From Rhodocyclales bacterium (GTDB lineage Bacteria; Pseudomonadota; Gammaproteobacteria; Burkholderiales; Rhodocyclaceae): a stretch of DNA of 64,000 bases. The translations under genes were made by a program, and so were the position numbers. The stretch covers positions 310,001-374,000 of the forward strand of contig JACRPA010000003.1 in the NCBI GenBank assembly GCA_016214145.1. Direction: 5' to 3'. The notes under the pieces were generated by a model, which saw nothing but the letters and a program-made list of their open reading frames with translations, had not been told where the DNA came from and searched no databases. Shown here piece by piece: positions 1-64,000 of the stretch. The number at the start of each line of letters is the position of its first letter. Position 1 is the first letter of the stretch.

Positions 1-981
1 TTCCAGGCGCTGGCGCTCCTGGCGCAGGCTTTCCCGCTCGGTGGCCAGCCGCTCCGATTCCTGCCGTGCCGCCTGGGATTCCTGCGCCGGCGCCGGGCGG
101 CTCGCCTGTTCGCGCGCCATGCGCTCGGCGGTGAGCGTGGCGGCGCGCTCGGCCGCCGCCCGCACCGCCTCCTCGATCATCTGGTCCTGGGAAGCCGCCG
201 TCTTGCCCCGCGGCGCTTCCTTGAAGACGAATTCGCCCTTCAGCGAGGAGCTCTCCCACGGCACCTGCGTCTCCCGCGTTTCCTGCGCCACGGCGACGCG
301 CACCCGCTTGAACAGCTGCTCCACCGCCAGCCCCTCGCTGTTGAGGTTGGCAACCAGGTGCTTGGTGTAGACGCCGTTCTCGCCGCCGTCGCGCGCCACC
401 GAACCGGGCGCGGTGGCATAGGCGAGCAGGGTGCCGATGGGAGCGTCCATCTGGGCCAGGCCCGTGTTGGCCGGGCGGAAACGGCGGGCGAAGGGGTTGT
501 CGCGGCAGGCATCGAGGATGACGATGTTGGCCGGGCTCTTCGCCTGTTCCATCTTGCCCAGCAGCAGGCCGACATCGATGGTGGAGTAGGGCACCTCGTC
601 CTCGGCCTGCACGTCGGCGTCCACCGGGATGAGGAAGTTGCGCCCCTGCACCTGCATGCCGTGGCCGGCGTAATAGAAGACGGCTGCCGTGCCCGGCGTC
701 AGGCGCGCGCCGAACTGGCGGATGACGTCCGCCATGGATTTCTGGTTGAGGTTCTCGCGATGGGTGACGTCGAAGCCGAGGTCCTTCAAGGCCCGCGAGA
801 TGGCGCGCGCGTCGTTGACCGGATTCTTCAGCGGCGAGACGGGATAGGCGCCGTTGCCGATGACCAGCGCCACCCGCTTCAGGCTTTCCGGCGCGTTGCG
901 CTGGGCGAATGCCGGTGTCGGGCCGGACAAGGCGGCGACCGTACAGATGAGTGCAAGCAAGGCTGAACGCAGGAAGGCCAT
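1..981 (-). CDS. Caspase-like (peptidase C14) exported protein, C-terminus beyond window
   Basis: The minus frame is open from the ATG at 981 to the window edge (327 codons seen). An N-terminal signal peptide (residues 1-26, ending AFAQ) is followed by a caspase p20-like fold: VALVIGNGAY near 37, the catalytic His in YYAGHG (H107) and the catalytic Cys in ILDACRDNPF (C159). After about residue 255 the sequence becomes Glu/Arg/Ala-rich and looks like a coiled coil, still open at base 1. Bacterial homologues are called metacaspase or orthocaspase and cleave after basic residues; the substrate here is unknown. It is divergent from a CHASE2 cyclase and a FecR-domain protein, which suggests a common signalling role. 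The signal peptide puts it in the periplasm. Confidence 0.88.
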   Translation of the reverse strand, partial: MAFLRSALLALICTVAALSGPTPAFAQRNAPESLKRVALVIGNGAYPVSPLKNPVNDARAISRALKDLGFDVTHRENLNQKSMADVIRQFGARLTPGTAAVFYYAGHGMQVQGRNFLIPVDADVQAEDEVPYSTIDVGLLLGKMEQAKSPANIVILDACRDNPFARRFRPANTGLAQMDAPIGTLLAYATAPGSVARDGGENGVYTKHLVANLNSEGLAVEQLFKRVRVAVAQETRETQVPWESSSLKGEFVFKEAPRGKTAASQDQMIEEAVRAAAERAATLTAERMAREQASRPAPAQESQAARQESERLATERESLRQERQRLE

Positions 982-1013
982 CGAACCCGAACCCCTATCG
1001 AGAATGCTGGTTT

Positions 1014-2924
1014 ATGATGCCACAATTGTGCCGGCCGATGCGTGCAATGGATCACGTTTCTTGGAGGTTATTCCTGAATTCACCATCGAAACAGCCCGCC
1101 AGCAACGCCTCGCCCAACGGTTCCGCGCAAACCAGCCCGATGCCGCCGAAATGGCGCTGGTACGGGCTCGGCGCCGTCATGCTCTTTGCTGCGCTGCAGC
1201 CGCTGACCGGCCTGTTCGCCCTCGCCGACCTGAAGGCCCTCGATTTCCAGTTCCGCCTGCTGCGCGCCTATTTCCCTGCGCCGGCGCCGGAAGTGGTCGT
1301 TATTGGCATCGACGAGGCCACCGTCGCCCGGCTTCCCGAACCACTCGCGCTCTGGCATCACCACCTCGGCAAGTTGGTGCGCGGCGTGGCACGCGCGAAG
1401 CCGGCCGCGATCGGTGTAGACATCATCCTGCCCGACCGCAGCTTCAACGCCATCGTGCCGGGCTATGACCGGCAGCTGCTTGCGGGAATCATCGAAGCCC
1501 GCCGTAATGCTCCGGTGGTGTTCGGTCTGACGATCGGTCCGACAGGGGCGACGCGCAACGTCTATCCGCCCTTCCTTTCCGCGGCGGGACAGGAAGGCGT
1601 CGGCTATGCGCTGTGGCGCCTGGATATGGACGGTTCGGTGCGCTGGTTCGACGAGGCGCTCGGTGCCGAAGGCCATGCGGTGGCAACCCTGTCGGGGCAG
1701 ATAGCTCGCCTCATGAAGACGGTGCCCGGTCGCGGTCTCATCGATTACAGCCGCGGCCCGCGCTTCGACTACCTGCCCTTTCACGACGTGCTGGACTGGA
1801 TCGACGCCGGCGACGGCGACAAGTTGGAACGCGCGTTTTCCGGGCGGCCGGTGCTGGTGGGCAGTGTCACCCTGTTCGAGGACCGGCAATTGCAGCCGGT
1901 CGATCTTTTCGTCCGCAACGAGCCGGGCGACCGACGCATCCCCGGCGTGCTGGTGCACGCCCAAGTCCTGCGTTCCATCCTGGGCGGCACGCTGATCCAG
2001 CCGCTGCCGGTCTGGCTGGCGCCGGCCCTGGCCATGCTTGCCGCCTTGTTCTGGCTGTGGCCGATAAAGCCCCTGCGTGCCGTGGTCGTTACTGCCGGCC
2101 TGGTGGCAGGCGTCTTCGGCGGCATCACGGCTTTGCAGCGCCTCGGCTTCTTCCTGCCCGTTAGCGGCCTGTTGGCGACGATCGCTGTGGCCCTGGTCGG
2201 ACGCTCGCTGGCCGACCAGGCCGCCAACGCCCTGGAGCGCTTGCGGCTGCGCCGCGCCTTCGGCGCCTACGTCAGTCCGCAGATCATGGACGAGATCGTC
2301 GGCGGGCGGCTGTCCGGCAGCCTGGGCGGCGACCGGCGCGCATTGTGCGTGCTGTTCGCCGACATCCGCGACTTCACCACCCGCAGCGAGACGCTCTCCC
2401 CGGAAGCGGTGATCACGCTCCTGAACCGCTATTTCGAGGAAGTCACCGGCGCCATCCACCGGCACGACGGCACCGTCGACAAGTTCATCGGCGACGGCAT
2501 CATGGCCTTTTTCGGCGCGCCCAAGGCGCTGGCCAACCCTTCCGCGGCGGCGGTGGCGGCCGCACAGGAAATGCTCGACCGCCTGGCCGGCCTGAACGAG
2601 ACGCTGGCGCAGGAAGGCCAGACGCCGATACGCATCGGCATCGGCCTGCATGCCGGCGATGCCGTGGTCGGCCACGTCGGCTCGACGGCGCGACATGAAT
2701 ACACCGCCATCGGCGATACGGTGAACCTTGCCTCGCGCATCGAGAGCCTGACCAAGGAAGTCGGCTATCCGCTGGTCTGTTCCGAGGCCGTGATGCATTC
2801 CCTTGATTCCACCGAGGGATTCGTTAATCTAGGGGCGAAGCCGGTCAAGGGGCACACCCCGGTGATAGTCTATGGCTGGCCCGCCCAGGCAGGACAGCCG
2901 TCCGGCAAGCAATCGACGACCTGA
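1014..2924 (+). CDS. CHASE2-domain adenylate/guanylate cyclase
   Basis: A membrane-bound class III nucleotide cyclase. One TM helix (WYGLGAVMLFAAL) precedes a periplasmic CHASE2 sensor region of about 280 residues, then three TM helices (about 350-420) and a cytoplasmic cyclase domain. The metal-binding Asp residues are visible in LFADIRDF and in FIGDGIMAFFG, and the IGDTVNLASRIE motif follows. The start is uncertain: ATGs at 1014, 1047 and 1140 are all in frame and none has a good ribosome site; 1014 is used here. The stop lies 18 bp before the FecR-domain gene, so the two are probably co-transcribed. It makes cAMP or cGMP from NTP in response to an unknown periplasmic signal. Confidence 0.9.
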   Translation: MMPQLCRPMRAMDHVSWRLFLNSPSKQPASNASPNGSAQTSPMPPKWRWYGLGAVMLFAALQPLTGLFALADLKALDFQFRLLRAYFPAPAPEVVVIGIDEATVARLPEPLALWHHHLGKLVRGVARAKPAAIGVDIILPDRSFNAIVPGYDRQLLAGIIEARRNAPVVFGLTIGPTGATRNVYPPFLSAAGQEGVGYALWRLDMDGSVRWFDEALGAEGHAVATLSGQIARLMKTVPGRGLIDYSRGPRFDYLPFHDVLDWIDAGDGDKLERAFSGRPVLVGSVTLFEDRQLQPVDLFVRNEPGDRRIPGVLVHAQVLRSILGGTLIQPLPVWLAPALAMLAALFWLWPIKPLRAVVVTAGLVAGVFGGITALQRLGFFLPVSGLLATIAVALVGRSLADQAANALERLRLRRAFGAYVSPQIMDEIVGGRLSGSLGGDRRALCVLFADIRDFTTRSETLSPEAVITLLNRYFEEVTGAIHRHDGTVDKFIGDGIMAFFGAPKALANPSAAAVAAAQEMLDRLAGLNETLAQEGQTPIRIGIGLHAGDAVVGHVGSTARHEYTAIGDTVNLASRIESLTKEVGYPLVCSEAVMHSLDSTEGFVNLGAKPVKGHTPVIVYGWPAQAGQPSGKQSTT

Positions 2925-2942
2925 AAGAAAGAGAGCGCAGCA

Positions 2943-3812
2943 ATGTTGAAGACACTACGTGCCGCCGCCGCCATGCTGGCCTGCGTCCTGCCCATCGCCG
3001 GCGCGCTGGCGCAGCCGGCAAAACAGTCCGCGGTGGCGATGATCACCGACCTGGTGGGCGAGGCCTCCCTGGTCACCGAAAAGCGCACTGCTTCCATACT
3101 CGATGAAATCGCCGTCGACCAGCGCATCAAGCTCGACGCCGGCGCGCGCATGGTGCTGGTGTTCCTCAAGACCGGCGAGGAGTTCGATTTCCGCGGCCCG
3201 TCGCTGGTGCATGTCAAGATCGGCCTGGCCGAGGCCCTGTCCGGGGCCCAGCCGGAGCGCCGCAGCACGCGCTTCGGCGGCGGCAAGGCCATCCGCATCA
3301 GTCCCATCAACATCAACCAGGGGGCGGTGCTCATGCGCAACGTGCAGGGCGAGACGCGCCTGCGCCTGCTCAGCCTGGCGGACACCGTGACGCTGGACGC
3401 CTGGCCCGAGTTCCGCTGGAACGGCTCGCAGCCGGGTACGCTGCTGCGGCTGGAACTGTTCGACGACAAGGGCAAGCGCATCCTGGAGCGCGAAGTGGGC
3501 GGCGTGTCCTTCGTCCTGCCCGGCAATGTCCGGCTCAAGTCCGGCGTACGCTATCGCTGGCTTCTCAGCGGCAAGGCGGCCAACGGCCAGGCGATCAGCA
3601 ATTCCGCGCACTTCACCCTGGCCAGCCTGGAACTGCGCGCCGATGCCGAGAACCTGCGGCCGGGCGCCGCCGCCACCCTCTCGGAGCAGGTCATCTACGC
3701 GGCCTGGCTCGAACAGAAGGAATTGCGCGACGAAGCGCGCAAGTACTGGCGCATTGCAGCCGGCGAACGCCCCAACGACTCGCGCCTGCGGGAACTGGCC
3801 GGGCCGTTCTGA
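2943..3812 (+). CDS. FecR-domain exported protein
   Basis: The 289-residue protein begins with a signal peptide (residues 1-23, GALAQP) and has an N-terminal FecR/LysM-like sandwich with the typical pattern of a glycine turn, LDAGARMVLVFLKTGEEFDFRGPS, followed by a second beta-rich domain (about 135-225) resembling the jelly-roll segments seen after FecR domains. The C-terminal 50 residues are helical (EQKELRDEARKYWRIAAGE), like a TPR end. Start ATG 2943 follows AAGAAAGAGAG. It sits 18 bp behind the CHASE2 cyclase, and these families commonly occur together. It is likely a periplasmic partner of the sensor. No enzymatic motif is seen. Confidence 0.8.
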   Translation: MLKTLRAAAAMLACVLPIAGALAQPAKQSAVAMITDLVGEASLVTEKRTASILDEIAVDQRIKLDAGARMVLVFLKTGEEFDFRGPSLVHVKIGLAEALSGAQPERRSTRFGGGKAIRISPININQGAVLMRNVQGETRLRLLSLADTVTLDAWPEFRWNGSQPGTLLRLELFDDKGKRILEREVGGVSFVLPGNVRLKSGVRYRWLLSGKAANGQAISNSAHFTLASLELRADAENLRPGAAATLSEQVIYAAWLEQKELRDEARKYWRIAAGERPNDSRLRELAGPF

Positions 3813-3813
3813 T

Positions 3814-3940
3814 CTCCTGCAAGGGCATGCACCGGATTTTGTAGGAGCCAGCTTGCTGGCGATAAGGCGGCTGCAGCGCGGGCAAGCCCGCTCCTGCAAG
3901 GGCATGCACCGGATTTTGTAGGAGCCAGCTTGCTGGCGAT
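3814..3940. repeat. REP cluster downstream of the FecR gene
   Basis: Two copies of a 49-bp direct repeat (3815-3863 and 3892-3940) each end in the REP half-site GTAGGAGCCAGCTTGCTGGC. Between them lies the partner half-site GCGGGCAAGCCCGCTCCTGC. The same half-sites recur at 4438-4541, 11453, 13344-13503, 25115, 38201 and 41531. The cluster directly adjoins the 3' end of the REP-associated transposase gene. Confidence 0.93.
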
Positions 3941-3950
3941 CCTGCGGCAG

Positions 3951-4418
3951 CTACAGCCAGGCCGCATCCCAATGGGCATATTCGCCCAACGACCTCGCAA
4001 GACCGGCACGCACCGGATTGGAGACGACATAGCGCGCCGTCTCGCGCAGGTCCTCCTCCCGGCGCAATGCATGATCGTGGAAGCCGCGCTGCCATACCTG
4101 CCTGCCGGCCGAGCCGGCCAGGCGGTTCAGGCGAATGGCGGAGCCGGATTTGACCCGGCGCATCGCGGACGGCAGGCTGTCCGTTCCCAGTTCGACCAGC
4201 CAGTGCATGTGGTCCGGCATGACGACGAATGCCCAGGTGCGCGTGAGGCCGGCCCGGTCGCAGGCGGACAATTCGCGGATCAACGCCCTGGCGGCGGGAA
4301 GATCCGAGAAGAGCGGGCATCGCGCGCGCGTGACGGCGGTGACGAGGTAGATCCTCCCGGGCTCGGAGAGGCGGCCCTTGCGCAGATCGGCGCCATGCGG
4401 GAACCGGTTCGCATCCAT
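3951..4418 (-). CDS. REP-associated tyrosine transposase (RAYT, Y1 family)
   Basis: A 155-residue protein of the Y1 single-strand DNA transposase family. The metal-binding HUH-type motif is seen as MPDHMHWLVEL, and the nucleophilic Tyr is in the helix RETARYVVSNPVRAGL. The start ATG at 4418 is chosen because the reading upstream of it is translated REP sequence. RAYTs bind and cut REP palindromes at a tetranucleotide next to the hairpin and are thought to spread them. This gene has REP clusters on both sides (3814-3940 and 4438-4541), the classic arrangement. It has intact motifs and a full family length, so it may be active and responsible for the REP copies elsewhere in this window. Confidence 0.9.
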   Translation of the reverse strand: MDANRFPHGADLRKGRLSEPGRIYLVTAVTRARCPLFSDLPAARALIRELSACDRAGLTRTWAFVVMPDHMHWLVELGTDSLPSAMRRVKSGSAIRLNRLAGSAGRQVWQRGFHDHALRREEDLRETARYVVSNPVRAGLARSLGEYAHWDAAWL

Positions 4419-4437
4419 GATGAACGCATTATTGCAG

Positions 4438-4541
4438 ATCGCGGGCAAGCCCGCTCCTACGAAAGCGGCATGCACTGGGTATTGTAGGAGCCAGCTTGCT
4501 GGCGATAAGGCGGCTGCATCGCGGGCAAGCCCGCTCCTGCA
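4438..4541. repeat. REP cluster upstream of the RAYT gene
   Basis: Contains GCGGGCAAGCCCGCTCCT at 4441, GTAGGAGCCAGCTTGCTGGC at 4484 and a second GCGGGCAAGC copy at 4521. It lies between the transposase start and the apaG stop. Confidence 0.92.
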
Positions 4542-4544
4542 CAA

Positions 4545-4928
4545 TCAATGCAGAACCCGCGGCATCGCCAGGGTGAACCCGGCGATGGCCGCCTCGAACT
4601 GCGTGCCGTCCTCCGCCACCATCTGGTAGCTGCCGCGCATGGTGCCGACGGGGGTGGTGAGAACGCAGCCGCTGGTGTACTCGAAGCTCTCGCCGGGCTT
4701 GAGCAGGGGCTGGTGGCCGACCACGCCGAGGCCGCGCACTTCCTGCACATGCGATTCGGCGTCGGTGATGATCCAGTGGCGGGAAATCAGCTGGGCGGGG
4801 ATGGTGCCGGTGTTGCGGAGGGTGATGGTGTAGGCGAAGACGTAGCGCCCGTCCTGCGGGTCGGACTGGTCGGCCAGGTACTGCGTTGCCGCCGCGACGC
4901 TGATCTCGTATTTCTTGCTTTCCGCCAT
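4545..4928 (-). CDS. apaG: ApaG protein (Co2+/Mg2+ efflux-associated, DUF525)
   Basis: The 127-residue protein matches the whole ApaG family in length and pattern: YVFAYTITLRNTGTIPAQLISRHWIITDA, then GVVGHQPLLKPGESFEYTSG and GTMRGSYQMVAEDG near the C-terminus. ApaG is a fibronectin III-like beta sandwich associated with resistance to Co2+ and with Ap4A metabolism; its direct biochemical role is unsettled. The ATG at 4928 is the only good start. The gene is divergent from rpe, and a REP cluster begins immediately after its stop. Confidence 0.96.
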   Translation of the reverse strand: MAESKKYEISVAAATQYLADQSDPQDGRYVFAYTITLRNTGTIPAQLISRHWIITDAESHVQEVRGLGVVGHQPLLKPGESFEYTSGCVLTTPVGTMRGSYQMVAEDGTQFEAAIAGFTLAMPRVLH

Positions 4929-5040
4929 GCGGCCATTATAGGGGCGGGCCGGGGAGGCCGGCTTATGGCTGCCATAATTTCTTTTAGCCGGCGGTTGCCG
5001 CGAATCCGTTTAAAATCATCGGGTCAAAAGGGGAATATCA

Positions 5041-5724
5041 ATGGCCTACCGCATCGCACCGAGCATCCTATCCGCCAACTTCGCCAGGCTGGGCGAAGAG
5101 GTGGACAACGTCCTCAAGTCCGGCGCCGACATCGTGCATTTCGACGTGATGGACAACCATTACGTGCCCAACCTGACCATCGGCCCGCTGGTCTGCGAGG
5201 CCCTGCGCAAGCACGGCGTCACCGCGCCCATCGACGTGCACCTGATGGTGAAGCCGGTGGATCGCATCATTCCCGATTTCGCCAAGGCGGGCGCCACGTA
5301 CATCACTTTCCACCCGGAGGCCTCCGAGCACATCGACCGCACCATCGGCCTGATCCGCGAGTCCGGCTGCAAGCCCGGGCTGGTGTTCAATCCCGCCACG
5401 CCGCTGGACGTGCTGGATTGGACGCTCGACAAGCTCGACATGGTGCTGCTGATGTCGGTGAACCCCGGCTTCGGCGGCCAGAAGTTCATCCCCCATGTCC
5501 TCGACAAGGCGCGCCAGGTGCGCCGGATGATCGAGGAGCGGGGGCTGTCCGTCAGCCTGGAGATCGACGGCGGCGTCGGCCCGGCCAACATCCTGGAAGT
5601 GGCGAAAGCCGGCGTCGACACCTTCGTCGCCGGCTCCGCCGTCTTCGGCGCCGGCAAGGACAGCGACCCGCAGCGCTACAACTCCATCATCGCCGCCCTG
5701 CGCGCGGAGCTGGCGAAGGTATAA
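5041..5724 (+). CDS. rpe: Ribulose-phosphate 3-epimerase
   Basis: Interconverts D-ribulose 5-phosphate and D-xylulose 5-phosphate in the pentose phosphate pathway. The 227-residue TIM barrel shows the family's signatures: [15 protein letters not shown], the metal-ligand strand [20 protein letters not shown], the [11 protein letters not shown] phosphate loop and [13 protein letters not shown] 5041 follows AAAAGGGGAATATCA, a good ribosome site. It is the first gene of the rpe-gph-trpE-trpG-trpD-trpC series, an order common in Beta- and Gammaproteobacteria. A hairpin element fills the gap to gph. Confidence 0.98.
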
Positions 5725-5726
5725 AG

Positions 5727-5843
5727 CAACCGCCCTCAACGCAGAGGACGCAAAGACGCAAAGACGCAAAGAGAAGCAAATCAAGAATGGTTTTCTTTGC
5801 GTCCTTTGCGTCTTTGCGTCCTCTGCGTTGAAAGCGGTTTAAC
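5727..5843. repeat. Hairpin element E1 between rpe and gph
   Basis: Long imperfect inverted repeat. The left arm (CCCTCAACGCAGAGGACGC followed by repeated GCAAAGAC units) pairs with the right arm (GCGTCTTTGCGTCCTCTGCG then TTGAAAGCGGTTT). The element starts right after the rpe stop and ends 3 bp before the gph ATG. The loop holds an ATG (5787) opening a 14-codon frame that stops at 5831. Confidence 0.9.
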
Positions 5844-5845
5844 CC

Positions 5846-6520
5846 ATGCCCATCAAAGCCGTCCTCATCGACCTCGACGGCACGCTGCTCGACACCGTTC
5901 CCGATCTCGCCGACGCCGCCAATGCCATGCTCGCCGAGCTGGGGCGGCTGACTTTGCCGGTCGACGCCATCCGCGACTTCGTCGGCAAGGGCATCCCCAA
6001 TCTCGTCGCCCGCTGCCTCGGCTACCCGGGCGAATCCGACACCATCGAGGCGCGCGATGCCCTGGCGGTGTTCAAGCGTCATTACGCCGCCGTCAACGGC
6101 CGTCGCACCCGCATCTATCCCGGCGTGGTCGAGGGCCTGCAAGCCCTGCGCCGCGCCGGCCTGAAGACCGCTTGCGTCACCAACAAGGCCGCCGCCTTCA
6201 CCGAACAGCTTCTGGCTTCCACCGGACTGGCCGACCTGCTCGACATGACGGTCAGCGGCGACACTCTCCCGGAAAAGAAGCCCCATCCCTTGCCTTTCCT
6301 GCACATCTGCACAAGCTTTGGCATCGCGCCCGCCGAGGCGCTGGTCATCGGCGATTCGCGCAACGACGTCGCCGGCGCGCGCGCGGCGGGCTGCCCGGTG
6401 TTCTGCGTGCCCTACGGCTACAGCGAGGGCGAGGACGTGCGCGATCTCGGCGCCGATGCTATAGTTGGCACCCTCGAAGAGGCGGCGGGATTGATTACCG
6501 CCATGCAGGTCGGACTGTAG
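5846..6520 (+). CDS. gph: Phosphoglycolate phosphatase
   Basis: HAD-superfamily hydrolase of 224 residues. Motif I is LIDLDGTLLDT with the nucleophile Asp and the general acid Asp, motif II is CVTNK, the motif III Lys is in PEKKPHPLPF, and motif IV is VIGDSRNDV. The family removes phosphate from 2-phosphoglycolate formed by DNA repair or photorespiration-like reactions. The start at 5846 lies just behind the right arm of element E1. The stop TAG (6518-6520) is supplied by the first bases of a GTAGGTCGG palindromic repeat, so the last residues may have been altered by that insertion. Confidence 0.95.
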   Translation: MPIKAVLIDLDGTLLDTVPDLADAANAMLAELGRLTLPVDAIRDFVGKGIPNLVARCLGYPGESDTIEARDALAVFKRHYAAVNGRRTRIYPGVVEGLQALRRAGLKTACVTNKAAAFTEQLLASTGLADLLDMTVSGDTLPEKKPHPLPFLHICTSFGIAPAEALVIGDSRNDVAGARAAGCPVFCVPYGYSEGEDVRDLGADAIVGTLEEAAGLITAMQVGL

Positions 6521-6598
6521 GTCGGCCTTCAGGCCGATGACCGCAGGAAATCCCTGTGGGACAGCAGCGGCCGAAGTCGGCCTGAAGGCCGACCTACG
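6516..6598. repeat. GTAGGTCGG palindromic repeat after gph
   Basis: Inverted arms at 6517-6538 (GTAGGTCGGCCTTCAGGCCG) and 6577-6597 (TCGGCCTGAAGGCCGACCTA) enclose a 38-bp loop. Related copies, with GGGCTTCAGCCC in place of GGCCTTCAGGCC, are in trpC (11045), obg (14645) and beside torD (54884). Confidence 0.9.
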
Positions 6599-6622
6599 GG
6601 AACAGCAAACATCGTGCTCACC

Positions 6623-6694
6623 ATGAACCTGAAACGCGTGAGGAAATACGCCATCGGCGGGGAGGCCTGGCCCTGGCGTCGCTTGCCTGACTGA
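6623..6694 (+). CDS. trpL: trp operon leader peptide
   Basis: A 23-codon frame with ATG 6623 and TGA 6692-6694 lies 63 bp before trpE. It reads MNLKRVRK... and contains a Trp-Pro-Trp triplet (codons 16-18, EAWPWRR) near its end, the hallmark of a Trp attenuation peptide. Two Trp codons in 23 are far above expectation, and the frame is directly upstream of anthranilate synthase. Ribosomes stalling at the Trp codons when tryptophan is scarce would change folding of the RNA that follows. No strong ribosome site is visible before the ATG, which is the main weakness. Confidence 0.72.
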   Translation: MNLKRVRKYAIGGEAWPWRRLPD

Positions 6695-6730
6695 CCGTCG
6701 CAAGCGGCGGGCCGTGTTGTTTGCGCCCGC
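6680..6730 (+). promoter_or_regulatory. Candidate trp attenuator stem-loops
   Basis: CGCTTGC (6680-6686, overlapping the last trpL codons) pairs with GCAAGCG (6700-6706), and GCGGGC (6707-6712) pairs with GCCCGC (6725-6730). This resembles the 1:2 and 3:4 stems of an attenuator. There is no clear T-run after the second stem, so termination may be Rho-dependent or the structure may act on translation instead. Confidence 0.4.
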
Positions 6731-6757
6731 GTATCTCAAGTTTCAAGTAGTGGAGTC

Positions 6758-8236
6758 ATGATGACCGAAGCCGAATTCAATCAGCTGGCCGCCCAGGGCT
6801 ACAACCGCATCCCGGTGACCCTGGAAACCTTCGCCGACCTCGACACCCCGCTCTCGATCTACCTCAAGCTGGCCGACCGTGCCTGGACCTACCTGCTCGA
6901 ATCCGTCCAGGGCGGCGAGCGCTTCGGCCGCTATTCCTTCATCGGCCTGTCCGCGCCCACCCGCATCGTCGCCTACGGCCGCAACGTCATGGTGCTCACC
7001 GGCAACCGCATCGCCGAGCAACGCGACGACTGCGATCCGCTCGCCTTCGTCGGCGAGTTCATGGCGCGCTTCAAACTGGCGCCGCGCGCCGGCCTGCCGC
7101 GCTTCTGCGGCGGCCTCGTCGGCAGCTTCGGCTACGACACGGTGCGCTGCATCGAGCCGAAGCTGGCGAAGACGCAGAAGCCGGACGACCTCGGCACGCC
7201 CGACATCCTGCTGCTGCTCTCCGAGGAAATCGCCGTCGTCGACAATCTCTCCGGCAAGCTGACCCTGGTGGTATACGCCGAGCCCGGCGTGCCCGGCGCC
7301 TTCCGGCGCGCCCAGGCGCGGCTGAAGGAGCTGCTGGCCCGGCTGCGCGAGCCCGTCGCCATTCCCGCCGAGCGCCCCGCGGCGCCGCAGGCGGCCACAT
7401 CCTCCTTCGGCGAGGAGGCCTTCAAGCAGGCCGTGGCGCGCGCCAAGCAGTACATCGTCGACGGCGACATCATGCAGGTGGTGCTCTCGCAGCGCATGTC
7501 GAAGCCCTTCGCCGCCACGCCGCTGGCGCTGTACCGCGCGCTGCGCACCCTCAACCCCTCGCCCTACATGTTCTACTTCGACTTCGAGGACTTCCACGTC
7601 GTCGGCGCCTCGCCGGAGATCCTCGTGCGGCTCGAAGACGGCAACGTGACGCTGCGTCCCATCGCCGGCACGCGCCGGCGCGGCAGGACCGTCGAGGAGG
7701 ACGAGGCGCTCGCCGCCGAACTGCTGGCCGACGAGAAGGAGCGCGCCGAGCACCTCATGCTGCTCGACCTCGGCCGCAACGACGTCGGCCGCGTCGCGCA
7801 GACCGGCAGCGTCAAGGTGACCGAGCAGTTCGTCATCGAGCGCTACTCGCACGTGATGCACATCGTCTCCAACGTCGAGGGCAGGCTGAAGCCCGAACTC
7901 GACGCCCTGGCCGTGCTGCGCGCCACCTTCCCGGCCGGCACCGTATCGGGCGCGCCGAAGGTGCGGGCGATGGAGATCATCGACGAGCTGGAGCCGGTCA
8001 AGCGCGGCATCTACGCCGGCGCCGTGGGCTACCTCGGCTTCCACGGCGACATGGACCTCGCCATCGCCATCCGCACCGCCGTCGTCAAGGACGGCCGCAT
8101 CCACGTCCAGGCCGGCGCCGGCATCGTCGCCGATTCCGATCCGGCCTCGGAGTGGCAGGAGACGCAGAGCAAGGCCCTCGCCCAGCTGCGCGCCGCCGAG
8201 ATGGCCGAGTCGGGCCTCGACACGCGGTTGGAATAA
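6758..8236 (+). CDS. trpE: Anthranilate synthase component I
   Basis: Converts chorismate to anthranilate using ammonia from TrpG, the first step of tryptophan synthesis. The 492-residue protein has the Trp feedback-site motif LLES ([17 protein letters not shown]) near the N-terminus and the chorismate-enzyme core with [33 protein letters not shown] and [13 protein letters not shown]. ATGs at 6758 and 6761 are adjacent; GTGGAG ends 2-5 bp before them and the second gives the better spacing. A Trp-codon leader (6623-6694) precedes it. The stop TAA is immediately followed by the left arm of the GxxExxY element, which separates trpE from trpG. Confidence 0.98.
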
Positions 8237-8709
8237 ACCGCTTTCAACGCAGAGAGCACAGAGGCACAGAGAACACAGAGATGGAAGATAGTGTCCTTTC
8301 CGGCCAGGTAATTGGCGCCGCGATAGAAGTGCATAGATTGCTGGGGCCGGGACTGCTTGAATCAGCTTACGAGCTTGCGCTTGAGCGAGAGTTGGGGATG
8401 CTCGGAATTGATGTTCGCCGCCAGGTACCGGTGCCCCTTCAGTACAAGGGATTGAATTTGGGCGATGGATTCCGCATCGACATGCTTGTGAATGAGTTGC
8501 TGCTGATCGAGGTCAAGGCCGTAGAGCGGCTTATACCTCTGCACGAGGCCCAGCTATTGACTTACTTGCGTTTGACGGGCAAACGCCATGGGCTGCTCAT
8601 CAATTTCAACGTTGCAGCGCTAAAAAATGGCATCAAACGGGTGGTAAATGGTTTCTAGGCCCTTCTCTGTGCCCTCTGTGCCTCTGTGCCCTCTGCGTCG
8701 AAAGAGGTT
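8236..8709 (+). mobile_element. Hairpin element E2 carrying a GxxExxY gene in its loop
   Basis: The arms at 8236-8280 and 8660-8709 are inverted copies of about 45 bp with five mismatches by eye, built on repeated GCACAGAG units and ending in AACCGCTTTCAACGC or its complement. The whole 125-codon GxxExxY gene fits between them, its ATG abutting the left arm and its stop 1 bp from the right arm. Elements E1, E3, E4 and E5 in this window have the same arm ends but only a short loop. E2 lies exactly between the trpE stop and the trpG start. Confidence 0.72.
8281..8658 (+). CDS. GxxExxY family protein (PD-(D/E)XK nuclease-like)
   Basis: A 125-residue protein with the eponymous motif in GPGLLESAYELALE (residues 22-35). 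A following RIDMLVNELLLIEVKAVE segment has the Asp...Glu-x-Lys spacing of the PD-(D/E)XK nuclease core, and the C-terminal LLTYLRLTGKRHGLLINFN matches the family. The start at 8281 is chosen because upstream sequence is the repeat arm. The gene has lower GC than its trp neighbours, for instance a run of AT-rich codons around 8440-8660, which agrees with acquisition from outside. No experimentally proven role is known to me for this family; a DNA-end or hairpin-processing nuclease is an inference from the fold and from its place inside an inverted repeat. Confidence 0.88.
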   Translation: MEDSVLSGQVIGAAIEVHRLLGPGLLESAYELALERELGMLGIDVRRQVPVPLQYKGLNLGDGFRIDMLVNELLLIEVKAVERLIPLHEAQLLTYLRLTGKRHGLLINFNVAALKNGIKRVVNGF

Positions 8710-8715
8710 CCCCCC

Positions 8716-9291
8716 ATGCTCCTGATGATCGACAACTACGACTCCTTCACTTACAACCTGGTGCAGTATTTCGGCGAGCTGGGCGAGGAGGTGCGCGTTT
8801 TCCGCAACGACGAGATCACGGTCGACGCCATCGCCGCGTTGAAGCCGGATCGCCTCGTCGTCTCTCCCGGCCCGTGCTCGCCCGCCGAGGCCGGCATCTC
8901 GGTGGCGGCGATCCAGGCCTTTGCCGGAAAAATTCCGCTGCTCGGCGTCTGCCTCGGCCACCAGAGCATCGGCGCGGCTTTCGGCGGCAGGATCGTGCAC
9001 GCCCGCCAGCTCATGCACGGCAAGACCTCGCCCGTGCATCATCTCGACAAGGGCGTCTTCCGCGGCCTGCCCGACCCCTTCACCGCCACGCGCTACCATT
9101 CCCTCGCCATCGAGCGCGACTCGCTGCCGGACTGCCTGGAAGTGACGGCATGGACGGAAGACGGCGAGATCATGGGCGTGCGTCACCGCGAATTCGCCGC
9201 GCATTGTTGTGTAGAGGGCGTGCAGTTCCACCCCGAATCCATCCGCACCGAACACGGCCATCGTTTACTGAAAAACTTTCTTGAACCATGA
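8716..9291 (+). CDS. trpG: Anthranilate synthase glutamine amidotransferase component II
   Basis: Class I glutamine amidotransferase (191 residues) that feeds ammonia to TrpE. It has the oxyanion region [11 protein letters not shown], the nucleophile Cys in [11 protein letters not shown] and the His-Glu pair in [13 protein letters not shown] 8716 lies 8 bp after AAAGAGG, and that ribosome site is the end of the E2 right arm. In many proteobacteria this subunit is shared with p-aminobenzoate synthase, so it may also serve folate synthesis. Hairpin E3 follows the stop. Confidence 0.98.
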
Positions 9292-9294
9292 AAT

Positions 9295-9413
9295 CCAACC
9301 TCTTTCAACGCAAAGGGCGCAAAGACGCAAAGGACGCAAAGAGAACCGAAATGAAACGCCTTGTTTTCTTTGCGCTCTTTGCGTCTTTGCGTTCTCTGCG
9401 TTGAAGGCGGTTT
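9295..9413. repeat. Hairpin element E3 between trpG and trpD
   Basis: The left arm begins CAACCTCTTTCAACGCAAAG with GCAAAGAC units; the right arm ends TTTGCGTTCTCTGCGTTGAA followed by GGCGGTTT. The loop holds ATG 9351, which opens a 17-codon frame ending at TGA 9402-9404, about 29 bp before the trpD start. Confidence 0.92.
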
Positions 9414-9432
9414 GCCTTTAGGAGTTGTAATC

Positions 9433-10458
9433 ATGATCACCCCCCAGGAAGCCCTGCAGCGCACCATCGAGCACCGCGAGATTTTCCACGACGAGATGCT
9501 GCACCTCATGCGGCAGATCATGGGCGGCGGGATCACGCCGCTGATGGTCGCCGCCATCCTCACCGGCCTGCGCGTGAAGAAGGAGACCATCGGCGAGATC
9601 TCCGCCGCCGCCAGGGTGATGCGCGAGCTGTGCACCCGCGTCGACACGCCCCACAACCCGCATTTCGTCGATGTCGTCGGCACCGGCGGCGACTCGGCCC
9701 ACACCTTCAACATTTCCACCGCCTCCGCCTTCGTCGCCGCCGCGGCCGGCGCCACGGTGGCCAAGCACGGCAACCGCAGCGTCTCCTCGAAATCCGGCTC
9801 GGCCGACGTGCTGGAAGCCCTCGGCGCCCGGATCGACCTGACGGCGCCGCAGGTGGCCGAGTGCATCCAGGCCACCGGCATGGGCTTCATGTTCGCGCCC
9901 AACCACCACCCGGCAATGAAGAACGTCGCGCCGGTGCGGCGCGAGATGGGCGTGCGCACGATTTTCAACATCCTCGGCCCCCTCACCAACCCGGCCGGCG
10001 CGCCCAACACCCTGATGGGCGTCTTCCATCCCGATCTCGTCGGCATCCAGGTGCGCGTCATGCGCGAACTGGGCGCCAACCACGTCATGGTGGTGTGGGG
10101 CAAGGACGGCATGGACGAGATCTCGCTCGGCGCGGCGACCCTGGTCGGCGAACTGAGGAACGGCGAGATCGTCGAGTACGAGATACATCCGGAGGACTAC
10201 GGCCTGCAGATGGTGTCCAACCGCGGCTTGCGCGTCGCCGACGCCGCCGAATCGAAGGCCATGCTGCTGGAGGCGCTCGCCAACACCCCCGGCACCCCGC
10301 GCGAGATCGTCACGCTGAACGCCGGCGCCGCGCTGTACACGGCGAACCTCGCCGGCTCGGTCGCCGACGGCATCAGTCGCGCGCGCGAGGCCATCGCCAG
10401 CGGCGCGGCGCGCGCCAAGCTCGAAGAATTCGTGAGCTTCACGCGCCGCTTTGGATAA
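9433..10458 (+). CDS. trpD: Anthranilate phosphoribosyltransferase
   Basis: Transfers phosphoribosyl from PRPP to anthranilate. The 341-residue protein has the helical N-terminal domain ([16 protein letters not shown]) and the PRPP-binding motifs [20 protein letters not shown] and [22 protein letters not shown], plus [23 protein letters not shown] 9433 follows TTAGGAG at 9418-9424. It is flanked on both sides by hairpin elements of the same family (E3 and E4), yet all genes run the same way, so one transcript is likely. Confidence 0.98.
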
Positions 10459-10574
10459 AACCTCTTTCAACGCGAAGTACGCAAAGACGCAAAGGACGCA
10501 AAGAGAATCGAAATGAAAAGCCTTGCCTTCTTTGCGCTCTTTGCGTCTTTGCGTCCTCTGCGTTTAAGGAGGTT
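10457..10574. repeat. Hairpin element E4 between trpD and trpC
   Basis: Begins at the trpD stop (AAACCTCTTTCAACGCGAAG) and ends with CTGCGTTTAAGGAGGTT. That last stretch is a near-perfect Shine-Dalgarno sequence 10 bp before the trpC ATG. The loop ATG (10513) opens a frame that runs through the arm and past the trpC start. Confidence 0.92.
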
Positions 10575-10583
10575 GGTTTTTAT

Positions 10584-11456
10584 ATGTCCGATATCCTGAA
10601 TAAAATTCTTGCCGTCAAGCGCGAGGAAGTCGCCGCCGCGCAGGCGCACAAATCGCTGGCGGCGCTGCGCGCCGAGGCCGAAGCGCAGGCGCCGCCGCGC
10701 GACTTCGCCGGCGCCATCCGGGAAAAAGTCAGTCCCGGTGATACGGCGGTCATCGCCGAGATCAAGAAGGCCAGCCCGTCGAAGGGCGTCATCCGCGCCG
10801 ATTTCCGCCCTGGCGAGATTGCCGCGTCCTACGCCGCCCACGGCGCCGCCTGCCTCTCGGTGCTGACCGACCGCCAGTTCTTCCAGGGCGCGCCGGAATA
10901 CCTGATCGAGGCGCGCGCCGCCTGCGCGCTGCCGGTGCTGCGCAAGGACTTCATCGTCGACGAGTACCAGGTGGCCGAGGCGCGCGCCATGGGCGCCGAC
11001 TGCATCCTCCTCATCGTCGCCGCCTTCGAAGACCGTGATTCAAACCGTAGGTCGGGCTTCAGCCCGACATCGGCGATTGCAGTCGGGCTGAAGCCCGACC
11101 TACGGGGAGCCGTTGCCCGCATGCGCGAACTCGAATCCCTCGCCCACGATCTGGGCATGGCCGTGCTGGTCGAGGTGCATGACGCCGCCGAGCTCGATCT
11201 CGCCCTGCAGTTGAAGACGCCGCTCATCGGCATCAACAACCGCAACCTGCGGACATTCGAGGTTTCCCTGCAGACCACGCTGGACCTGCTGGCGCGCATT
11301 CCGGCGGAGCGCATCGTCGTCACCGAGAGCGGCATCCTCGCCCCGCCCGACGTCGCCCTCATGCGCGGCCATGGCGTGAATGCCTTCCTCGTCGGCGAGG
11401 CCTTCATGCGCGCGCCCGATCCGGGCGTGGCGTTGGGGCGGCTGTTCGCCCTGTAG
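10584..11456 (+). CDS. trpC: Indole-3-glycerol phosphate synthase with translated repeat insert
   Basis: Closes the indole ring from CdRP in tryptophan synthesis. Core motifs are intact: [64 protein letters not shown] and VVTESGI. The protein has 290 residues, about 20-25 more than usual. The excess is residues 154-174, encoded by a GTAGGTCGG palindromic repeat inserted in frame just after the LLIVAA strand. The insert falls in a barrel loop on the side between a strand and its helix, so activity is probably kept but should not be assumed. The stop TAG also lies in a repeat, a REP half-site beginning GTAGGAG. Confidence 0.95.
11045..11104. repeat. GTAGGTCGG palindromic repeat inside trpC
   Basis: Arms 11047-11068 and 11082-11103 are perfect inverted copies (GTAGGTCGGGCTTCAGCCCG and complement). 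The repeat is read in frame without a stop; its own TAG falls out of frame (CGT AGG TCG). Confidence 0.94.
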
Positions 11457-11474
11457 GAGCGGGCTTGCCCGCGA
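11453..11474. repeat. Single REP half-site at the trpC stop
   Basis: GTAGGAGCGGGCTTGCCCGC overlaps the TAG stop of trpC. The 210 bp from here to the porin holds no gene that I can support. Confidence 0.88.
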
Positions 11475-11687
11475 AAATATGGCTTGTTGCAAAAAAGCAA
11501 CAAACCCGTCTTCCATCCCTCCGAAAAGCCCCTTTTCCCTTGCTCCGCCCAAGGCAGGCTGGGCACAATGGCCGCGACTTCCAAGGTTTCCGGGAAGCAA
11601 GGCAGGCGGGGTGTGGTGGTGCAGTACCTTATGTGCACATGGCGCCAGGACAACCCGCTGAACTTTCAAACAAAGAGGAGATTCACA

Positions 11688-12800
11688 ATGCAAAAGAAAC
11701 TCATCGCTGCTGCCGTCGCCGGCCTGCTGTCCCTTCCGGCCCTGGCGCAGACCAACGTGACCATTTCCGGTCGCGCCGTGGCCGGCTGGGAAAGCTACAA
11801 GCTGCAGGACTGCGGCGTCGGCCTCAGCTGCAGCAACGAATCGCGCGTGTCCGACCAGTCCTCGCGCATCATCTTCAACGTCCTCGAGGACCTCGGCGGC
11901 GGCCTGAAGGCCTGGGCGCAGATGGACATGCGCTATTCCAATGACCTGGGCGGCATCGGCATGACCGGCAACACCGGCATCGGCATGATGCACCAGAGCT
12001 GGGGCAAGTTCACCATCGGCCGCTGGGACGTGCATTACGGCGAGATCGACGGCGCCATCGGCGGCAACCGCGCCGGCTCCCTGCAGACCCTGCTGGGCAA
12101 CGGCATCATGTCCCAGGTTTCCGGCACCGGCCTGACGACGATCGCCAACGGCACCCGCACCCCGAACCTGCTGATGTGGGACAGCCCGAACTGGAACGGC
12201 TTCACCGCTCGCCTGGGCTACTCGACCTCCTTCGCCGCTACCGAAGGCACGGGCCTGCACCTTACCGGCACGCCGAACCCCGGCGGCGGCAGCGCCTGGA
12301 CCGGCGCCGTGCGCTACAACAACGGCCCCTGGGCCACCGGCCTCAGCTACTGGAACGGCAAGACCGAAGCCCGTCCGGCTGTCGGCGCTTCCTCGAACGA
12401 CCAGCACAGCTGGCGCGCCTGGTTGGGCTACACCTTCGCCATGGGCCTGAAGCTCGGCATCGCCTATGACAAGAGCCGTATCGACCGTTTCGCCGGCGAC
12501 CAGAGCCGCGGCGCCTGGAACATCCCGGTCAGCTACGAGTTCGGCCCGCACAAGGTGTATGGCGCCTGGGCTCGCGCCGGCCACACCAGCAACATCGCCA
12601 ACAGCGGCGCCACCGCCTGGAACCTGGGCTACGACTACGCCTTCTCCAAGCGCACCAGCGCCGGCGTGTTCTACACCAAGGTCAACAACAAGTCGGGCTC
12701 CTTCTACGACATGTTCGGCCTCGGCGCCAACGGTGCGACCCCGACCATGCTGGGTCAGGACGCCCGCCAGTGGTACTTCGGCATGGCCCACAACTTCTAA
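11688..12800 (+). CDS. Gram-negative outer-membrane porin (OmpC/PorB-like)
   Basis: The 370-residue protein has a signal peptide (MQKKLIAAAVAGLLSLPALA), starts the mature part with QTNVTISGRAVAG as betaproteobacterial porins do, and ends with the outer-membrane assembly signature MAHNF. In between it shows alternating hydrophobic beta strands such as GFTARLGYSTSF and KLGIAYDKSR. It should form a trimeric 16-strand channel for small solutes. ATG 11688 is preceded by AAGAGGAG. A strong intrinsic terminator follows. It is monocistronic and codon use suggests high expression. Confidence 0.93.
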   Translation: MQKKLIAAAVAGLLSLPALAQTNVTISGRAVAGWESYKLQDCGVGLSCSNESRVSDQSSRIIFNVLEDLGGGLKAWAQMDMRYSNDLGGIGMTGNTGIGMMHQSWGKFTIGRWDVHYGEIDGAIGGNRAGSLQTLLGNGIMSQVSGTGLTTIANGTRTPNLLMWDSPNWNGFTARLGYSTSFAATEGTGLHLTGTPNPGGGSAWTGAVRYNNGPWATGLSYWNGKTEARPAVGASSNDQHSWRAWLGYTFAMGLKLGIAYDKSRIDRFAGDQSRGAWNIPVSYEFGPHKVYGAWARAGHTSNIANSGATAWNLGYDYAFSKRTSAGVFYTKVNNKSGSFYDMFGLGANGATPTMLGQDARQWYFGMAHNF

Positions 12801-12838
12801 TCGTCGCGGCGCAAGCCGCACGACGGAAGTCTGTGTTG

Positions 12839-12868
12839 AACGGCCGCCTTCGGGCGGCCGTTTTTATT
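12839..12868 (+). terminator. Porin intrinsic terminator
   Basis: Perfect stem AACGGCCGCC / GGCGGCCGTT with a TTCG loop and following T-run. A second copy with the same downstream bases (ATTTCCGCTGGC) occurs at 13292-13331. Confidence 0.92.
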
Positions 12869-12950
12869 TCCGCTGGCTTCCTTATCCTGTTGTGCTATGT
12901 TGAAGTTTGCCGGCGCATGCCGCCCCGGCACGGACATGGAGGAGGGACCA

Positions 12951-13106
12951 ATGTACGGACCTATGCGCAGGATGGCCGCGGCGCTGGCGCTGCTGGCCAC
13001 GCTGGCCGGCGGTTGCGCCCAGCAGCAGACCTCGCCGCACCCCGACGCCTGGCAGAACGATCCCGCCGGACGGCAGAGCACGACCAGCGGCGGCGGCGGG
13101 AAATAA
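12951..13106 (+). CDS. Small lipoprotein-like peptide, copy 1
   Basis: A 51-residue frame with a positively charged start (MYGPMRRM), a hydrophobic stretch (AAALALLATLAGG) and a Cys at the expected lipidation point (GGCAQQQTSPHPDAWQN). The tail is a Gly-rich GGGGK. ATG 12951 follows GGAGGGACCA, a good ribosome site. The next gene is a clear paralogue with the same CAQQQT...PDAWQN core. I do not recognise the family. It is likely a small lipoprotein anchored in the inner or outer membrane. Confidence 0.66.
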   Translation: MYGPMRRMAAALALLATLAGGCAQQQTSPHPDAWQNDPAGRQSTTSGGGGK

Positions 13107-13131
13107 ACCGGCATTCGCGGGAGGGGGGATC

Positions 13132-13266
13132 ATGCTGAAACGTTCAAGCTGGCTTGCCGCGGCACTGCTGTTGTTGTCCCTGCTGGCGGGCGGCTGCGCC
13201 CAGCAGCAGACAACGCGAAACCCGGACGCCTGGCAGAACACCTCGGGCGGCGGGGGAGGGCGCTAG
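13132..13266 (+). CDS. Small lipoprotein-like peptide, copy 2
   Basis: A 44-residue paralogue of the preceding gene: charged start MLKRSSW, hydrophobic core ALLLLSLLAGG, Cys, then CAQQQTTRNPDAWQN and a Gly-rich end. ATG 13132 follows GGAGGGGGGATC. It lies 25 bp behind copy 1, so the two form a tandem duplicate. A duplicated copy of the porin terminator follows at 13292. Function unknown. Confidence 0.66.
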   Translation: MLKRSSWLAAALLLLSLLAGGCAQQQTTRNPDAWQNTSGGGGGR

Positions 13267-13291
13267 GAATAGCCGACGCCCGGCCTGTTGC

Positions 13292-13320
13292 AACGGCCGC
13301 CCGCGGGCGGCCGTTTTAAT
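13292..13320 (+). terminator. Terminator after the lipoprotein pair
   Basis: AACGGCCGCC / GGCGGCCGTT stem with CGCG loop and TTTAATTT tail. It is nearly identical to the porin terminator at 12839. Confidence 0.85.
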
Positions 13321-13343
13321 TTCCGCTGGCCCGAAGGTCGTTG

Positions 13344-13503
13344 ATCGCGGGCAAGCCCGCTCCTGCAACGGCATGGTTCTGTAGGAGCCAGCTTGCTGGC
13401 GATCCAGCGGCCGATATCGCGGGCAAGCCCGCTCCTACAGGGGAGGTGTTCCGGTGTAGGAGCCAGCTTGCTGGCGATTATCGCGGGCAAGCCCGCTCCT
13501 ACA
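13344..13503. repeat. REP cluster of five half-sites downstream of proB
   Basis: Alternating GCGGGCAAGCCCGCTCCT (13347, 13418, 13482) and GTAGGAGCCAGCTTGCTGGC (13381, 13456) half-sites. It lies between the lipoprotein terminator and the 3' end of proB. Confidence 0.93.
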
Positions 13504-13512
13504 TTGTTGTCT

Positions 13513-15846
<2,334 letters not shown>

Positions 15847-15850
15847 AACA

Positions 15851-15881
15851 AAAAAGCCCTGCCGCGACGGCAGGGCTTTTT
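15851..15881. terminator. Bidirectional terminator between rpmA and obg
   Basis: AAAAGCCCTGCCG pairs perfectly with CGGCAGGGCTTTT around a CGA loop, with A- and T-runs on the two sides. It would reduce read-through from rplU-rpmA into obg-proB. Confidence 0.9.
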
Positions 15882-15900
15882 GTCGCGGCGACCGGGCTGC

Positions 15901-16161
15901 TTAGACGGCCGGGACGATGTTCACCGTCTTGCGCCGCTCGGCGCCCTTGACGGCGAATTCGACCTTGCCGGTGACCTTGGCGAACAGCGTGTGGTCGCGG
16001 CCCATGCCGACGTTGTCGCCGGCGTGGAACTGGGTGCCGCGCTGGCGCACGATGATGCTGCCGGCGTTGATGATCTGGCCGCCGTAGCGCTTCACGCCGA
16101 GGCGCTTGGACTGCGAGTCGCGGCCGTTGCGCGAACTGCCGCCTGCTTTTTTATGTGCCAT
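15901..16161 (-). CDS. rpmA: 50S ribosomal protein L27
   Basis: The 86-residue sequence has the L27 start [29 protein letters not shown] and the core [28 protein letters not shown]. It lies near the peptidyl-transferase centre of the large subunit. It is 12 bp downstream of rplU. Confidence 0.99.
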
Positions 16162-16173
16162 GTCTGCTCCCCG

Positions 16174-16485
16174 TTACGCCGAGATGCCGGAGATCTGGAT
16201 CTCCGTGAAGTTCTGCCGGTGGCCCTGATGCTTCTGGTAGTGCTTGCGCCGGCGCATCTTGAAGATTTTCACTTTTTCATGCCGGCCCTGGGCGAGGACC
16301 TTCGCCTGGACAGAAGCGCCTTGCACCAGCGGCGCGCCGATTCTCACCGACTCGCCATCGCCGACCATGAGAACCTGGTCGAGGGTGATTTCAGCGCCCA
16401 CTTCTGCCGGTATCTGTTCTATTTTCAGTTTTTCGCCGGCCGCGACGCGATATTGCTTGCCGCCGGTTTTTATGACCGCATACAT
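16174..16485 (-). CDS. rplU: 50S ribosomal protein L21
   Basis: A 103-residue protein starting [14 protein letters not shown] with the L21 signature [16 protein letters not shown] near the C-terminus. ATG 16485 matches the family start. It is first in the rplU-rpmA-obg-proB series and is read from a strong sigma70 promoter at 16523-16551. The leader is about 30 nt. Confidence 0.99.
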
Positions 16486-16522
16486 GATGGACTCCGTGGT
16501 TCGTGTTGCAACAGAACCGCGC

Positions 16523-16551
16523 ATTATACATATGCAAGACGTTCTGGTCAA
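16523..16551 (-). promoter_or_regulatory. Sigma70 promoter of rplU
   Basis: On the minus strand TTGACC (-35) and TATAAT (-10) are separated by 17 bp, a near-consensus match that fits a ribosomal protein gene. Confidence 0.85.
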
Positions 16552-16564
16552 AGGGGAATCCGCT

Positions 16565-17599
16565 TTGCTTGACGCCGCGGAGGCAGCCCCCTACCATGCC
16601 GCTTTTGCCGCGTTTGCCCCGCCCCCTGCCTTGAGCCTCGAAACCCTCTATGCGCCGATCGCCGCCGACCTGCGGGCGGTGGATGCGGTCATCCGCGCCC
16701 GGCTGCATTCCGATGTGGTGCTGATCCGCCAGGTCGCCGAGTACATCATCGGCGCCGGCGGCAAGCGGTTGCGCCCGGCGCTGGTGCTGTTCTCGGCGGG
16801 CGCGCTCGGCTGCCGCGGCACCCATCACCAGGAACTGGCGGCGGTGGTGGAGTTCATCCATACGGCCACGCTGCTGCACGACGACGTGGTGGACGAATCC
16901 GATCTGCGCCGCGGCAACCGGACGGCGAATGCCCTCTTCGGCAACGCCGCCTCGGTGCTGGTGGGCGACTTCCTCTATTCGCGCGCCTTCCAGATGATGG
17001 TGTCGGTGGGCAGCATGCGCATCCAGCAGGTGCTGGCCGACGCCACCAACACCATCGCCGAGGGCGAGGTGCTGCAGCTGCTCAATTGCCACAACGCCGA
17101 CGTCGACATCCCGCAGTACCTGCAGGTGATCCGCTACAAGACGGCCAAGCTGTTCGAGGCGGCGGCGCGGCTGGGCGCCATTCTCTCCGGCGCGCCGGCG
17201 GACATCGAGGAGGGCATGGCGCGTTACGGCATGCACCTGGGCACGGCCTTCCAGCTGATCGACGACGTGCTGGATTATTCCGGCGACGAGGCGGCCACCG
17301 GCAAGCACCTCGGCGACGACCTGGCCGAGGGCAAGCCGACGCTGCCGCTCATCCACGCCATGAAGCACGGCGGCGCAGCGCAATCGGCATGCGTGCGCCA
17401 TGCCATCGAGGAAGGCGGGCGCGAGGCATTGCCGGGGGTGCTGGCGGCAATACGCGCCACCGGCGCGCTGGACGAAACGCGCCGCCATGCCGAGGCCGAA
17501 GCGAAGCGGGCGCTGGCGGCCGTTGACCCGCTGCCGGCTTCGATATTCAGGGATTCTCTGGTACAATTGGCGTCGTTCGCAGTCGCACGTGACTTCTGA
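16565..17599 (+). CDS. ispB: All-trans polyprenyl (octaprenyl) diphosphate synthase
   Basis: Builds the ubiquinone side chain. Both Asp-rich motifs are present: [16 protein letters not shown] and [44 protein letters not shown] binds pyrophosphate. The start is uncertain. TTG 16565 follows AAAGGGG at a good distance; an ATG at 16532 is in frame but sits inside the rplU promoter and has no ribosome site; the conserved fold only begins near 16630. It is divergent from rplU, the usual betaproteobacterial arrangement. Confidence 0.94.
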
Positions 17600-17722
17600 T
17601 TGGAAGGCGCGGTCGCGGCTGCATTCGTTTAGTTTCGGCATAACGCCCGCTGACGCGGGCATTAGCCTTCACTGAAACTTCGTTTTCGGCGGGCGATTGT
17701 CCATAGCGCCCAGCCAAGACGT

Positions 17723-17799
17723 CGGGGTGTAGCTCAGCCTGGTAGAGTACTGCGTTCGGGACGCAGGAGTCGGAGGTTCAAATCCTCTCACCCCGACCA
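17723..17799 (+). tRNA. tRNA-Pro (anticodon CGG)
   Basis: Acceptor stem CGGGGTG / CACCCCG, D-arm AGCTCAGCCTGGTAGAGT, anticodon arm CTGCG-TTCGGGA-CGCAG with CGG anticodon, T-arm GGAGGTTCAAATCCTC and encoded CCA end. It reads proline codon CCG. An inverted pair CGGCGGGCGAT (17687) / ATCGCCCGCCG (17808) brackets it. Confidence 0.97.
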
Positions 17800-17843
17800 A
17801 TCCAAACATCGCCCGCCGATGCCGGGCGGCAACGGAGCCAGGC

Positions 17844-18071
17844 ATGTCAAAGCTGATCCTGCTGCTCTTTCTCGGGCTTCTCGCCTATCTTGTCTTCAAG
17901 GGTTTGCAGCGCGCTGCCAAACGCCGGCAAGGCGGGGCCGACAGGCCGCGCGCGCCGGAGCGCATGGTGGCCTGCGCCCGCTGCGGGGTGCATCTTCCGG
18001 AGAGCGAGGCCCTCGAAGGCGACGGCGGGCGCTTCTGCAGCGAAGAGCACCGCCGGCTCGGCGCCGCATGA
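17844..18071 (+). CDS. PP0621 family membrane-anchored zinc-ribbon-like protein
   Basis: The 75-residue protein has one N-terminal TM helix (LILLLFLGLLAYLVF), a basic linker and a compact CARCGVHLPESEAL...GRFCSEEHRRL segment, where two Cys, a third Cys and a His could bind zinc. It matches the small PP0621-type proteins found before pilS in beta- and gammaproteobacteria. Its stop overlaps the pilS ATG (ATGA), so translation is coupled. The role is unknown. Confidence 0.85.
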   Translation: MSKLILLLFLGLLAYLVFKGLQRAAKRRQGGADRPRAPERMVACARCGVHLPESEALEGDGGRFCSEEHRRLGAA

Positions 18072-19690
18072 CTGCCGGCCGGCCCGGCATACCTTATACG
18101 GCCGGCCGTCCGGTTTCGGTCTGGACCTCGCTTCACTACTTCAACATCTACCGCCTGATCGTGGCGAGCCTGTTCCTGCTCGCCGTGGCCTTCTATCCGA
18201 AAACGAGCGGGCTCGGTTCGCAGAATCTTCCGCTGTTCGTCTGGACCAGCCTGGCCTACTGGCTGCTGGCCATCTTTTTCTACGGCGCCCTGAAAAGGCT
18301 GCGCATCGGCTTCAACAAGCTGCTGACCCTGCAGGTGTCGGTGGACATCCTGGCGGTCACCTTGATGATGTACGCCAGCGGCGGCGAAAAGAGCGGACTG
18401 GCTGTCATGCTGCTGGTCGTCCTGGCGGGAGCGGGTCTCGTCGGCCAGGGACGGCTGACCCTGTTCTATGCGGCATTGACGACGGTCGCCGTTCTCCTCG
18501 AACAGAGTGCGCGCGTACTCGAGTTCGGCGCCGACCTGGCCGATTTCGTGCAGACCGGCATCCTGTGCACCGGCTTCTTCGCCACGGCGATTACCGCCCG
18601 CCTGCTTGCCAGGCGCGTCATCGCCAACGAAGAACTGGCGCGCCAGCGCGGCATCGACCTGGCCAACCAGTTGTCCGTCAGCGAGCGGGTGATACGCGAC
18701 ATGCAGGACGGGGTGATGGTGGTGGATTCCGGCGAGAAGGTGCGGCAGTGGAACCCGCAGGCCGAGGCGATGCTGGGGGTGCGGGCGCCGGCCCAGCCGG
18801 ACCTGGCCTCCTTTTCGGTTACGCTGGCCGGCCAATACCGGGCCTTCAAGGGCGGCTCGAGGGAGAGGATGGCATCGCTGCGCGTGCCGGGCAGCGGAGC
18901 GCTGTTGCGCGCGCGCTTCGTCCATGCCGGGGAAAGCGGCGACGTTCTCATTTATATCGAGGACATGGGCCGCATCCAGCAGCAGGCCCAGCAAATCAAG
19001 CTGGCGGCGCTCGGCAGGCTGACGGCGAACATCGCGCACGAGATTCGCAACCCGCTTTCCGCCATCAGCCATGCCGCCGAATTGCTGCGCGAGGAGAAAC
19101 GGACAGAGGGACAGGATCGCCTGTCGCGCATCATCAACGACAATGCCCAACGCCTGGAACGCCTGGTGCGGGATGTGCTGGAACTGGGGCGGCGCGACCG
19201 GGCCTCGCAGGAGCCGATCCGGCTGGCCGGTTTCCTGGAAAGCTTCCTCGACGAACTGGCCGTGCACGAGCAGACCGACAGGGCCGCCTTCGCGCTGTCG
19301 GTTGAAGCCGACGCGGCGCTGCTCTTCGACCGCACCCACCTGAACCAGGTGCTGTGGAACCTGCTGTCGAACGCACGGCGCTATTGCAGCGGCAAGCCGG
19401 GTGCGGTGAGAATCGAGGTGCGCGAGCTGCCTTCCTCGGAACGCGTCGAATTGCATGTCATTGACGACGGCGCGGGGGTGGACGAGGAGACGCGGGGCAA
19501 GATCTTCGAGCCGTTTTTCACCACGTACGGCAAGGGAACTGGGCTTGGCCTGTATATTGCCCGCGAACTTTGCGAGGCAAACGATGCCGTCCTCGAGTGG
19601 GTCGGCAACGCGCCGGGCGCGCATTTCCGGATTATCGGGAGAAACCAGCAGTGGCAGGAAAACAGGAACGCAGGGGACAGCCAGGACTAG
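18068..19690 (+). CDS. pilS: Two-component sensor histidine kinase PilS
   Basis: A 540-residue kinase with about six N-terminal TM helices (residues 18-190), a PAS-like linker (VIRDMQDGVMVVDSGEKVRQWNPQAEAMLG), the HisKA box ANIAHEIRNPLSAISHAAELL with phospho-acceptor H324, and an HATPase domain with NLLSNARRY, DDGAGVD and GKGTGLGLYIARELC. PilS senses pilin in the membrane and controls PilR. pilR begins inside its 3' end, so the pair is coupled. Confidence 0.96.
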   Translation: MTAGRPGIPYTAGRPVSVWTSLHYFNIYRLIVASLFLLAVAFYPKTSGLGSQNLPLFVWTSLAYWLLAIFFYGALKRLRIGFNKLLTLQVSVDILAVTLMMYASGGEKSGLAVMLLVVLAGAGLVGQGRLTLFYAALTTVAVLLEQSARVLEFGADLADFVQTGILCTGFFATAITARLLARRVIANEELARQRGIDLANQLSVSERVIRDMQDGVMVVDSGEKVRQWNPQAEAMLGVRAPAQPDLASFSVTLAGQYRAFKGGSRERMASLRVPGSGALLRARFVHAGESGDVLIYIEDMGRIQQQAQQIKLAALGRLTANIAHEIRNPLSAISHAAELLREEKRTEGQDRLSRIINDNAQRLERLVRDVLELGRRDRASQEPIRLAGFLESFLDELAVHEQTDRAAFALSVEADAALLFDRTHLNQVLWNLLSNARRYCSGKPGAVRIEVRELPSSERVELHVIDDGAGVDEETRGKIFEPFFTTYGKGTGLGLYIARELCEANDAVLEWVGNAPGAHFRIIGRNQQWQENRNAGDSQD

Positions 19691-21027
19691 GCCGGGTGCT
19701 CGTCGTCGACGATGAGGACGACATCCGCGAGCTGCTCGACATGACCCTGTCGCGCATGGGGCTGGATGCCGACTGCGCGGCGAACGTGGCGGAGGCGCGC
19801 CGGCTGCTCTCGGAAAACGCCTACCAGCTCTGCCTGACCGATATGCGCCTGCCCGACGGCGACGGGCTGGAACTGGTGCGCTTCATCGGCGAGGAGTGCC
19901 GCGACCTGCCGGTGGCGGTGATTACCGCCCACGGCAGCATGGAAAATGCCGTATCGGCGCTCAAGGCGGGCGCCTTCGACTACGTGCCGAAGCCCGTTTC
20001 CCTTGAACAGCTGCGCGCCCTGGTGAAGTCGGTGCTCAATCTGCCCAGCCAGGAAACGGCCCGGGCCGAAGCGGCAGGCCGCACGCTGCTGGGGGAATCG
20101 CAGGCAATCCAGCAGGCTCGCGCCATGATCGAGAAGGTGGCGCGCAGCCAGGCGCCCGTATACATCAGCGGCGAGTCGGGCAGCGGCAAGGAACTGGCGG
20201 CGCGGCTCATCCATGAACAGGGCGCGCGGCGCGGGCAGGCCTTCGTCGCCGTCAATTGCGGCGCCATTCCGGAGAACCTGATGGAGAGCGAGTTCTTCGG
20301 CTACAGGAAGGGCGCCTTCACCGGGGCCGATGCCGATCGCGACGGATTCTTCCAGGCGGCCCACGGGGGCACCCTGTTCCTGGACGAGGTCGCCGATCTG
20401 CCGCTGACCATGCAGGTCAAGCTTCTGCGCGCCATTCAGGAGAAGCGCGTGCGCAAGGTCGGCGCACCCGCCGAGGATCCGGTGGATGTCCGCATCATCA
20501 GCGCCACTCACCAGAACCTGAAGGAACTGGTGGCGGCCGCCCGTTTCCGCCAGGACCTGTTCTATCGGCTCGACGTGATCGAGCTCAAGATGCCGTCCCT
20601 GCGCGAATGCCGCGAGGACATCCCGCTTCTGGCCGGGAACATCCTGGCGCGCCTCGCGCGCGAGTCCGGCATGCCGCTCCCGCGCCTGACCGCCGGGGCG
20701 CTCAAGGCGCTGGGCGAATACCCTTTCCCCGGCAACGTGCGCGAACTGGAGAACATCCTGGAGCGCGCCCTGGCCTTGATCGGCGGCAGCGAAATCGGCG
20801 TCGAGGATCTTCATATGGCTCCGTTGGTCGAGTCCGACGGGGCTTCCTCCTCGGCGCAGGCGGGGGGCGAGGATTCGCTGCAGGACCACCTGGACCGGGT
20901 CGAGAAGCAGGCGATCCTGGAAGCCCTGCAGAAAACGCGCTTCAACCGGACGGCTGCCGCCAAGCTGCTCGGCGTCACCTTCCGCTCCCTGCGCTATCGC
21001 ATGGAGCGGCTCGGCTTGAATGAATGA
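19651..21027 (+). CDS. pilR: Sigma54-dependent response regulator PilR
   Basis: A 458-residue NtrC-type activator of type IV pilus genes. It has a receiver domain (VLVVDDEDD, phospho-acceptor in CLTDMRLPDGDG, Lys in YVPKPVS), an AAA+ domain with Walker A SGESGSGKELAAR and the sigma54-contact loop GAFTGADADRDG, and a Fis-type HTH at the end (NRTAAAKLLGVTFRSLRYRMERLGL). The GTG at 19651 is chosen: it follows GGGAGAAACCAGCA and starts just before the receiver. The gene overlaps pilS by 40 bp and ampD by 8 bp. Confidence 0.95.
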   Translation: MAGKQERRGQPGLGRVLVVDDEDDIRELLDMTLSRMGLDADCAANVAEARRLLSENAYQLCLTDMRLPDGDGLELVRFIGEECRDLPVAVITAHGSMENAVSALKAGAFDYVPKPVSLEQLRALVKSVLNLPSQETARAEAAGRTLLGESQAIQQARAMIEKVARSQAPVYISGESGSGKELAARLIHEQGARRGQAFVAVNCGAIPENLMESEFFGYRKGAFTGADADRDGFFQAAHGGTLFLDEVADLPLTMQVKLLRAIQEKRVRKVGAPAEDPVDVRIISATHQNLKELVAAARFRQDLFYRLDVIELKMPSLRECREDIPLLAGNILARLARESGMPLPRLTAGALKALGEYPFPGNVRELENILERALALIGGSEIGVEDLHMAPLVESDGASSSAQAGGEDSLQDHLDRVEKQAILEALQKTRFNRTAAAKLLGVTFRSLRYRMERLGLNE

Positions 21028-21559
21028 GCTTGACGCCGAAGGCTGGTTGGCGGGCGCACGGCGCGCCCCCTCGCCCAATTGCGATGAGCGACCCGCCGGG
21101 GAGCCGCTGCGACTGATCGTCGTCCATGCCATTTCCCTGCCCCCCGGCGAATTCGGCGGCGACGGCATCGAGCGCCTGTTCTCCAATACGCTGGATCCCG
21201 CAGCGCATCCTTATTACCGCGAAATCCAGTCCCTGCGCGTCTCCGCCCATTTCCTGATCCGGCGCGACGGCGGGATCGTGCAGTTCGTGCCCTGCCGCTT
21301 GCGCGCCTGGCATGCCGGCGCCTCCAGCTGGCGCGGCGTCGAATGCTGCAACGATTTCTCGATCGGCATCGAACTGGAGGGCAGTGACGCGTCTTCCTTC
21401 GATCCGTCGCAATACCCGGCCCTGGCGAGGCTCGTCCGCATCCTGCGGCAACGCTATCCCATCGAAGACATCGTCGGCCATGCCGACATCGCGCCCGGTC
21501 GCAAGACGGATCCTGGTTCGCGTTTCGATTGGGCGCATCTGCATCGACTCCTCGCCTGA
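21020..21559 (+). CDS. ampD: 1,6-anhydro-N-acetylmuramyl-L-alanine amidase AmpD
   Basis: Cytoplasmic zinc amidase of murein recycling. The 179-residue protein has the zinc His in LIVVHAISLPPGEFGG, the second in RAWHAGAS and the distal GHADIAPGRKTDPGSRFDW with the catalytic Lys and Asp. There is no signal peptide, as expected for AmpD. ATG 21020 overlaps the pilR stop. In related genomes ampD follows pilR in the same way. Confidence 0.94.
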   Translation: MNELDAEGWLAGARRAPSPNCDERPAGEPLRLIVVHAISLPPGEFGGDGIERLFSNTLDPAAHPYYREIQSLRVSAHFLIRRDGGIVQFVPCRLRAWHAGASSWRGVECCNDFSIGIELEGSDASSFDPSQYPALARLVRILRQRYPIEDIVGHADIAPGRKTDPGSRFDWAHLHRLLA

Positions 21560-21599
21560 TTCGAGGCGCGACAATTCACCGGTTGACTGCGATGGCCGA

Positions 21600-21628
21600 T
21601 GCGCGCGAGCGCATCGCGCGGGTTTTTT
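21600..21628 (+). terminator. Terminator after ampD
   Basis: Stem GCGCGA / TCGCGC with a GCGCA loop, then GGG and eight Ts. It closes the PP0621-pilS-pilR-ampD transcript. Confidence 0.85.
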
Positions 21629-21682
21629 TTGCGACACCGATTTGCAAGACATGACAAAAAAAGCAAAAAATGCAAAAAACAC

Positions 21683-21711
21683 TTGCATCCGAAAAGTCAA
21701 GCTACTAGAAT
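21683..21711 (+). promoter_or_regulatory. Sigma70 promoter upstream of the H1-like gene
   Basis: TTGCAT (-35) and TAGAAT (-10) are separated by 17 bp in an A-rich region. If used, the leader before ATG 22169 is about 450 nt. Confidence 0.6.
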
Positions 21712-22168
21712 TAGGTCGAAATCCTTGCCGGGGCACTAGATCTAGTAGGTTATGGCAGTGTCGAATGAAGGGCGGCTGCGGCAGGCTGCAAAGGGAATGA
21801 GGCAGTCCAACGAACCAGGCAGCAGGAGAAACACGGAGACCGCTTGATGCAGATTGCGATATTCGTCGGCCACAGGCCGCGACCTCCCTCCAGTTCCGGC
21901 ATCCCTCTTTTTTCTTTCTTTTCCCTTTCTTCTTTTCCCTTCTTCAGCCGCGGCGGCATCGCTGCCGGCGCCCAAACCCCCCGAATCAAGTCGCATGCAG
22001 CGCGTCAGGAGCGTTGTGCGGCTTCGCATCTTCCGGACACCGGGATGGGGAGCGGGTTTTTGAATTCAATCGGGGCGGCTTTGCTGCACCGTTGGATAGT
22101 CCGTGCCAGTCGGGACGGGCTGTAGTTGATGTTGTTTCTGTCCTGTTACTTCATATAGGAGGTTTGAG
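21712..22168 (+). other. Long non-coding leader before the H1-like gene
   Basis: I see no convincing gene here. The stretch has a CTAGATCTAG palindrome at 21736-21745, a pyrimidine-rich tract (21897-21950, repeated TTTCTTTC/TTCCC) and a good ribosome site AGGAGG at its end. It is probably the untranslated leader of the H1-like mRNA. Confidence 0.5.
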
Positions 22169-22714
22169 ATGGCTACTGCTAAGAAACCCGCCAAGAAACC
22201 GGCGGCCAAGAAACCGGCGGTGAAGAAAGCTGCCGCCAAGAAGCCGGCCGCCAAGAAGAAGGCTGCCGCCAAGAAGCCGGCCGCCAAGAAGAAGGCGCCT
22301 GCGAGGAAACCCGCCGCCAAGAAGCCGGCGGTGAAGAAGGCTGCGGCGAAGAAGCCGGCCGCCAAGAAGAAGGCGCCTGCGAAGAAGAAAGCCGCTGCGA
22401 AGAAGAAGCCTGCAGCCAAGAAAAAAGCGGCTAAGAAAAAGCCTGCGGCAAAAAAAGCGGCTAAGAAAAAGCCTGCGGCAAAGAAAAAAGCGGCGAAAAA
22501 GAAGCCTGCGGCAAAGAAAGCTGCGAAAAAACCTGCGGCAAAAAAAGCGGCCAAGAAGAAGCCTGCGGCAAAGAAAGCTGCGAAGCCTGCTGCGAAGCCG
22601 GCAGCCCCCGCGCCCGCCGCATCTGCGCCGTCAACCGCTGCAACTCCCGGCCTGAAGTCGTCGCTCAACCCGGCGGCAGCGTGGCCCTTTCCGACCGGCT
22701 CGCGTCCTTCCTGA
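22169..22714 (+). CDS. Histone H1-like Lys/Ala/Pro-rich DNA-binding protein (AlgP-like)
   Basis: A 181-residue protein made almost wholly of AKKPA and AAKKK repeats (residues 4-145), then an Ala/Pro linker and the tail SLNPAAAWPFPTGSRPS, which is typical of betaproteobacterial H1-like proteins. Such proteins bind DNA without sequence preference and compact the nucleoid. ATG 22169 is preceded by AGGAGGTTTGAG. The coding DNA is itself repetitive (GCCAAGAAG-type units), so copy number is likely to vary between strains. Confidence 0.9.
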   Translation: MATAKKPAKKPAAKKPAVKKAAAKKPAAKKKAAAKKPAAKKKAPARKPAAKKPAVKKAAAKKPAAKKKAPAKKKAAAKKKPAAKKKAAKKKPAAKKAAKKKPAAKKKAAKKKPAAKKAAKKPAAKKAAKKKPAAKKAAKPAAKPAAPAPAASAPSTAATPGLKSSLNPAAAWPFPTGSRPS

Positions 22715-22736
22715 GCTCGTGCGGACCGCCCGGATG

Positions 22737-22767
22737 GGCGGCCTGGTCACATCGTGACCAGGCCGCC
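22737..22767 (+). terminator. Hairpin terminator after the H1-like gene
   Basis: A 14-bp perfect stem GGCGGCCTGGTCAC / GTGACCAGGCCGCC with an ATC loop. The T-rich tail is weak. Confidence 0.75.
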
Positions 22768-22872
22768 TGTCCGCGGTTTATTTCCCTTCATTCCCGCTTT
22801 GCCGACCCGGCAACCCTTTCTCCTGATCAGAACCGGGCGCGCTGTGCGACGCACAAATATTTTTCGTATTTA

Positions 22873-22901
22873 TTGACTAATATTCATTAAATCAATATAA
22901 T
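22873..22901 (+). promoter_or_regulatory. Sigma70 promoter of the lytic transglycosylase
   Basis: TTGACT and TATAAT are separated by 17 bp in an AT-rich island (22850-22915) unlike its surroundings. The rest of the 22768-23115 gap shows no gene; the leader to ATG 23116 would be about 210 nt. Confidence 0.8.
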
Positions 22902-23115
22902 GCATCGTATTGCATAGCCGTATTTAGAAGCAAATGCCAAAGTTTGAGGCAATTGCCAACTTAATATGGCCGTCAGTTCAAATCGGTTCTTCCGGCAACC
23001 GAGATCGAGTGCGCAACTAACGCGCACCTTATTTCATCCCCCGTTCTTCCCGCCATGGCGTCCAGCGTCAGGTGAATCAGTGCGGGGGCGTGGCCCGGAC
23101 CTGAAAGGAGCAAGC

Positions 23116-23802
23116 ATGCTGAACGCAACAGGACTGAAGAAGTTCATGAGGGAAGCGGCATCTTTCGCGATGCACTTTGCCCATGGCGGGCTTTTGGTGA
23201 CCGGGATTCTTGTCACGGTTTTCCTGTTCGCGCACGTCGGGTCCGCAGAGCGCAATGAACGCGGCCTGCTGGGACTTGGTGACATGATCGCCGAGGGGCG
23301 CGCATACAAGACGGCATCCCCGGCGCCGGAGCCTGTCGCAGCGACGTCGGGGTTTCGCAGCACCGTCGAATATCTTTCGCGCAAATACCGCGTGGCGTCA
23401 TCGGCCATCGAGCCGCTCGTGCTGGCGGCCCAGGCGGCGGGCGAGCGGGCAGGCCTCGACCCGCTGCTGCTCGTCGCCGTCATGGCGATCGAGTCGGGCT
23501 TCAATCCGATTGCCGAAAGTCCGATGGGCGCCCAGGGGCTGATGCAGGTGATCCCGCGCTTCCACCAGGACAAGGTGGAGGCGGTGTCGGGCAACAGCAG
23601 CCTGCTCGACCCGGTTGTGAACATCCACGTCGGCGCGCTCGTGCTGAAGGAATCCATCCGTCGTGCCGGTTCGCTGGAAGCCGGATTGCAGCAGTACGCG
23701 GGGGCGGTCAGCGATGATGAAGGCCTCTACGCCGCCAAGGTGCTGGCGGAGAAGCAGCGCATCGAATCCGCTTCCCGGCGCGGACGCCAGAACGGCGCCT
23801 GA
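23116..23802 (+). CDS. Membrane-anchored lytic transglycosylase (SLT domain)
   Basis: A 228-residue protein with one N-terminal TM segment (GGLLVTGILVTVFLFAHVG), a spacer, and a C-terminal SLT domain. The catalytic Glu is in VAVMAIESGFNPIAES, followed by PMGAQGLMQVIP and the NIHVGALVLKES helix. It would cleave the glycan chain of peptidoglycan in the periplasm with 1,6-anhydroMurNAc formation. ATG 23116 follows AAAGGAGCAAGC. The stop TGA is inside the first copy of a GC-rich tandem repeat (23795-23887). Confidence 0.88.
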   Translation: MLNATGLKKFMREAASFAMHFAHGGLLVTGILVTVFLFAHVGSAERNERGLLGLGDMIAEGRAYKTASPAPEPVAATSGFRSTVEYLSRKYRVASSAIEPLVLAAQAAGERAGLDPLLLVAVMAIESGFNPIAESPMGAQGLMQVIPRFHQDKVEAVSGNSSLLDPVVNIHVGALVLKESIRRAGSLEAGLQQYAGAVSDDEGLYAAKVLAEKQRIESASRRGRQNGA

Positions 23803-23887
23803 GGGCGGGGCAAACCCCGCCCGAGGAAGTACTCCTGGGGTGCGCCTGAGGGCGGGGCAAACCCCGCCCGAGGAAGTACTCCCGGGG
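23795..23887. repeat. Two tandem copies of a 47-bp GC-rich repeat
   Basis: Copies start at 23795 and 23842. Each holds the palindrome GGGCGGGGCAAACCCCGCCC followed by GAGGAAGTACTCC. The stretch lies between the convergent lytic transglycosylase and aminotransferase genes, and copy 1 supplies the transglycosylase stop codon. Confidence 0.9.
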
Positions 23888-23898
23888 CGCGTCCAGTC

Positions 23899-25101
23899 CT
23901 ACTTACCCAAGTGGCGCGCCAGGCGCGCCACGCCTTCCTCCAGCTTGTCCCGCGCCACCGTATAGGCGAAGCGCATGTGGCGTTGCGGGGCGTTATCCCC
24001 GAAGTCCAGCCCGGGCGTGATGGCCACGCCGGCCTGCTCGATGAGCTCGCGCGCGAAAACGTCGCTATCCGGCGCGAGATCGGAACAGTCGGCGTAAAGA
24101 TAGAACGCCCCGCGCGGTTCGGCGGCGATGCGAAAGCCCAGGCGGCGCAAGGCCGGCAGCAGGAAGTCACGCCGCGCCTGGAACTCGGCGCGCCGGGTTT
24201 CCAGCAGGGCAATCGTTTCCGGCCGGAAGGCGGCCAGCGCGGCATGTTGCGCCGGCGTCGAGGGCGAGATGAACAGGTTCTGCGCCAGCTTTTCGATGTC
24301 GCGGACGAAGCGCGGCGGGACCACCAGCCAGCCCAGGCGCCAGCCGGTCATGCCGAAATATTTCGAGAAGCTGTTGATGACGAAAACCTCGTCCGACAGG
24401 GAAAGCGCCGTCCGTGCATCGCCACCACCCCCCAAGGGGGTTTCCTTCGGGGCGTATGTGAGTCCATGGTAGATCTCGTCGACCAGCAGCGCGCCGCCGC
24501 GCCCGGCGACGCAGTCGGCCAGCCCGGCCATCGCCTCGGGGGAAATCATGGTGCCGGTGGGATTGGCCGGCGAGGCGACCAGCAGGCCCTTGCTGCGGTT
24601 CGTCCAGTGCTGCGCGACCTGCTCCGCCGTGGGTTGATAGCCGGTTTCCGGTCCGACGAAGAGCGCGCGCGGCACGCCTTCCAGCGTGCGCACGAAGTGG
24701 CGGTTGCAGGGATAGCCGGGGTCGGGCAGGAGCAACTCATCGCCGGGATCGAGCAGCGCCGCCAGGGCCAGCAGCAGCGCCCCGGAAGCGCCGGCGGTGA
24801 CGGCGATGCGCTCGGGGGAGATGCGGACGCCGTAGCGATCGGCATAGAAGCGGGCAATCGCCTCGCGCAGTGCGGGAATGCCCAGGGCCGGCGTGTAGAA
24901 GACCTGGCCGCCACGGATGAATTCGCTGGCCGCCTCGATTACTGGCTGCGGCGTCGGAAAGTCCGGTTCGCCCACTTCCATGTGGATGATGCTGCGGCCC
25001 TCGGCTTCAAGTTGCCTTGCGCGCGTGAGCAGTTCCATCACATGGAAGGGCGCGATGTCGACCATGCGCCGGGCGGAAGCCGGCTGGTTGTCGCGAGTCA
25101 T
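23899..25101 (-). CDS. Class I/II PLP-dependent aminotransferase
   Basis: A 400-residue fold-type I aminotransferase. Recognisable parts are IHMEVGEPDFPTP, VTAGASGALLLALAALLDPGDELLLPDPGYP, SPANPTGTM, DEIYHGLTY, the PLP Lys in SFSKYFGMTGWRLGW, and the C-terminal MRFAYT Arg. It probably acts on aromatic, branched or aspartate-type amino acids; the substrate cannot be told from sequence. Residues of about 215-224 (PKETPLGGGG) are extra compared with relatives and are encoded by a short palindromic repeat. The gene stands alone between repeats. Confidence 0.93.
   Translation of the reverse strand: MTRDNQPASARRMVDIAPFHVMELLTRARQLEAEGRSIIHMEVGEPDFPTPQPVIEAASEFIRGGQVFYTPALGIPALREAIARFYADRYGVRISPERIAVTAGASGALLLALAALLDPGDELLLPDPGYPCNRHFVRTLEGVPRALFVGPETGYQPTAEQVAQHWTNRSKGLLVASPANPTGTMISPEAMAGLADCVAGRGGALLVDEIYHGLTYAPKETPLGGGGDARTALSLSDEVFVINSFSKYFGMTGWRLGWLVVPPRFVRDIEKLAQNLFISPSTPAQHAALAAFRPETIALLETRRAEFQARRDFLLPALRRLGFRIAAEPRGAFYLYADCSDLAPDSDVFARELIEQAGVAITPGLDFGDNAPQRHMRFAYTVARDKLEEGVARLARHLGK
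24424..24456. repeat. Short palindromic repeat inside the aminotransferase gene
   Basis: ACCCCCCAAGGGGGTTTCCT followed by TCGGGGCG is read in frame on the minus strand as APKETPLGGGG. A related CCCCAGGGGTGCTTCC/GGGG unit is nested in the REP at 25115. Confidence 0.7.
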
Positions 25102-25114
25102 GGGGTGTTGCCTT

Positions 25115-25181
25115 GTAGGAGCGGGCTTGTACCCCAGGGGTGCTTCCTGCGGGGCGCAATCGCCAGCAAGCTGGCTCCTAC
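25115..25181. repeat. REP pair with a second repeat nested in it
   Basis: Half-sites GTAGGAGCGGGCTTG (25115) and CGCCAGCAAGCTGGCTCCTA (25161) are separated by an ACCCCAGGGGTGCTTCCTGC-type unit (25131-25157) that interrupts the first half-site. It lies between pckG and the aminotransferase. Confidence 0.85.
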
Positions 25182-25191
25182 ACGGCGGGGG

Positions 25192-27033
25192 TCACTCGAG
25201 GCCGCCGAAGTTCATGCGGAAGAGTTCGCGCTTGAGCACCAGTTGCTTGGGCAGGCGCTCCTTCAGCTTGTCGAACAGTTCGCCGTGCAGGTCGAGCTCC
25301 TCCTGCCACATTTGCGTGTCGACGCGGGTGAGTTCCTGGAACTGCTCGCGCTTGACGTCTTCCAGCCCCGTCCAGTCGAGATCCTCGAAGCGCGGCATCC
25401 AGCCGAGCGGGGTCTGCTGTGCGCCGATGCGGCCCTTGACGCGGTCCACGATCCATTTCAGCACGCGCATGTTCTCGCCGAAGCCGGGCCACATGAAGTT
25501 GCCCTTCTCGTCCTGGCGGAACCAGTTCACGGTGAAGATGCGCGGCGGGTTGTCGACGACATGCCCCATGCGCAGCCAGTGGTTGAAGTAGTCGCCCATG
25601 TGATAGCCGCAGAAGGGCAGCATGGCGAAGGGGTCGCGGCGCACCTGGCCGATCTTGCCGGCGGCGGCGGCGGTGGTCTCCGAACCCAGCGTGGCGGCCA
25701 TGTAGACGCCGTAGTTCCAGTTGAAGGCCTCGAACACCAGCGGCACGGTGGTGGAGCGGCGGCCGCCGAAGATGAAGGCGGCAATGGGCACGCCGGCCGG
25801 ATCCTCCCAGTTCGGGTCAAGCGACGGGCACTGGCTGGCGGGTGCGGTGAAGCGGGCGTTGGGGTGCGCCGCCGGGCGGCCGCAGCCGGGCGTCCACTCC
25901 TTGCCGGTCCAGTCGGTGAGCTTCTCGGGCGGCTGCTTGCTCATGCCTTCCCACCAGACGTCGCCGTCCGGCGTGAGCGCCACGTTGGTATAGATGATGT
26001 TGGCGTGGAGCGTCGCCATGGCGTTGAAGTTGGACTTCTCCGAGGTGCCGGGGGCGACGCCGAAGTAGCCGGCCTCCGGGTTGATGGCGTAGAGGCGGCC
26101 ATCCTTGCCCGGCTTGATCCAGGCGATGTCGTCGCCCACGGTGGTGACTTTCCAGCCGCCGAGAGTCATCGGCGGAATCAGCATGGCGAAGTTGGTCTTG
26201 CCGCAGGCGCTGGGGAAGGCCGCCGCGACATAGCTCTTTTCGCCTTCGGGGGACTCCACGCCGAGGATCAGCATGTGCTCGGCGAGCCAGCCCTGGTCGC
26301 GCGCCATGGTCGAGGCGATGCGCAGGGCGAAGCACTTCTTGCCGAGCAGGGCGTTGCCGCCGTAGCCTGAGCCGTAGGACCAGATCTCCCGCGTCTCGGG
26401 GAAGTGCACGATGTACTTGGTGTCCTTGTTGCAGGGCCAGCGCACGTCCTGCCGGCCCGGTTCGACCGGGTGTCCGACGCTGTGCAGGCAGGGCACGAAC
26501 TCGCCGTCCTCGCCGAGGACGTCATACACCGCCTTGCCCATGCGCGTCATGATGCGCATGTTGGTGACGACATAGGGCGAATCGGAGATTTCCACGCCGA
26601 TGTGGGCGATCGGGCTGCCGAGGGGGCCCATGCTGAAGGGGATGACGTACAGGGTGCGGCCGCGCATGCAGCCGCTGAAGAGGCCCTTCAGGGTCGCCTT
26701 CATCTTCGCCGGATCTTCCCAGTTGTTGTTGGGGCCGGCGTCGTCCTTGTGCTGCGAGCAGATGAAGGTGCGGTCTTCGACGCGCGCCACGTCGGACGGG
26801 TCCGACCAGGCCAGGTAGGAATTCGGACGCTTTTCCGGGTTGAGCTTGATCAGGCTTCCCGAAGCGACCATCTCGCCGCACAGGCGGTCGTATTCCTCCT
26901 CGGAACCGTCGGCCCAGGCGATGCGGTCGGGCTGGGTGAGGGTGGCGATTTCCGCAACCCAGGCCTTGAGGCGGGCATGGCGGACGTAGGCGGGTGCGTT
27001 GATTGCGGCGGGATCGGAAAAGCGCTGGTTCAT
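25192..27033 (-). CDS. pckG: Phosphoenolpyruvate carboxykinase (GTP)
   Basis: Converts oxaloacetate plus GTP to PEP and CO2 in gluconeogenesis. The 613-residue protein has the P-loop [13 protein letters not shown] with the family's hyper-reactive Cys, the Mn-binding region [32 protein letters not shown], and [14 protein letters not shown]. Length and motifs match the GTP-dependent class, not the ATP-dependent PckA. ATG 27033 is used. It is divergent from maeB, and both enzymes connect C4 acids with PEP and pyruvate. Confidence 0.98.
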
Positions 27034-27134
27034 GGTGCTGAATCTCCAGTACGAATCGTTGCTTGAAGTCGGTTTGCGGCTGGCCGGGATCGCTTTGCTT
27101 CGGCGGCAGCGGGTTTGGGCGGGATGTGCGCGAT

Positions 27135-27163
27135 TTGAGGCGGAAAGTGCAATGCAATATTAT
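27135..27163 (+). promoter_or_regulatory. Sigma70 promoter of maeB
   Basis: TTGAGG and TATTAT with 17-bp spacing in the pckG-maeB intergenic region; the leader to ATG 27247 is about 75 nt. Confidence 0.65.
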
Positions 27164-27246
27164 GCCACAACCCCAATGACCCGATAAACTCCACTATTCA
27201 GCCGGGCGTCCCGTGCCCGGTAGTGCAACGACAAGGATCGACGAAG

Positions 27247-29520
<2,274 letters not shown>

Positions 29521-29573
29521 AGGAGGAACACAATAGCCTTCAAGGCCGCACCGCCTCGGCCGTTACTGTTGAA

Positions 29574-30740
29574 ATGACCGAAGGAAATCCCTGCGGGATG
29601 AAAGTCAGCCCGGACAAGACGGCGTTGATCCTGACCGGGGGCGGCGCGCGCGCCGCCTACCAGGTCGGCGTGCTGGGGGCCATCAGCGAGTTGCTGCCCG
29701 ACCCCGGCCGCAACCCCTTTCCGATCATATGCGGCACCTCCGCCGGCGCCATCAATGCCGCCTCGCTGGCCTGCTTCGCCCAGGATTTCGACAAGGGCGT
29801 GCGCTATCTGCAGGATGTCTGGCGGAACTTTCATGCCGCCAAGGTCTATCGCGCCGATGCGCTGGGCATAGGCGCCAGCGGCCTGAACTGGCTGTCGGCC
29901 TTCATGTTCGGCTGGCTCTTCAAGCACAGCCCGCGCTCCCTGCTCGACAACACCCCGCTGCGGCACCTGATCGAGCGCAACCTGGATTTCGGCAAAATCG
30001 ACGCCGCCATCGAAAGTGGCGCGCTGTATGCCGTGTCGATCACCGCATCGGGTTACCTGACCGGCAACAGCGTCAGCTTCTTCCAGGCCGCCGAGGCGGC
30101 GGAAACCTGGAAGCGCACCCATCGGGCCGGCGCGCGGACGCGCATCGGTGTCGACCACCTGCTCGCCTCCAGCGCCATTCCCTTCATTTTCCCGGCCATC
30201 AAGATCCACCGCGAGTACTTCGGCGATGGTTCGATGCGCCAGCTGGCGCCCGTATCTCCCGCCATCCATCTCGGCGCCGAGCGCATCCTGGTGGTGGGCG
30301 CCGGCCGCATGGAGGACGAGAAGCGGTCAAGACGGGGCGACGTCTATCCGCCGCTGGCCCAGATCGCCGGCCACGCCCTGTCGTCGATCTTTCTCGACAG
30401 TCTGCACGTCGATCTGGAGCGCCTGCAACGCATCAACAACACGGTCTCCATCATTCCCCGGGACGTGCGGGAGAAAGCCGGTTTGCCGCTGCGCAGGATA
30501 GAGGCGCTGGTGATTTCCCCGTCGCAGCGCCTGGATTACATGGCCGCTCGCCATGTCAAAAGTTTGCCCTGGCCGGTGCGGGCCATGCTGCGCGGCATCG
30601 GCGCCACCAGCAAGGCCGGCTCGGCACTGGCAAGCTACCTCCTGTTCGAGCAGTCCTACACCCGCGCCTTGATCGAACTCGGCTATACGGATACGATGGC
30701 GCGCCGGGAGGAAGTGCGCACTTTTCTCAAAATAGCCTAG
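29574..30740 (+). CDS. Patatin-like phospholipase
   Basis: A 388-residue serine hydrolase of the patatin family. It has the oxyanion loop [15 protein letters not shown], the nucleophile elbow [13 protein letters not shown] and the catalytic Asp in [21 protein letters not shown]. The C-terminal 150 residues are family-specific. ATGs at 29574 and 29598 are in frame; the first is used. No signal peptide is visible. It would hydrolyse membrane lipids or acyl esters. It may be co-transcribed with maeB. Confidence 0.92.
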
Positions 30741-30795
30741 GCTTCAAATATCGAAGCCACTTGAGGAAAGCAAGCTAACAGGCTATTTTTTATTG
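30729..30795 (+). terminator. Candidate terminator after the patatin gene
   Basis: AAAATAGCC (30729, overlapping the patatin stop) pairs with GGCTATTTT (30781), followed by TTATTG. An inner GGCTTC / GAAGCC hairpin lies at 30740-30758. Confidence 0.6.
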
Positions 30796-30820
30796 TAAAT
30801 TTCGTTTTTGGTGCTAAACT
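30793..30820 (+). promoter_or_regulatory. Candidate promoter of the PBP7-type gene
   Basis: TTGTAA and TAAACT are 16 bp apart; the start codon follows 33 bp later. Confidence 0.45.
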
Positions 30821-30852
30821 CGAAAAACCTTGGGCACAATAAGGAAGATTGC

Positions 30853-31809
30853 GTGAAATTCAAGCTGACGACCCTGCTGGCGATGTGTGCGGCCCTGGCC
30901 ATCGGCACGCTGAGCCCCGCCGCGCCGGCCCAGGCGGCCACGATCAAGAAACCGGCCAAGCCCAAGGCCAAGCCCGCGAAGAAAGTCGAGAAGCGCGCCG
31001 AGGCGCAGGATTCCGACAACCTGCTGCTGCAGTCTTCCGCCGTGCTGGTGCAGGACCAGTCCTCCGGCGACGTCCTGTTCGAGAAGAATTCCGACGCGGT
31101 GCTCCCGATCGCCTCCATCACCAAGCTGATGACGGCGATGGTCGTGCTGGATGCCCAGCTTTCCCTGACCGAGACGCTCACCATCGGCCAGGAGGATGTG
31201 GACACCCTGAAGGGGACCCGTTCGCGCCTGAAGGTCGGCGCCCAGCTTTCCCGCGAGGACATGCTGCTGCTGGCGCTGATGGCGTCCGAGAATCGCGCGG
31301 CTTCCGCGCTGTCGCACCACTACCCGGGCGGCGCCGCGGCGTTCATCGAGGCCATGAACCACAAGGCGGCCGCGATCGGGCTCAAGGACACCCATTTCTC
31401 CGATCCCACCGGGCTGACCGCCGCCAACGTTTCCAGCGCGCGCGACCTGACCAAGATGGTGTCCGCGGCTTCCCACTACCCGCTCATCCGCGAACTGTCC
31501 ACGACGAGCGAGCGCACCATGCTGGTGGGCGGGCGCCCGATCGCCTTCCATAACACCAACACCCTGGTGCGCAGCCCGGCCTCAGGCTGGGAAATCGCCG
31601 TGTCGAAAACCGGCTACATCCGCGAGGCGGGCAAGTGCCTCGTGATGCAAGCCTGGCTCAACAACAAGCCGGTGGTCATCGTGCTGCTGGATTCCTGGGG
31701 CCGGCTGACGCGCATCGGCGACGCCAACCGCATCAAGCGCTGGATCGAGAACGCCTCGACCGGCGCGGGACGGCCGAGCGCCGCGTTGAATCGGCGCACG
31801 GCCGGCTAG
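30853..31809 (+). CDS. pbpG: D-alanyl-D-alanine endopeptidase (PBP7/8 type)
   Basis: A 318-residue periplasmic serine peptidase of the S11 family. GTG 30853 follows AAGGAAG and gives a clean signal peptide (VKFKLTTLLAMCAALAIG...AQA). A Lys-rich linker (KKPAKPKAKPAKKVEKR) precedes the catalytic domain with SxxK in ASITKLM, SxN in MASENRAA and KTG in VSKTGYIREAG. It would cleave DD-cross-links in peptidoglycan. Some family members are amidated or secreted; nothing here shows that. Confidence 0.93.
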   Translation: MKFKLTTLLAMCAALAIGTLSPAAPAQAATIKKPAKPKAKPAKKVEKRAEAQDSDNLLLQSSAVLVQDQSSGDVLFEKNSDAVLPIASITKLMTAMVVLDAQLSLTETLTIGQEDVDTLKGTRSRLKVGAQLSREDMLLLALMASENRAASALSHHYPGGAAAFIEAMNHKAAAIGLKDTHFSDPTGLTAANVSSARDLTKMVSAASHYPLIRELSTTSERTMLVGGRPIAFHNTNTLVRSPASGWEIAVSKTGYIREAGKCLVMQAWLNNKPVVIVLLDSWGRLTRIGDANRIKRWIENASTGAGRPSAALNRRTAG

Positions 31810-31828
31810 ACCGCCTCGACAAGGACAA

Positions 31829-31858
31829 CAGGCCGGCAGATCGCCGGCCTATTTTTTT
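31829..31858. terminator. Terminator between pbpG and the IclR gene
   Basis: AGGCCGGC / GCCGGCCT stem with a four- to six-base loop and T7 tail. The IclR stop codon lies in its T-side. Confidence 0.85.
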
Positions 31859-32619
31859 GGCGTGTAGCCGAGGGCGTGCGAGATGCCGTCGGCGGCCTGC
31901 TTGATGAGCGGGATCCATTCGGCATCGTAGCGCTCGGCGGGCGCCGAGACGGAGAGGCCGGCGACCAGCTCGCCGGAATCGTCGTGCACCGGCGCGGCGA
32001 TGCAGCGCAGGCCCTGCTCGATTTCCTCGTTGTCGAAGGCGACGCCGTGGCGGCGCACGCGGTCGAGTTCCTTTTCCAGGGCCGGCAGGCTGGTCAGCGA
32101 GGTCGGCGTGAAGCCGGGCAGGCCGCTGCGCTTGGCGTACTCGCGCAGTTTCTGCAGGCCGTCCTCGACGAGGAACAGCTTGCCGACGGCGGTGGCGTGC
32201 AGCGGCGCGCGGGCGCCGACGAGGTGCACCACGCGCACCGAGGAGCGGCCGCTGGAGGTGCGCTCGACGTAGATGATCTCGTCGTCGTGCCGGATGCCGA
32301 GGTTGACGCTCTCGCCGATCTGGCCGTGCAGGGCCTGCATGTAGGGCAGCGCCACCTGGCGGATGTTGATGCGCGACTTGACGATGTTGCCCAGCTCGAG
32401 CAGGCGGATGCCGAGGCGGTAGGCGCCCGGTTCGGCGCGCTCGACGAAACCGCTGGCCGTCATGGCGCCGAGGATGCGGTGGGCGGTGGACGGATGCAGG
32501 CCGGTCTCCTGCGACAGCAGCTTCAGGCTGACGGCGTCGTGGTGGTGCGCCAGCACGTCGAGCAGCGTCACCATGCGCTCGATGACCTGGATGGAGCTTT
32601 TCGCTTCGGGCTGGGGCAA
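31849..32619 (-). CDS. IclR-family transcriptional regulator
   Basis: A 256-residue regulator with an N-terminal winged HTH (VSLKLLSQETGLHPSTAHRILGAMTASGFVER) and the IclR effector domain (about 85-250, with VNLGIRHDDEIIYVERTSSGRSSVRVVHLVGARAPLHATAVGKL and EEIEQGLRCIAAPVHD). It is divergent from the lutA gene with a 92-bp gap, so it probably controls the hydroxy-acid cluster. The ligand would be a small carboxylate or aromatic acid. Confidence 0.93.
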   Translation of the reverse strand: MPQPEAKSSIQVIERMVTLLDVLAHHHDAVSLKLLSQETGLHPSTAHRILGAMTASGFVERAEPGAYRLGIRLLELGNIVKSRINIRQVALPYMQALHGQIGESVNLGIRHDDEIIYVERTSSGRSSVRVVHLVGARAPLHATAVGKLFLVEDGLQKLREYAKRSGLPGFTPTSLTSLPALEKELDRVRRHGVAFDNEEIEQGLRCIAAPVHDDSGELVAGLSVSAPAERYDAEWIPLIKQAADGISHALGYTPKK

Positions 32620-32711
32620 GATCGGCTTCCGTTGAATCGAATGGCGGAATACTATATCAGATCGTGAAAACCGGACTGCGGCAGACAGCCGCGGCGCGCA
32701 ACGGAGAGAGG

Positions 32712-33446
32712 ATGAAAGTAGGCCTGTTCGTCACCTGCCTGGTCGACCTGATGCGGCCGCGCATCGGCTTCGCCGCGCTGCGCCTGCTGGAGGCGGCCGG
32801 CTGCGAAGTGGTCGTGCCGACGAGCCAGACCTGCTGCGGCCAGCCGGCGTACAACTCCGGCGATCGCCGCGCCGCCCGCTTGCTGGCGGAGAAGCTGATC
32901 GCCGAATTCGAGGGCTGCGACTGGGTCGTGGCGCCTTCCGGCTCCTGCGCCGGCATGATCCGCGCGCACTATCCCGATCTGTTCGCCGACGATCCCGCCT
33001 GGCTGGAGCGCGCCGCCGCGCTGGGGTCGCGCACCTATGAGCTCGCCGACTTCCTGGCCTCCGTGGCGAAGCTCGACAAGGTGCCGGGCGATTTCACCGG
33101 CACGGTCACCTACCACGACTCCTGCTCCGGCCTGCGCGAGCTGGGCGTGAAGGCGCAGCCGCGAGCGCTGCTGGCGAAGCTGCCCGGCGTGATCCTCAGG
33201 GAAATGAACGGCGCCGAGGAATGCTGCGGTTTCGGCGGCGCCTTCGCCGTCAAGTTCGGCGAGGTCTCGGCTCGCATCGCCGAGAAGAAGTGCGACAACG
33301 TCCGCGCCAGCGGCGCCGACGCCGTGGTGCTGGGCGACCTCGGCTGCATGCTCAATATCGAGGGCAAGCTGCGGCGCATGGGCGACGAGAAGACGCGGGT
33401 GCTGCATATCGCCGAGGTTTTGGCGGGGGATGATGCAAAAGGCTGA
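32712..33446 (+). CDS. lutA: LutA/LldE-type iron-sulfur (CCG domain) oxidoreductase subunit
   Basis: A 244-residue protein with two Cys-rich CCG domains: TSQTCCGQPAYNSG in the first and EMNGAEECCGFGGAFAVKFGE in the second, with GSCAGM and YHDSCSGLRELG between. In Bacillus and others LutABC oxidises L-lactate. ATG 32712 follows GGAGAGAGG. It is first of five genes on this strand; hairpin E6 separates it from lutB. Confidence 0.95.
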   Translation: MKVGLFVTCLVDLMRPRIGFAALRLLEAAGCEVVVPTSQTCCGQPAYNSGDRRAARLLAEKLIAEFEGCDWVVAPSGSCAGMIRAHYPDLFADDPAWLERAAALGSRTYELADFLASVAKLDKVPGDFTGTVTYHDSCSGLRELGVKAQPRALLAKLPGVILREMNGAEECCGFGGAFAVKFGEVSARIAEKKCDNVRASGADAVVLGDLGCMLNIEGKLRRMGDEKTRVLHIAEVLAGDDAKG

Positions 33447-33530
33447 ACCACCAAGGCACCAAGACACCAAGAAGCACCAAGATTGCTTGGTGAAACTTGG
33501 TGTCTTGGTGTCTTGGTGGTGAAAGGGTTT
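33446..33530. repeat. Hairpin element E6 between lutA and lutB
   Basis: ACCACCAAGGCACCAAGACA pairs with TGTCTTGGTGTCTTGGTGGT, then GAAAGGGTTT and the lutB ATG with no gap. It has the same layout as E1-E5 but uses CACCAAGA units. Confidence 0.9.
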
Positions 33531-34933
33531 ATGGAAATACGCTCCATGCATTTCAAGGCGCGCGCGTCCGCCGCCGCCGCCGACAAGGCGCTGCAGGCCA
33601 AGCTGGCGACCGCCAAGGGGCTGTTCGTCGAGGGGCGCCGTCGCGCCGTGGCGGAGATCGACCTCGAGGCGACGCGCGAGGCGTCGAAGGACATCCGCAA
33701 CCGCTGCCTCGCCGACCTCGACCTGTGGCTGGAACGCTTCGAGCGGGAAGCGACGCGGCGCGGCGGCCAGGTGCTGTGGGCGCGCGACGGCGCCGAGATC
33801 TGCCGCCTGGTGACGGACATCGCCCGCCGCCACGGCGTCAGGAAGGCCATCAAGTCGAAGTCCATGCTCTCGGAAGAGGCCGGCCTCAACGCCGCGCTGG
33901 AAGCGGCCGGGGTGCAGCCGGTGGAGACCGACCTCGGCGAGTACATCCTGCAGATCAACGACAACGAGCTGCCCTCGCACATCATCGCCCCCGCCATCCA
34001 CAAGACCAAGGAGGAGGTGGCCGAGCTGTTCGCGCGCGTGCACCACAGGCCGCGCAAGACCGACATCGGCGAGATGACGCGCGAGGCGCGCGAGATGCTG
34101 CGCGCGCACTTTCTGTCGGCCGACATGGGCATCTCCGGCGGCAACTTCCTCGTCGCCGAGACCGGCTCGGTGGCGCTGGTCACCAACGAGGGCAACGGCC
34201 GCATGGTGACGACGCTGCCGAAGGTGCACGTCGTCATCACCGGCGTGGAGAAGGTCATCCCGACGCTGGAGGACCTCGCCACGCTGATGCGCATCCTGCC
34301 CCGCTCGGCCACCGGCCAGACCATCTCCAACTATTTTTCCGTTCTGACTGGGGTGAAGCGGCCTGAAGACACCGATGGCCCCGCACACCTGTATTTCATC
34401 CTGGTCGACAACGGCCGCGTCGACCTCGTCGGCAGCGGCTTCCAGGACATGCTGCGCTGCATCCGCTGCGCCGCCTGCATCAACCACTGCCCGGTGTACC
34501 AGACCATCGGCGGCCATGCCTACGGCTGGGTCTATCCCGGCCCGATGGGCTCGGTGCTGACGCCGCTGTATGTCGGCATCGAGAACGCCATCGACCTGCC
34601 GCACGCCGCCACCCTGTGCAACCAGTGCGGCGTCGTCTGCCCGGTGAAGATTCCCTTGCCCGAGCTGATGCGCAAGCTGCGCGAGCAGCAGGTCGAGCGC
34701 GGGCTGCGGCCCTGGGGCGAGCGCGCGGCGCTCAAGCTGTGGGCCTGGCTGGCGCGGCACCCCAGGCTGTATGCGCTGGCGGCGAAGCTTGGCGTGCGCT
34801 ACCTGAACTGGCTGGCGGAAGGCGGGGATCGCATCCGCGTCATGGGCATTGCGCCGTCGTGGACAGCCGGCCGCGATTTCCCCGCGCCGGAAGGCAGGAC
34901 CTTCCGCGAGCAGTATTTGTCGAGGAGAAGCAA

Positions 34934-34937
<4 letters not shown>
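33531..34937 (+). CDS. lutB: LutB-type iron-sulfur LUD domain protein
   Basis: A 468-residue protein with an N-terminal LUD domain (residues 60-300, including KSKSMLSEEAGLN and GGNFLVAETGSVALVTNEGNGRM) and a C-terminal pair of [4Fe-4S] motifs (CIRCAACINHCPVYQ and CNQCGVVCPVKIP). It relays electrons from 2-hydroxy-acid oxidation. ATG 33531 directly follows hairpin E6, whose GAAAGGG serves as ribosome site; an in-frame ATG at 33546 is an alternative. Its stop overlaps the aldehyde dehydrogenase start. Confidence 0.95.
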
Positions 34938-36453
<1,516 letters not shown>

Positions 36454-36454
<1 letters not shown>

Positions 36455-36546
36455 AAAGCATTCACCACGGAGGGCACGGAGCGCACGGAGAATTCATAAT
36501 TCCTGGTGTTTCTCCGTGTCCTCCGTGGTTCAAGCTTTTTGGGGTT
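36454..36546. repeat. Hairpin element E7 before the hydroxyacid dehydrogenase
   Basis: CCACGGAGGGCACGGAGCGC pairs with CTCCGTGTCCTCCGTGG, framed by GAAAAGC and CAAGCTTTTT. It uses CACGGAG units. The ATG follows 4 bp later. Confidence 0.85.
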
Positions 36547-36550
36547 TTCC

Positions 36551-37504
36551 ATGATTAAGCACCACATCGTCTTCCTCGAGCGCGACTCGATCCGCGGCGA
36601 CTTCCGCCGGCCGGACTTCCCGCATGCCTGGGACGAATATCCGCTGACCAAGCCGGAGGAACTGGCGCAGCGCGTGCGCGACGCCAGCATCGTCATCGTG
36701 AACAAGCTGCAGCTGCGCGGCGAACTGCTCGCCACCCTGCCCAATCTCAGGATGATCGCCGTCGCCGCCACCGGCACCGACAACGTCGACCTCGCCTGGT
36801 GCCGCGAGCATGGCGTCGTCGCCTCGAACATCCGCGGCTACGCGGTGAACACCGTGCCGGAACATGTCATCGCCCTGACCATGGCGCTGCGGCGCAACCT
36901 GCTCGCCTACCGGCGCGACGTGCAGGCCGGCAAGTGGCAGCAGGCGCCGATGTTCTGTTTCTTCGACCACCCGATCGGCGACCTCAACGGCGCGACGCTG
37001 GGCATTTTCGGCCGCGGCTCGCTCGGCGAGGGCGTGGCGCGCCTTGCCGAGGCCTTCGGCATGCGCGTGCTGTGGGGCGAACATAAAGGAGCGGACAAAG
37101 TCAGGCCCGGCAGGACGGCGTTCGAGACGGTGCTGCGCGAGGCCGACGTGATTTCGCTGCACTGTCCGCTCAACGACGCCACGCGCGGCATGATCGGCGA
37201 GGCGGAACTCAGGCTGATGAGGCGCGATGCCGTGCTCATCAACACCGCGCGCGGCGGCCTGGTGGACGAGGCGGCGCTGGCGCGCGCATTGAAGGAAGGC
37301 TGGATCGGCGGCGCCGGCTTCGACGTGCTGACGAAGGAGCCGCCGCGCGAGGGCAATCCGCTGCTGCAGATCGACCAGCCCAACTTCATCCTGACGCCGC
37401 ACGTCGCCTGGGCCTCGGCGCGGGCGATGCAGACGCTGCTCGACCAGCTCACCGGCAACATCGAGGCCTTCGCGCGCGGCGAGCCGCGCAACAGGGTTGC
37501 GTGA
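36551..37504 (+). CDS. D-2-hydroxyacid dehydrogenase (hydroxypyruvate/glycerate type)
   Basis: A 317-residue NAD(P)-dependent enzyme. It shows the NAD-binding LGIFGRGSLGEGVARLAEAFGM and the catalytic Arg (NTARGGLVDEAAL), Glu (LTKEPP) and His (LTPHVAWAS). The family reduces hydroxypyruvate, glyoxylate or related 2-oxoacids. Placement between lutB and lutC suggests it supplies or removes the Lut substrate. The stop TGA is in the first unit of a 7-bp tandem repeat. Confidence 0.93.
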   Translation: MIKHHIVFLERDSIRGDFRRPDFPHAWDEYPLTKPEELAQRVRDASIVIVNKLQLRGELLATLPNLRMIAVAATGTDNVDLAWCREHGVVASNIRGYAVNTVPEHVIALTMALRRNLLAYRRDVQAGKWQQAPMFCFFDHPIGDLNGATLGIFGRGSLGEGVARLAEAFGMRVLWGEHKGADKVRPGRTAFETVLREADVISLHCPLNDATRGMIGEAELRLMRRDAVLINTARGGLVDEAALARALKEGWIGGAGFDVLTKEPPREGNPLLQIDQPNFILTPHVAWASARAMQTLLDQLTGNIEAFARGEPRNRVA

Positions 37505-37536
37505 GGAGTGAGGAGTGAGGAATGAGGAATGAGGAG
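37501..37536 (+). repeat. Five 7-bp tandem units at the lutC start
   Basis: GTGAGGA x3 then ATGAGGA x2. The array supplies the stop of the dehydrogenase, a Shine-Dalgarno (GAGGA) and the ATG (37522) of lutC. The unit is not a multiple of three. Confidence 0.88.
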
Positions 37537-38193
37537 TTGAACGATTCGCGGGAGGACATTCTCGGCCGCATCCGCAGCCGGCTCGGACGCACGGCGGAGA
37601 ACGCTGTCCCGGCCCGCGCCGATATCGAAGCCTGCCTGGCCCGCCGCGAGCAGGGGCCGCGGCCCGCGGTCGAGGACGATCTCGTCGCGCGCCTGCGCAG
37701 CCGCTCCGAAGCGCTTGCCAGCACCGCCGAGATCGTGTCGCGGCCGGAGGAAGTGCCGGCAGCCGTCGCGCGCTACCTCGCCGCGCTGAGCCTGCCCCTC
37801 GCCGCCGTCGCCTGGCCGCAACTGGCCGGCCTCGACTGGGCCGGCGCCGGCCTGCAGGTGGAAGGGCGCGCCGCGTGCGGCGACGACCTCGTCGGCATCA
37901 CCGGCGTGTTCTGCGCCGTCGCCGAAACCGGCACGCTGGCGCTGCTCTCCGGCCCCGACACGCCGGCCAGCGCCAGCCTGCTGCCGGAAACGCACATCGC
38001 CATCGTACCGGCCTCGCGCATCCTGCGCGGCATGGAAGAAGCTTTCAATCTGATCCGCGCCGAATGCGGCGAACTGCCGCGCGCGGTGAACTTCATCTCG
38101 GGACCGTCTCGCACCGGCGACATCGAGCAGACGCTGGTCCTCGGCGCGCACGGCCCGTATCGGGTTCACATCGTCATTGTCGCTGGCGCTTGA
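37522..38193 (+). CDS. lutC: LutC-type LUD domain protein
   Basis: A 223-residue LutC/YkgG-family protein: EDILGRIRSRLG at the N-terminus, GITGVFCAVAETGTLALLSGPDTPASASLLPETHIAIVP in the LUD core and NFISGPSRTGDIEQTLVLGAHGP near the end. It completes the LutABC complex. ATG 37522 is within the 7-bp array; the next ATG at 37529 stops after three codons. A REP pair follows. Confidence 0.94.
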   Translation: MRNEELNDSREDILGRIRSRLGRTAENAVPARADIEACLARREQGPRPAVEDDLVARLRSRSEALASTAEIVSRPEEVPAAVARYLAALSLPLAAVAWPQLAGLDWAGAGLQVEGRAACGDDLVGITGVFCAVAETGTLALLSGPDTPASASLLPETHIAIVPASRILRGMEEAFNLIRAECGELPRAVNFISGPSRTGDIEQTLVLGAHGPYRVHIVIVAGA

Positions 38194-38200
38194 ATCGGAT

Positions 38201-38256
38201 GTAGGAGCCAGCTTGCTGGCGATTCGGCCGAATATCGCCAGCAAGCTGGCTCCTAC
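38201..38256. repeat. REP pair between lutC and the kinase gene
   Basis: GTAGGAGCCAGCTTGCTGGC (38201) and its complement CCAGCAAGCTGGCTCCTAC (38238) form a 23-bp stem around TTCGGCCGAATA. It supplies the TAG stop of the Ser/Thr kinase. Confidence 0.93.
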
Positions 38257-40211
38257 AGCGCCGTCTCCACTGAAAAGCGCCGCTCGGGGCTGTCCGCGCT
38301 GACCCAGTGCCTGCTCCACCAGGCGTCGACCTGGCCGCGCGTCCACGGCATGTGCACCAGCAGCGCGTCGAGCGCGCCGGCGACTTCCGCGATGCTCTGC
38401 GGCCGCGCCGCCGGGTCCTTCTCCAGGCAGCGCCCGATCAGGGCATCCAGCTCCGCCGGCACGGCGAAAGGCGAGCAGGCCGAGGCCAGCGGCGGCACCG
38501 TGTGCAGCACCTGGTACGTCAGGTCGTGCTCGGTCTCCGTCTCGAACAGGCGCTTGCCGGTGAGCAGGAAGAAGCCCACCGCCCCCAGTGCGTAGATGTC
38601 GGCGCGGCCGTCGGCGTCCGACGGATTGCGGATGCGCTCGGGCGACATGTAGAGCGGCGTGCCGAGGATGCGCATCACGCCGGTGAGGTCGCGCGTCTTG
38701 TCGCCGGACATCTGCTTGACCAGGCCGAAATCCAGCACCTTGACCACGTCGCGCTCGCCGCGGATCTCGCACAGCATGATGTTCTGCGGCTTGATGTCGC
38801 GATGCACCAGGCCGCAGGAATGCGCTTCCCAGAGCGAGGCGCAGGCCTGGCGCAGGATGTGCGCCGTGCGCGCCGGCGGCAGCGGCCCGTAGCGCTCGAC
38901 CAGGTCGGCCAGCGACAGCCCCTCCAGGTATTCCATGGCGTACCAGAACTCGCCGTTCGAACCGGTGCCGTAGTCGTAGATGGTGATGGTGTTGGGGTGG
39001 GAGAGCTGGCTGGCCAGCTGGACTTCGCGCTGGAAGCGGGCGGTCCACTCGTCCGAACTCGTCTGCTGCTTGAGCACTTTCACCGCGGCCGGACGCTTGA
39101 GCAGGCGGTGCCGCGCCAGATACACGTTGCTGATGGCGCCCTCGCCGATCTGCCGCAGCAGGCGGTAGGGGCCGAGCAGTCGCGCGCGGCCATCCCGCCG
39201 CAGCATGGCCGCCAGCACCTGCGGCGGCAGGAAGCCCGACAGCCAGACCGCGCCCATCAGCAGCAGCACGGCGGCGTAGGCGATTTGCAGGTAGGTGAGC
39301 GGTGCAAAGGCTTCGCCGGCCTCCATTTCGACGGCCACGCCGATGTCGTGGGCAGGCAGCCAGCGCCAGGCGCCGATGGCGTCGCGGCCGAGGTAGTTCG
39401 GGTAGGGCGCGAGGAGCAGGCCCTCGCGCACGCCGGCGCCGGCCGTTCGCGCGGCGACGGCTTCGGCGGCGAGCCGGGTGGGAATGTCCGTGTCGGGCTG
39501 GAGCAGCCGGAGCGCCAGGCCGCGCTGCGCCAGCGCCTCGGCATGGCGGCTCTCCGACAGCAGCCAGCCGTCGGCGTCGAAGGCCAGCGCTTCCCCCGTG
39601 CGGCCGGGGCGGGCGGCCCTGAAGAGCGCCGCGAACCGCCGGTCTGCCGGCGAACCCAGCGCGATGATGGCGATCACCTTGCCGCTTTTCGCGCGCACCG
39701 GTGCGGCGACCCAGGCGCGTCCGTGCTGCGCCGAGCCGGCCCCGCCGCCACGATAGGGCCTGACGAAGACGGACTTTCCGCCCAGGGCAGGGGAGAGATG
39801 CGAGAAGAAGTCGGGCGTCACGCCGTGGCCGATCCGTTCCGCATCGCTCGAGGCGAGGATGCCGCCCTGGGGATCGACGACATGGGCCGCCGTCGCGCCG
39901 ATGCTGCCGGCCGCGCGCAGAATGTCCTCGACGATGCGGGAGCCCTCGCCGCCGCCGCGACCGCCGCGGGCCAGCCTGGCGATGGCCGCGCTCAACTCGG
40001 GTTCGGCGGCCAGTTGTTCCGCCTCGTGCCGGCCCTCCGCGATCCACTGGTCCAGCGCCTCGATCTGCGTGTTGAGCAGGGTGCTCAGGCCGGTCGAGCG
40101 GATCTCGCGCAGCGAATCGCCGACGCCGCGATAGGCCCACAGGCCGACGCCGAGCACGGCGGTGAGCAGCAGGAGCAGGGCGAGGCGGGCGCGGTCGATG
40201 GAGGGATTCAC
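38253..40211 (-). CDS. Transmembrane Ser/Thr protein kinase with periplasmic sensor
   Basis: A 652-residue kinase. TM1 (about 8-25) is followed by a periplasmic region of roughly 275 residues that looks like a dCACHE fold (AAHVVDPQGGILASSDAERIG, AWVAAPVRAKSGKVIAIIALG, WLPAHDIGVAVEMEAGEAF). TM2 is at about 305-325, then a Hanks-type kinase with GEGAISNVYLARH, AAVKVLK, the catalytic loop LVHRDIKPQNIML, VLDFGLVKQM and GTPLYMSPERI. The GTG start at 40211 overlaps the ATPase stop by 4 bp. The periplasmic sensor is in front of the kinase instead of behind it, as in PknB-type enzymes. The stop comes from a REP. Confidence 0.92.
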   Translation of the reverse strand: MNPSIDRARLALLLLLTAVLGVGLWAYRGVGDSLREIRSTGLSTLLNTQIEALDQWIAEGRHEAEQLAAEPELSAAIARLARGGRGGGEGSRIVEDILRAAGSIGATAAHVVDPQGGILASSDAERIGHGVTPDFFSHLSPALGGKSVFVRPYRGGGAGSAQHGRAWVAAPVRAKSGKVIAIIALGSPADRRFAALFRAARPGRTGEALAFDADGWLLSESRHAEALAQRGLALRLLQPDTDIPTRLAAEAVAARTAGAGVREGLLLAPYPNYLGRDAIGAWRWLPAHDIGVAVEMEAGEAFAPLTYLQIAYAAVLLLMGAVWLSGFLPPQVLAAMLRRDGRARLLGPYRLLRQIGEGAISNVYLARHRLLKRPAAVKVLKQQTSSDEWTARFQREVQLASQLSHPNTITIYDYGTGSNGEFWYAMEYLEGLSLADLVERYGPLPPARTAHILRQACASLWEAHSCGLVHRDIKPQNIMLCEIRGERDVVKVLDFGLVKQMSGDKTRDLTGVMRILGTPLYMSPERIRNPSDADGRADIYALGAVGFFLLTGKRLFETETEHDLTYQVLHTVPPLASACSPFAVPAELDALIGRCLEKDPAARPQSIAEVAGALDALLVHMPWTRGQVDAWWSRHWVSADSPERRFSVETAL

Positions 40212-42904
40212 GGCTTGGTAGTGTAGATCAGCCCGCGCCGCACCAGCCATTTCTCGATTTCCATCGCGAAGAACACCACGCTGGAGGCCGCCAGGCAGAT
40301 CGCCAGCTCGTCCCAGTCGAGCGGCTCCGTCCTGAAGACCGGGTTGAGCGCCGGCAGGTAGATCGTCGCCAGTTGCAGGCCGAGCGTGAATACCACGGTC
40401 GCCATCAGCATCGGGTTCGACCAGAAGCCGAGGGAGAAGGTCGACTCCTGCTCGGAGCGGACGGCCAGCGCCACGCCCAGCTGCGACAGGCACAGCACGG
40501 TGAACACCATGGTCTGCCAGTGGGCGCCGCTGCGGATCGCCCAGGCCTGCGTCAGCAGGCACACCGCGCCCATGGTCAGGCCGACCCAGACGATGTGCTG
40601 CCACATGCCGTGGGCGAAGATGTTTTCCGAAGGTTTCCGCGGCGGGCGGCGCATGATGTCCTGCCCGGCCGGCTCGGCCGCCAGCGCCAGGCCGGGCAGG
40701 CCGTCGGTGACGAGGTTGATCCACAGGATGTGGATGGGCAGGAGCGGGATGGGCAGGCCGAGGAAGGGCGCCAGGAAAATGGTCCAGATCTCGCCCGAGT
40801 TTCCGGTCATGACGTACTTGATGAACTTGCGGATGTTGTCGAAGATGCGCCGGCCCTCGCGCACGGCATGCACGATGGAGGCGAAGTTGTCGTCGAGCAG
40901 CACCATGTGCGCCGCCTCGCGGGCGACGTCGGTGCCGCCCTTGCCCATCGCCACGCCGATGTCGGCGCGCTTCAGGGCCGGCGCGTCGTTCACGCCGTCG
41001 CCGGTCATGGCGGCGAACTCGCCCGCCGCCTGCAGCGCCTTGACGATGCGGATCTTCTGCTCCGGGTCGACGCGGGCGTAGACGCGGATGTCGCGCACCT
41101 GCGCCGCGAAGTCCGCGTCGGAGAGCGCGGCGAGTTCGACGCCGCTGACGACGCGGCCGCCCTGGTCGAGGATGCCGAGCCGCTCGGCGATGGCGCGCGC
41201 CGTGGCCGGATGGTCGCCGGTGATCATCACCGGCACGATGCCGGCCGCCTGGCATTCGTCGACGGCGCGCGCCGCCTCGTCGCGCGGCGGGTCCATCAGG
41301 CCGACGAGCCCCAGGAAAGTCAGGCCGCTCTCCGCCTCCGCGATGTCCGCCGGCAGCGCGTCCAGGCGGCGCTCGGCGAAGGCCAGCACGCGCAGCCCGT
41401 GGGCCGCCATGCGTTCGGCCTGGGCCAGCGCTTGCGCGGCGTCGAACGGCGCGCGCCCGTCCGCGGTCAGTCGCCAGGCGCAGCGTTCCAGCACGGCTTC
41501 CGGCGCGCCCTTGACGCAGACGAGGAAGCCTTGTTGGAGCGGGCTTGCCCGCGATTCGGCGTCTTCATCGCGGGCAAGCCCGCTCCTGCAGGTATCCTGC
41601 GCCAGCCGATGCACCGTGGCCATGCGCATGCGCTCGGAGTCGAAGGGGAATTCGCCGTGTCGCGGAGACTGACTTTCCAGCGCGGCGCGGTCGACGCCGC
41701 GCGCCATGGCCGCCTCCAGCAGCGCCACTTCGGTCGGGTCGCCTGTGATCGTGCCGTCGGCGGCAGGCGCGGCGTCATTGACCAGCGCCAGGGCGCGCAG
41801 CAGGCTGGGCCAGGGCTCGACCCGAGCGTCCTCGCCGTCCACCCAGAAGGCTTCCGCCCGCATGCGGTTCTGCGTCAGCGTGCCGGTCTTGTCGGAGCAG
41901 ATGAAGGTGATGGAGCCCAGCGTCTCCACCGCCGGCAGGCGCCGGATGAGGGCGTTCTGGCCCACCATGCGCGCCGCGCCCATCGCCAGCGAGATGGTCA
42001 CCACCGCCGGCAGCGCCTCGGGGATGGCCGCCACGGCCAGGCTCACCGCGGTGAGGAACATCAGCACCGGCGGCTCGCCGCGCAGCAGCCCCGCGACGAA
42101 GACGACGGCGCAGATGGCGAGGATCGCCCAGGCCAGCCGCATGCCGAAGGCGGCCAGGCGCTTCTGCAGCGGCGTCTTCACTTCCTCCTCGTCCGAGAGC
42201 AGCCGCGCGATGCGGCCGAGTTCGGTGGCGAGCCCGGTCGCCACCACGACGCCGGCGCCGCGACCGTAGGTGACGAGGGTGCCCTTGTAGGCCATGTTGC
42301 GCCGGTCGCCCAGGGGCAGCGCCGCGTCGGCCAGTTCCGCGATGGTCTTGTCCACCGGCTGGGATTCGCCGGTGAGCGCCGCTTCCGCCGCCTTGAGCCG
42401 GGCCGCCTCGATCAGCCTCAGGTCGGCCGGGATCACATTGCCCGCTTCCAGCAGGACGATGTCGCCCGGCACCAGCCGGTCGGCCGGCAAGGCCGCCACC
42501 GCGCCGCCGCGCCGCACGCGCGCCGAGTGCGCGGCCATCTTGCGCAGCGCCGCCATGGCGCGTTGCGCCCGCCACTCCTGGGCGAATCCGATGGAGGCGT
42601 TCAGCAGCACGATGACGACGATGGCGAGGGTGTCGGCCGGCTCGCCGACGATGCCCGAGACGATGGCCGCGGCGATCAGCACCAGGATCATGAAATCCGC
42701 GAACTGGTCGAGCAGCATGCGGATGGCGGAGCGCGCGCGGCCCTCCGGCAGTGCGTTCGGCCCGTGGCGCGACAGCCGGCCGGCCGCCTCATCCGCGCTC
42801 AGGCCGTCGGCCGGGGTCACGCCGAGCCGGCGTGCGGCGTCCTCTTTCGTCAGCGTGTGCCAGACGGTTTCCGTCGTGTCGGACGCTTGCGCGGGTCGGG
42901 TCAT
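40208..42904 (-). CDS. P-type cation-transporting ATPase (P2, Ca2+-like) with translated REP insert
   Basis: An 898-residue ATPase: N-terminal cation ATPase domain, E1-E2 domain with LTGESQPVDK, TM4 with AAIPEALPAVV, phosphorylation motif CSDKTGTLTQN, KGAPEAVLERC nucleotide site, TGDGVNDAPALK hinge and six C-terminal TM helices (NLVTDGLPGLALA in TM6). It resembles SERCA/PMR1-like bacterial pumps, so Ca2+ or Mn2+ export is likely. Residues 439-457 (CRSGLARDEDAESRASPLQ) are encoded by a REP pair inserted in the nucleotide-binding domain before FLVCVKGAPE. ATG 42904 is used. It is coupled with the kinase gene. Confidence 0.94.
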   Translation of the reverse strand: MTRPAQASDTTETVWHTLTKEDAARRLGVTPADGLSADEAAGRLSRHGPNALPEGRARSAIRMLLDQFADFMILVLIAAAIVSGIVGEPADTLAIVVIVLLNASIGFAQEWRAQRAMAALRKMAAHSARVRRGGAVAALPADRLVPGDIVLLEAGNVIPADLRLIEAARLKAAEAALTGESQPVDKTIAELADAALPLGDRRNMAYKGTLVTYGRGAGVVVATGLATELGRIARLLSDEEEVKTPLQKRLAAFGMRLAWAILAICAVVFVAGLLRGEPPVLMFLTAVSLAVAAIPEALPAVVTISLAMGAARMVGQNALIRRLPAVETLGSITFICSDKTGTLTQNRMRAEAFWVDGEDARVEPWPSLLRALALVNDAAPAADGTITGDPTEVALLEAAMARGVDRAALESQSPRHGEFPFDSERMRMATVHRLAQDTCRSGLARDEDAESRASPLQQGFLVCVKGAPEAVLERCAWRLTADGRAPFDAAQALAQAERMAAHGLRVLAFAERRLDALPADIAEAESGLTFLGLVGLMDPPRDEAARAVDECQAAGIVPVMITGDHPATARAIAERLGILDQGGRVVSGVELAALSDADFAAQVRDIRVYARVDPEQKIRIVKALQAAGEFAAMTGDGVNDAPALKRADIGVAMGKGGTDVAREAAHMVLLDDNFASIVHAVREGRRIFDNIRKFIKYVMTGNSGEIWTIFLAPFLGLPIPLLPIHILWINLVTDGLPGLALAAEPAGQDIMRRPPRKPSENIFAHGMWQHIVWVGLTMGAVCLLTQAWAIRSGAHWQTMVFTVLCLSQLGVALAVRSEQESTFSLGFWSNPMLMATVVFTLGLQLATIYLPALNPVFRTEPLDWDELAICLAASSVVFFAMEIEKWLVRRGLIYTTKP
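41531..41592. repeat. REP pair inside the cation ATPase gene
   Basis: GGAGCGGGCTTGCCCGCGA (41536-41554) and TCGCGGGCAAGCCCGCTCCT (41568-41587) are read through in frame on the minus strand. Confidence 0.92.
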
Positions 42905-43007
42905 GCAGTTCGTTCGGGTAAGCCGCAGGGAAAGCGGCATTGCCTCCCATGCTACAATGCCGCGCGATTTTCGCAGCAGTTTCCGAACCCATTTCAGGGG
43001 AAAAAAA

Positions 43008-44381
43008 GTGATTTCGTCCTTCGCCCGCACGTCCTTGCGCCTCGTCCTCCTGTCGCTTGCCTTCCTGGCCATGCCGGCCTGGTCGGCCGACGGCGCCGTG
43101 CCGGAAGGCCCGGCCGTGATGGGCATCCCGCTGGAGTTCATCCTCTTCGCCCTGACGCTGCTCGGCGTGGCGCTGTTCCACAACTACACCTTCTACGTCG
43201 GCCTCACGGGCATGTTCACCATCGCCCTCTACAAGATCGTGTTCACCGGCTTCAAGACCGGCGCCGGCCTGATGGGTTTCGTCGGCCACCTCGGCCACGA
43301 GTGGGTGATCCTGGCCAACCTGTTCTGCCTGCTGACGGGCTTCGCCCTGCTGGCGCGCCACTTCGAGAAGAGCCACGTGCCGGTGATCCTGCCGAAATAC
43401 CTGCCGGACGACTGGAAGGGCGGCTTCGTCCTGCTGGTGATGATCTTCTTCCTCTCCAGCTTCCTCGACAACATCGCCGCCGCGCTGATCGGCGGCGCCA
43501 TGGCCCACCAGTTGTTCAAGGCCAGGGTGCACATCGGCTACCTCGCCGCCATCGTCGCGGCGTCGAACGCCGGCGGCGCCTGGTCGGTGGTGGGCGACAC
43601 CACCACCACCATGATCTGGCTCTCCGGAATTTCGCCGGGCGAAGTGTTCGAGGCCCTCGTGCCGGCCCTGGTCGCGCTGGTGATCTTCGGCATTCCGGCG
43701 GCCAAGCAGCAGCACGCCCACTCGCCGATTCTGAAGAGCGCCCATGCGCACACCCATGTCGACTGGGCGCGGGTCGGCATCGTCGGCCTGATCCTGGTCT
43801 TCGCCATCGTCGCCAACGTCACCATGAACCTGAGGTTCGCGCAGCTGGCCGACAGCTTCCCGGCCATCGGCGTGGCGGTGTGGGCGGCGATCCTGCTCAC
43901 CGTCGGGGTGCGCCGGCCCGACTGGGAGGTGCTGCCGGAAACCGTCAAGGGCACCGTCTTCCTGCTCTCGCTGGTGACCTGCGCCTCGATGATGCCGGTG
44001 GAGAAGCTGCCCCTGCCGTCGTGGCAGGCGGCCATGGGCCTCGGCTTCATCTCGGCGGTGTTCGACAACATCCCGCTCACCGCGCTGGCCATCAAGCAGG
44101 GCGGCTACGACTGGGGCTTCCTCGCCTACGCCGTCGGCTTCGGCGGCTCGATGATCTGGTTCGGCTCCTCGGCCGGCGTGGCGCTGTCGAACATGTATCC
44201 CGAGGCCAAGTCGGTCGGCCAGTGGCTGCGCCACGGCTGGCACGTCGCCGTCGCCTACGTCATCAGCTTCCTCGTCATGGTGGCGGTGGTCGGCTGGCAT
44301 CCGCATGCGCCGCACAAGGCGGGCGCCGAACCGGCGGCCGTCAGCCAGCCTGCGCCCGCTGCCGCGACGGCGCCGCAGTAG
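43008..44381 (+). CDS. ArsB/NhaD-type (citrate/H+:Na+ antiporter-like) membrane carrier
   Basis: A 457-residue protein with a signal-like first helix (LRLVLLSLAFLAMPAWSA) and about 11 more TM helices. The paired discontinuous motifs of the ion transporter superfamily are clear: SSFLDNIAAALIGG with NAGGAWSVVGDTTTTMIW, and SAVFDNIPLTALA with GFGGSMIWFGSSAGVALSN. Similar proteins exchange Na+ for H+ or carry divalent carboxylates. GTG 43008 follows AGGGGAAAAAAA. A His-rich cytoplasmic loop (QQHAHSPILKSAHAHTHVD) could bind metal. Confidence 0.85.
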   Translation: MISSFARTSLRLVLLSLAFLAMPAWSADGAVPEGPAVMGIPLEFILFALTLLGVALFHNYTFYVGLTGMFTIALYKIVFTGFKTGAGLMGFVGHLGHEWVILANLFCLLTGFALLARHFEKSHVPVILPKYLPDDWKGGFVLLVMIFFLSSFLDNIAAALIGGAMAHQLFKARVHIGYLAAIVAASNAGGAWSVVGDTTTTMIWLSGISPGEVFEALVPALVALVIFGIPAAKQQHAHSPILKSAHAHTHVDWARVGIVGLILVFAIVANVTMNLRFAQLADSFPAIGVAVWAAILLTVGVRRPDWEVLPETVKGTVFLLSLVTCASMMPVEKLPLPSWQAAMGLGFISAVFDNIPLTALAIKQGGYDWGFLAYAVGFGGSMIWFGSSAGVALSNMYPEAKSVGQWLRHGWHVAVAYVISFLVMVAVVGWHPHAPHKAGAEPAAVSQPAPAAATAPQ

Positions 44382-44426
44382 TTCAGGGCAGCGCGGCCGC
44401 CGGCCGCGATTGCGGTATCCTTTCGA

Positions 44427-44452
44427 CGCCGGGCGATCCGCCCGGCGTTTCG
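44427..44452 (+). terminator. Terminator after the carrier gene
   Basis: CGCCGGGCG / CGCCCGGCG with a three-base loop, then TTTCGCTTT. Confidence 0.75.
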
Positions 44453-44476
44453 CTTTGATCCGCCGCCGACACGCGC

Positions 44477-46195
44477 ATGCACGAAGGCCTGAAAATCGTT
44501 CTTGTCCTGCTGACTTCAGCCGTCCTCGTGGTGGCGCTGGCGAAGGCGTTTCGCCTGCCCTCGGTGCTGGCCTATCTCGCCATCGGTGTCGCCGTCGGTC
44601 CGCATGCGCTGGGCTGGCTGCGCGAGAGCGAGCAGACCGAGCGGCTGGCCGAGTTCGGCGTGGTGTTCCTGATGTTCACCATCGGCCTCGAATTTTCCCT
44701 GCCGCGCCTCATGGCCATGCGCTGGCAGGTGTTCGGCCTCGGCGGCGCCCAGGTGGCGACGACGACGCTGGCGACCCTGCTCATCGGCCTCGCCGGCGGC
44801 ATTCCCTGGCAGGCGGGGCTGGCGCTGGGGGCGATCCTCGCCATGTCGTCGACCGCCATCGTCGGCCGCCTGCTGGCGGAGAAGCTCGACCTGCACTCCG
44901 CTTCCGGGCGGCGCACCATGAGCGTGCTGCTGTTCCAGGATCTCATGGTGGTGTTCATGCTGATCCTGATCCCCGCCCTGGCCGATGCGTCGCGCGTCGC
45001 CGCGGCGCTGGGGATCGCGCTGGCGCAGACGCTGGCCGTCCTGCTGCTGGTGATCGCCGTCGGGCGGCCCATCCTGCGGCGCTGGTTCGACCTGGTGGTG
45101 CGGCGCAAGTCGGCCGAACTGTTCATGCTCAACGTGCTGTGGGTCACCATGGGGCTGGCCTTCCTCACGGAGTGGGCCGGGCTGTCGCTGACGCTGGGCG
45201 CCTTCCTCGGCGGCATGCTGATCTCCGAGACGATGTACCGCCACCAGGTGGAAGCCGACATCCGCCCCTTCCGCGACGTGCTGCTCGGCCTGTTCTTCAT
45301 CACCATCGGTGCCCAGCTCGACCCGGCCATCGTCTGGCAGCGCATCGAATGGGTGGCGCTGGTGCTGGCCGGACTGGTGGCCGGCAAGGGCCTGCTCATG
45401 CTGATCGTCGCGCGCCTGTCCGGCGCGGACGCGTCCGTCGCCTTTCGCACCGCGGCGCAGCTGGCGCAGGCGGGCGAGTTCGGCTTCGTGCTGATCACGC
45501 TGGCGGCCGAACACAGGCTGCTGGGGCCGGAGGTGGTGCAGCCTTCGCTCGCCGGCATGCTGCTCTCCATGCTGCTGGCGCCCTTCGTCATCGAGCGGGC
45601 GCGGCACTGGAGCACGCGGCTGTCGGGGGACGAATGGCTGCAGCGCTCGGCCGCCCTGCAGGAAGTGGCGGCCCGCGCCTTCAATATTCAGGACCATGCC
45701 ATCGTCTGCGGCTACGGCCGCACGGGCCAGAGCGTCGCCCGCTTCCTGGCCAGGGAGCGCATCCCCTTCATCGCCCTCGACATGGACGCCCATCGCGTTC
45801 AACAGGCGCTGACGGCGGGCGAGAACGTGGTGTTCGGCAACGCCGACCGGCGCGAGGTGCTGCTTGCCGCCGGCCTCGATCGGGCGCGCATCGTCGTCGT
45901 CACCTATCCGGACCTGCCATCGACCATGAAGGCGCTCGCCATCGTGCGCGGCCGCCGCCCCGATCTGCCCGTTGTCGTGCGCGCGGCCGACGATGCCCAC
46001 CTGGATGAACTCAAGCGCGCCGGCGCGACCGAGGTGGTGCCGGAGGTCATGGAGGGCAGCCTGATGCTGGCGGCGCAGACCCTGTTGCGGCTCGACGTGC
46101 CGCTGCGCCGCGTGCTTCACGATATCGAGGAGGTGCGCGGGCAGCGCTATGAACTGCTGCGCGAGCGTTATCGCGACGCCGCACATAAGGAATGA
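44477..46195 (+). CDS. KefB-type monovalent cation:proton antiporter
   Basis: A 572-residue CPA2 antiporter. Twelve or so TM helices (FGVVFLMFTIGLEFSLPRL, AMSSTAIVGRLLAEK, LLFQDLMVVFMLI, GAFLGGMLISET, GLFFITIGAQLD) are followed by a TrkA-N domain with the NAD-binding CGYGRTGQSVARFLARE at about 410. It exchanges K+ or Na+ for H+ and is likely gated by nucleotides. ATG 44477 has only a weak ribosome site. It lies close behind another antiporter-like carrier but after a terminator. Confidence 0.93.
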   Translation: MHEGLKIVLVLLTSAVLVVALAKAFRLPSVLAYLAIGVAVGPHALGWLRESEQTERLAEFGVVFLMFTIGLEFSLPRLMAMRWQVFGLGGAQVATTTLATLLIGLAGGIPWQAGLALGAILAMSSTAIVGRLLAEKLDLHSASGRRTMSVLLFQDLMVVFMLILIPALADASRVAAALGIALAQTLAVLLLVIAVGRPILRRWFDLVVRRKSAELFMLNVLWVTMGLAFLTEWAGLSLTLGAFLGGMLISETMYRHQVEADIRPFRDVLLGLFFITIGAQLDPAIVWQRIEWVALVLAGLVAGKGLLMLIVARLSGADASVAFRTAAQLAQAGEFGFVLITLAAEHRLLGPEVVQPSLAGMLLSMLLAPFVIERARHWSTRLSGDEWLQRSAALQEVAARAFNIQDHAIVCGYGRTGQSVARFLARERIPFIALDMDAHRVQQALTAGENVVFGNADRREVLLAAGLDRARIVVVTYPDLPSTMKALAIVRGRRPDLPVVVRAADDAHLDELKRAGATEVVPEVMEGSLMLAAQTLLRLDVPLRRVLHDIEEVRGQRYELLRERYRDAAHKE

Positions 46196-46303
46196 TTCTT
46201 CCCCGCACCGTCTCCTTCATCACCGTCGCGCGTCCGATGCGCCCGGCCGATTGACGCCATTCCCCCATGAATTGCAGGGGGATAGGGGTTTACCCTAGAC
46301 GCC

Positions 46304-46332
46304 TTGATTTGGTGCATTCGAAAGTTTAGGAT
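46304..46332 (+). promoter_or_regulatory. Candidate promoter of the TRAP operon
   Basis: TTGATT and TAGGAT are separated by 17 bp. Just upstream lies an inverted repeat TAGGGGTTTACCCTA (46283-46297) that could be an operator. Confidence 0.55.
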
Positions 46333-46445
46333 CAAACGATCTTTTGAATGGCGCGGTCGCAGGCCATCCCTGCCCTGCCTGAAGATGAGAGAGGCAAACA
46401 GCCTCCGTTTGTTCCAATCACAACAACACACCGAAGGAGAGAGTC

Positions 46446-47606
46446 ATGAGCAATGAGAACAAACCCGAAGACAAGAAACTGTCCCGTCGTTCCTTCCTGA
46501 GCAAGGCCGCCGCCGGCACCGCCGGCGCCGCCGCGCTGGGCTTCCCGATGATCTCGGTGGCGCAGTCGCCGATCTCCATGCGCTGGCAGTCGACCTGGCC
46601 GGCGAAGGACATCTTCCACGAATACGCGCAGGACTTCGCCAGCAAGGTGAACGGCATGTCCGGCGGCCGCCTGAAGATCGAGGTGCTGCCGGCCGGCGCC
46701 GTGGTGAAGGCCTTCGACCTGCTCGACGCCGTTTCCAAGGGCACGCTCGACGGCGGCCATGGCGTGGTCGCCTACTGGTACGGCAAGAACTCCGCCGTGG
46801 CGCTGTGGGGCTCCGGCCCGGCCTACGGCATGGACCCGAACATGGTGCTGGCCTGGCACAACTACGGCGGCGGCAAGCAGCTGCTCGACGAGGTCTACAA
46901 GAGCCTCAACCTCGACGTGCAGTCCTTCCTCTACGGCCCGATGCCGACGCAGCCCTTCGGCTGGTTCAAGAAGCCGATCACCAAGGCCGAGGACGTCAAG
47001 GGCATGAAGTTCCGCACCGTCGGCCTGGCCGTCGACATCTACAAGGACATGGGCGTGGCGGTGAATCCGCTGCCCGGCGGCGAGATCGTGCCGGCGATCG
47101 ACCGCGGCCTGATCGACGGCGCCGAATTCAACAACGCCTCGTCCGATCGCCTGCTCGGCTTCCCCGACGTCAGCAAGGTGTGCATGCTGCAGAGCTTCCA
47201 CCAGTGCTCGGAGCAGTTCGAGATCCTCTTCAACAAGAAGAAGTACGATTCGCTGCCGGCCGAGCTGAAGACGATCATCAACCATGCCGTCGAAGCCTCC
47301 TCGGCCGACATGTCGTGGAAGGCCATCGACCGCTACTCGAAGGACTACATCGAGATGCAGGAGAAGCAGGGCGTCAAGTTCTACAAGACGCCGGACGCCA
47401 TCCTGCGCCGCCAGCTCGAGGCCTGGGACAAGATCATTGCCGCGAAGAGCGCCGAGAACCCGACCTTCAAGAAGATCAACGACTCCATGCGCGACTTCGC
47501 CCAGCGCGCCTGCCGCTGGCAGAACGACACGCTGGTCGATTACAAGATGGCCTACAACCACTTCTTCGCCAAGAAGGGCGCCGCGCCCGCCAAGAAGAAG
47601 GGCTGA
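46446..47606 (+). CDS. dctP: TRAP transporter solute-binding protein, Tat-exported
   Basis: A 386-residue periplasmic binding protein of the TakP/DctP7 type. The Tat signal SRRSFLSKAAAGTAGAAALG is clear. The mature part begins SPISMRWQSTWPAKDIFHEYA and has MKFRTVGLAVDIYKDMGV with the carboxylate-binding Arg and PLPGGEIVPAIDRGLIDGAEFNNA. The family binds 2-oxo acids, lactate or related carboxylates, sometimes with a cation. ATG 46446 follows AAGGAGAGAGTC. It leads a P-Q-M operon. Confidence 0.95.
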   Translation: MSNENKPEDKKLSRRSFLSKAAAGTAGAAALGFPMISVAQSPISMRWQSTWPAKDIFHEYAQDFASKVNGMSGGRLKIEVLPAGAVVKAFDLLDAVSKGTLDGGHGVVAYWYGKNSAVALWGSGPAYGMDPNMVLAWHNYGGGKQLLDEVYKSLNLDVQSFLYGPMPTQPFGWFKKPITKAEDVKGMKFRTVGLAVDIYKDMGVAVNPLPGGEIVPAIDRGLIDGAEFNNASSDRLLGFPDVSKVCMLQSFHQCSEQFEILFNKKKYDSLPAELKTIINHAVEASSADMSWKAIDRYSKDYIEMQEKQGVKFYKTPDAILRRQLEAWDKIIAAKSAENPTFKKINDSMRDFAQRACRWQNDTLVDYKMAYNHFFAKKGAAPAKKKG

Positions 47607-47622
47607 GCATCGCCCGCCGATT

Positions 47623-47644
47623 CCGCCCGGCAGCCGCCGGGCGG
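47623..47644 (+). terminator. Intercistronic hairpin between dctP and dctQ
   Basis: CCGCCCGGC / GCCGGGCGG with a four-base loop and no T-run. Such hairpins after binding-protein genes usually stabilise the upstream mRNA or lower downstream expression. Confidence 0.55.
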
Positions 47645-47667
47645 ATTGTCTCCGCCAGGAATCCCCC

Positions 47668-48288
47668 ATGCAGAAGCTGCTGCTCTTCGTCGACAAGGCG
47701 AGCACCCTGGCCGGCCATGTCACCGGCTGGGCCATCGTCGTCCTCACCGGCCTGATTTCCTGGGAGGTGTTCTCCCGCTATGTGCTGAACGTGCCGCACG
47801 CCTGGGTGCTCGACGCCCAGATCATGCTCTACGGCCTGCTCTTCATGATGGCCGGCGCCTACACGCTGGCCAAGAGCGGCCACGTGCGCGGCGACGTCCT
47901 CTACGGTTTCTTTAAACCGCGCACCCAGGCCGTCATCGACCTGGTGCTCTACATCCTGTTTTTCCTGCCCGGCATCTTCGCCCTGACCTACGCCGGCTGG
48001 ATCTTCGCCAACGAATCGCTGGCGATCCACGAGCAGACCTTCAGCCCCGAGCCGCTGCCGCTGTATCCCTTCAAGTTCGTCATTCCGCTCGCCGGCATTT
48101 TCCTGATGTTCCAGGGGGTGGTCGAGATCGCCCGCTGCGTCATCTGCCTGCGCGACGGCGCCTGGCCCTCGCGCGAGGAGGACGTCGAGGAGGTCGACGT
48201 CGACAAGCTGAAGGAGATGGTGCACGTCAAGGACGAGGACATCGCCAAGCTGGATGAATTCGTCCTGAAGCAGGAGGCGCACAAGTGA
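47668..48288 (+). CDS. dctQ: TRAP transporter small membrane subunit
   Basis: A 206-residue protein with four TM helices (GWAIVVLTGLISWEVFSRYV, IMLYGLLFMMAGAYTLA, LVLYILFFLPGIFALTYAGWIF, FVIPLAGIFLMFQGVVEIA) and the DctQ pattern SWEVFSRYVLN. The C-terminal 45 residues are acidic and charged (EEDVEEVDVDKLKEM), longer than usual. ATG 47668; the stop overlaps the dctM GTG. Confidence 0.93.
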   Translation: MQKLLLFVDKASTLAGHVTGWAIVVLTGLISWEVFSRYVLNVPHAWVLDAQIMLYGLLFMMAGAYTLAKSGHVRGDVLYGFFKPRTQAVIDLVLYILFFLPGIFALTYAGWIFANESLAIHEQTFSPEPLPLYPFKFVIPLAGIFLMFQGVVEIARCVICLRDGAWPSREEDVEEVDVDKLKEMVHVKDEDIAKLDEFVLKQEAHK

Positions 48289-50225
48289 AGAAGGAACTGC
48301 GCTTCGGCTTCGGCCTGATGGCCCTCATCCTCCTCACCACGGCGGTGCTGATGCCGTGGGGCAACCTGACCAACGGCCATCTCGGGCTGCTCATGCTTTC
48401 GCTGGTGGTGGTGGCCATCATGCTCGGCTTCCCCACCGCCTTCACCCTGATGGGCATGGGCGTCTTCTTCGCCTGGCTCGCCTACAACAGTTCGAGCCCG
48501 GAGCTCGCCGTGCGGCAGACGCTCGACCTGATGGTGCAGCGCGCCTACTCGGTGATGAGCAACGACGTGCTGATCTCGATTCCGCTGTTCGTCTTCATGG
48601 GCTACCTGGTCGAGCGCGCCAACCTGATCGAGAAGCTGTTCAAGAGCATCCACCTGGCGCTGGCGCGCATCCCCGGCTCGCTCGCCGTGGCCACCCTCAT
48701 CACCTGCGCCATCTTCGCCACCGCCACCGGCATCGTCGGCGCGGTGGTGACCCTGATGGGCCTGCTCGCCTTCCCGGCCATGCTGCGCCACGGCTACGAC
48801 ATCAAGCTGTCGGCCGGCGTCATCACCGCCGGCGGCTGCCTCGGCATCCTCATCCCGCCCTCGGTGCTGCTGATCGTCTATGGCGCCACCGCCGGCGTCT
48901 CGGTGGTGCAGCTCTATGCCGGCGCCTTCTTCCCCGGCATCATGCTGGCCGGCCTGTATGTCGGCTACGTCATCCTCATGGCCAAGTGGAAGCCGCAGCT
49001 GGCGCCGCCGCTGTCGGCGGAAGACCGCATCGTGCCGCTGCCGCCGCACAACCGGACCATCGCCGATGCCCTCGGCCGCAAGGCGCTGCCCGCGCTGCTC
49101 GCCGCTCTCAAGGGCCGCATCAACGCCACTGTGCCGACGCGCGCCATCCTCAAGCAGCTGATGATCGTGCTGCTGCCCGCCGCGGTGTGGTTCGGCGGCA
49201 TGGGGCTGATGTACCGCACGGTCACCGCGCCGCCGGAGGTGGTGGACACGTCCGGCCTGCAGGAAATGGGCTCCGGGTCGGCCGCCGCCGGGGAAGAAGC
49301 CGACGAAGGCGAGAAGGAGAAGGCCGAGGGCATTTCCGAGCCCGAGGAGGAAGGGGCGGAAGGCGTCAAGGAGCCGCCCGCGGACGGCGTCAAGGAAGCG
49401 GCCACCGCGGAGAAACCCGCCGCCGCGGAAAAGCCCGAGACGCCCGCGCCCGCCGTCGAGGCCGAACGCCAGCCGGCGCCGCTGGGCTACTGGATCGCGC
49501 TGGCCGCCGGCACGCTGGCCGTCGCCTCCTTCTACTGGATCTTCGACTTCGCCCGGCTGGAAATCTTCAAGATGCTGCTGGCGTCGTTCTTCCCGCTGGC
49601 GGTGCTGATTCTCGCCGTGCTCGGCTCCATCGTCTTCGGCCTGGCCACGCCGACCGAAGCGGCGGCCGTCGGCTCGCTCGGCGGCATCCTGCTGGCGGCG
49701 GCCTACCGGCGGCTCAACCTGGGCGTGCTGAAGGAGTCGGTGTTCCTCACGGCGAAGACCTCGGCCATGGTGTGCTGGCTGTTCGTCGGTTCCTCGATCT
49801 TCTCGGCCGCCTTCGCGCTCCTCGGCGGGCAGGAGCTCATCGAGCGGTGGGTGCTGTCGCTCGACATGACGCCGCTGCAGTTCATGATCCTCGCCCAGTT
49901 CATCATCTTCATCCTCGGCTGGCCGCTGGAGTGGACCGAGATCATCGTCATCTTCATGCCGATCTTCATCCCGCTGCTGGCGCACTTCAACGTCGACCCG
50001 CTGTTCTTCGGCCTGCTGGTGGCGCTCAACCTGCAGACGGCCTTCCTCAGCCCGCCGGTGGCGATGGCGGCGTTCTACCTGAAGGGCGTTTCGCCGCCGC
50101 ACGTCACGCTGAACCAGATCTTCGCCGGCATGATGCCCTTTATGGGCATCCAGGTGCTGGCGCTGGCGCTGCTCTATGTCTTCCCGGACATCGGGCTGTG
50201 GCTGCCGAGGGTTCTCTATAAGTAA
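48285..50225 (+). CDS. dctM: TRAP transporter large permease subunit with acidic insert
   Basis: A 646-residue permease; standard DctM proteins are about 430. The core helices are present (IPLFVFMGYLVERANLIEKL, ATATGIVGAVVTLMGLLAFPAML, GGCLGILIPPSVLLIVYGATAGVSV, FGLATPTEAAAVGSLG, PLEWTEIIVIFMPIFIPLL). Between the two halves lies an insert of about 130 residues with a Glu/Ala/Lys-rich stretch (residues 325-395) and an additional TM helix. GTG 48285 overlaps the dctQ stop (GTGA). Its last 12 codons are duplicated 780 bp further on, flanking vapBC. Confidence 0.93.
   Translation: MKKELRFGFGLMALILLTTAVLMPWGNLTNGHLGLLMLSLVVVAIMLGFPTAFTLMGMGVFFAWLAYNSSSPELAVRQTLDLMVQRAYSVMSNDVLISIPLFVFMGYLVERANLIEKLFKSIHLALARIPGSLAVATLITCAIFATATGIVGAVVTLMGLLAFPAMLRHGYDIKLSAGVITAGGCLGILIPPSVLLIVYGATAGVSVVQLYAGAFFPGIMLAGLYVGYVILMAKWKPQLAPPLSAEDRIVPLPPHNRTIADALGRKALPALLAALKGRINATVPTRAILKQLMIVLLPAAVWFGGMGLMYRTVTAPPEVVDTSGLQEMGSGSAAAGEEADEGEKEKAEGISEPEEEGAEGVKEPPADGVKEAATAEKPAAAEKPETPAPAVEAERQPAPLGYWIALAAGTLAVASFYWIFDFARLEIFKMLLASFFPLAVLILAVLGSIVFGLATPTEAAAVGSLGGILLAAAYRRLNLGVLKESVFLTAKTSAMVCWLFVGSSIFSAAFALLGGQELIERWVLSLDMTPLQFMILAQFIIFILGWPLEWTEIIVIFMPIFIPLLAHFNVDPLFFGLLVALNLQTAFLSPPVAMAAFYLKGVSPPHVTLNQIFAGMMPFMGIQVLALALLYVFPDIGLWLPRVLYK
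50187..50221 (+). repeat. 35-bp direct repeat, left copy (dctM 3' end)
   Basis: Encodes the last 12 DctM residues (DIGLWLPRVLYK). It matches 50967-51001 at 31 of 35 positions, and all four differences are at third codon positions. Confidence 0.93.
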
Positions 50226-50288
50226 GGATTGCATCTCGTCATCTGATGTTGTAGCATCAGCGCATCAAACTGAGGTTTGGAGGTTTCG

Positions 50289-50540
50289 ATGCGTACCACT
50301 CTGGATATCGACGATGAGGTGTTGATGGCGGCGAAGGAACTGGCGCGCCGTGAAAGCAAGACGGCCGGCCAGGTCATTTCCGAGCTGGCCAGGCGAGCGA
50401 TGACGCAGCACGTCCAGGCGGACGGTGCGCAATCGGTGCGCGAGCCGGAGGCCTTCTATGGCTTTCGCCCCTTCGCCTCGCGGGGCGCGGTGGTAAGCAA
50501 CGAACAGATCGATCGCCTGCGCGACGACGAGGGCATCTGA
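50289..50540 (+). CDS. vapB: Type II antitoxin, VapB/CopG-like
   Basis: An 83-residue antitoxin. The N-terminal MRTTLDIDDEVLMAAKELARRESKTAGQVISELARRAM is a ribbon-helix-helix pattern for DNA binding. The C-terminal half (EAFYGFRPFASRGAVVSNEQIDRLRDDEGI) would wrap the toxin. ATG 50289 follows TTTGGAGG. It overlaps vapC by one base. It probably represses its own operon. Confidence 0.88.
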   Translation: MRTTLDIDDEVLMAAKELARRESKTAGQVISELARRAMTQHVQADGAQSVREPEAFYGFRPFASRGAVVSNEQIDRLRDDEGI

Positions 50541-50968
50541 TGCGGGCCTTGCTCGACGTGAATGTGCTGATCGCGCTGCTCGACCAGGGCCATCTGCACC
50601 ACGCCGCCGCGCGCGACTGGCTGTCGCGCAACATCAAGCACGGATGGGCCTCCTGCCCGCTGACGCAGAATGGCTGCATCCGCATCCTTTCCCAGCCGGC
50701 CTATCCCGGCGCGCTGCCACCGGCGGCGGTGGCAGCACGGTTGACTGCCGCCACGACAACCGACTGGCACGACTTCTGGCCGGACTCGCTCAGTCTGCTC
50801 GATGGCGGCAGCGTGAACTGGAACGGCGTGCTCGGTTCGCGTCAGGTGACGGATATCTACCTGCTTGCGCTGGCCGTGAATCGGCGCGGGCGACTGGTCA
50901 CCTTCGATCGTGCGATCCCGCTGCAGGCTGTGCCCGGCGCCAAGGCAAAACACCTCGTCGTTATCTGA
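50540..50968 (+). CDS. vapC: VapC-family PIN-domain toxin
   Basis: A 142-residue PIN ribonuclease. The first acidic residue is D6 in LLDVNVLIALLD, others are in TDIYLLALAV and VTFDRAIP. It matches TA-system PIN toxins that cleave tRNA or rRNA. It is coupled with vapB through TGATG. The stop TGA falls in the right copy of the 35-bp repeat, so the pair exactly fills the segment between the repeats. Confidence 0.9.
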   Translation: MRALLDVNVLIALLDQGHLHHAAARDWLSRNIKHGWASCPLTQNGCIRILSQPAYPGALPPAAVAARLTAATTTDWHDFWPDSLSLLDGGSVNWNGVLGSRQVTDIYLLALAVNRRGRLVTFDRAIPLQAVPGAKAKHLVVI

Positions 50969-51001
50969 GATCGGACTGTGGCTGCCGAGGGTGCTGTATA
51001 A
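50967..51001 (+). repeat. 35-bp direct repeat, right copy (dctM 3' end remnant)
   Basis: Would encode EIGLWLPRVLYK but is not attached to any frame. It begins at the vapC stop codon and ends 9 bp before the 3' end of the next operon. Confidence 0.93.
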
Positions 51002-51009
51002 ATTGTCGG

Positions 51010-51834
51010 CTAGATGCGAGCGACGGCCGGACTGACCGCGGCTTCCTGGCGGTGCCGTCCGGCCACGGCGGCCAGGACGGCAAGCGCAAGCATTTTTGGA
51101 CGTTCCGCGATGCCGAACGATCTTGCCGGATCGCCGCGCGGGTCGATCTCCACCACCTTGGTGCCGGCCTTGACCGAAGCCCCGGCATGGGTGATGCCGC
51201 GCAGGCAACCGTCGAGCGGCGCCCGGATGACGGCAGTGCCTATGCAGGCCACCGTCTCCCCGCGACTGACTTTTGCGCCAATGACGCAGCCGGTCTCGAA
51301 ACGGCCGTCGGCCGGCGCATAGACGTAGCGCTCGCGGCCGTGGCCGTCGATCGGCCGCGGCTCGCCCGATAGCGGCAGCGAGGATCCGGCCTCGATGATC
51401 CTGCCCAGCGCTTCCCAGGCCGTTTCCACGACGAGATCGGTGGTTTCACCGGCGACGAAATTGGGTCCGAGGCCGATGGTCAGCGGCGCCAGGCCGGCCT
51501 GCCTTTCGGGCACCGATCGCTTGTTCATGCGCGCATCGATCAGAACCTGCGGCCGGAGATAGTCGATGAGCTTCATGAAACCCAGCGCCGCGAGGGGCAC
51601 CTCCCTGCGCTGCTCCAGCATCCGGCGGATCGAGAAGACATCTGCCGTCCGCCTGCCGGTAACGCCATCCAGGGTCGCGCTTTCGTCGAACATGGCGTTG
51701 GTGAAGGCCATGCCGCGTCGGGCGAAGCTCGGCTCCGCGACGTCGTGGATCAGCACCGCATGTCCCGCTGAGAAAAGCGCATGGGCCACGGCGGAACCGA
51801 TGTCGCCACAGCCGCGAACGAGACAGAGCGTCAT
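51010..51834 (-). CDS. YqeB/XdhC-like (selenium-dependent Mo hydroxylase system) protein
   Basis: A 274-residue protein of the EF2563/YqeB family. It starts with a Rossmann-like strand (LCLVRGCGDIGSAVAHALFSAGHAVLIHDVAEP), and has VLIDARMNKRSVPERQAGLAPLTIGLGPNFVAGETTDLVVET and a C-terminal biotinyl/barrel-sandwich-like domain (IGAKVSRGETVACIGTAVIRAPLDGCLRGITHAGASVKAGTKVVEIDPRG). The family accompanies molybdenum hydroxylases and is thought to help insert Se or S into the cofactor. It is the last gene of the molybdoenzyme operon. Confidence 0.85.
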   Translation of the reverse strand: MTLCLVRGCGDIGSAVAHALFSAGHAVLIHDVAEPSFARRGMAFTNAMFDESATLDGVTGRRTADVFSIRRMLEQRREVPLAALGFMKLIDYLRPQVLIDARMNKRSVPERQAGLAPLTIGLGPNFVAGETTDLVVETAWEALGRIIEAGSSLPLSGEPRPIDGHGRERYVYAPADGRFETGCVIGAKVSRGETVACIGTAVIRAPLDGCLRGITHAGASVKAGTKVVEIDPRGDPARSFGIAERPKMLALAVLAAVAGRHRQEAAVSPAVARI

Positions 51835-51837
51835 CTT

Positions 51838-52227
51838 TTAGCCGTTCGACACGATTTGCCGGTGATGCTCGGCGACCGAGTCGAGCGCCTGCTCCAGCGG
51901 CATGCCGGCTTCGACGCGATCCATGATCAGCCGCTGCAGGATGGCGCCGAGCATCTCGCCGTTCGGCCGCATCGGCTCGGCCATCTCGCGCAGGAACTCG
52001 CAGGTCGGCGGATCGTAGGCGAGGCTGGCCAGCATCGACTCCACCGTTTTGTTGGTGGCGAGGACGTGGCAGAGGTCATAGAGAAGGTCGGCCGTCTGCG
52101 CCGCCTGCTCGGGCGAAGCCGGGCCGAGATTGCCGCGCACCTCCGCGGCGAGATCGCGGCGGAAATCCTCCAGCGCGTAGCCGACTTCTCCCTTGACGAC
52201 CTGCTCGGGCGTGAATTCCCATTCCAT
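51838..52227 (-). CDS. Conserved helical protein of the molybdoenzyme operon
   Basis: A 129-residue, mostly alpha-helical soluble protein (VVKGEVGYALEDFRRDLAAEVRGNLG, AAQTADLLYDLCHVLATNKTVESMLASLAYDPPTCEFLREM). It has no signal peptide, TM helix or metal motif. I do not recognise the family. It lies 3 bp behind the ferredoxin gene and 3 bp before the YqeB-like gene, so it is in the same transcript. A chaperone or adaptor role is possible. Confidence 0.78.
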   Translation of the reverse strand: MEWEFTPEQVVKGEVGYALEDFRRDLAAEVRGNLGPASPEQAAQTADLLYDLCHVLATNKTVESMLASLAYDPPTCEFLREMAEPMRPNGEMLGAILQRLIMDRVEAGMPLEQALDSVAEHHRQIVSNG

Positions 52228-52229
52228 GG

Positions 52230-53348
52230 TCAGTTCCCAAATATTGCCGTGAAGGCATCCGCGTCATCGGTGCACACCGGGCAGGTTTCGCACGATTCGG
52301 ACGAGACGAAGAAACGGTCGCAGCGATTGCAGCGCTGCTTGGCAAGCTGGCGCAGGACGGCCGGTTCGCGTTCGGGCGTGGCGTCGAACGATTCCGCGGC
52401 GTACAGCACGCGCGGCTGGCAGACTTCCAGGCAGACGCCGCAGCCGACGCAGCGGTCGATGGCGAAAGCCAGGTTCCAGCTGTCGCTTTCCTCGCGGATC
52501 TGCAGGGCGCCGGTGGGGCAGACGCGGAAGCAGGCCTCGCAGGCGGTGCAGCCCTGCCGCAGGCGGATATCCATCAGCGGCAGGGCCGCCTGCGGCGCGA
52601 TGCGGAACGCTTCGCCCCTTCGACTTTGCTCAGGACAGGCGTCCTTGCGCTTGCAGACGATGGCGAGCAGTTCGCGCATCTCCGGCACGAACCAGGCGCC
52701 GGCGCGGATGGCCTTTTCCTCCACCGGCAGTTCGGCGGCCGGCGCTGCCGCGCGCGCCACCTCGTCGACGCCGCGTCCGATCAGGCGGCGGAACAGCTGG
52801 CGGCGGCCGGCGCGGAAATCGGCTCCGGCACCGCTCCCGCCGGGCGCTTCCGCCAGCACGGCGGCCCGCCATTCCTCCGGGGCGGCCTCGGCTTCCAGCG
52901 TGTCGGCGGCTTCCATCCGGGCGGCGAGCTGCGCCTCCCCTTTCGCGCCGTGGGCGCACTGCGCGCAGTGCCGGCTGCCATGCAGTTCCACCGCGATGCG
53001 CCGCTTGGCGAGATAGGCCAGCATGGCGGCATCCAGCGCGCCGAGGCAGGGCACGATCGCATCGGCGGCCAGACCCGAGGGCGCGCAGGCGAAGCTGAAG
53101 CGCTCCGTCTTGATGGCGCGGCGGAGCAGGTCGAGGCGCGGCAGGTTGTCCGCCCCCAGCGCGGCGGTCGGACAGGCCGCGGTGCACAGCGCGCAGTTCT
53201 GGCAGCGCGCCGCATCGAGGCGGATGCCCTCGTCGAGGAGCTCCACCGCTTCATGCGGGCAGGCCTCGGCGCAGCGCCGGCAGGCGCTGTAGCGGTAGCG
53301 GTAGCGGACACAGCGCTCGGCATGGAACCCGGGGGCGGAGAGTGTCAT
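52230..53348 (-). CDS. Multi-cluster 4Fe-4S ferredoxin with zinc-ribbon-like tail
   Basis: A 372-residue iron-sulfur protein. Four CxxCxxC-type motifs are seen: YSACRRCAEACPHEA, RCQNCALCTAACPTAA, QGCTACEACFRVCPTGA and DRCVGCGVCLEVCQPRV. A central domain (75-225) has HCAQCAHG, and the C-terminus has QRCNRCDRFFVSSESCETCPVC, which looks like a zinc ribbon or a fifth cluster. Residues about 236-245 (DACPEQSRRGEA) are a translated widespread short repeat. It overlaps the rhodanese-like gene. No signal peptide, so it is cytoplasmic. It may deliver electrons for cofactor assembly or for quinol-side maturation. Confidence 0.88.
   Translation of the reverse strand: MTLSAPGFHAERCVRYRYRYSACRRCAEACPHEAVELLDEGIRLDAARCQNCALCTAACPTAALGADNLPRLDLLRRAIKTERFSFACAPSGLAADAIVPCLGALDAAMLAYLAKRRIAVELHGSRHCAQCAHGAKGEAQLAARMEAADTLEAEAAPEEWRAAVLAEAPGGSGAGADFRAGRRQLFRRLIGRGVDEVARAAAPAAELPVEEKAIRAGAWFVPEMRELLAIVCKRKDACPEQSRRGEAFRIAPQAALPLMDIRLRQGCTACEACFRVCPTGALQIREESDSWNLAFAIDRCVGCGVCLEVCQPRVLYAAESFDATPEREPAVLRQLAKQRCNRCDRFFVSSESCETCPVCTDDADAFTAIFGN
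52614..52643. repeat. CPEQSRR-type short repeat in the ferredoxin gene
   Basis: CCCTTCGACTTTGCTCAGGA followed by CAGGCG is the repeat known from many genomes that is read as CPEQSRR. Here it is read in frame on the minus strand. Confidence 0.8.
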
Positions 53349-53779
53349 TTGATCCGCAGTTCCTGCAGCGGCGTGCCCTGCTCGCAGGTATTCTTCGGGA
53401 TGACGAAACTCTTCGGCCGGGTCTTGAACAGGCTGGAGACCGAGGCGGCATTCCAGGTGGTGATGCCGCCCTTGACCGCGTAGACCTCCTGCGCCTTGCT
53501 GCCGGCCGCGAGAAGTTCGCCCACCTCGAGGGCGCGCGCATCGGTGTCGGCGATGACGACGACGACGCCGGTCGGGTTGATCTTCAAATCCTTGCGGTAG
53601 GCGAGCGTGTCGGCGAGCGGCGCGCGCTTGCGTGCGGCAGCGGGGCGCGCGTCGATGACGCAGCAGGGCGTGTCGCCGGCGAGGAAAGCCTTCAGCGCCG
53701 CCGTGTCACGGAGACTGACTTCCGCGGCGGCGGGCGCCGCGATCCACATCGCGGCGATCACCGCGTAAAAAGCCCTCAC
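53345..53779 (-). CDS. Exported rhodanese-like protein lacking the catalytic Cys
   Basis: A 144-residue protein with a signal peptide (MRAFYAVIAAMWIAAPAAA). The rhodanese fold is suggested by CCVIDARPAAARKRAPL and by EVYAVKGGITTWNAA at the end. Where the sulfur-carrying Cys should stand (after the VVVVI strand) the sequence reads ADTDARALEVGELL, so no thiosulfate sulfurtransferase activity is expected. Other Cys residues (DTPCCVID and KNTCEQG) may serve a different purpose. The gene overlaps both neighbours. Confidence 0.78.
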   Translation of the reverse strand: MRAFYAVIAAMWIAAPAAAEVSLRDTAALKAFLAGDTPCCVIDARPAAARKRAPLADTLAYRKDLKINPTGVVVVIADTDARALEVGELLAAGSKAQEVYAVKGGITTWNAASVSSLFKTRPKSFVIPKNTCEQGTPLQELRIK

Positions 53780-54414
53780 CCGATGCCCTCGTTCGATTTT
53801 CCGGTTTCCGGCGCGCTGCGCAGCGCCTTCAGGTAGGGACTATTCTGGTAGATTGCATCGGGCACCGCAAGCCGGGATGCCCGGCCGAGGCCGACCCAGG
53901 CTTCCAGGTCCGGATTCGCTTCATTCAGGGGCGCCAGCCAGAGGCGGTCGCCCCAGCGTTCGGTCAGGCCGGCCAGGATGTTGAGGTCGGCGTCGTCCTC
54001 GATATCCACCCGTATCAGGGCGCCCGACGCACCCAGCCCGAACATTTCGCCGATCCACCACGCCGCATGGGTGCCGCTGCCCGAGCCGTCCGCCCTGAGG
54101 ATTTCCCAGCACGGCTCGCACACCGAGGGCGTCATGACGCGGAAGTCGGCGTTGGAATCGATGTCCATGCTCCAGCTCGCCTGCATGCGCCGGGCCGGCA
54201 CGTAGACGCCGATGCGCCCGCTGCCGTATTCGGCGACGAGCTTTTCGACCAGCGCGCCGTCGAGCAGGGCGTCCTCGCCGATGAAGACGTGCTGGGCGCC
54301 GGCATCCAGGATCGCGCGGATGCCGGCCTCGCCGCCTTCCGGCGGCAGCATTCCGCTCAGGCGACGTACCGCGACGGGAGTTGCCAGTGCGGCGGGCTCG
54401 ACGGGTGCGTTCAT
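53776..54414 (-). CDS. Conserved protein with HisA/HisF-like barrel features
   Basis: A 212-residue cytoplasmic protein. The N-terminal third (GGEAGIRAILDAGAQHVFIGEDALLDGALVEKLVAEYGSGRIGVYVPARRM) resembles strand-helix units of HisA/HisF-type phosphate-binding TIM barrels. The second half (ALIRVDIEDDADLNILAGLTERWGDRLWLAPLNEANPDLEAWVGLG) has similar alternation. The usual catalytic Asp pair cannot be placed with confidence. ATG 54414 overlaps the upstream stop (ATGA). I cannot name the function; the fold assignment is tentative. Confidence 0.72.
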   Translation of the reverse strand: MNAPVEPAALATPVAVRRLSGMLPPEGGEAGIRAILDAGAQHVFIGEDALLDGALVEKLVAEYGSGRIGVYVPARRMQASWSMDIDSNADFRVMTPSVCEPCWEILRADGSGSGTHAAWWIGEMFGLGASGALIRVDIEDDADLNILAGLTERWGDRLWLAPLNEANPDLEAWVGLGRASRLAVPDAIYQNSPYLKALRSAPETGKSNEGIG

Positions 54415-54857
54415 CGCGAATACTCGAACTTGTTGTACACGAAAGGCCACAGCGGGCATTCCGCGTCGGGCGCCAGGCCGGCCAGCAGCGGGCGCAGTTC
54501 TTCCAGCGTGGCGATGATCGGATCGACCCGCACGCCGAGGAAGCCGGGGCGGAAGCGGTTGAGGGACATCAGTGCGTCGTCGATCATCATGACGGCGCCT
54601 TCCTGGTTGGCGTGCTGGGTGAAATACAGGGCCAGCACGGCGAAGGCCAGCGCCTGCAGGAACTGCGCCTCGGGGTCCATCTGACCGGCGACGCTGTTGC
54701 GGATCAGCCGCGACCAGCGTTCGTTGATCCAGTCATGGGCGGCGGCCAGGTCGTTGCTGTCCCACAGGCGGGCCAGTTCCTCCCACAGGAAGTGGGCGCG
54801 CGACGGCGCTTCCGGCGGCGCGAAAACACGGGGTGCAAGGTCAAGAAGGGAAGTCAT
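54411..54857 (-). CDS. Conserved hypothetical protein of the molybdoenzyme operon
   Basis: A 148-residue, largely helical protein with many Trp and Phe residues (FLWEELARLWDSNDLAAAHDWINERWSRLI, FLQALAFAVLALYFTQHANQEGAVMMIDDALMSLNRFRPGFLG). No signal peptide or metal motif. ATG 54857 follows GGAGACGATTCA. A GTAGGTCGG repeat separates it from torD. The helical layout could suit an assembly factor, but this is a guess. Confidence 0.75.
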   Translation of the reverse strand: MTSLLDLAPRVFAPPEAPSRAHFLWEELARLWDSNDLAAAHDWINERWSRLIRNSVAGQMDPEAQFLQALAFAVLALYFTQHANQEGAVMMIDDALMSLNRFRPGFLGVRVDPIIATLEELRPLLAGLAPDAECPLWPFVYNKFEYSR

Positions 54858-54883
54858 TGAATCGTCTCCATGTAGGTCGGGCC

Positions 54884-54940
54884 GTAGGTCGGGCTTCAGC
54901 CCGACAACTGCGCTTGTGTCGGGCTGAAGCCCGACCTACG
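54884..54940. repeat. GTAGGTCGG palindromic repeat at the torD 3' end
   Basis: Arms 54884-54905 and 54918-54939. The right arm read on the minus strand provides the torD TAG stop (54936-54938). A partial extra copy GTAGGTCGGGC lies at 54872. Confidence 0.93.
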
Positions 54941-55721
54941 CCGACCCCGGGCAGGCGCCGCACACCGGCTCGTCCGGATTGAATTCGACCTTGATTTCGC
55001 TCTTCGGCACCACCGGCTTGCCCTTGTCCTGGTCGTCGATGCGCAGCCGCAGGGCGGCGATTTCCGACTCGGCGAATTCACCCAGCAGCTTGGCCATCTC
55101 GCGGTAGAAGGAATGCTCGGCGGCGCGCTCGATCAGCCGCGCATAGCCGCGCACCCATTTGCCCAGATGCACCGTCCAGAAGCGCTTCAGTTCGCGTTCC
55201 TGCCGCGTGTATTCGGCCGGGTCGCCGGCGGCCAGCGCGGCGGCGCAGCGATCGAGCAGTTCGGCGATGAAGGTCAGCTCGACGCCGAGCTGGTCCTCGA
55301 AAACGAAGAAGCGCCCTTTCTGCAGCGCGAAGCCGGCGCGCCTGTAGGTTTCCTTCACCGCGAAGTGCGGCTCCTGCTGGTAGCGCCCGGTCAGGCGCAC
55401 GGATTCCACCGGCGGGAAGCCGCCGGAGGCGGCGAACAGCGTCGTGTACTCGACTGACAAGTCGTAGGCCAGCTTGCCGGGGTTTTCCAGGAGGAAATCC
55501 TCGCCAAAGCAAAGCCCGGCTTCTTCAAGGCTGCGCAGCGCTTCGGGCGCGCGCAGGGCGGCGAGGAATTCAATTGAAGGTTCCTCGACAAAGACGCCGG
55601 CCAGCAGGCGGCAGATGCCGGCGCGGGCCTGGCAGTCCTCCTGCGTCGCCTCTTCACGCGTCGCCACGGGAATGGGCAAGGGCGCGCGCGCGGCCGGTTC
55701 CAGCGCCATATCGTTCAGCAT
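54936..55721 (-). CDS. TorD/DmsD-family molybdoenzyme chaperone
   Basis: A 261-residue all-helical chaperone that binds the Tat signal and apo-form of the catalytic subunit. It has CRLLAGVFVEEPSIEFLAAL, LSVEYTTLFAASGGFPPVESVRL, and the late ERELKRFWTVHLGKWVRGYARLIERAAEHSFYREMAKLL. The C-terminus ends PVCGACPGSA with two Cys. ATG 55721 follows AAAGGATACGA. A T-run terminator-like hairpin lies between it and the catalytic gene. Confidence 0.9.
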   Translation of the reverse strand: MLNDMALEPAARAPLPIPVATREEATQEDCQARAGICRLLAGVFVEEPSIEFLAALRAPEALRSLEEAGLCFGEDFLLENPGKLAYDLSVEYTTLFAASGGFPPVESVRLTGRYQQEPHFAVKETYRRAGFALQKGRFFVFEDQLGVELTFIAELLDRCAAALAAGDPAEYTRQERELKRFWTVHLGKWVRGYARLIERAAEHSFYREMAKLLGEFAESEIAALRLRIDDQDKGKPVVPKSEIKVEFNPDEPVCGACPGSA

Positions 55722-55733
55722 TCGTATCCTTTC

Positions 55734-55773
55734 AGAAAAAAACCGGTCCGCCGGAGGGGTCGAGGCGGACCGG
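55734..55773 (-). terminator. Internal terminator between catalytic subunit and torD
   Basis: On the minus strand CCGGTCCGCC pairs with GGCGGACCGG around an 11-base loop, followed by seven Ts. It probably lowers expression of torD and the accessory genes relative to the enzyme subunits. Confidence 0.8.
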
Positions 55774-55794
55774 CAACTCTCGTTGCTCTGCTCG

Positions 55795-58431
55795 TCAGTG
55801 CCCGCCGCCACCCGCCTTGTGCTTGACGCTCTCGGGGCCGCCCCAGGCGGCCATCTCCGGATGCATCTTGCGGTGCAGGTCGCCGGTGTAGGCGTAGCGC
55901 ATCGTCTCCTTGTAGGCCTCGACGTGCTTCTCCCAGGAACCCTCGATGTCGCCGTACTTGTCGTTCGGGCCGGCCTTGGTCACCTTCGCCACCGTGTCGT
56001 ACCAGCCCTGCGAACCGCCGATCGGGTCGGCCACCACCGGGATGATGTCGTTCGGGTGCACGCCGCGGTCGTCCCACCAGACGTTCTGCAGGTCCGCATC
56101 CTCCGTGCCGCCGAAAGCCGGCTTGTCCTTCAGCTTCAGCGTCGCCAGGCGGCCGTACTCCCAGTGGCCGAAGGCGGTCGGAATCGAGATCACCTTGGGA
56201 TGGATGCCCTCGGTCACGTAGGCCTTGGTCACCATGTGGCCGACGCGGGTCTCGATGCGCACCAGGTCGCCGGTCTTCACGCCGAGCTTCCTGGCGGTCA
56301 CCGGGTTCATCCAGGCCGGATTGCTGTGGGCGATCTCGGCCAGCCACTTCACCGCCGCCGTGCGCGACTGCTTGTGCACATTGAGCTTGAAGGTGGAGAG
56401 GATCATCTCGTCCTCCTTCATGGTCTCGTGCCAGGGAATGCGCTTGAAGGTCGGCATCGGGTTGAAGCCGTACTCGGCCCACTGCTCGACGCGGATGTTG
56501 ATGAGGCGGTTGCCGGTCGGGAAGCCGACGTAGTTCCTGCCGTTGCGCTTCACGCCGATGGTCTTGCCGTTCTTGGCGATGGCGCCGTCCTTGCCTGCTA
56601 CCGCCCCGGCCATGTCGGCTTCCGACAGCTCCTTTTTGTGCAATCCGTAATCGGCCTTGATCTCGCGGCCGGTCTTGTCGGTGACCTTGCCGCTCTTCGG
56701 GTCGAGCTTGCCGTAGATCGGCCAGCAGCCGTGCTCCTTGAGGAACTTCAGGCCGCCCGCTTCCTTCAGGCCGGGAATGCCGTCGAAGTGCTGCTTCATG
56801 TAGTCTTCGCCGTCCTTGAAGTTCCAGAACTGCTTCATGCCGCGCTTGCCGTCCGGATCCAGCTTGTGGATGAGGTCGCGCAGCAGGATGCGGTTTTCGC
56901 GCGACTCGCCGAGGGAGGCATGCACCGGCTGGCGCACGCCGAGCCACGGCCACAGCGAGTTGGGCATCGACTCCGGCTCCCAGCGCTCGAGATACGGGCA
57001 GTCGGGCAGGATGAGGTCGGCCAGCGCCGCTTCCTCGCCCATGTGCGAGGTCATGGCGACGTAGTAGGGGATCAGCTTCTCGTCCTTGAACAGCTTGCCC
57101 CATACCACCCGCGCGCCGGGATTGGTGTAGACCGGGTTGTCCTGGTAGGTGAAGTAGACATTGATCTTCTGCTTGCCTTCGGCGATCCAGAACGGCACCA
57201 GGTGGCTCACCTTGTGGGCGGCCAGCGGATAGTCGGGCGGAGTCGACAGGTACGAGCCATGCTTCGGGCCCGGCGGCTGCGGGTTCGGCTGCGGCCAGCC
57301 CATGCCGCGCGGCAGGCAGTAACCACCCTTCTTCTCGATATTGCCGGTCATGATCGGCAGCATCATGCACGAGCGCTCGTTGTAGGAACCGTACAGGTGC
57401 TTGGCCGGGCCGCGGTAGGTGAACAGCGTCGCCGGCTTGGTGGTGGCGAATTCCCGCGCGACGCGCTCGATGGTTTCCGCCGGCACACCGGAGATCTTCG
57501 AGGCCCATTCCGGCGTGAACTGCTTGTAGTGGTCCTTGAGCTCCTTCACCGTGACGTTGGTCCAGGTCTCGATGAACTCCGAGTCCTGCAGGTCCTCGCG
57601 CAGGATGACATGGCCCATCGCCAGCGCGACCGCGCCGTCGGTGCCGGGGAAGACTGGAATCCACTCGTCCGAGAAGCCCGCCGTGTTGGACAGCCGCACG
57701 TCGAAGGTGACGATCTTCGCGTGGTTGTCCACGCGCCCTTCGGTGATGCGCTGGGACAGCGGATTGTGGAAGTAGGCCGCCTCCAGCACGTTGGAACCGA
57801 AGTTGAGCACGTACTTGGCGTTGGCGAAGTCCGGCGTTTCGATGTCCGGCCCCCAGGTCGGTTCCATGCCGATCTTTTTCGACGACTCGCATACCGAGGT
57901 GTGGTTCACCACCGTGGCCGATCCCAGCGTGTTCATGAAGCGGCCCCAGGTGCCGCCTGTGCGATCGCGCCCTTTTTTCACCATGATGGTGTTGGGATCT
58001 TCCTTGAGCGCCGCATCCAGCTTCTGCGCCACCTCCGTCAGCGCCTCATCCCAGGTGATGCGCTTCCACTTGCCTTCGCCGCGGGCGCCGACGCGCTTCA
58101 GCGGGTAGAGGATGCGGTCCGGGTCGTAGCTGTACCACATGCCCGAGTTGCCCTTGGCGCAGAGCCGCCCGCGCGTGGACACATGCTCCGGATTGCCTTC
58201 CAGCTTGACCACCCGCCCGTTCTCGACGTAAGCGATGGCGCCGTCCTGGATGTTGCAGACGTGGCAGGTGATGGGGATGGCCTTGCGCTCGGCCAGCGTC
58301 TCCGGGTTGAAGTCCTTGCCGCCGAGATCCTTTTCCATTGCATTGAGCAGGCGAGGCGCTGCGGCCGCCGCCGCCGTGGTGCCGGCACTGACTTTCAGGA
58401 AGGTGCGACGCGTTACTTTTGGCATTTCCAT
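55795..58431 (-). CDS. DMSO-reductase-family Mo-bisPGD catalytic subunit (Psr/Ttr/Srd/Arx-like)
   Basis: An 878-residue periplasmic oxidoreductase. A Tat signal (TRRTFLKVSAGTT) opens it. The N-terminal iron-sulfur motif reads C56-H-V-C59-N-I-Q-D63 ... C91, so Asp stands where the third Cys is expected. The likely Mo ligand is C181 in VVNHTSVCESSKKIG. Other parts are ITWDEALTEVA, FRGP-like LFTYRGPAKHLYGS, NIEKKGGYCLPRGMGWP and the C-terminal molydopterin-dinucleotide domain (ARKLGVKTGDLVRIETRVG, IPTAFGHWEYG). B-C-A gene order is as in tetrathionate reductase (ttrBCA) and selenate reductase (srdBCA). The substrate cannot be fixed from sequence. Confidence 0.92.
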   Translation of the reverse strand: MEMPKVTRRTFLKVSAGTTAAAAAAPRLLNAMEKDLGGKDFNPETLAERKAIPITCHVCNIQDGAIAYVENGRVVKLEGNPEHVSTRGRLCAKGNSGMWYSYDPDRILYPLKRVGARGEGKWKRITWDEALTEVAQKLDAALKEDPNTIMVKKGRDRTGGTWGRFMNTLGSATVVNHTSVCESSKKIGMEPTWGPDIETPDFANAKYVLNFGSNVLEAAYFHNPLSQRITEGRVDNHAKIVTFDVRLSNTAGFSDEWIPVFPGTDGAVALAMGHVILREDLQDSEFIETWTNVTVKELKDHYKQFTPEWASKISGVPAETIERVAREFATTKPATLFTYRGPAKHLYGSYNERSCMMLPIMTGNIEKKGGYCLPRGMGWPQPNPQPPGPKHGSYLSTPPDYPLAAHKVSHLVPFWIAEGKQKINVYFTYQDNPVYTNPGARVVWGKLFKDEKLIPYYVAMTSHMGEEAALADLILPDCPYLERWEPESMPNSLWPWLGVRQPVHASLGESRENRILLRDLIHKLDPDGKRGMKQFWNFKDGEDYMKQHFDGIPGLKEAGGLKFLKEHGCWPIYGKLDPKSGKVTDKTGREIKADYGLHKKELSEADMAGAVAGKDGAIAKNGKTIGVKRNGRNYVGFPTGNRLINIRVEQWAEYGFNPMPTFKRIPWHETMKEDEMILSTFKLNVHKQSRTAAVKWLAEIAHSNPAWMNPVTARKLGVKTGDLVRIETRVGHMVTKAYVTEGIHPKVISIPTAFGHWEYGRLATLKLKDKPAFGGTEDADLQNVWWDDRGVHPNDIIPVVADPIGGSQGWYDTVAKVTKAGPNDKYGDIEGSWEKHVEAYKETMRYAYTGDLHRKMHPEMAAWGGPESVKHKAGGGGH

Positions 58432-58446
58432 GTTTTTGTCTCCTCG

Positions 58447-59310
58447 TCAGTACAGTGTCTGCAGTTGTTGCGGGCCCATCAGCAGGGCGTAGCGCAAGGC
58501 GGCGCTGCCGAGCAGGATGAGCAGGGCGGCAATCATCAGTCCGGTAGTCTGCTGCTTCAGGTGGGCGAGGAACAGCATGGCCACCGGTGCGGCCGTTCCC
58601 GCCAGAATTCCGACCCCGACGAAGATCATGCCCATCGTTCCGGTGGTCAGGATCATGAAGGTCAGTTCCTGCGCCGAGCCGCCATAGTTGGTGGTGCCGA
58701 GGATCGAAACCAGGATCACGCCGACGCCGGCCGTCGACCACAGCATGTATTCACGCAGCACCTTCTGCGCCTCGGCATTGCCGCCGGACAGGAGCGAGCC
58801 GACAGCCGAGCCGGAAGCGATGGCCAAGGCAACGAACAGCACCGGCATCACCGGCGTGTTCCAGACCGGCCGCGACTGGTGCACCGTGAGGTCGTAGCCG
58901 GTGTAGATCGGCAGGCCCAGCGCCAGCAGGGCGGTGACGAGCGCCAGCAGCTTGCCGCGCGCGCTGTCCTGCCCCTTCCTCAATTCGAGGATGTAGAGCA
59001 CCGACGCGACACCGAAGGCGACGATATTGAGCGCGCCCCAGGCCAGCGGCGAGGTGAAGCTCAGGTACATCGGGTTGAGGGTGTTGAGGAAGCGCAGCGG
59101 CTGCGACAGGTCGGCGATCAGCAGCAGGCCGCCGATGGCCAGCAGGGCCAGGGAGAGGTAGGCCGCCTTCTCGCGCAGCGGGCGCAGCGCCGGCGTGATC
59201 CAGGAACCGTAGGACAAAAAGGACAGTCCGGCGAGGATGCCGATGACAAAGAAATAGATGGCGTAGCTTGCGTGCCACGACACATCGTGAAACCAGACGT
59301 AATCACCCAT
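58447..59310 (-). CDS. NrfD/PsrC-type quinol-linked membrane subunit
   Basis: A 287-residue membrane protein with eight or nine TM helices (YAIYFFVIGILAGLSFLSYG, LSLALLAIGGLLLIADL, FMILTTGTMGMIFVGVGILAG, GLMIAALLILLGSAALRYALL). The segment DLSQPLRFLNTLNP-MYLSFTSPLAWGALN matches the quinone-site region of NrfD-type subunits. It carries electrons between the quinone pool and the iron-sulfur subunit. It is 10 bp from the FeS gene and 15 bp from the catalytic gene. Confidence 0.93.
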   Translation of the reverse strand: MGDYVWFHDVSWHASYAIYFFVIGILAGLSFLSYGSWITPALRPLREKAAYLSLALLAIGGLLLIADLSQPLRFLNTLNPMYLSFTSPLAWGALNIVAFGVASVLYILELRKGQDSARGKLLALVTALLALGLPIYTGYDLTVHQSRPVWNTPVMPVLFVALAIASGSAVGSLLSGGNAEAQKVLREYMLWSTAGVGVILVSILGTTNYGGSAQELTFMILTTGTMGMIFVGVGILAGTAAPVAMLFLAHLKQQTTGLMIAALLILLGSAALRYALLMGPQQLQTLY

Positions 59311-59320
59311 GATTCATCCC

Positions 59321-60031
59321 CTAGATTTTGAAGTGGCGGTTGAAGGCGGAACGTTCGGGTTCCATCACCTCGGGCTGGCGGTAGGCGTCGCGGCCGAACT
59401 CGGTGGCGTTGCGATCGGCGCCGATGTAGAAGACGTGCGGCTTGGTGCCTTCCTCGGGGCGCAGCACCTGGGTCGCGTTCTTCGCCACCAGGTACGACAC
59501 CTCGCTCGTCGGATCGTTGAGGTCGCCGAAGACGCGCGAGCGGCCGATGCAGGTCTGCACGCAGGCGGGCACCAGGTTCTGCGTCACGCGATGGAAGCAG
59601 AAGGTGCATTTGTCCACCACGCGGGTGATCGACGAGTAGGTGCGGTGCGCCGGCAGCATGAAGCGCGCGTTGTAGGGACAGGCCGCCATGCAGCTGCGGC
59701 AGCCGATGCAGCGCTCGTACCGCTGCAGGACGAAGCCGCCGTCCTCGACCTTGTAGGTGGCATCCACCGGGCAGTTGCGCACGCACGGCGGATCGTCGCA
59801 GTGGTTGCACAGGCGCGGCAGGAACTGTTTCTTGACGGTGGGATAGGTGCCGACCACCTTGTAGGGCACCCAGGTGCGATTGACGCCGAGCGGCGTGTCG
59901 TACTCGGCCTTGCAGGCGACCTGGCAGGCCATGCAGCCGATGCAGCGGCGCGTGTCGACCACCATGGCGTAGCGCTTCTTGCCGGCCACGCCACGCGTCT
60001 CAATTGGCGAAACCCTCAGTTCTTCACTCAT
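59321..60031 (-). CDS. Four-cluster iron-sulfur electron-transfer subunit (PsrB/TtrB-like)
   Basis: A 236-residue protein with the 16 Cys of the DmsB/PsrB family: RCIGCMACQVACKAEY, LCNHCDDPPCVRNCPVDA, RCIGCRSCMAACPYNA and CTFCFHRVTQNLVPACVQTCIG. It has no Tat signal of its own and would be exported together with the catalytic subunit. ATG 60031 follows AAGGAGGAGAAGGTCAC. It is the first gene of the operon, read from a sigma54-type promoter at 60112-60127. Confidence 0.94.
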   Translation of the reverse strand: MSEELRVSPIETRGVAGKKRYAMVVDTRRCIGCMACQVACKAEYDTPLGVNRTWVPYKVVGTYPTVKKQFLPRLCNHCDDPPCVRNCPVDATYKVEDGGFVLQRYERCIGCRSCMAACPYNARFMLPAHRTYSSITRVVDKCTFCFHRVTQNLVPACVQTCIGRSRVFGDLNDPTSEVSYLVAKNATQVLRPEEGTKPHVFYIGADRNATEFGRDAYRQPEVMEPERSAFNRHFKI

Positions 60032-60111
60032 GTGACCTTCTCCTCCTTGTTTTCTCCCGGCGACCGATCGATGACATCGGAAGATGTCCTGTGTCCAGCG
60101 GTGGTCCTATC

Positions 60112-60127
60112 AGCAACAACCGTGCCT
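60112..60127 (-). promoter_or_regulatory. Sigma54 (-24/-12) promoter of the molybdoenzyme operon
   Basis: Read on the minus strand: AGGCAC-N5-TTGCT, against the consensus TGGCAC-N5-TTGCT, with exactly 10 bp between GG and GC. The expected transcript starts near 60100, about 70 nt before the first gene. Confidence 0.85.
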
Positions 60128-60182
60128 TTCGGTAAAGTCCCTGATTTGATTGGGGTGATCCCGGGATGGGCGAGGGTCGATG

Positions 60183-60198
60183 GTTACGATTCAGTAAC
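60183..60198. promoter_or_regulatory. Enhancer-like palindrome UAS1
   Basis: GTTACGATTCAGTAAC: GTTAC and GTAAC arms with a 6-bp spacer, about 76 bp upstream of the -12 element. Confidence 0.7.
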
Positions 60199-60215
60199 AT
60201 CATGCGCCGCAGCAA

Positions 60216-60231
60216 GTCACCGGTCGGTAAC
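60216..60231. promoter_or_regulatory. Enhancer-like palindrome UAS2
   Basis: GTCACCGGTCGGTAAC, same form as UAS1 (GTYAC-N6-GTAAC). Its centre is 33 bp from that of UAS1, three helical turns. The rest of the 340-bp gap shows no gene. Confidence 0.7.
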
Positions 60232-60371
60232 CGTCTTCCTGACATGACGCATGTCTGCCTTGCGGCCCGCATGGCGTCGACCGTCACGACCGCCGGCGCG
60301 TCTGCTAGCATCACGACTGCTCAATCATTCGTGCCGCGCAGCAGAAGGCGGCCATCCTCAAGGAGGAATTC

Positions 60372-61223
60372 TTGGATCGCAGAACTTTCCTGGCCCTGAC
60401 TGCCGCAATATCGGCGTCGCCGCTGTGCGTCGAAGCGCAGACCAACGCCGCAGTGCGCATCGGCCTGACCCCGGTGTTTCTCGATGACCAGCTCTCCTTC
60501 CTCAGCGACTGGCGCGATTACCTCCAGGGGCGAATCGGGCGCGCCGTGCGCTTCGTGCAGCGCGGCAGCTACCGCGAGATCATGGACCTGCTGCTGGAGC
60601 AGAAACTGGACTTCGCCTGGATTTGCGGCTACCCCTATGTGCGCCACAAGGTGAAGCTGCGCCTGCTGGCGGTTCCCGTTTCCGACGGGCGCCCGCAGTA
60701 TCGTTCGTATCTGATCGTTCCCGCGTCGGATGCGCAGACGGGCTCCGTTCTGGATCTGCGCGGCAAGGTGTTCGCCTATTCGGATCCGGATTCCAACTCC
60801 GGCTTCCTCTACCCGCGCTACGCGCTCATGCAGTTGAAGGAGAACCCGGACCGTTTCTTTTCCAGGACCTTCTTTACCTGGGCGCACCGCAAGGTCGTCG
60901 AGGCCGTCGGATCGAACCTGGCCCAGGGCGGCGCGGTGGACAGCTACGTCTGGGACACGCTGCGCATCTATCATCCGGAACTGACGGGGCGCACGCGCAT
61001 CGTGGAGAAATCGCCCTACTTCGGCCATACGCCGGTGGTGGCGAGGAACGGCGTGTCGCGGACGGAATTCGATGCCATGCAGGAAGCCCTGCTCGGCATG
61101 TCGCAGTCGGCGGCGGGAAAGGAACTGCTCAAGCGCCTCAACCTCGATGGCTTCGTTGCAGGAGAAGAGGCGCTTTTCGACGGCATCGCGCGCATGATGC
61201 GCGCCCTCAACGGCCGATCCTGA
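60372..61223 (+). CDS. PhnD-like periplasmic binding protein of a two-component system (AioX/ArxX/TtrS-like sensor)
   Basis: A 283-residue protein with a short export signal (MDRRTFLALTAAISASPLCVEA) and a PhnD/TtrS-type ligand-binding fold: VRIGLTPVFLDDQLSFLSDWRDYLQGRIG, YREIMDLLLEQKLDFAWICGYPYV, LRGKVFAYSDPDSNSGFLYPRY, VGSNLAQGGAVDSYVWD. C85 in the ligand-cleft strand is the only Cys in the mature domain. TTG 60372 follows AAGGAGGAATTC. It lies 1 bp before the kinase gene. In arsenite (AioXSR) and tetrathionate (TtrS) systems a protein of this fold detects the substrate; which ligand applies here is unknown. Confidence 0.86.
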   Translation: MDRRTFLALTAAISASPLCVEAQTNAAVRIGLTPVFLDDQLSFLSDWRDYLQGRIGRAVRFVQRGSYREIMDLLLEQKLDFAWICGYPYVRHKVKLRLLAVPVSDGRPQYRSYLIVPASDAQTGSVLDLRGKVFAYSDPDSNSGFLYPRYALMQLKENPDRFFSRTFFTWAHRKVVEAVGSNLAQGGAVDSYVWDTLRIYHPELTGRTRIVEKSPYFGHTPVVARNGVSRTEFDAMQEALLGMSQSAAGKELLKRLNLDGFVAGEEALFDGIARMMRALNGRS

Positions 61224-61224
61224 A

Positions 61225-62679
61225 ATGTTCCGCCTGCACGACCTCAGCTTCCGCTACAAGATACCGCTGCGCGGCAGCGTGCTGGTGCTGATCACGGCGC
61301 TGCTGGTGACCGCCTCGCTCATTTTCCGCGAGTACGACGAACTGCGGCAGGACCTGGCGACCACCTCGGCGCACCTGGGCCGGGTGCTGGCCAATACGCT
61401 GGTGTCGCCGCTCACGCACGACGATCCCTGGCGCGCCTACGAGATCATCAACTCTCCCTTTCACGGCGGCCCGCCGGAAGCCAGCCCGCAGACGGCGGCG
61501 CTGGTCATGGTGCTCGACGCCAACCAGCGCGTTTTCGTCGCGACGGATCCCAACCAGTACCCGATGCTGTCCGATCCCTCGCGCGCCAATACCGATTTCT
61601 ATGAACTGTGGCAGGCGGTGGCAAAGTTCAACGAGCCGGACACGCGCGCCGTCGAGGTCAAGGGATCCAAGGCCATCTACATGGTCACGCCGATCATCTC
61701 CGACGGCTTTCGGCTCGGCACGCTGATCATGGGCTATTCCAAGGACGCCTTCCTGCCCCGCTTTTTCGGCATCGCCAAGCGGGCCGGCCTGATCACCGTG
61801 GCGGTGCTGGTGCTGCTGCTGCCGGCCAGCTGGTACTGGGGGCAGCGCTTCGCCAGACCGCTGGTCGATCTTTCGCAAAGCATGGGGAAAATCGGTGTGG
61901 AAATTCCCGCCGAAGGGGATATCCGGTTGTACGAATCGAAGGACGAAATCGGCCAGCTCGGCGCCGCCTTCAAGAACATGCTGCAGGGCCTGCGCGAGAA
62001 ACAGGCGCTGGAACGCGAGGTGATGCTGTCCGAACGCCTCGCGGCGGTGGGCCGGCTGGCGGCCGGCGTCGCGCACGAAATCAACAATCCCCTCGGCGGC
62101 ATGCTCAACGCCATCAGCACCTATCGCCGCCACGGCAACGACGATCCGCTGGCGGCGCGCACCCTGTCGCTGGTCGAGCGCGGCCTCGTGCAGATCAAGG
62201 ATACGGTTTCGGCATTGCTGGTCGAGTCGAAGGTGCAGAGCCACCAGCTGACGCGGCAGGACATCGAGGACACGCACACCCTGGTGCAGACCGACGCCAA
62301 TCGCAAACAGGTGCGCTTCGACTGGCGCAACGGCATCGACGAGACCCTGCCGCTGCCGTCCACCCTGGTGCGGCAGATCCTGATCAACCTCATGCTGAAT
62401 GCCATCCGCGCGGCGCCCCGCGAGGGCACGGTCGCCTGCCGGGTGGAATGCGATGGACGGGCCCTGCTCGTGCAGGTCGGCAACAACGGCGACTACATTC
62501 CGCAGGAGCGCATGGAGCACTTGTTCGAGCCCTTCTCCAGCCAGAGCGAGGACGGCCACGGGCTCGGCCTCTGGGTGACCTACCAGATCGTGCACCAGCT
62601 CGGCGGCGAGATCGCCGCCGAGAGCGTGCCCGAGGAGACGCGCTTTACCGTCACGTTGCCCCTGGCCGAGGCTGTATGA
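61225..62679 (+). CDS. Sensor histidine kinase (AioS/NtrB-like)
   Basis: A 484-residue kinase with TM helices at about 14-34 and 186-205 enclosing a periplasmic domain of 150 residues, a HAMP-like linker, the HisKA box AAGVAHEINNPLGGMLNAIS (phospho-acceptor H284) and an HATPase with NLMLNAIRAAP, VGNNGDYIP and GHGLGLWVTYQIV. The kinase type is the one that pairs with sigma54-dependent regulators. It is between the PhnD-like gene and the regulator. Hairpin E8 follows. Confidence 0.93.
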   Translation: MFRLHDLSFRYKIPLRGSVLVLITALLVTASLIFREYDELRQDLATTSAHLGRVLANTLVSPLTHDDPWRAYEIINSPFHGGPPEASPQTAALVMVLDANQRVFVATDPNQYPMLSDPSRANTDFYELWQAVAKFNEPDTRAVEVKGSKAIYMVTPIISDGFRLGTLIMGYSKDAFLPRFFGIAKRAGLITVAVLVLLLPASWYWGQRFARPLVDLSQSMGKIGVEIPAEGDIRLYESKDEIGQLGAAFKNMLQGLREKQALEREVMLSERLAAVGRLAAGVAHEINNPLGGMLNAISTYRRHGNDDPLAARTLSLVERGLVQIKDTVSALLVESKVQSHQLTRQDIEDTHTLVQTDANRKQVRFDWRNGIDETLPLPSTLVRQILINLMLNAIRAAPREGTVACRVECDGRALLVQVGNNGDYIPQERMEHLFEPFSSQSEDGHGLGLWVTYQIVHQLGGEIAAESVPEETRFTVTLPLAEAV

Positions 62680-62683
62680 GCCT

Positions 62684-62836
62684 AAACCCCTCACCACAGA
62701 GGCACAGAGACACAGAGAAAGGCACGGAATCAGCAGCTCGTCCAGCCAAAGGCATTCCCCATCAGGTGACCGCTTTGCTCCTGGCAGGGTCTTTCCTCTG
62801 TGTTCTCTGTGTCTCTGTGGTGAAACCAGGGTTTTC
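62684..62836. repeat. Hairpin element E8 between kinase and regulator
   Basis: CACCACAGAGGCACAGAGAC pairs with GTGTTCTCTGTGTCTCTGTG followed by GTGAAACCAGGGTTTT. The loop is longer (about 75 bp) than in E1-E7 and shows no gene. The regulator ATG follows 3 bp later. Confidence 0.86.
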
Positions 62837-62839
62837 AGC

Positions 62840-64000
62840 ATGAGCGAGAAACCGCACCCCGTCATCTGCCTGGTCGAGGACGATCCCATCATGGGCGAGT
62901 CGCTGTGCGACCGCTTCCAGCTCGAGGGGCTGGCCTTCGACTGGCATCAGACCGCCGCCGGCGCCATGGCCGCCATTGGCAATCATCACTATGCCGCGGT
63001 GATCAGCGACATCCGCCTGCCCGATCTCGAAGGTGGCGAGATGTACCTGCAGCTGCGCGCCGCGCACCGCGCGCTGCCGCCCTTCATCTTCATCACCGGC
63101 TACGGCGCCATCGACCGGGCCGTCGAATTGCTCAAGGCGGGGGCGGCCGATTACGTCACCAAGCCTTTCGATCTCGAACAATTGATCGAAAAGGTGAAGG
63201 CCCTGATCGGCGCCTTCGCGCCGGCGGCCCCAGGCACGCAACTCGGCGTCTCGCAGGCCATGCGCAGGATCGGGGACATGCTGCCCCGCCTGGCCGTGCA
63301 TGCGAACACCATCCTCATCAGCGGCGAATCGGGCGTCGGCAAGGAGCATGTCGCGCAGGCGCTCGACCGCCTGGCGCGCAAGAGCGAGCAATGCCCCTTC
63401 GTCCCGGTGAACTGCGGCGCCGTCACCGAGAGCCTGTTCGAGGCCGAGCTGTTCGGCTACGAGAAGGGCGCCTTCACCGGCGCCGTGCGCACCAAGAAGG
63501 GCTTCTTCGAGCAGGCGCACTGCGGCACGCTGTTCCTCGACGAGATCAGCGAGCTGCCGCCGTCCATGCAGGTCAAGCTGCTGCGCGCGATCCAGGAGCG
63601 GCGCATCGTCCGCGTCGGCGGCGAGACGCCGATTCCGCTCGACATCCGCCTGTACTGCGCCACCAACCGCGACCTGAAGGAGATGGTGGAGCTGGGCCAG
63701 TTCCGCGAGGACCTGTTCTATCGCATCAACGTCATCCAGCTGAGGATCCCGCCGCTGCGCGAGCGCAAGGAGGATGTCCTCTGGTTCGCGCGCATCTTCC
63801 TCGACGAGTTTGCCGCGAAGCAGGGCGGCGGCCGGCGCGCATTGACGCAGCGCGCCGAGCAGGCGCTGCTGGAATACCCGTGGCCCGGCAACATCCGTGA
63901 ACTGCGCCACGCCATCGAGCGCGCCTGCATCATTTCGGCCGACACGACGCTCGGCCCGGAGGCCTTCTTCGGCGACGGACTCACGCACTGGACGCCGCCG
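62840..64000 (+). CDS. Sigma54-dependent response regulator, C-terminus beyond window
   Basis: An NtrC-type activator (387 codons seen, open at the window edge). The receiver domain has [16 protein letters not shown], phospho-acceptor D57 in VISDIRLPD and KPFD. The AAA+ domain has [16 protein letters not shown], the sigma54 loop [36 protein letters not shown] and [17 protein letters not shown]. The Fis-type HTH should lie beyond 64000. ATG 62840 follows the right arm of E8 with no strong ribosome site. It is the natural candidate to bind UAS1/UAS2 and activate the molybdoenzyme operon. Confidence 0.94.

Follow-up and report, generated by a model that had tools for sequence, protein, structure and literature searches.

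The operon described here resembles a further, third type of arsenic-respiring molybdenum enzyme that comes with an arsenite sensor of its own and with new helper proteins. It lies in the analysed stretch of 64,000 nt (the window; all coordinates count from its first letter), and we consider it rather probable that its product is a respiratory molybdoenzyme, induced by arsenite and belonging to a new lineage of the MopB superfamily, whose subunits A, B and C link an arsenic oxyanion to the quinone pool. The most likely activity predicted from the genes is that of a quinone-linked periplasmic arsenic-oxyanion oxidoreductase with a new assembly tail, and the enzyme is probably an arsenite oxidase. 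The gene set, its conservation, the sensor pocket residues, the operators, the linkage to arx and ars genes and the separate clade of A were all read from sequence. Microbial oxidation and reduction of arsenic help to decide the arsenic load of groundwater and rice, and surveys commonly target aioA, arxA and arrA.

Gene organization and conservation

The ten genes that an earlier note on this DNA had placed in one operon were all found where it put them, on the minus strand and in the order B-C-A-D-H148-TIM-rhodanese-FDX-H129-YqeB. B (59321..60031) encodes a 4Fe-4S electron-transfer subunit resembling TtrB, DsrO and ArrB, C (58447..59310) an NrfD/PsrC-type membrane quinone subunit, A (55795..58431) the Tat-exported molybdopterin catalytic subunit, and D (54936..55721, the start being taken at the ATG at 55721) a TorD-like chaperone; Pfam and NCBIfam matches support the Fe-S, NrfD, molybdopterin oxidoreductase and TorD-like assignments. 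A Tat motif was not seen at the N-terminus of B. The tail consists of a helical accessory protein, H148 (54411..54857), a HisF-like partial (beta/alpha) barrel accessory protein, TIM (53776..54411; 211 aa from the ATG at 54411), a probably exported rhodanese-like protein (53345..53779), the polyferredoxin FDX372, here called FDX (52230..53348), a helical accessory protein outside known families, H129 (51838..52227), and a YqeB-like protein (51010..51834). From B to YqeB the junction gaps are 10, 15, 73, 78, -1, -4, -4, 2 and 3 bp; the description of most genes as overlapping or lying within 3 bp is thus true of five of the nine junctions, which are at most 3 bp apart or overlap by at most 4 bp, and not of the other four. 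The divergent genes X (60372..61223), S (61225..62679) and R (62843..64000), all on the plus strand, had been omitted and belong with the operon. For R the start given is where a tblastn match begins rather than a selected start codon, and the gene continues beyond the window end.

Among 78 loci, 61 with an A at least 69% identical were taken as core, and the 17 distant loci were used only for the tree, motif, neighbourhood and accessory-HMM comparisons; L020, L023 and L026, which duplicate L074, L056 and L071, and L022, a contig fragment without A, were left out before counting. The unit B-C-A-D-H148-TIM-rhodanese-FDX-H129 is nearly invariant across 65 related loci, and the recurrence of this gene order in dozens of genomes is beyond chance. 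When only loci with enough flank were counted, B was present in 59/59 and C in 60/60 core loci, D in 55/55, H148 in 53/53, TIM in 52/52, FDX in 50/50 and H129 in 44/47, and the rhodanese-like protein was detected by tblastn in 49 of 52 loci, the remaining three being recovered by HMM. X stood beside the operon in 52 of 55 such loci and was not found there in L058, L062 and L079. This gene-neighbourhood check bears out the idea that the accessory genes co-occur with the enzyme, and links four co-inherited, functionally uncharacterized protein families to one molybdoenzyme. The earlier note had also called the operon a candidate for an undescribed system, and in a literature search limited to open-licence PMC papers, represented by excerpts, no account of it was found.

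The conserved unit therefore has nine genes rather than ten, YqeB being a local addition. The YqeB-like gene exists as described and matches TIGR03309 at 203 bits, below the cut-off of 220, but it is not conserved beside the operon: of the 47 related loci whose flanks span 8 kb or more only one (L028) has it there, as do L027, where the flank is shorter, and the window. Depending on the search, 48 or 49 operon genomes were covered (49 for ArxA, AioA, YqeB location and SelD). Five of the 49 had a YqeB match, three beside the operon, one on the operon's contig at a distance of about 17 kb (G338) and one on another contig (G333). Since YqeB adjoins the operon in just two close relatives besides the window, we do not regard it as part of the system. 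SelD was above cut-off in 41 of the 49 genomes, the window's own included, and hence does not discriminate; of the three genomes in which YqeB adjoins the operon, two, both drafts, gave no SelD match over cut-off.

The TIM protein matched a HisF-like profile below cut-off, and its structure model aligns to barrels of the HisF type at TM-scores near 0.55, a modelled resemblance that indicates a fold and no function. H129 was modelled as a confident helical bundle, with no PDB match at E <= 0.001 in Foldseek and no Pfam or NCBIfam match above cut-off, and H148 matched Pfam DUF309 below cut-off (E 9.7e-4). The rhodanese profile match of the rhodanese-like protein is also below cut-off; the stretch of its active-site loop has no Cys in all 52 aligned sequences, window included, and a C-terminal Cys (TC motif) is kept in all 52. 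Its N-terminus is hydrophobic in 49 of 51 sequences by a crude export test, a loose one that was also positive for 16 of 54 TIM sequences. FDX, supported as a multi-cluster ferredoxin by Pfam and NCBIfam, has 23 of 24 invariant Cys in common with the ArxB2 of L105, by which alignment it is an ArxB2 homologue.

Regulation and genomic neighbourhood

X is an AioX/ArxX-type periplasmic sensor, which scored 210 bits against AioX and 140 bits against ArrX in the PDB. The arsenite pocket of AioX consists of Tyr88, Cys106, Tyr131, Ser161, Ser163, His192 and Asp210, and the pocket residues alone do not set the choice of oxyanion, according to an excerpt of PMC5908839. All seven are present in the window X and were kept in 55/55 X orthologues, save for a single gap at Cys106 and a single sequence with Thr in place of Ser163. 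X also carries the V56/F57 loop (Val-Ile in 6/6 diverged rows), at which the ArrX fragment is gapped, and has ICGYP where that fragment has ICTYS. In a tree built from a selection of sequences, X joins AioX and ArxX (36 rows, 100/99), apart from ArrX. We thus predict that X binds arsenite. S encodes a sensor histidine kinase, and R an NtrC-type (sigma-54) response regulator, 58% identical over 444 residues to a protein of Azoarcus sp. KH32C that is annotated as a sigma-54-dependent regulator.

Upstream of B, on the minus strand, are a sigma-54 promoter-like site, AGGCACGGTTGTTGCT (60112..60127), a putative R-binding palindrome, GTTACTGAATCGTAAC (60183..60198), and a second operator with one mismatch, GTTACCGACCGGTGAC (60216..60231). 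Sigma-54 sites scoring at least 9 of 12 were detected in 58 of 61 upstream regions, compared with 62 of 1220 shuffles; exact GTTNC-N6-GNAAC was present in 37/61 (0.7% of shuffles) and two sites within one mismatch in 36/61 (0.6% of shuffles), while eight of the 61 regions had no operator within one mismatch. The operator GTTAC-N6-GTAAC resembles what we take to be the sites of AioR, and paired copies also precede the three arx operons examined. The whole own genome carries six exact sites, one at this operon, three at arx (one inside arxB2) and two at another X-S-R-driven molybdoenzyme; in G020 all six are accounted for by arx, this operon and a third MopB operon. The exact counts in G150, G182 and G324 (1, 0 and 3) were not above those of a backwards-read control pattern (3, 3 and 13). 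Control by X-S-R, a sigma-54 promoter and two upstream palindromes are likewise described for AioXSR-aioBA in part of PMC3834237.

The neighbourhood points in the same direction. In the own genome arxD, C, B, A and B2, a second X-S-R and arsR-arsC-ACR3 follow just past the window edge, at about 65200-79000 in window coordinates. Eleven of the 49 operon genomes yielded an ArxA match (E <= 1e-150), which in seven of them lies no more than 15 kb from the operon (expected 0.10), and ACR3 lies within 30 kb of it in 19 of 43 genomes (expected 0.79; nine within 15 kb and two within 10 kb), with the P values for proximity assuming uniform placement and independent genomes. On the plasmid of Azoarcus sp. 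KH32C a single hypothetical gene separates arsC-arsD-arsA-ACR3 from R-S-X. The ars linkage is not a mere by-product of the arx linkage, since G020, G150 and G324 are the only three of those 19 genomes that also belong to the 11 with ArxA.

Taken together, the sensor, the operators and the neighbouring genes indicate arsenic rather than sulfur or selenium. The earlier note had suggested a sulfur- or selenium-modified cofactor, or the handling of sulfur or selenium products, and this proposal is not supported, given the local nature of YqeB, which was its main clue, and the rhodanese-like protein without a catalytic Cys as well as the arsenic-type signals. A reductase of a sulfur or selenium oxyanion (tetrathionate, thiosulfate or selenate) with its cofactor modified through YqeB is therefore very improbable, even though the YqeB model is named for selenium-dependent molybdenum cofactor biosynthesis and the best-scoring models for B and C are those of TtrB and TtrC. 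None of the Ttr models exceeded its cut-off (TtrA against A, 146 bits with 1750 needed; TtrB against B, 218 with 416; TtrC against C, 60 with 314), and assignment as a tetrathionate or thiosulfate reductase from gene order was rejected on these scores and the regulation.

The catalytic subunit and its relatives

A has molybdopterin domains and a Tat signal scoring 21.5 bits, just below the cut-off of 22.7; RR.F was found in 61 of 64 A sequences, the other three being N-terminally cut. Its molybdenum-ligand Cys sits in NHTSVCESSKK, and GR[NDQ]R[TS]GG occurs in 62 of 64 sequences, L084 and L088 being N-terminally cut. Where the reference first Fe-S motif of the Cys-ligated MopB superfamily is CX2CX3CX27C, that of A is CX2CX3DX27C, a conserved Asp replacing the third Fe-S cysteine in all 62 readable sequences.

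The tree of A comprised 43 rows, with 15 core loci and the window out of the 64 with A. Core A formed a clade of 16 rows (100/100) within a wider clade of 34 rows (95/97); ArxA grouped with ArrA (100/99), apart from A, which also fell outside PsrA/PhsA. This separate clade was judged without AioA, TtrA, SrdA and SoeA rows, with PDB fragments as the ArrA and PsrA rows and with long branches for PhsA, PsrA, ArrA, DmsA and RHA1. As read from tree and motifs, A is a new MopB lineage outside the ArxA/ArrA and PsrA/PhsA clades, and filing the operon as Arx or Arr is contradicted by both.

The closest organization is that of Arx (arxB2ABCD with divergent arxXSR), which has the same divergent X-S-R with an AioX-type sensor, the same paired operator, a Tat-exported Cys-ligated MopB subunit, a 4Fe-4S B, a membrane C, a TorD-like D and an ArxB2-type ferredoxin. 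The present operon differs from it in order (B-C-A-D-...-FDX against arxB2-A-B-C-D), in the place of A outside the ArxA/ArrA clade, in the Asp of the first Fe-S motif and in its four extra accessory families. ArxA is described in an excerpt of PMC6549141 as having an XGRGWG motif near the active site; both ArxA sequences (L105/L106) have GRGWG at this point, whereas A has GR[NDQ]R[TS]GG and no XGRGWG. PsrABC/PhsABC is approached by A in its scores: the best curated HMM is PhsA (353 bits, far under the cut-off of 694) and the best PDB match is 2vpw, listed as thiosulfate reductase and presumably Thermus PsrA. The PhsA and PsrA rows, in contrast, lack GR..R and CESSKK, and the operon here is under arsenic-type regulation. 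From AioXSR-aioBA, similar in its control, the operon is set apart by the 44 bits of A with the AioA model TIGR02693, for which 359 are needed, and by the lack of an AioB Rieske subunit among the operon genes.

Proposed function and direction of the enzyme

In the mechanism that we infer, periplasmic arsenite would bind X, which would trigger the kinase S; phosphorylated R would then bind the GTTAC-N6-GTAAC operators and open the sigma-54 promoter ahead of B. A, with molybdopterin on its Cys ligand, B as a 4Fe-4S wire and the NrfD-type C may form a periplasm-facing complex through which electrons move between the quinone pool and an arsenic oxyanion. D, H148, TIM, FDX and H129 could work in the cytoplasm on the assembly of A and of its unusual first Fe-S site, and the exported rhodanese-fold protein would have a periplasmic role, perhaps as an arsenic carrier on its invariant C-terminal Cys. 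Against this explanation as a whole speak the better score of A with PhsA than with ArrA (189 bits) and its place outside ArxA/ArrA in the tree.

As to the physiological direction, we favour arsenite oxidation over arsenate reduction by a clear but limited preference. That the enzyme represents a new lineage of respiratory arsenate reductases, working like Arr and induced by its product arsenite, is possible though rather unlikely. A retains the positions aligned with the ArrA His and Lys beside the molybdenum-ligand Cys and with the GR and GHWxYGR motifs (we take Arg165, His189 and Lys198 to be functional residues of ArrA), and the Lys five residues past the Cys ligand is common to A and ArrA while both ArxA rows have Glu, which leans towards arsenate. 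A third arsenite oxidase would moreover be redundant in the 11 genomes with ArxA, in one of which (G324) AioA is also complete (1288 bits), and an arsenate reductase would not. TorD-like and Fe-S accessory genes also occur with Arr, according to part of PMC11283718. Arsenate reduction is opposed by the sensor loop, of AioX/ArxX and not ArrX type, by the absence of the [RK]GRY motif of ArrA from A and by the position of A outside the ArrA/ArxA clade. A ferredoxin like FDX is, in addition, described as arx-specific in an excerpt of PMC6549141, although a 4Fe-4S protein, ArrE, is mentioned for arr clusters in part of PMC11283718.

An oxidoreductase of (mono)thioarsenate, in which a PhsA-like site acts on the As-S bond and the exported rhodanese-fold protein binds the sulfur or arsenic product, appears unlikely. 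PhsA is indeed the best curated model for A, the rhodanese-fold partner is present in 52/52 sufficiently flanked loci with HMM detection included, and some hosts bear the names of sulfur or iron oxidisers (Sulfuricella, Thiobacillus, Sulfuritalea and Gallionella). The rhodanese-like protein, however, lacks the catalytic Cys, and other hosts are Aromatoleum, Thauera and Hydrogenophaga, presumably heterotrophic denitrifiers. On the supporting side, an excerpt of PMC6620896 reports that a strain lacking the known oxidases oxidises arsenite, and suggests thioarsenate intermediates. We give equally little credence to a fuller form of thioarsenate respiration, in which the PhsA-like site would make or cleave As-S, the C-terminal Cys would carry the product, H148, TIM, FDX and H129 would build an Asp-ligated first Fe-S cluster, and the operon would be one more arm, besides arx and aio, of a single arsenite-triggered regulon. 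We know of no enzyme assigned to thioarsenate respiratory chemistry; if A did work on thioarsenate, it would fill the place of a missing enzyme of arsenic-sulfur cycling.

Whichever the direction of the preferred arsenic-oxyanion enzyme, 38 of the 49 operon genomes carry neither ArxA (E <= 1e-150) nor full-strength AioA in searches for these two proteins, so that marker surveys could miss the operon system. The number is 37 when weaker AioA is counted; in G000, G335, G340 and G343 the AioA model scored about 400 to 440 bits, above its cut-off of 359, and these matches were by judgement not taken as AioA, G324 alone reaching 1288 bits. The operon occurs in named strains already in culture, and the named hosts include Aromatoleum, Thauera, Hydrogenophaga, Herbaspirillum and Azoarcus sp. 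KH32C.

Gene content and conservation of the operon

Gene calling confirmed ten genes in the place and order given by the earlier note, all of them on the minus strand and tightly packed (5 of the 9 junctions lie within 3 bp or overlap by 4 or less). Domain and profile matches identified B as a 4Fe-4S subunit, C as an NrfD-type quinone subunit and D as a TorD-like chaperone, and, together with motif reading, predict A to be the molybdopterin subunit, exported by the Tat route and bearing a Cys ligand motif. These are followed by H148, with a weak likeness to DUF309; the TIM protein, which by profile and predicted structure resembles part of a HisF barrel; a rhodanese-like protein with a signal-like N-terminus; the ferredoxin FDX, with 24 invariant Cys, 23 of them common to ArxB2; and H129, a helical bundle, for which a search of PDB folds gave no usable match. 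The divergent genes on the plus strand encode the PhnD-like protein X (window 60372-61223), the kinase S and the NtrC-type regulator R, which is truncated by the window end. Convergent to the operon end, a PIN-domain-like gene, which we take to be VapC-type, was called at window 50540-50968. Between D and H148 (window 54870-54940), reading by eye showed GTCGGGCTTCAGCCCGAC and a near copy of it, a hairpin-like inverted repeat that is perhaps a repeat element or an attenuator.

Of 300 genomes surveyed from the order, 9 gave a match to the TIM protein, own genome counted; the match in one (G216) is weak (E 4e-4) and probably represents HisF background, while all 8 strong matches sit inside this operon, one of them (G170) on a contig fragment holding D to FDX only. 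Scanning an alignment of A against genome contigs gave 78 loci, 61 of them core (A at least 69% identical), and the final set of 65 comprised these 61 and four further loci, three duplicates being removed. Among loci with enough flank, to which all presence counts are restricted, the accessory genes were found to accompany the enzyme, as the earlier note had proposed: B was present in 59/59, C in 60/60, D in 55/55, H148 in 53/53, TIM in 52/52, FDX in 50/50, H129 in 44/47 and the rhodanese-like gene in 49/52, the remaining three being recovered by HMM. The exception is the YqeB-like gene, counted there as the tenth member, which was present in 1 of 47 such loci; the window, L027 and L028 are the only places where it adjoins the operon. 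The profiles of H148, TIM, rhodanese and H129 gave zero matches in 17 distant loci (A less than 62% identical), unlike D- and FDX-type genes, which extend into them. Among the loci from the scan with A, L027 carries the closest relative of A (93%). Its contig is labelled Phycisphaerae but is probably misbinned, the whole operon there being 65-94% identical to that of the window.

Sensor and promoter of the operon

The regulatory genes are conserved as well (X in 52/55 and S in 43/45 loci with enough flank). Against PDB, X scored 210 bits with AioX and 140 bits with ArrX, and it groups with AioX and ArxX in a tree. The seven AioX pocket residues, as listed in PMC5908839, map exactly onto X, and are kept in 55/55 orthologues bar one gap and one Thr. 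According to the same paper, AioX and ArxX bind arsenite and ArrX arsenate, each sensor binding the substrate of its own enzyme, and the choice of oxyanion is not decided by the pocket residues alone. At AioX positions 56/57, core X rows carry Val-Phe, 6/6 diverged rows Val-Ile and arx X rows Ala-Phe; in the ArrX fragment they fall in a gap. The diverged X (39-44%), a separate group in the X tree, occurs in L030, L032, L033, L037, L043, L046, L047, L048, L052, L054, L080 and L082, from Rhodoferax, Hydrogenophaga, Polaromonas and other hosts, with S at 28-30% where present in the locus sequence; all seven pocket residues stand in the 11/11 long enough to align, and an operator site within one mismatch in 12/12.

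A sigma-54-like site precedes B, 58 of 61 upstream regions scoring at least 9 of 12 against 62 of 1220 regions from simple shuffles. Upstream of it stand palindromes, GTTAC-N6-GTAAC: the exact form GTTNC-N6-GNAAC was found in 37/61 regions (0.7% of shuffles), a site within one mismatch in 53/61 (13%) and two such sites in 36/61 (0.6%). By motif match, the putative operators of the window lie at 60183-60198 (exact) and 60216-60231 (one mismatch). According to PMC3834237, aioBA operons that have aioXSR are preceded by a pair of palindromes and a -24/-12 promoter. In own genome, G020 and G324 the arx operon likewise has paired sites in front of it, and exact sites precede a third MopB operon. The six exact sites of own genome fall at this operon (one), at arx (three, one inside arxB2) and, on another contig, at a further molybdoenzyme driven by an X-S-R set (two); the six of G020 all fall at this operon, arx and the third MopB operon. 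Exact sites numbered 1, 0 and 3 in G150, G182 and G324, against 3, 3 and 13 for a control pattern.

Arsenic neighbourhood and the predicted reaction

Just past the window end, own genome carries arxD-C-B-A-B2, a second X-S-R and arsR-arsC-ACR3 (L111:5186-19000, about 65185-78999 in window coordinates), ACR3 being cut by the end of the stretch examined; the operon is therefore the edge of an arsenic island. ArxA (E at most 1e-150) was found in 11 of 49 genomes, within 15 kb of the operon in 7 (expected 0.10), and ACR3 over the cut-off in 43 of 48; of these, 19 have it no more than 30 kb away (expected 0.79), 9 no more than 15 kb (0.39) and 2 no more than 10 kb (0.26). These expectations assume uniform placement and independent genomes, so that the P values overstate the significance. 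In Azoarcus sp. KH32C the operon is on plasmid pAZKH, with 4 of its 9 genes annotated hypothetical, and one hypothetical gene separates R-S-X from arsC, arsD, arsA and ACR3. A single contig of Herbaspirillum sp. ST 5-3 carries, within about 55 kb, the operon, arx, ars genes and a full AioA match. Cultured hosts of the operon include Thauera aminoaromatica S2 (G318), Aromatoleum toluclasticum and Azoarcus sp. KH32C; neither ArxA nor AioA turned up in Thauera aminoaromatica S2 or in Aromatoleum buckelii U120 (G308).

The system is real and widespread, a variant of arsenic-regulated respiratory molybdoenzymes that comes with accessory families of a new kind, and a reading in terms of arsenic takes the place of the sulfur or selenium chemistry suggested by the earlier note. 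We found no description of it in open-licence PMC papers. Most likely it works as an arsenite-switched operon, with A-B-C as a predicted arsenic-oxyanion/quinone oxidoreductase: periplasmic arsenite would bind X, S and R would then activate the sigma-54 promoter, and A-B-C would pass electrons between the arsenic oxyanion and quinone. As direction, arsenite oxidation is favoured, at the level of sequence, by the arsenite-type sensor, the ArxB2-type ferredoxin and the arx linkage.

The catalytic subunit itself is distinct. In a tree of 43 rows, with several long branches, families missing and the sister group not fixed, the 16 core A rows group together (100/100) within a wider clade of 34 rows (95/97), separate from ArxA/ArrA and from PsrA/PhsA. 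In A, GR[ND]R takes the place of the GRGW of ArxA and the RGRY of ArrA. Its first Fe-S motif is CX2CX3DX27C, with Asp in 62/62 readable sequences, and not the usual CX2CX3CX27C (PMC4643136). A keeps the positions aligned with the His of ArrA, with its Lys five residues past the Cys ligand and with its GHWxYGR; both ArxA rows have Glu in place of this Lys. We take these ArrA positions to be residues with a role in that enzyme. The ArrA-like Lys, and the coexistence of the operon with arx and aio, give some support to arsenate or another arsenic species as the substrate. Thioarsenate is a further candidate, in line with the score of A, which leans to PhsA, and with the rhodanese-fold partner.

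Related modules

Besides this operon and arx, L117, on another contig of own genome, carries R-S-X (309-4070), MopB (4470-7478), B (7489-8109), an ArxB2-like ferredoxin (8119-9312) and a possible TorD-like gene (9266-9997); there an AioX-type X-S-R and two exact operators drive a TtrA-like molybdoenzyme (TtrA 376 bits, 1750 needed), and own genome therefore holds three such modules. The third MopB operon, 'ThirdA/B', is a further uncharacterised one with motifs GHGKY and HRTTTCEAARH (L105:8093-11372; L112:8515-11669; L113:9213-12367). It lies inside the same arsenic island as the operon in G020, and G150 has a relative. In two draft genomes of Sulfuritalea it stands immediately next to an AioX-type X-S-R of its own, with operators that match. 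At L100:12500-18000, from a draft genome of Nitrospiraceae, ArsD-like and ArsM-like genes and a distant ACR3 match (31%) come after a distant relative of A, and the wider clade of A may therefore be arsenic-linked too.
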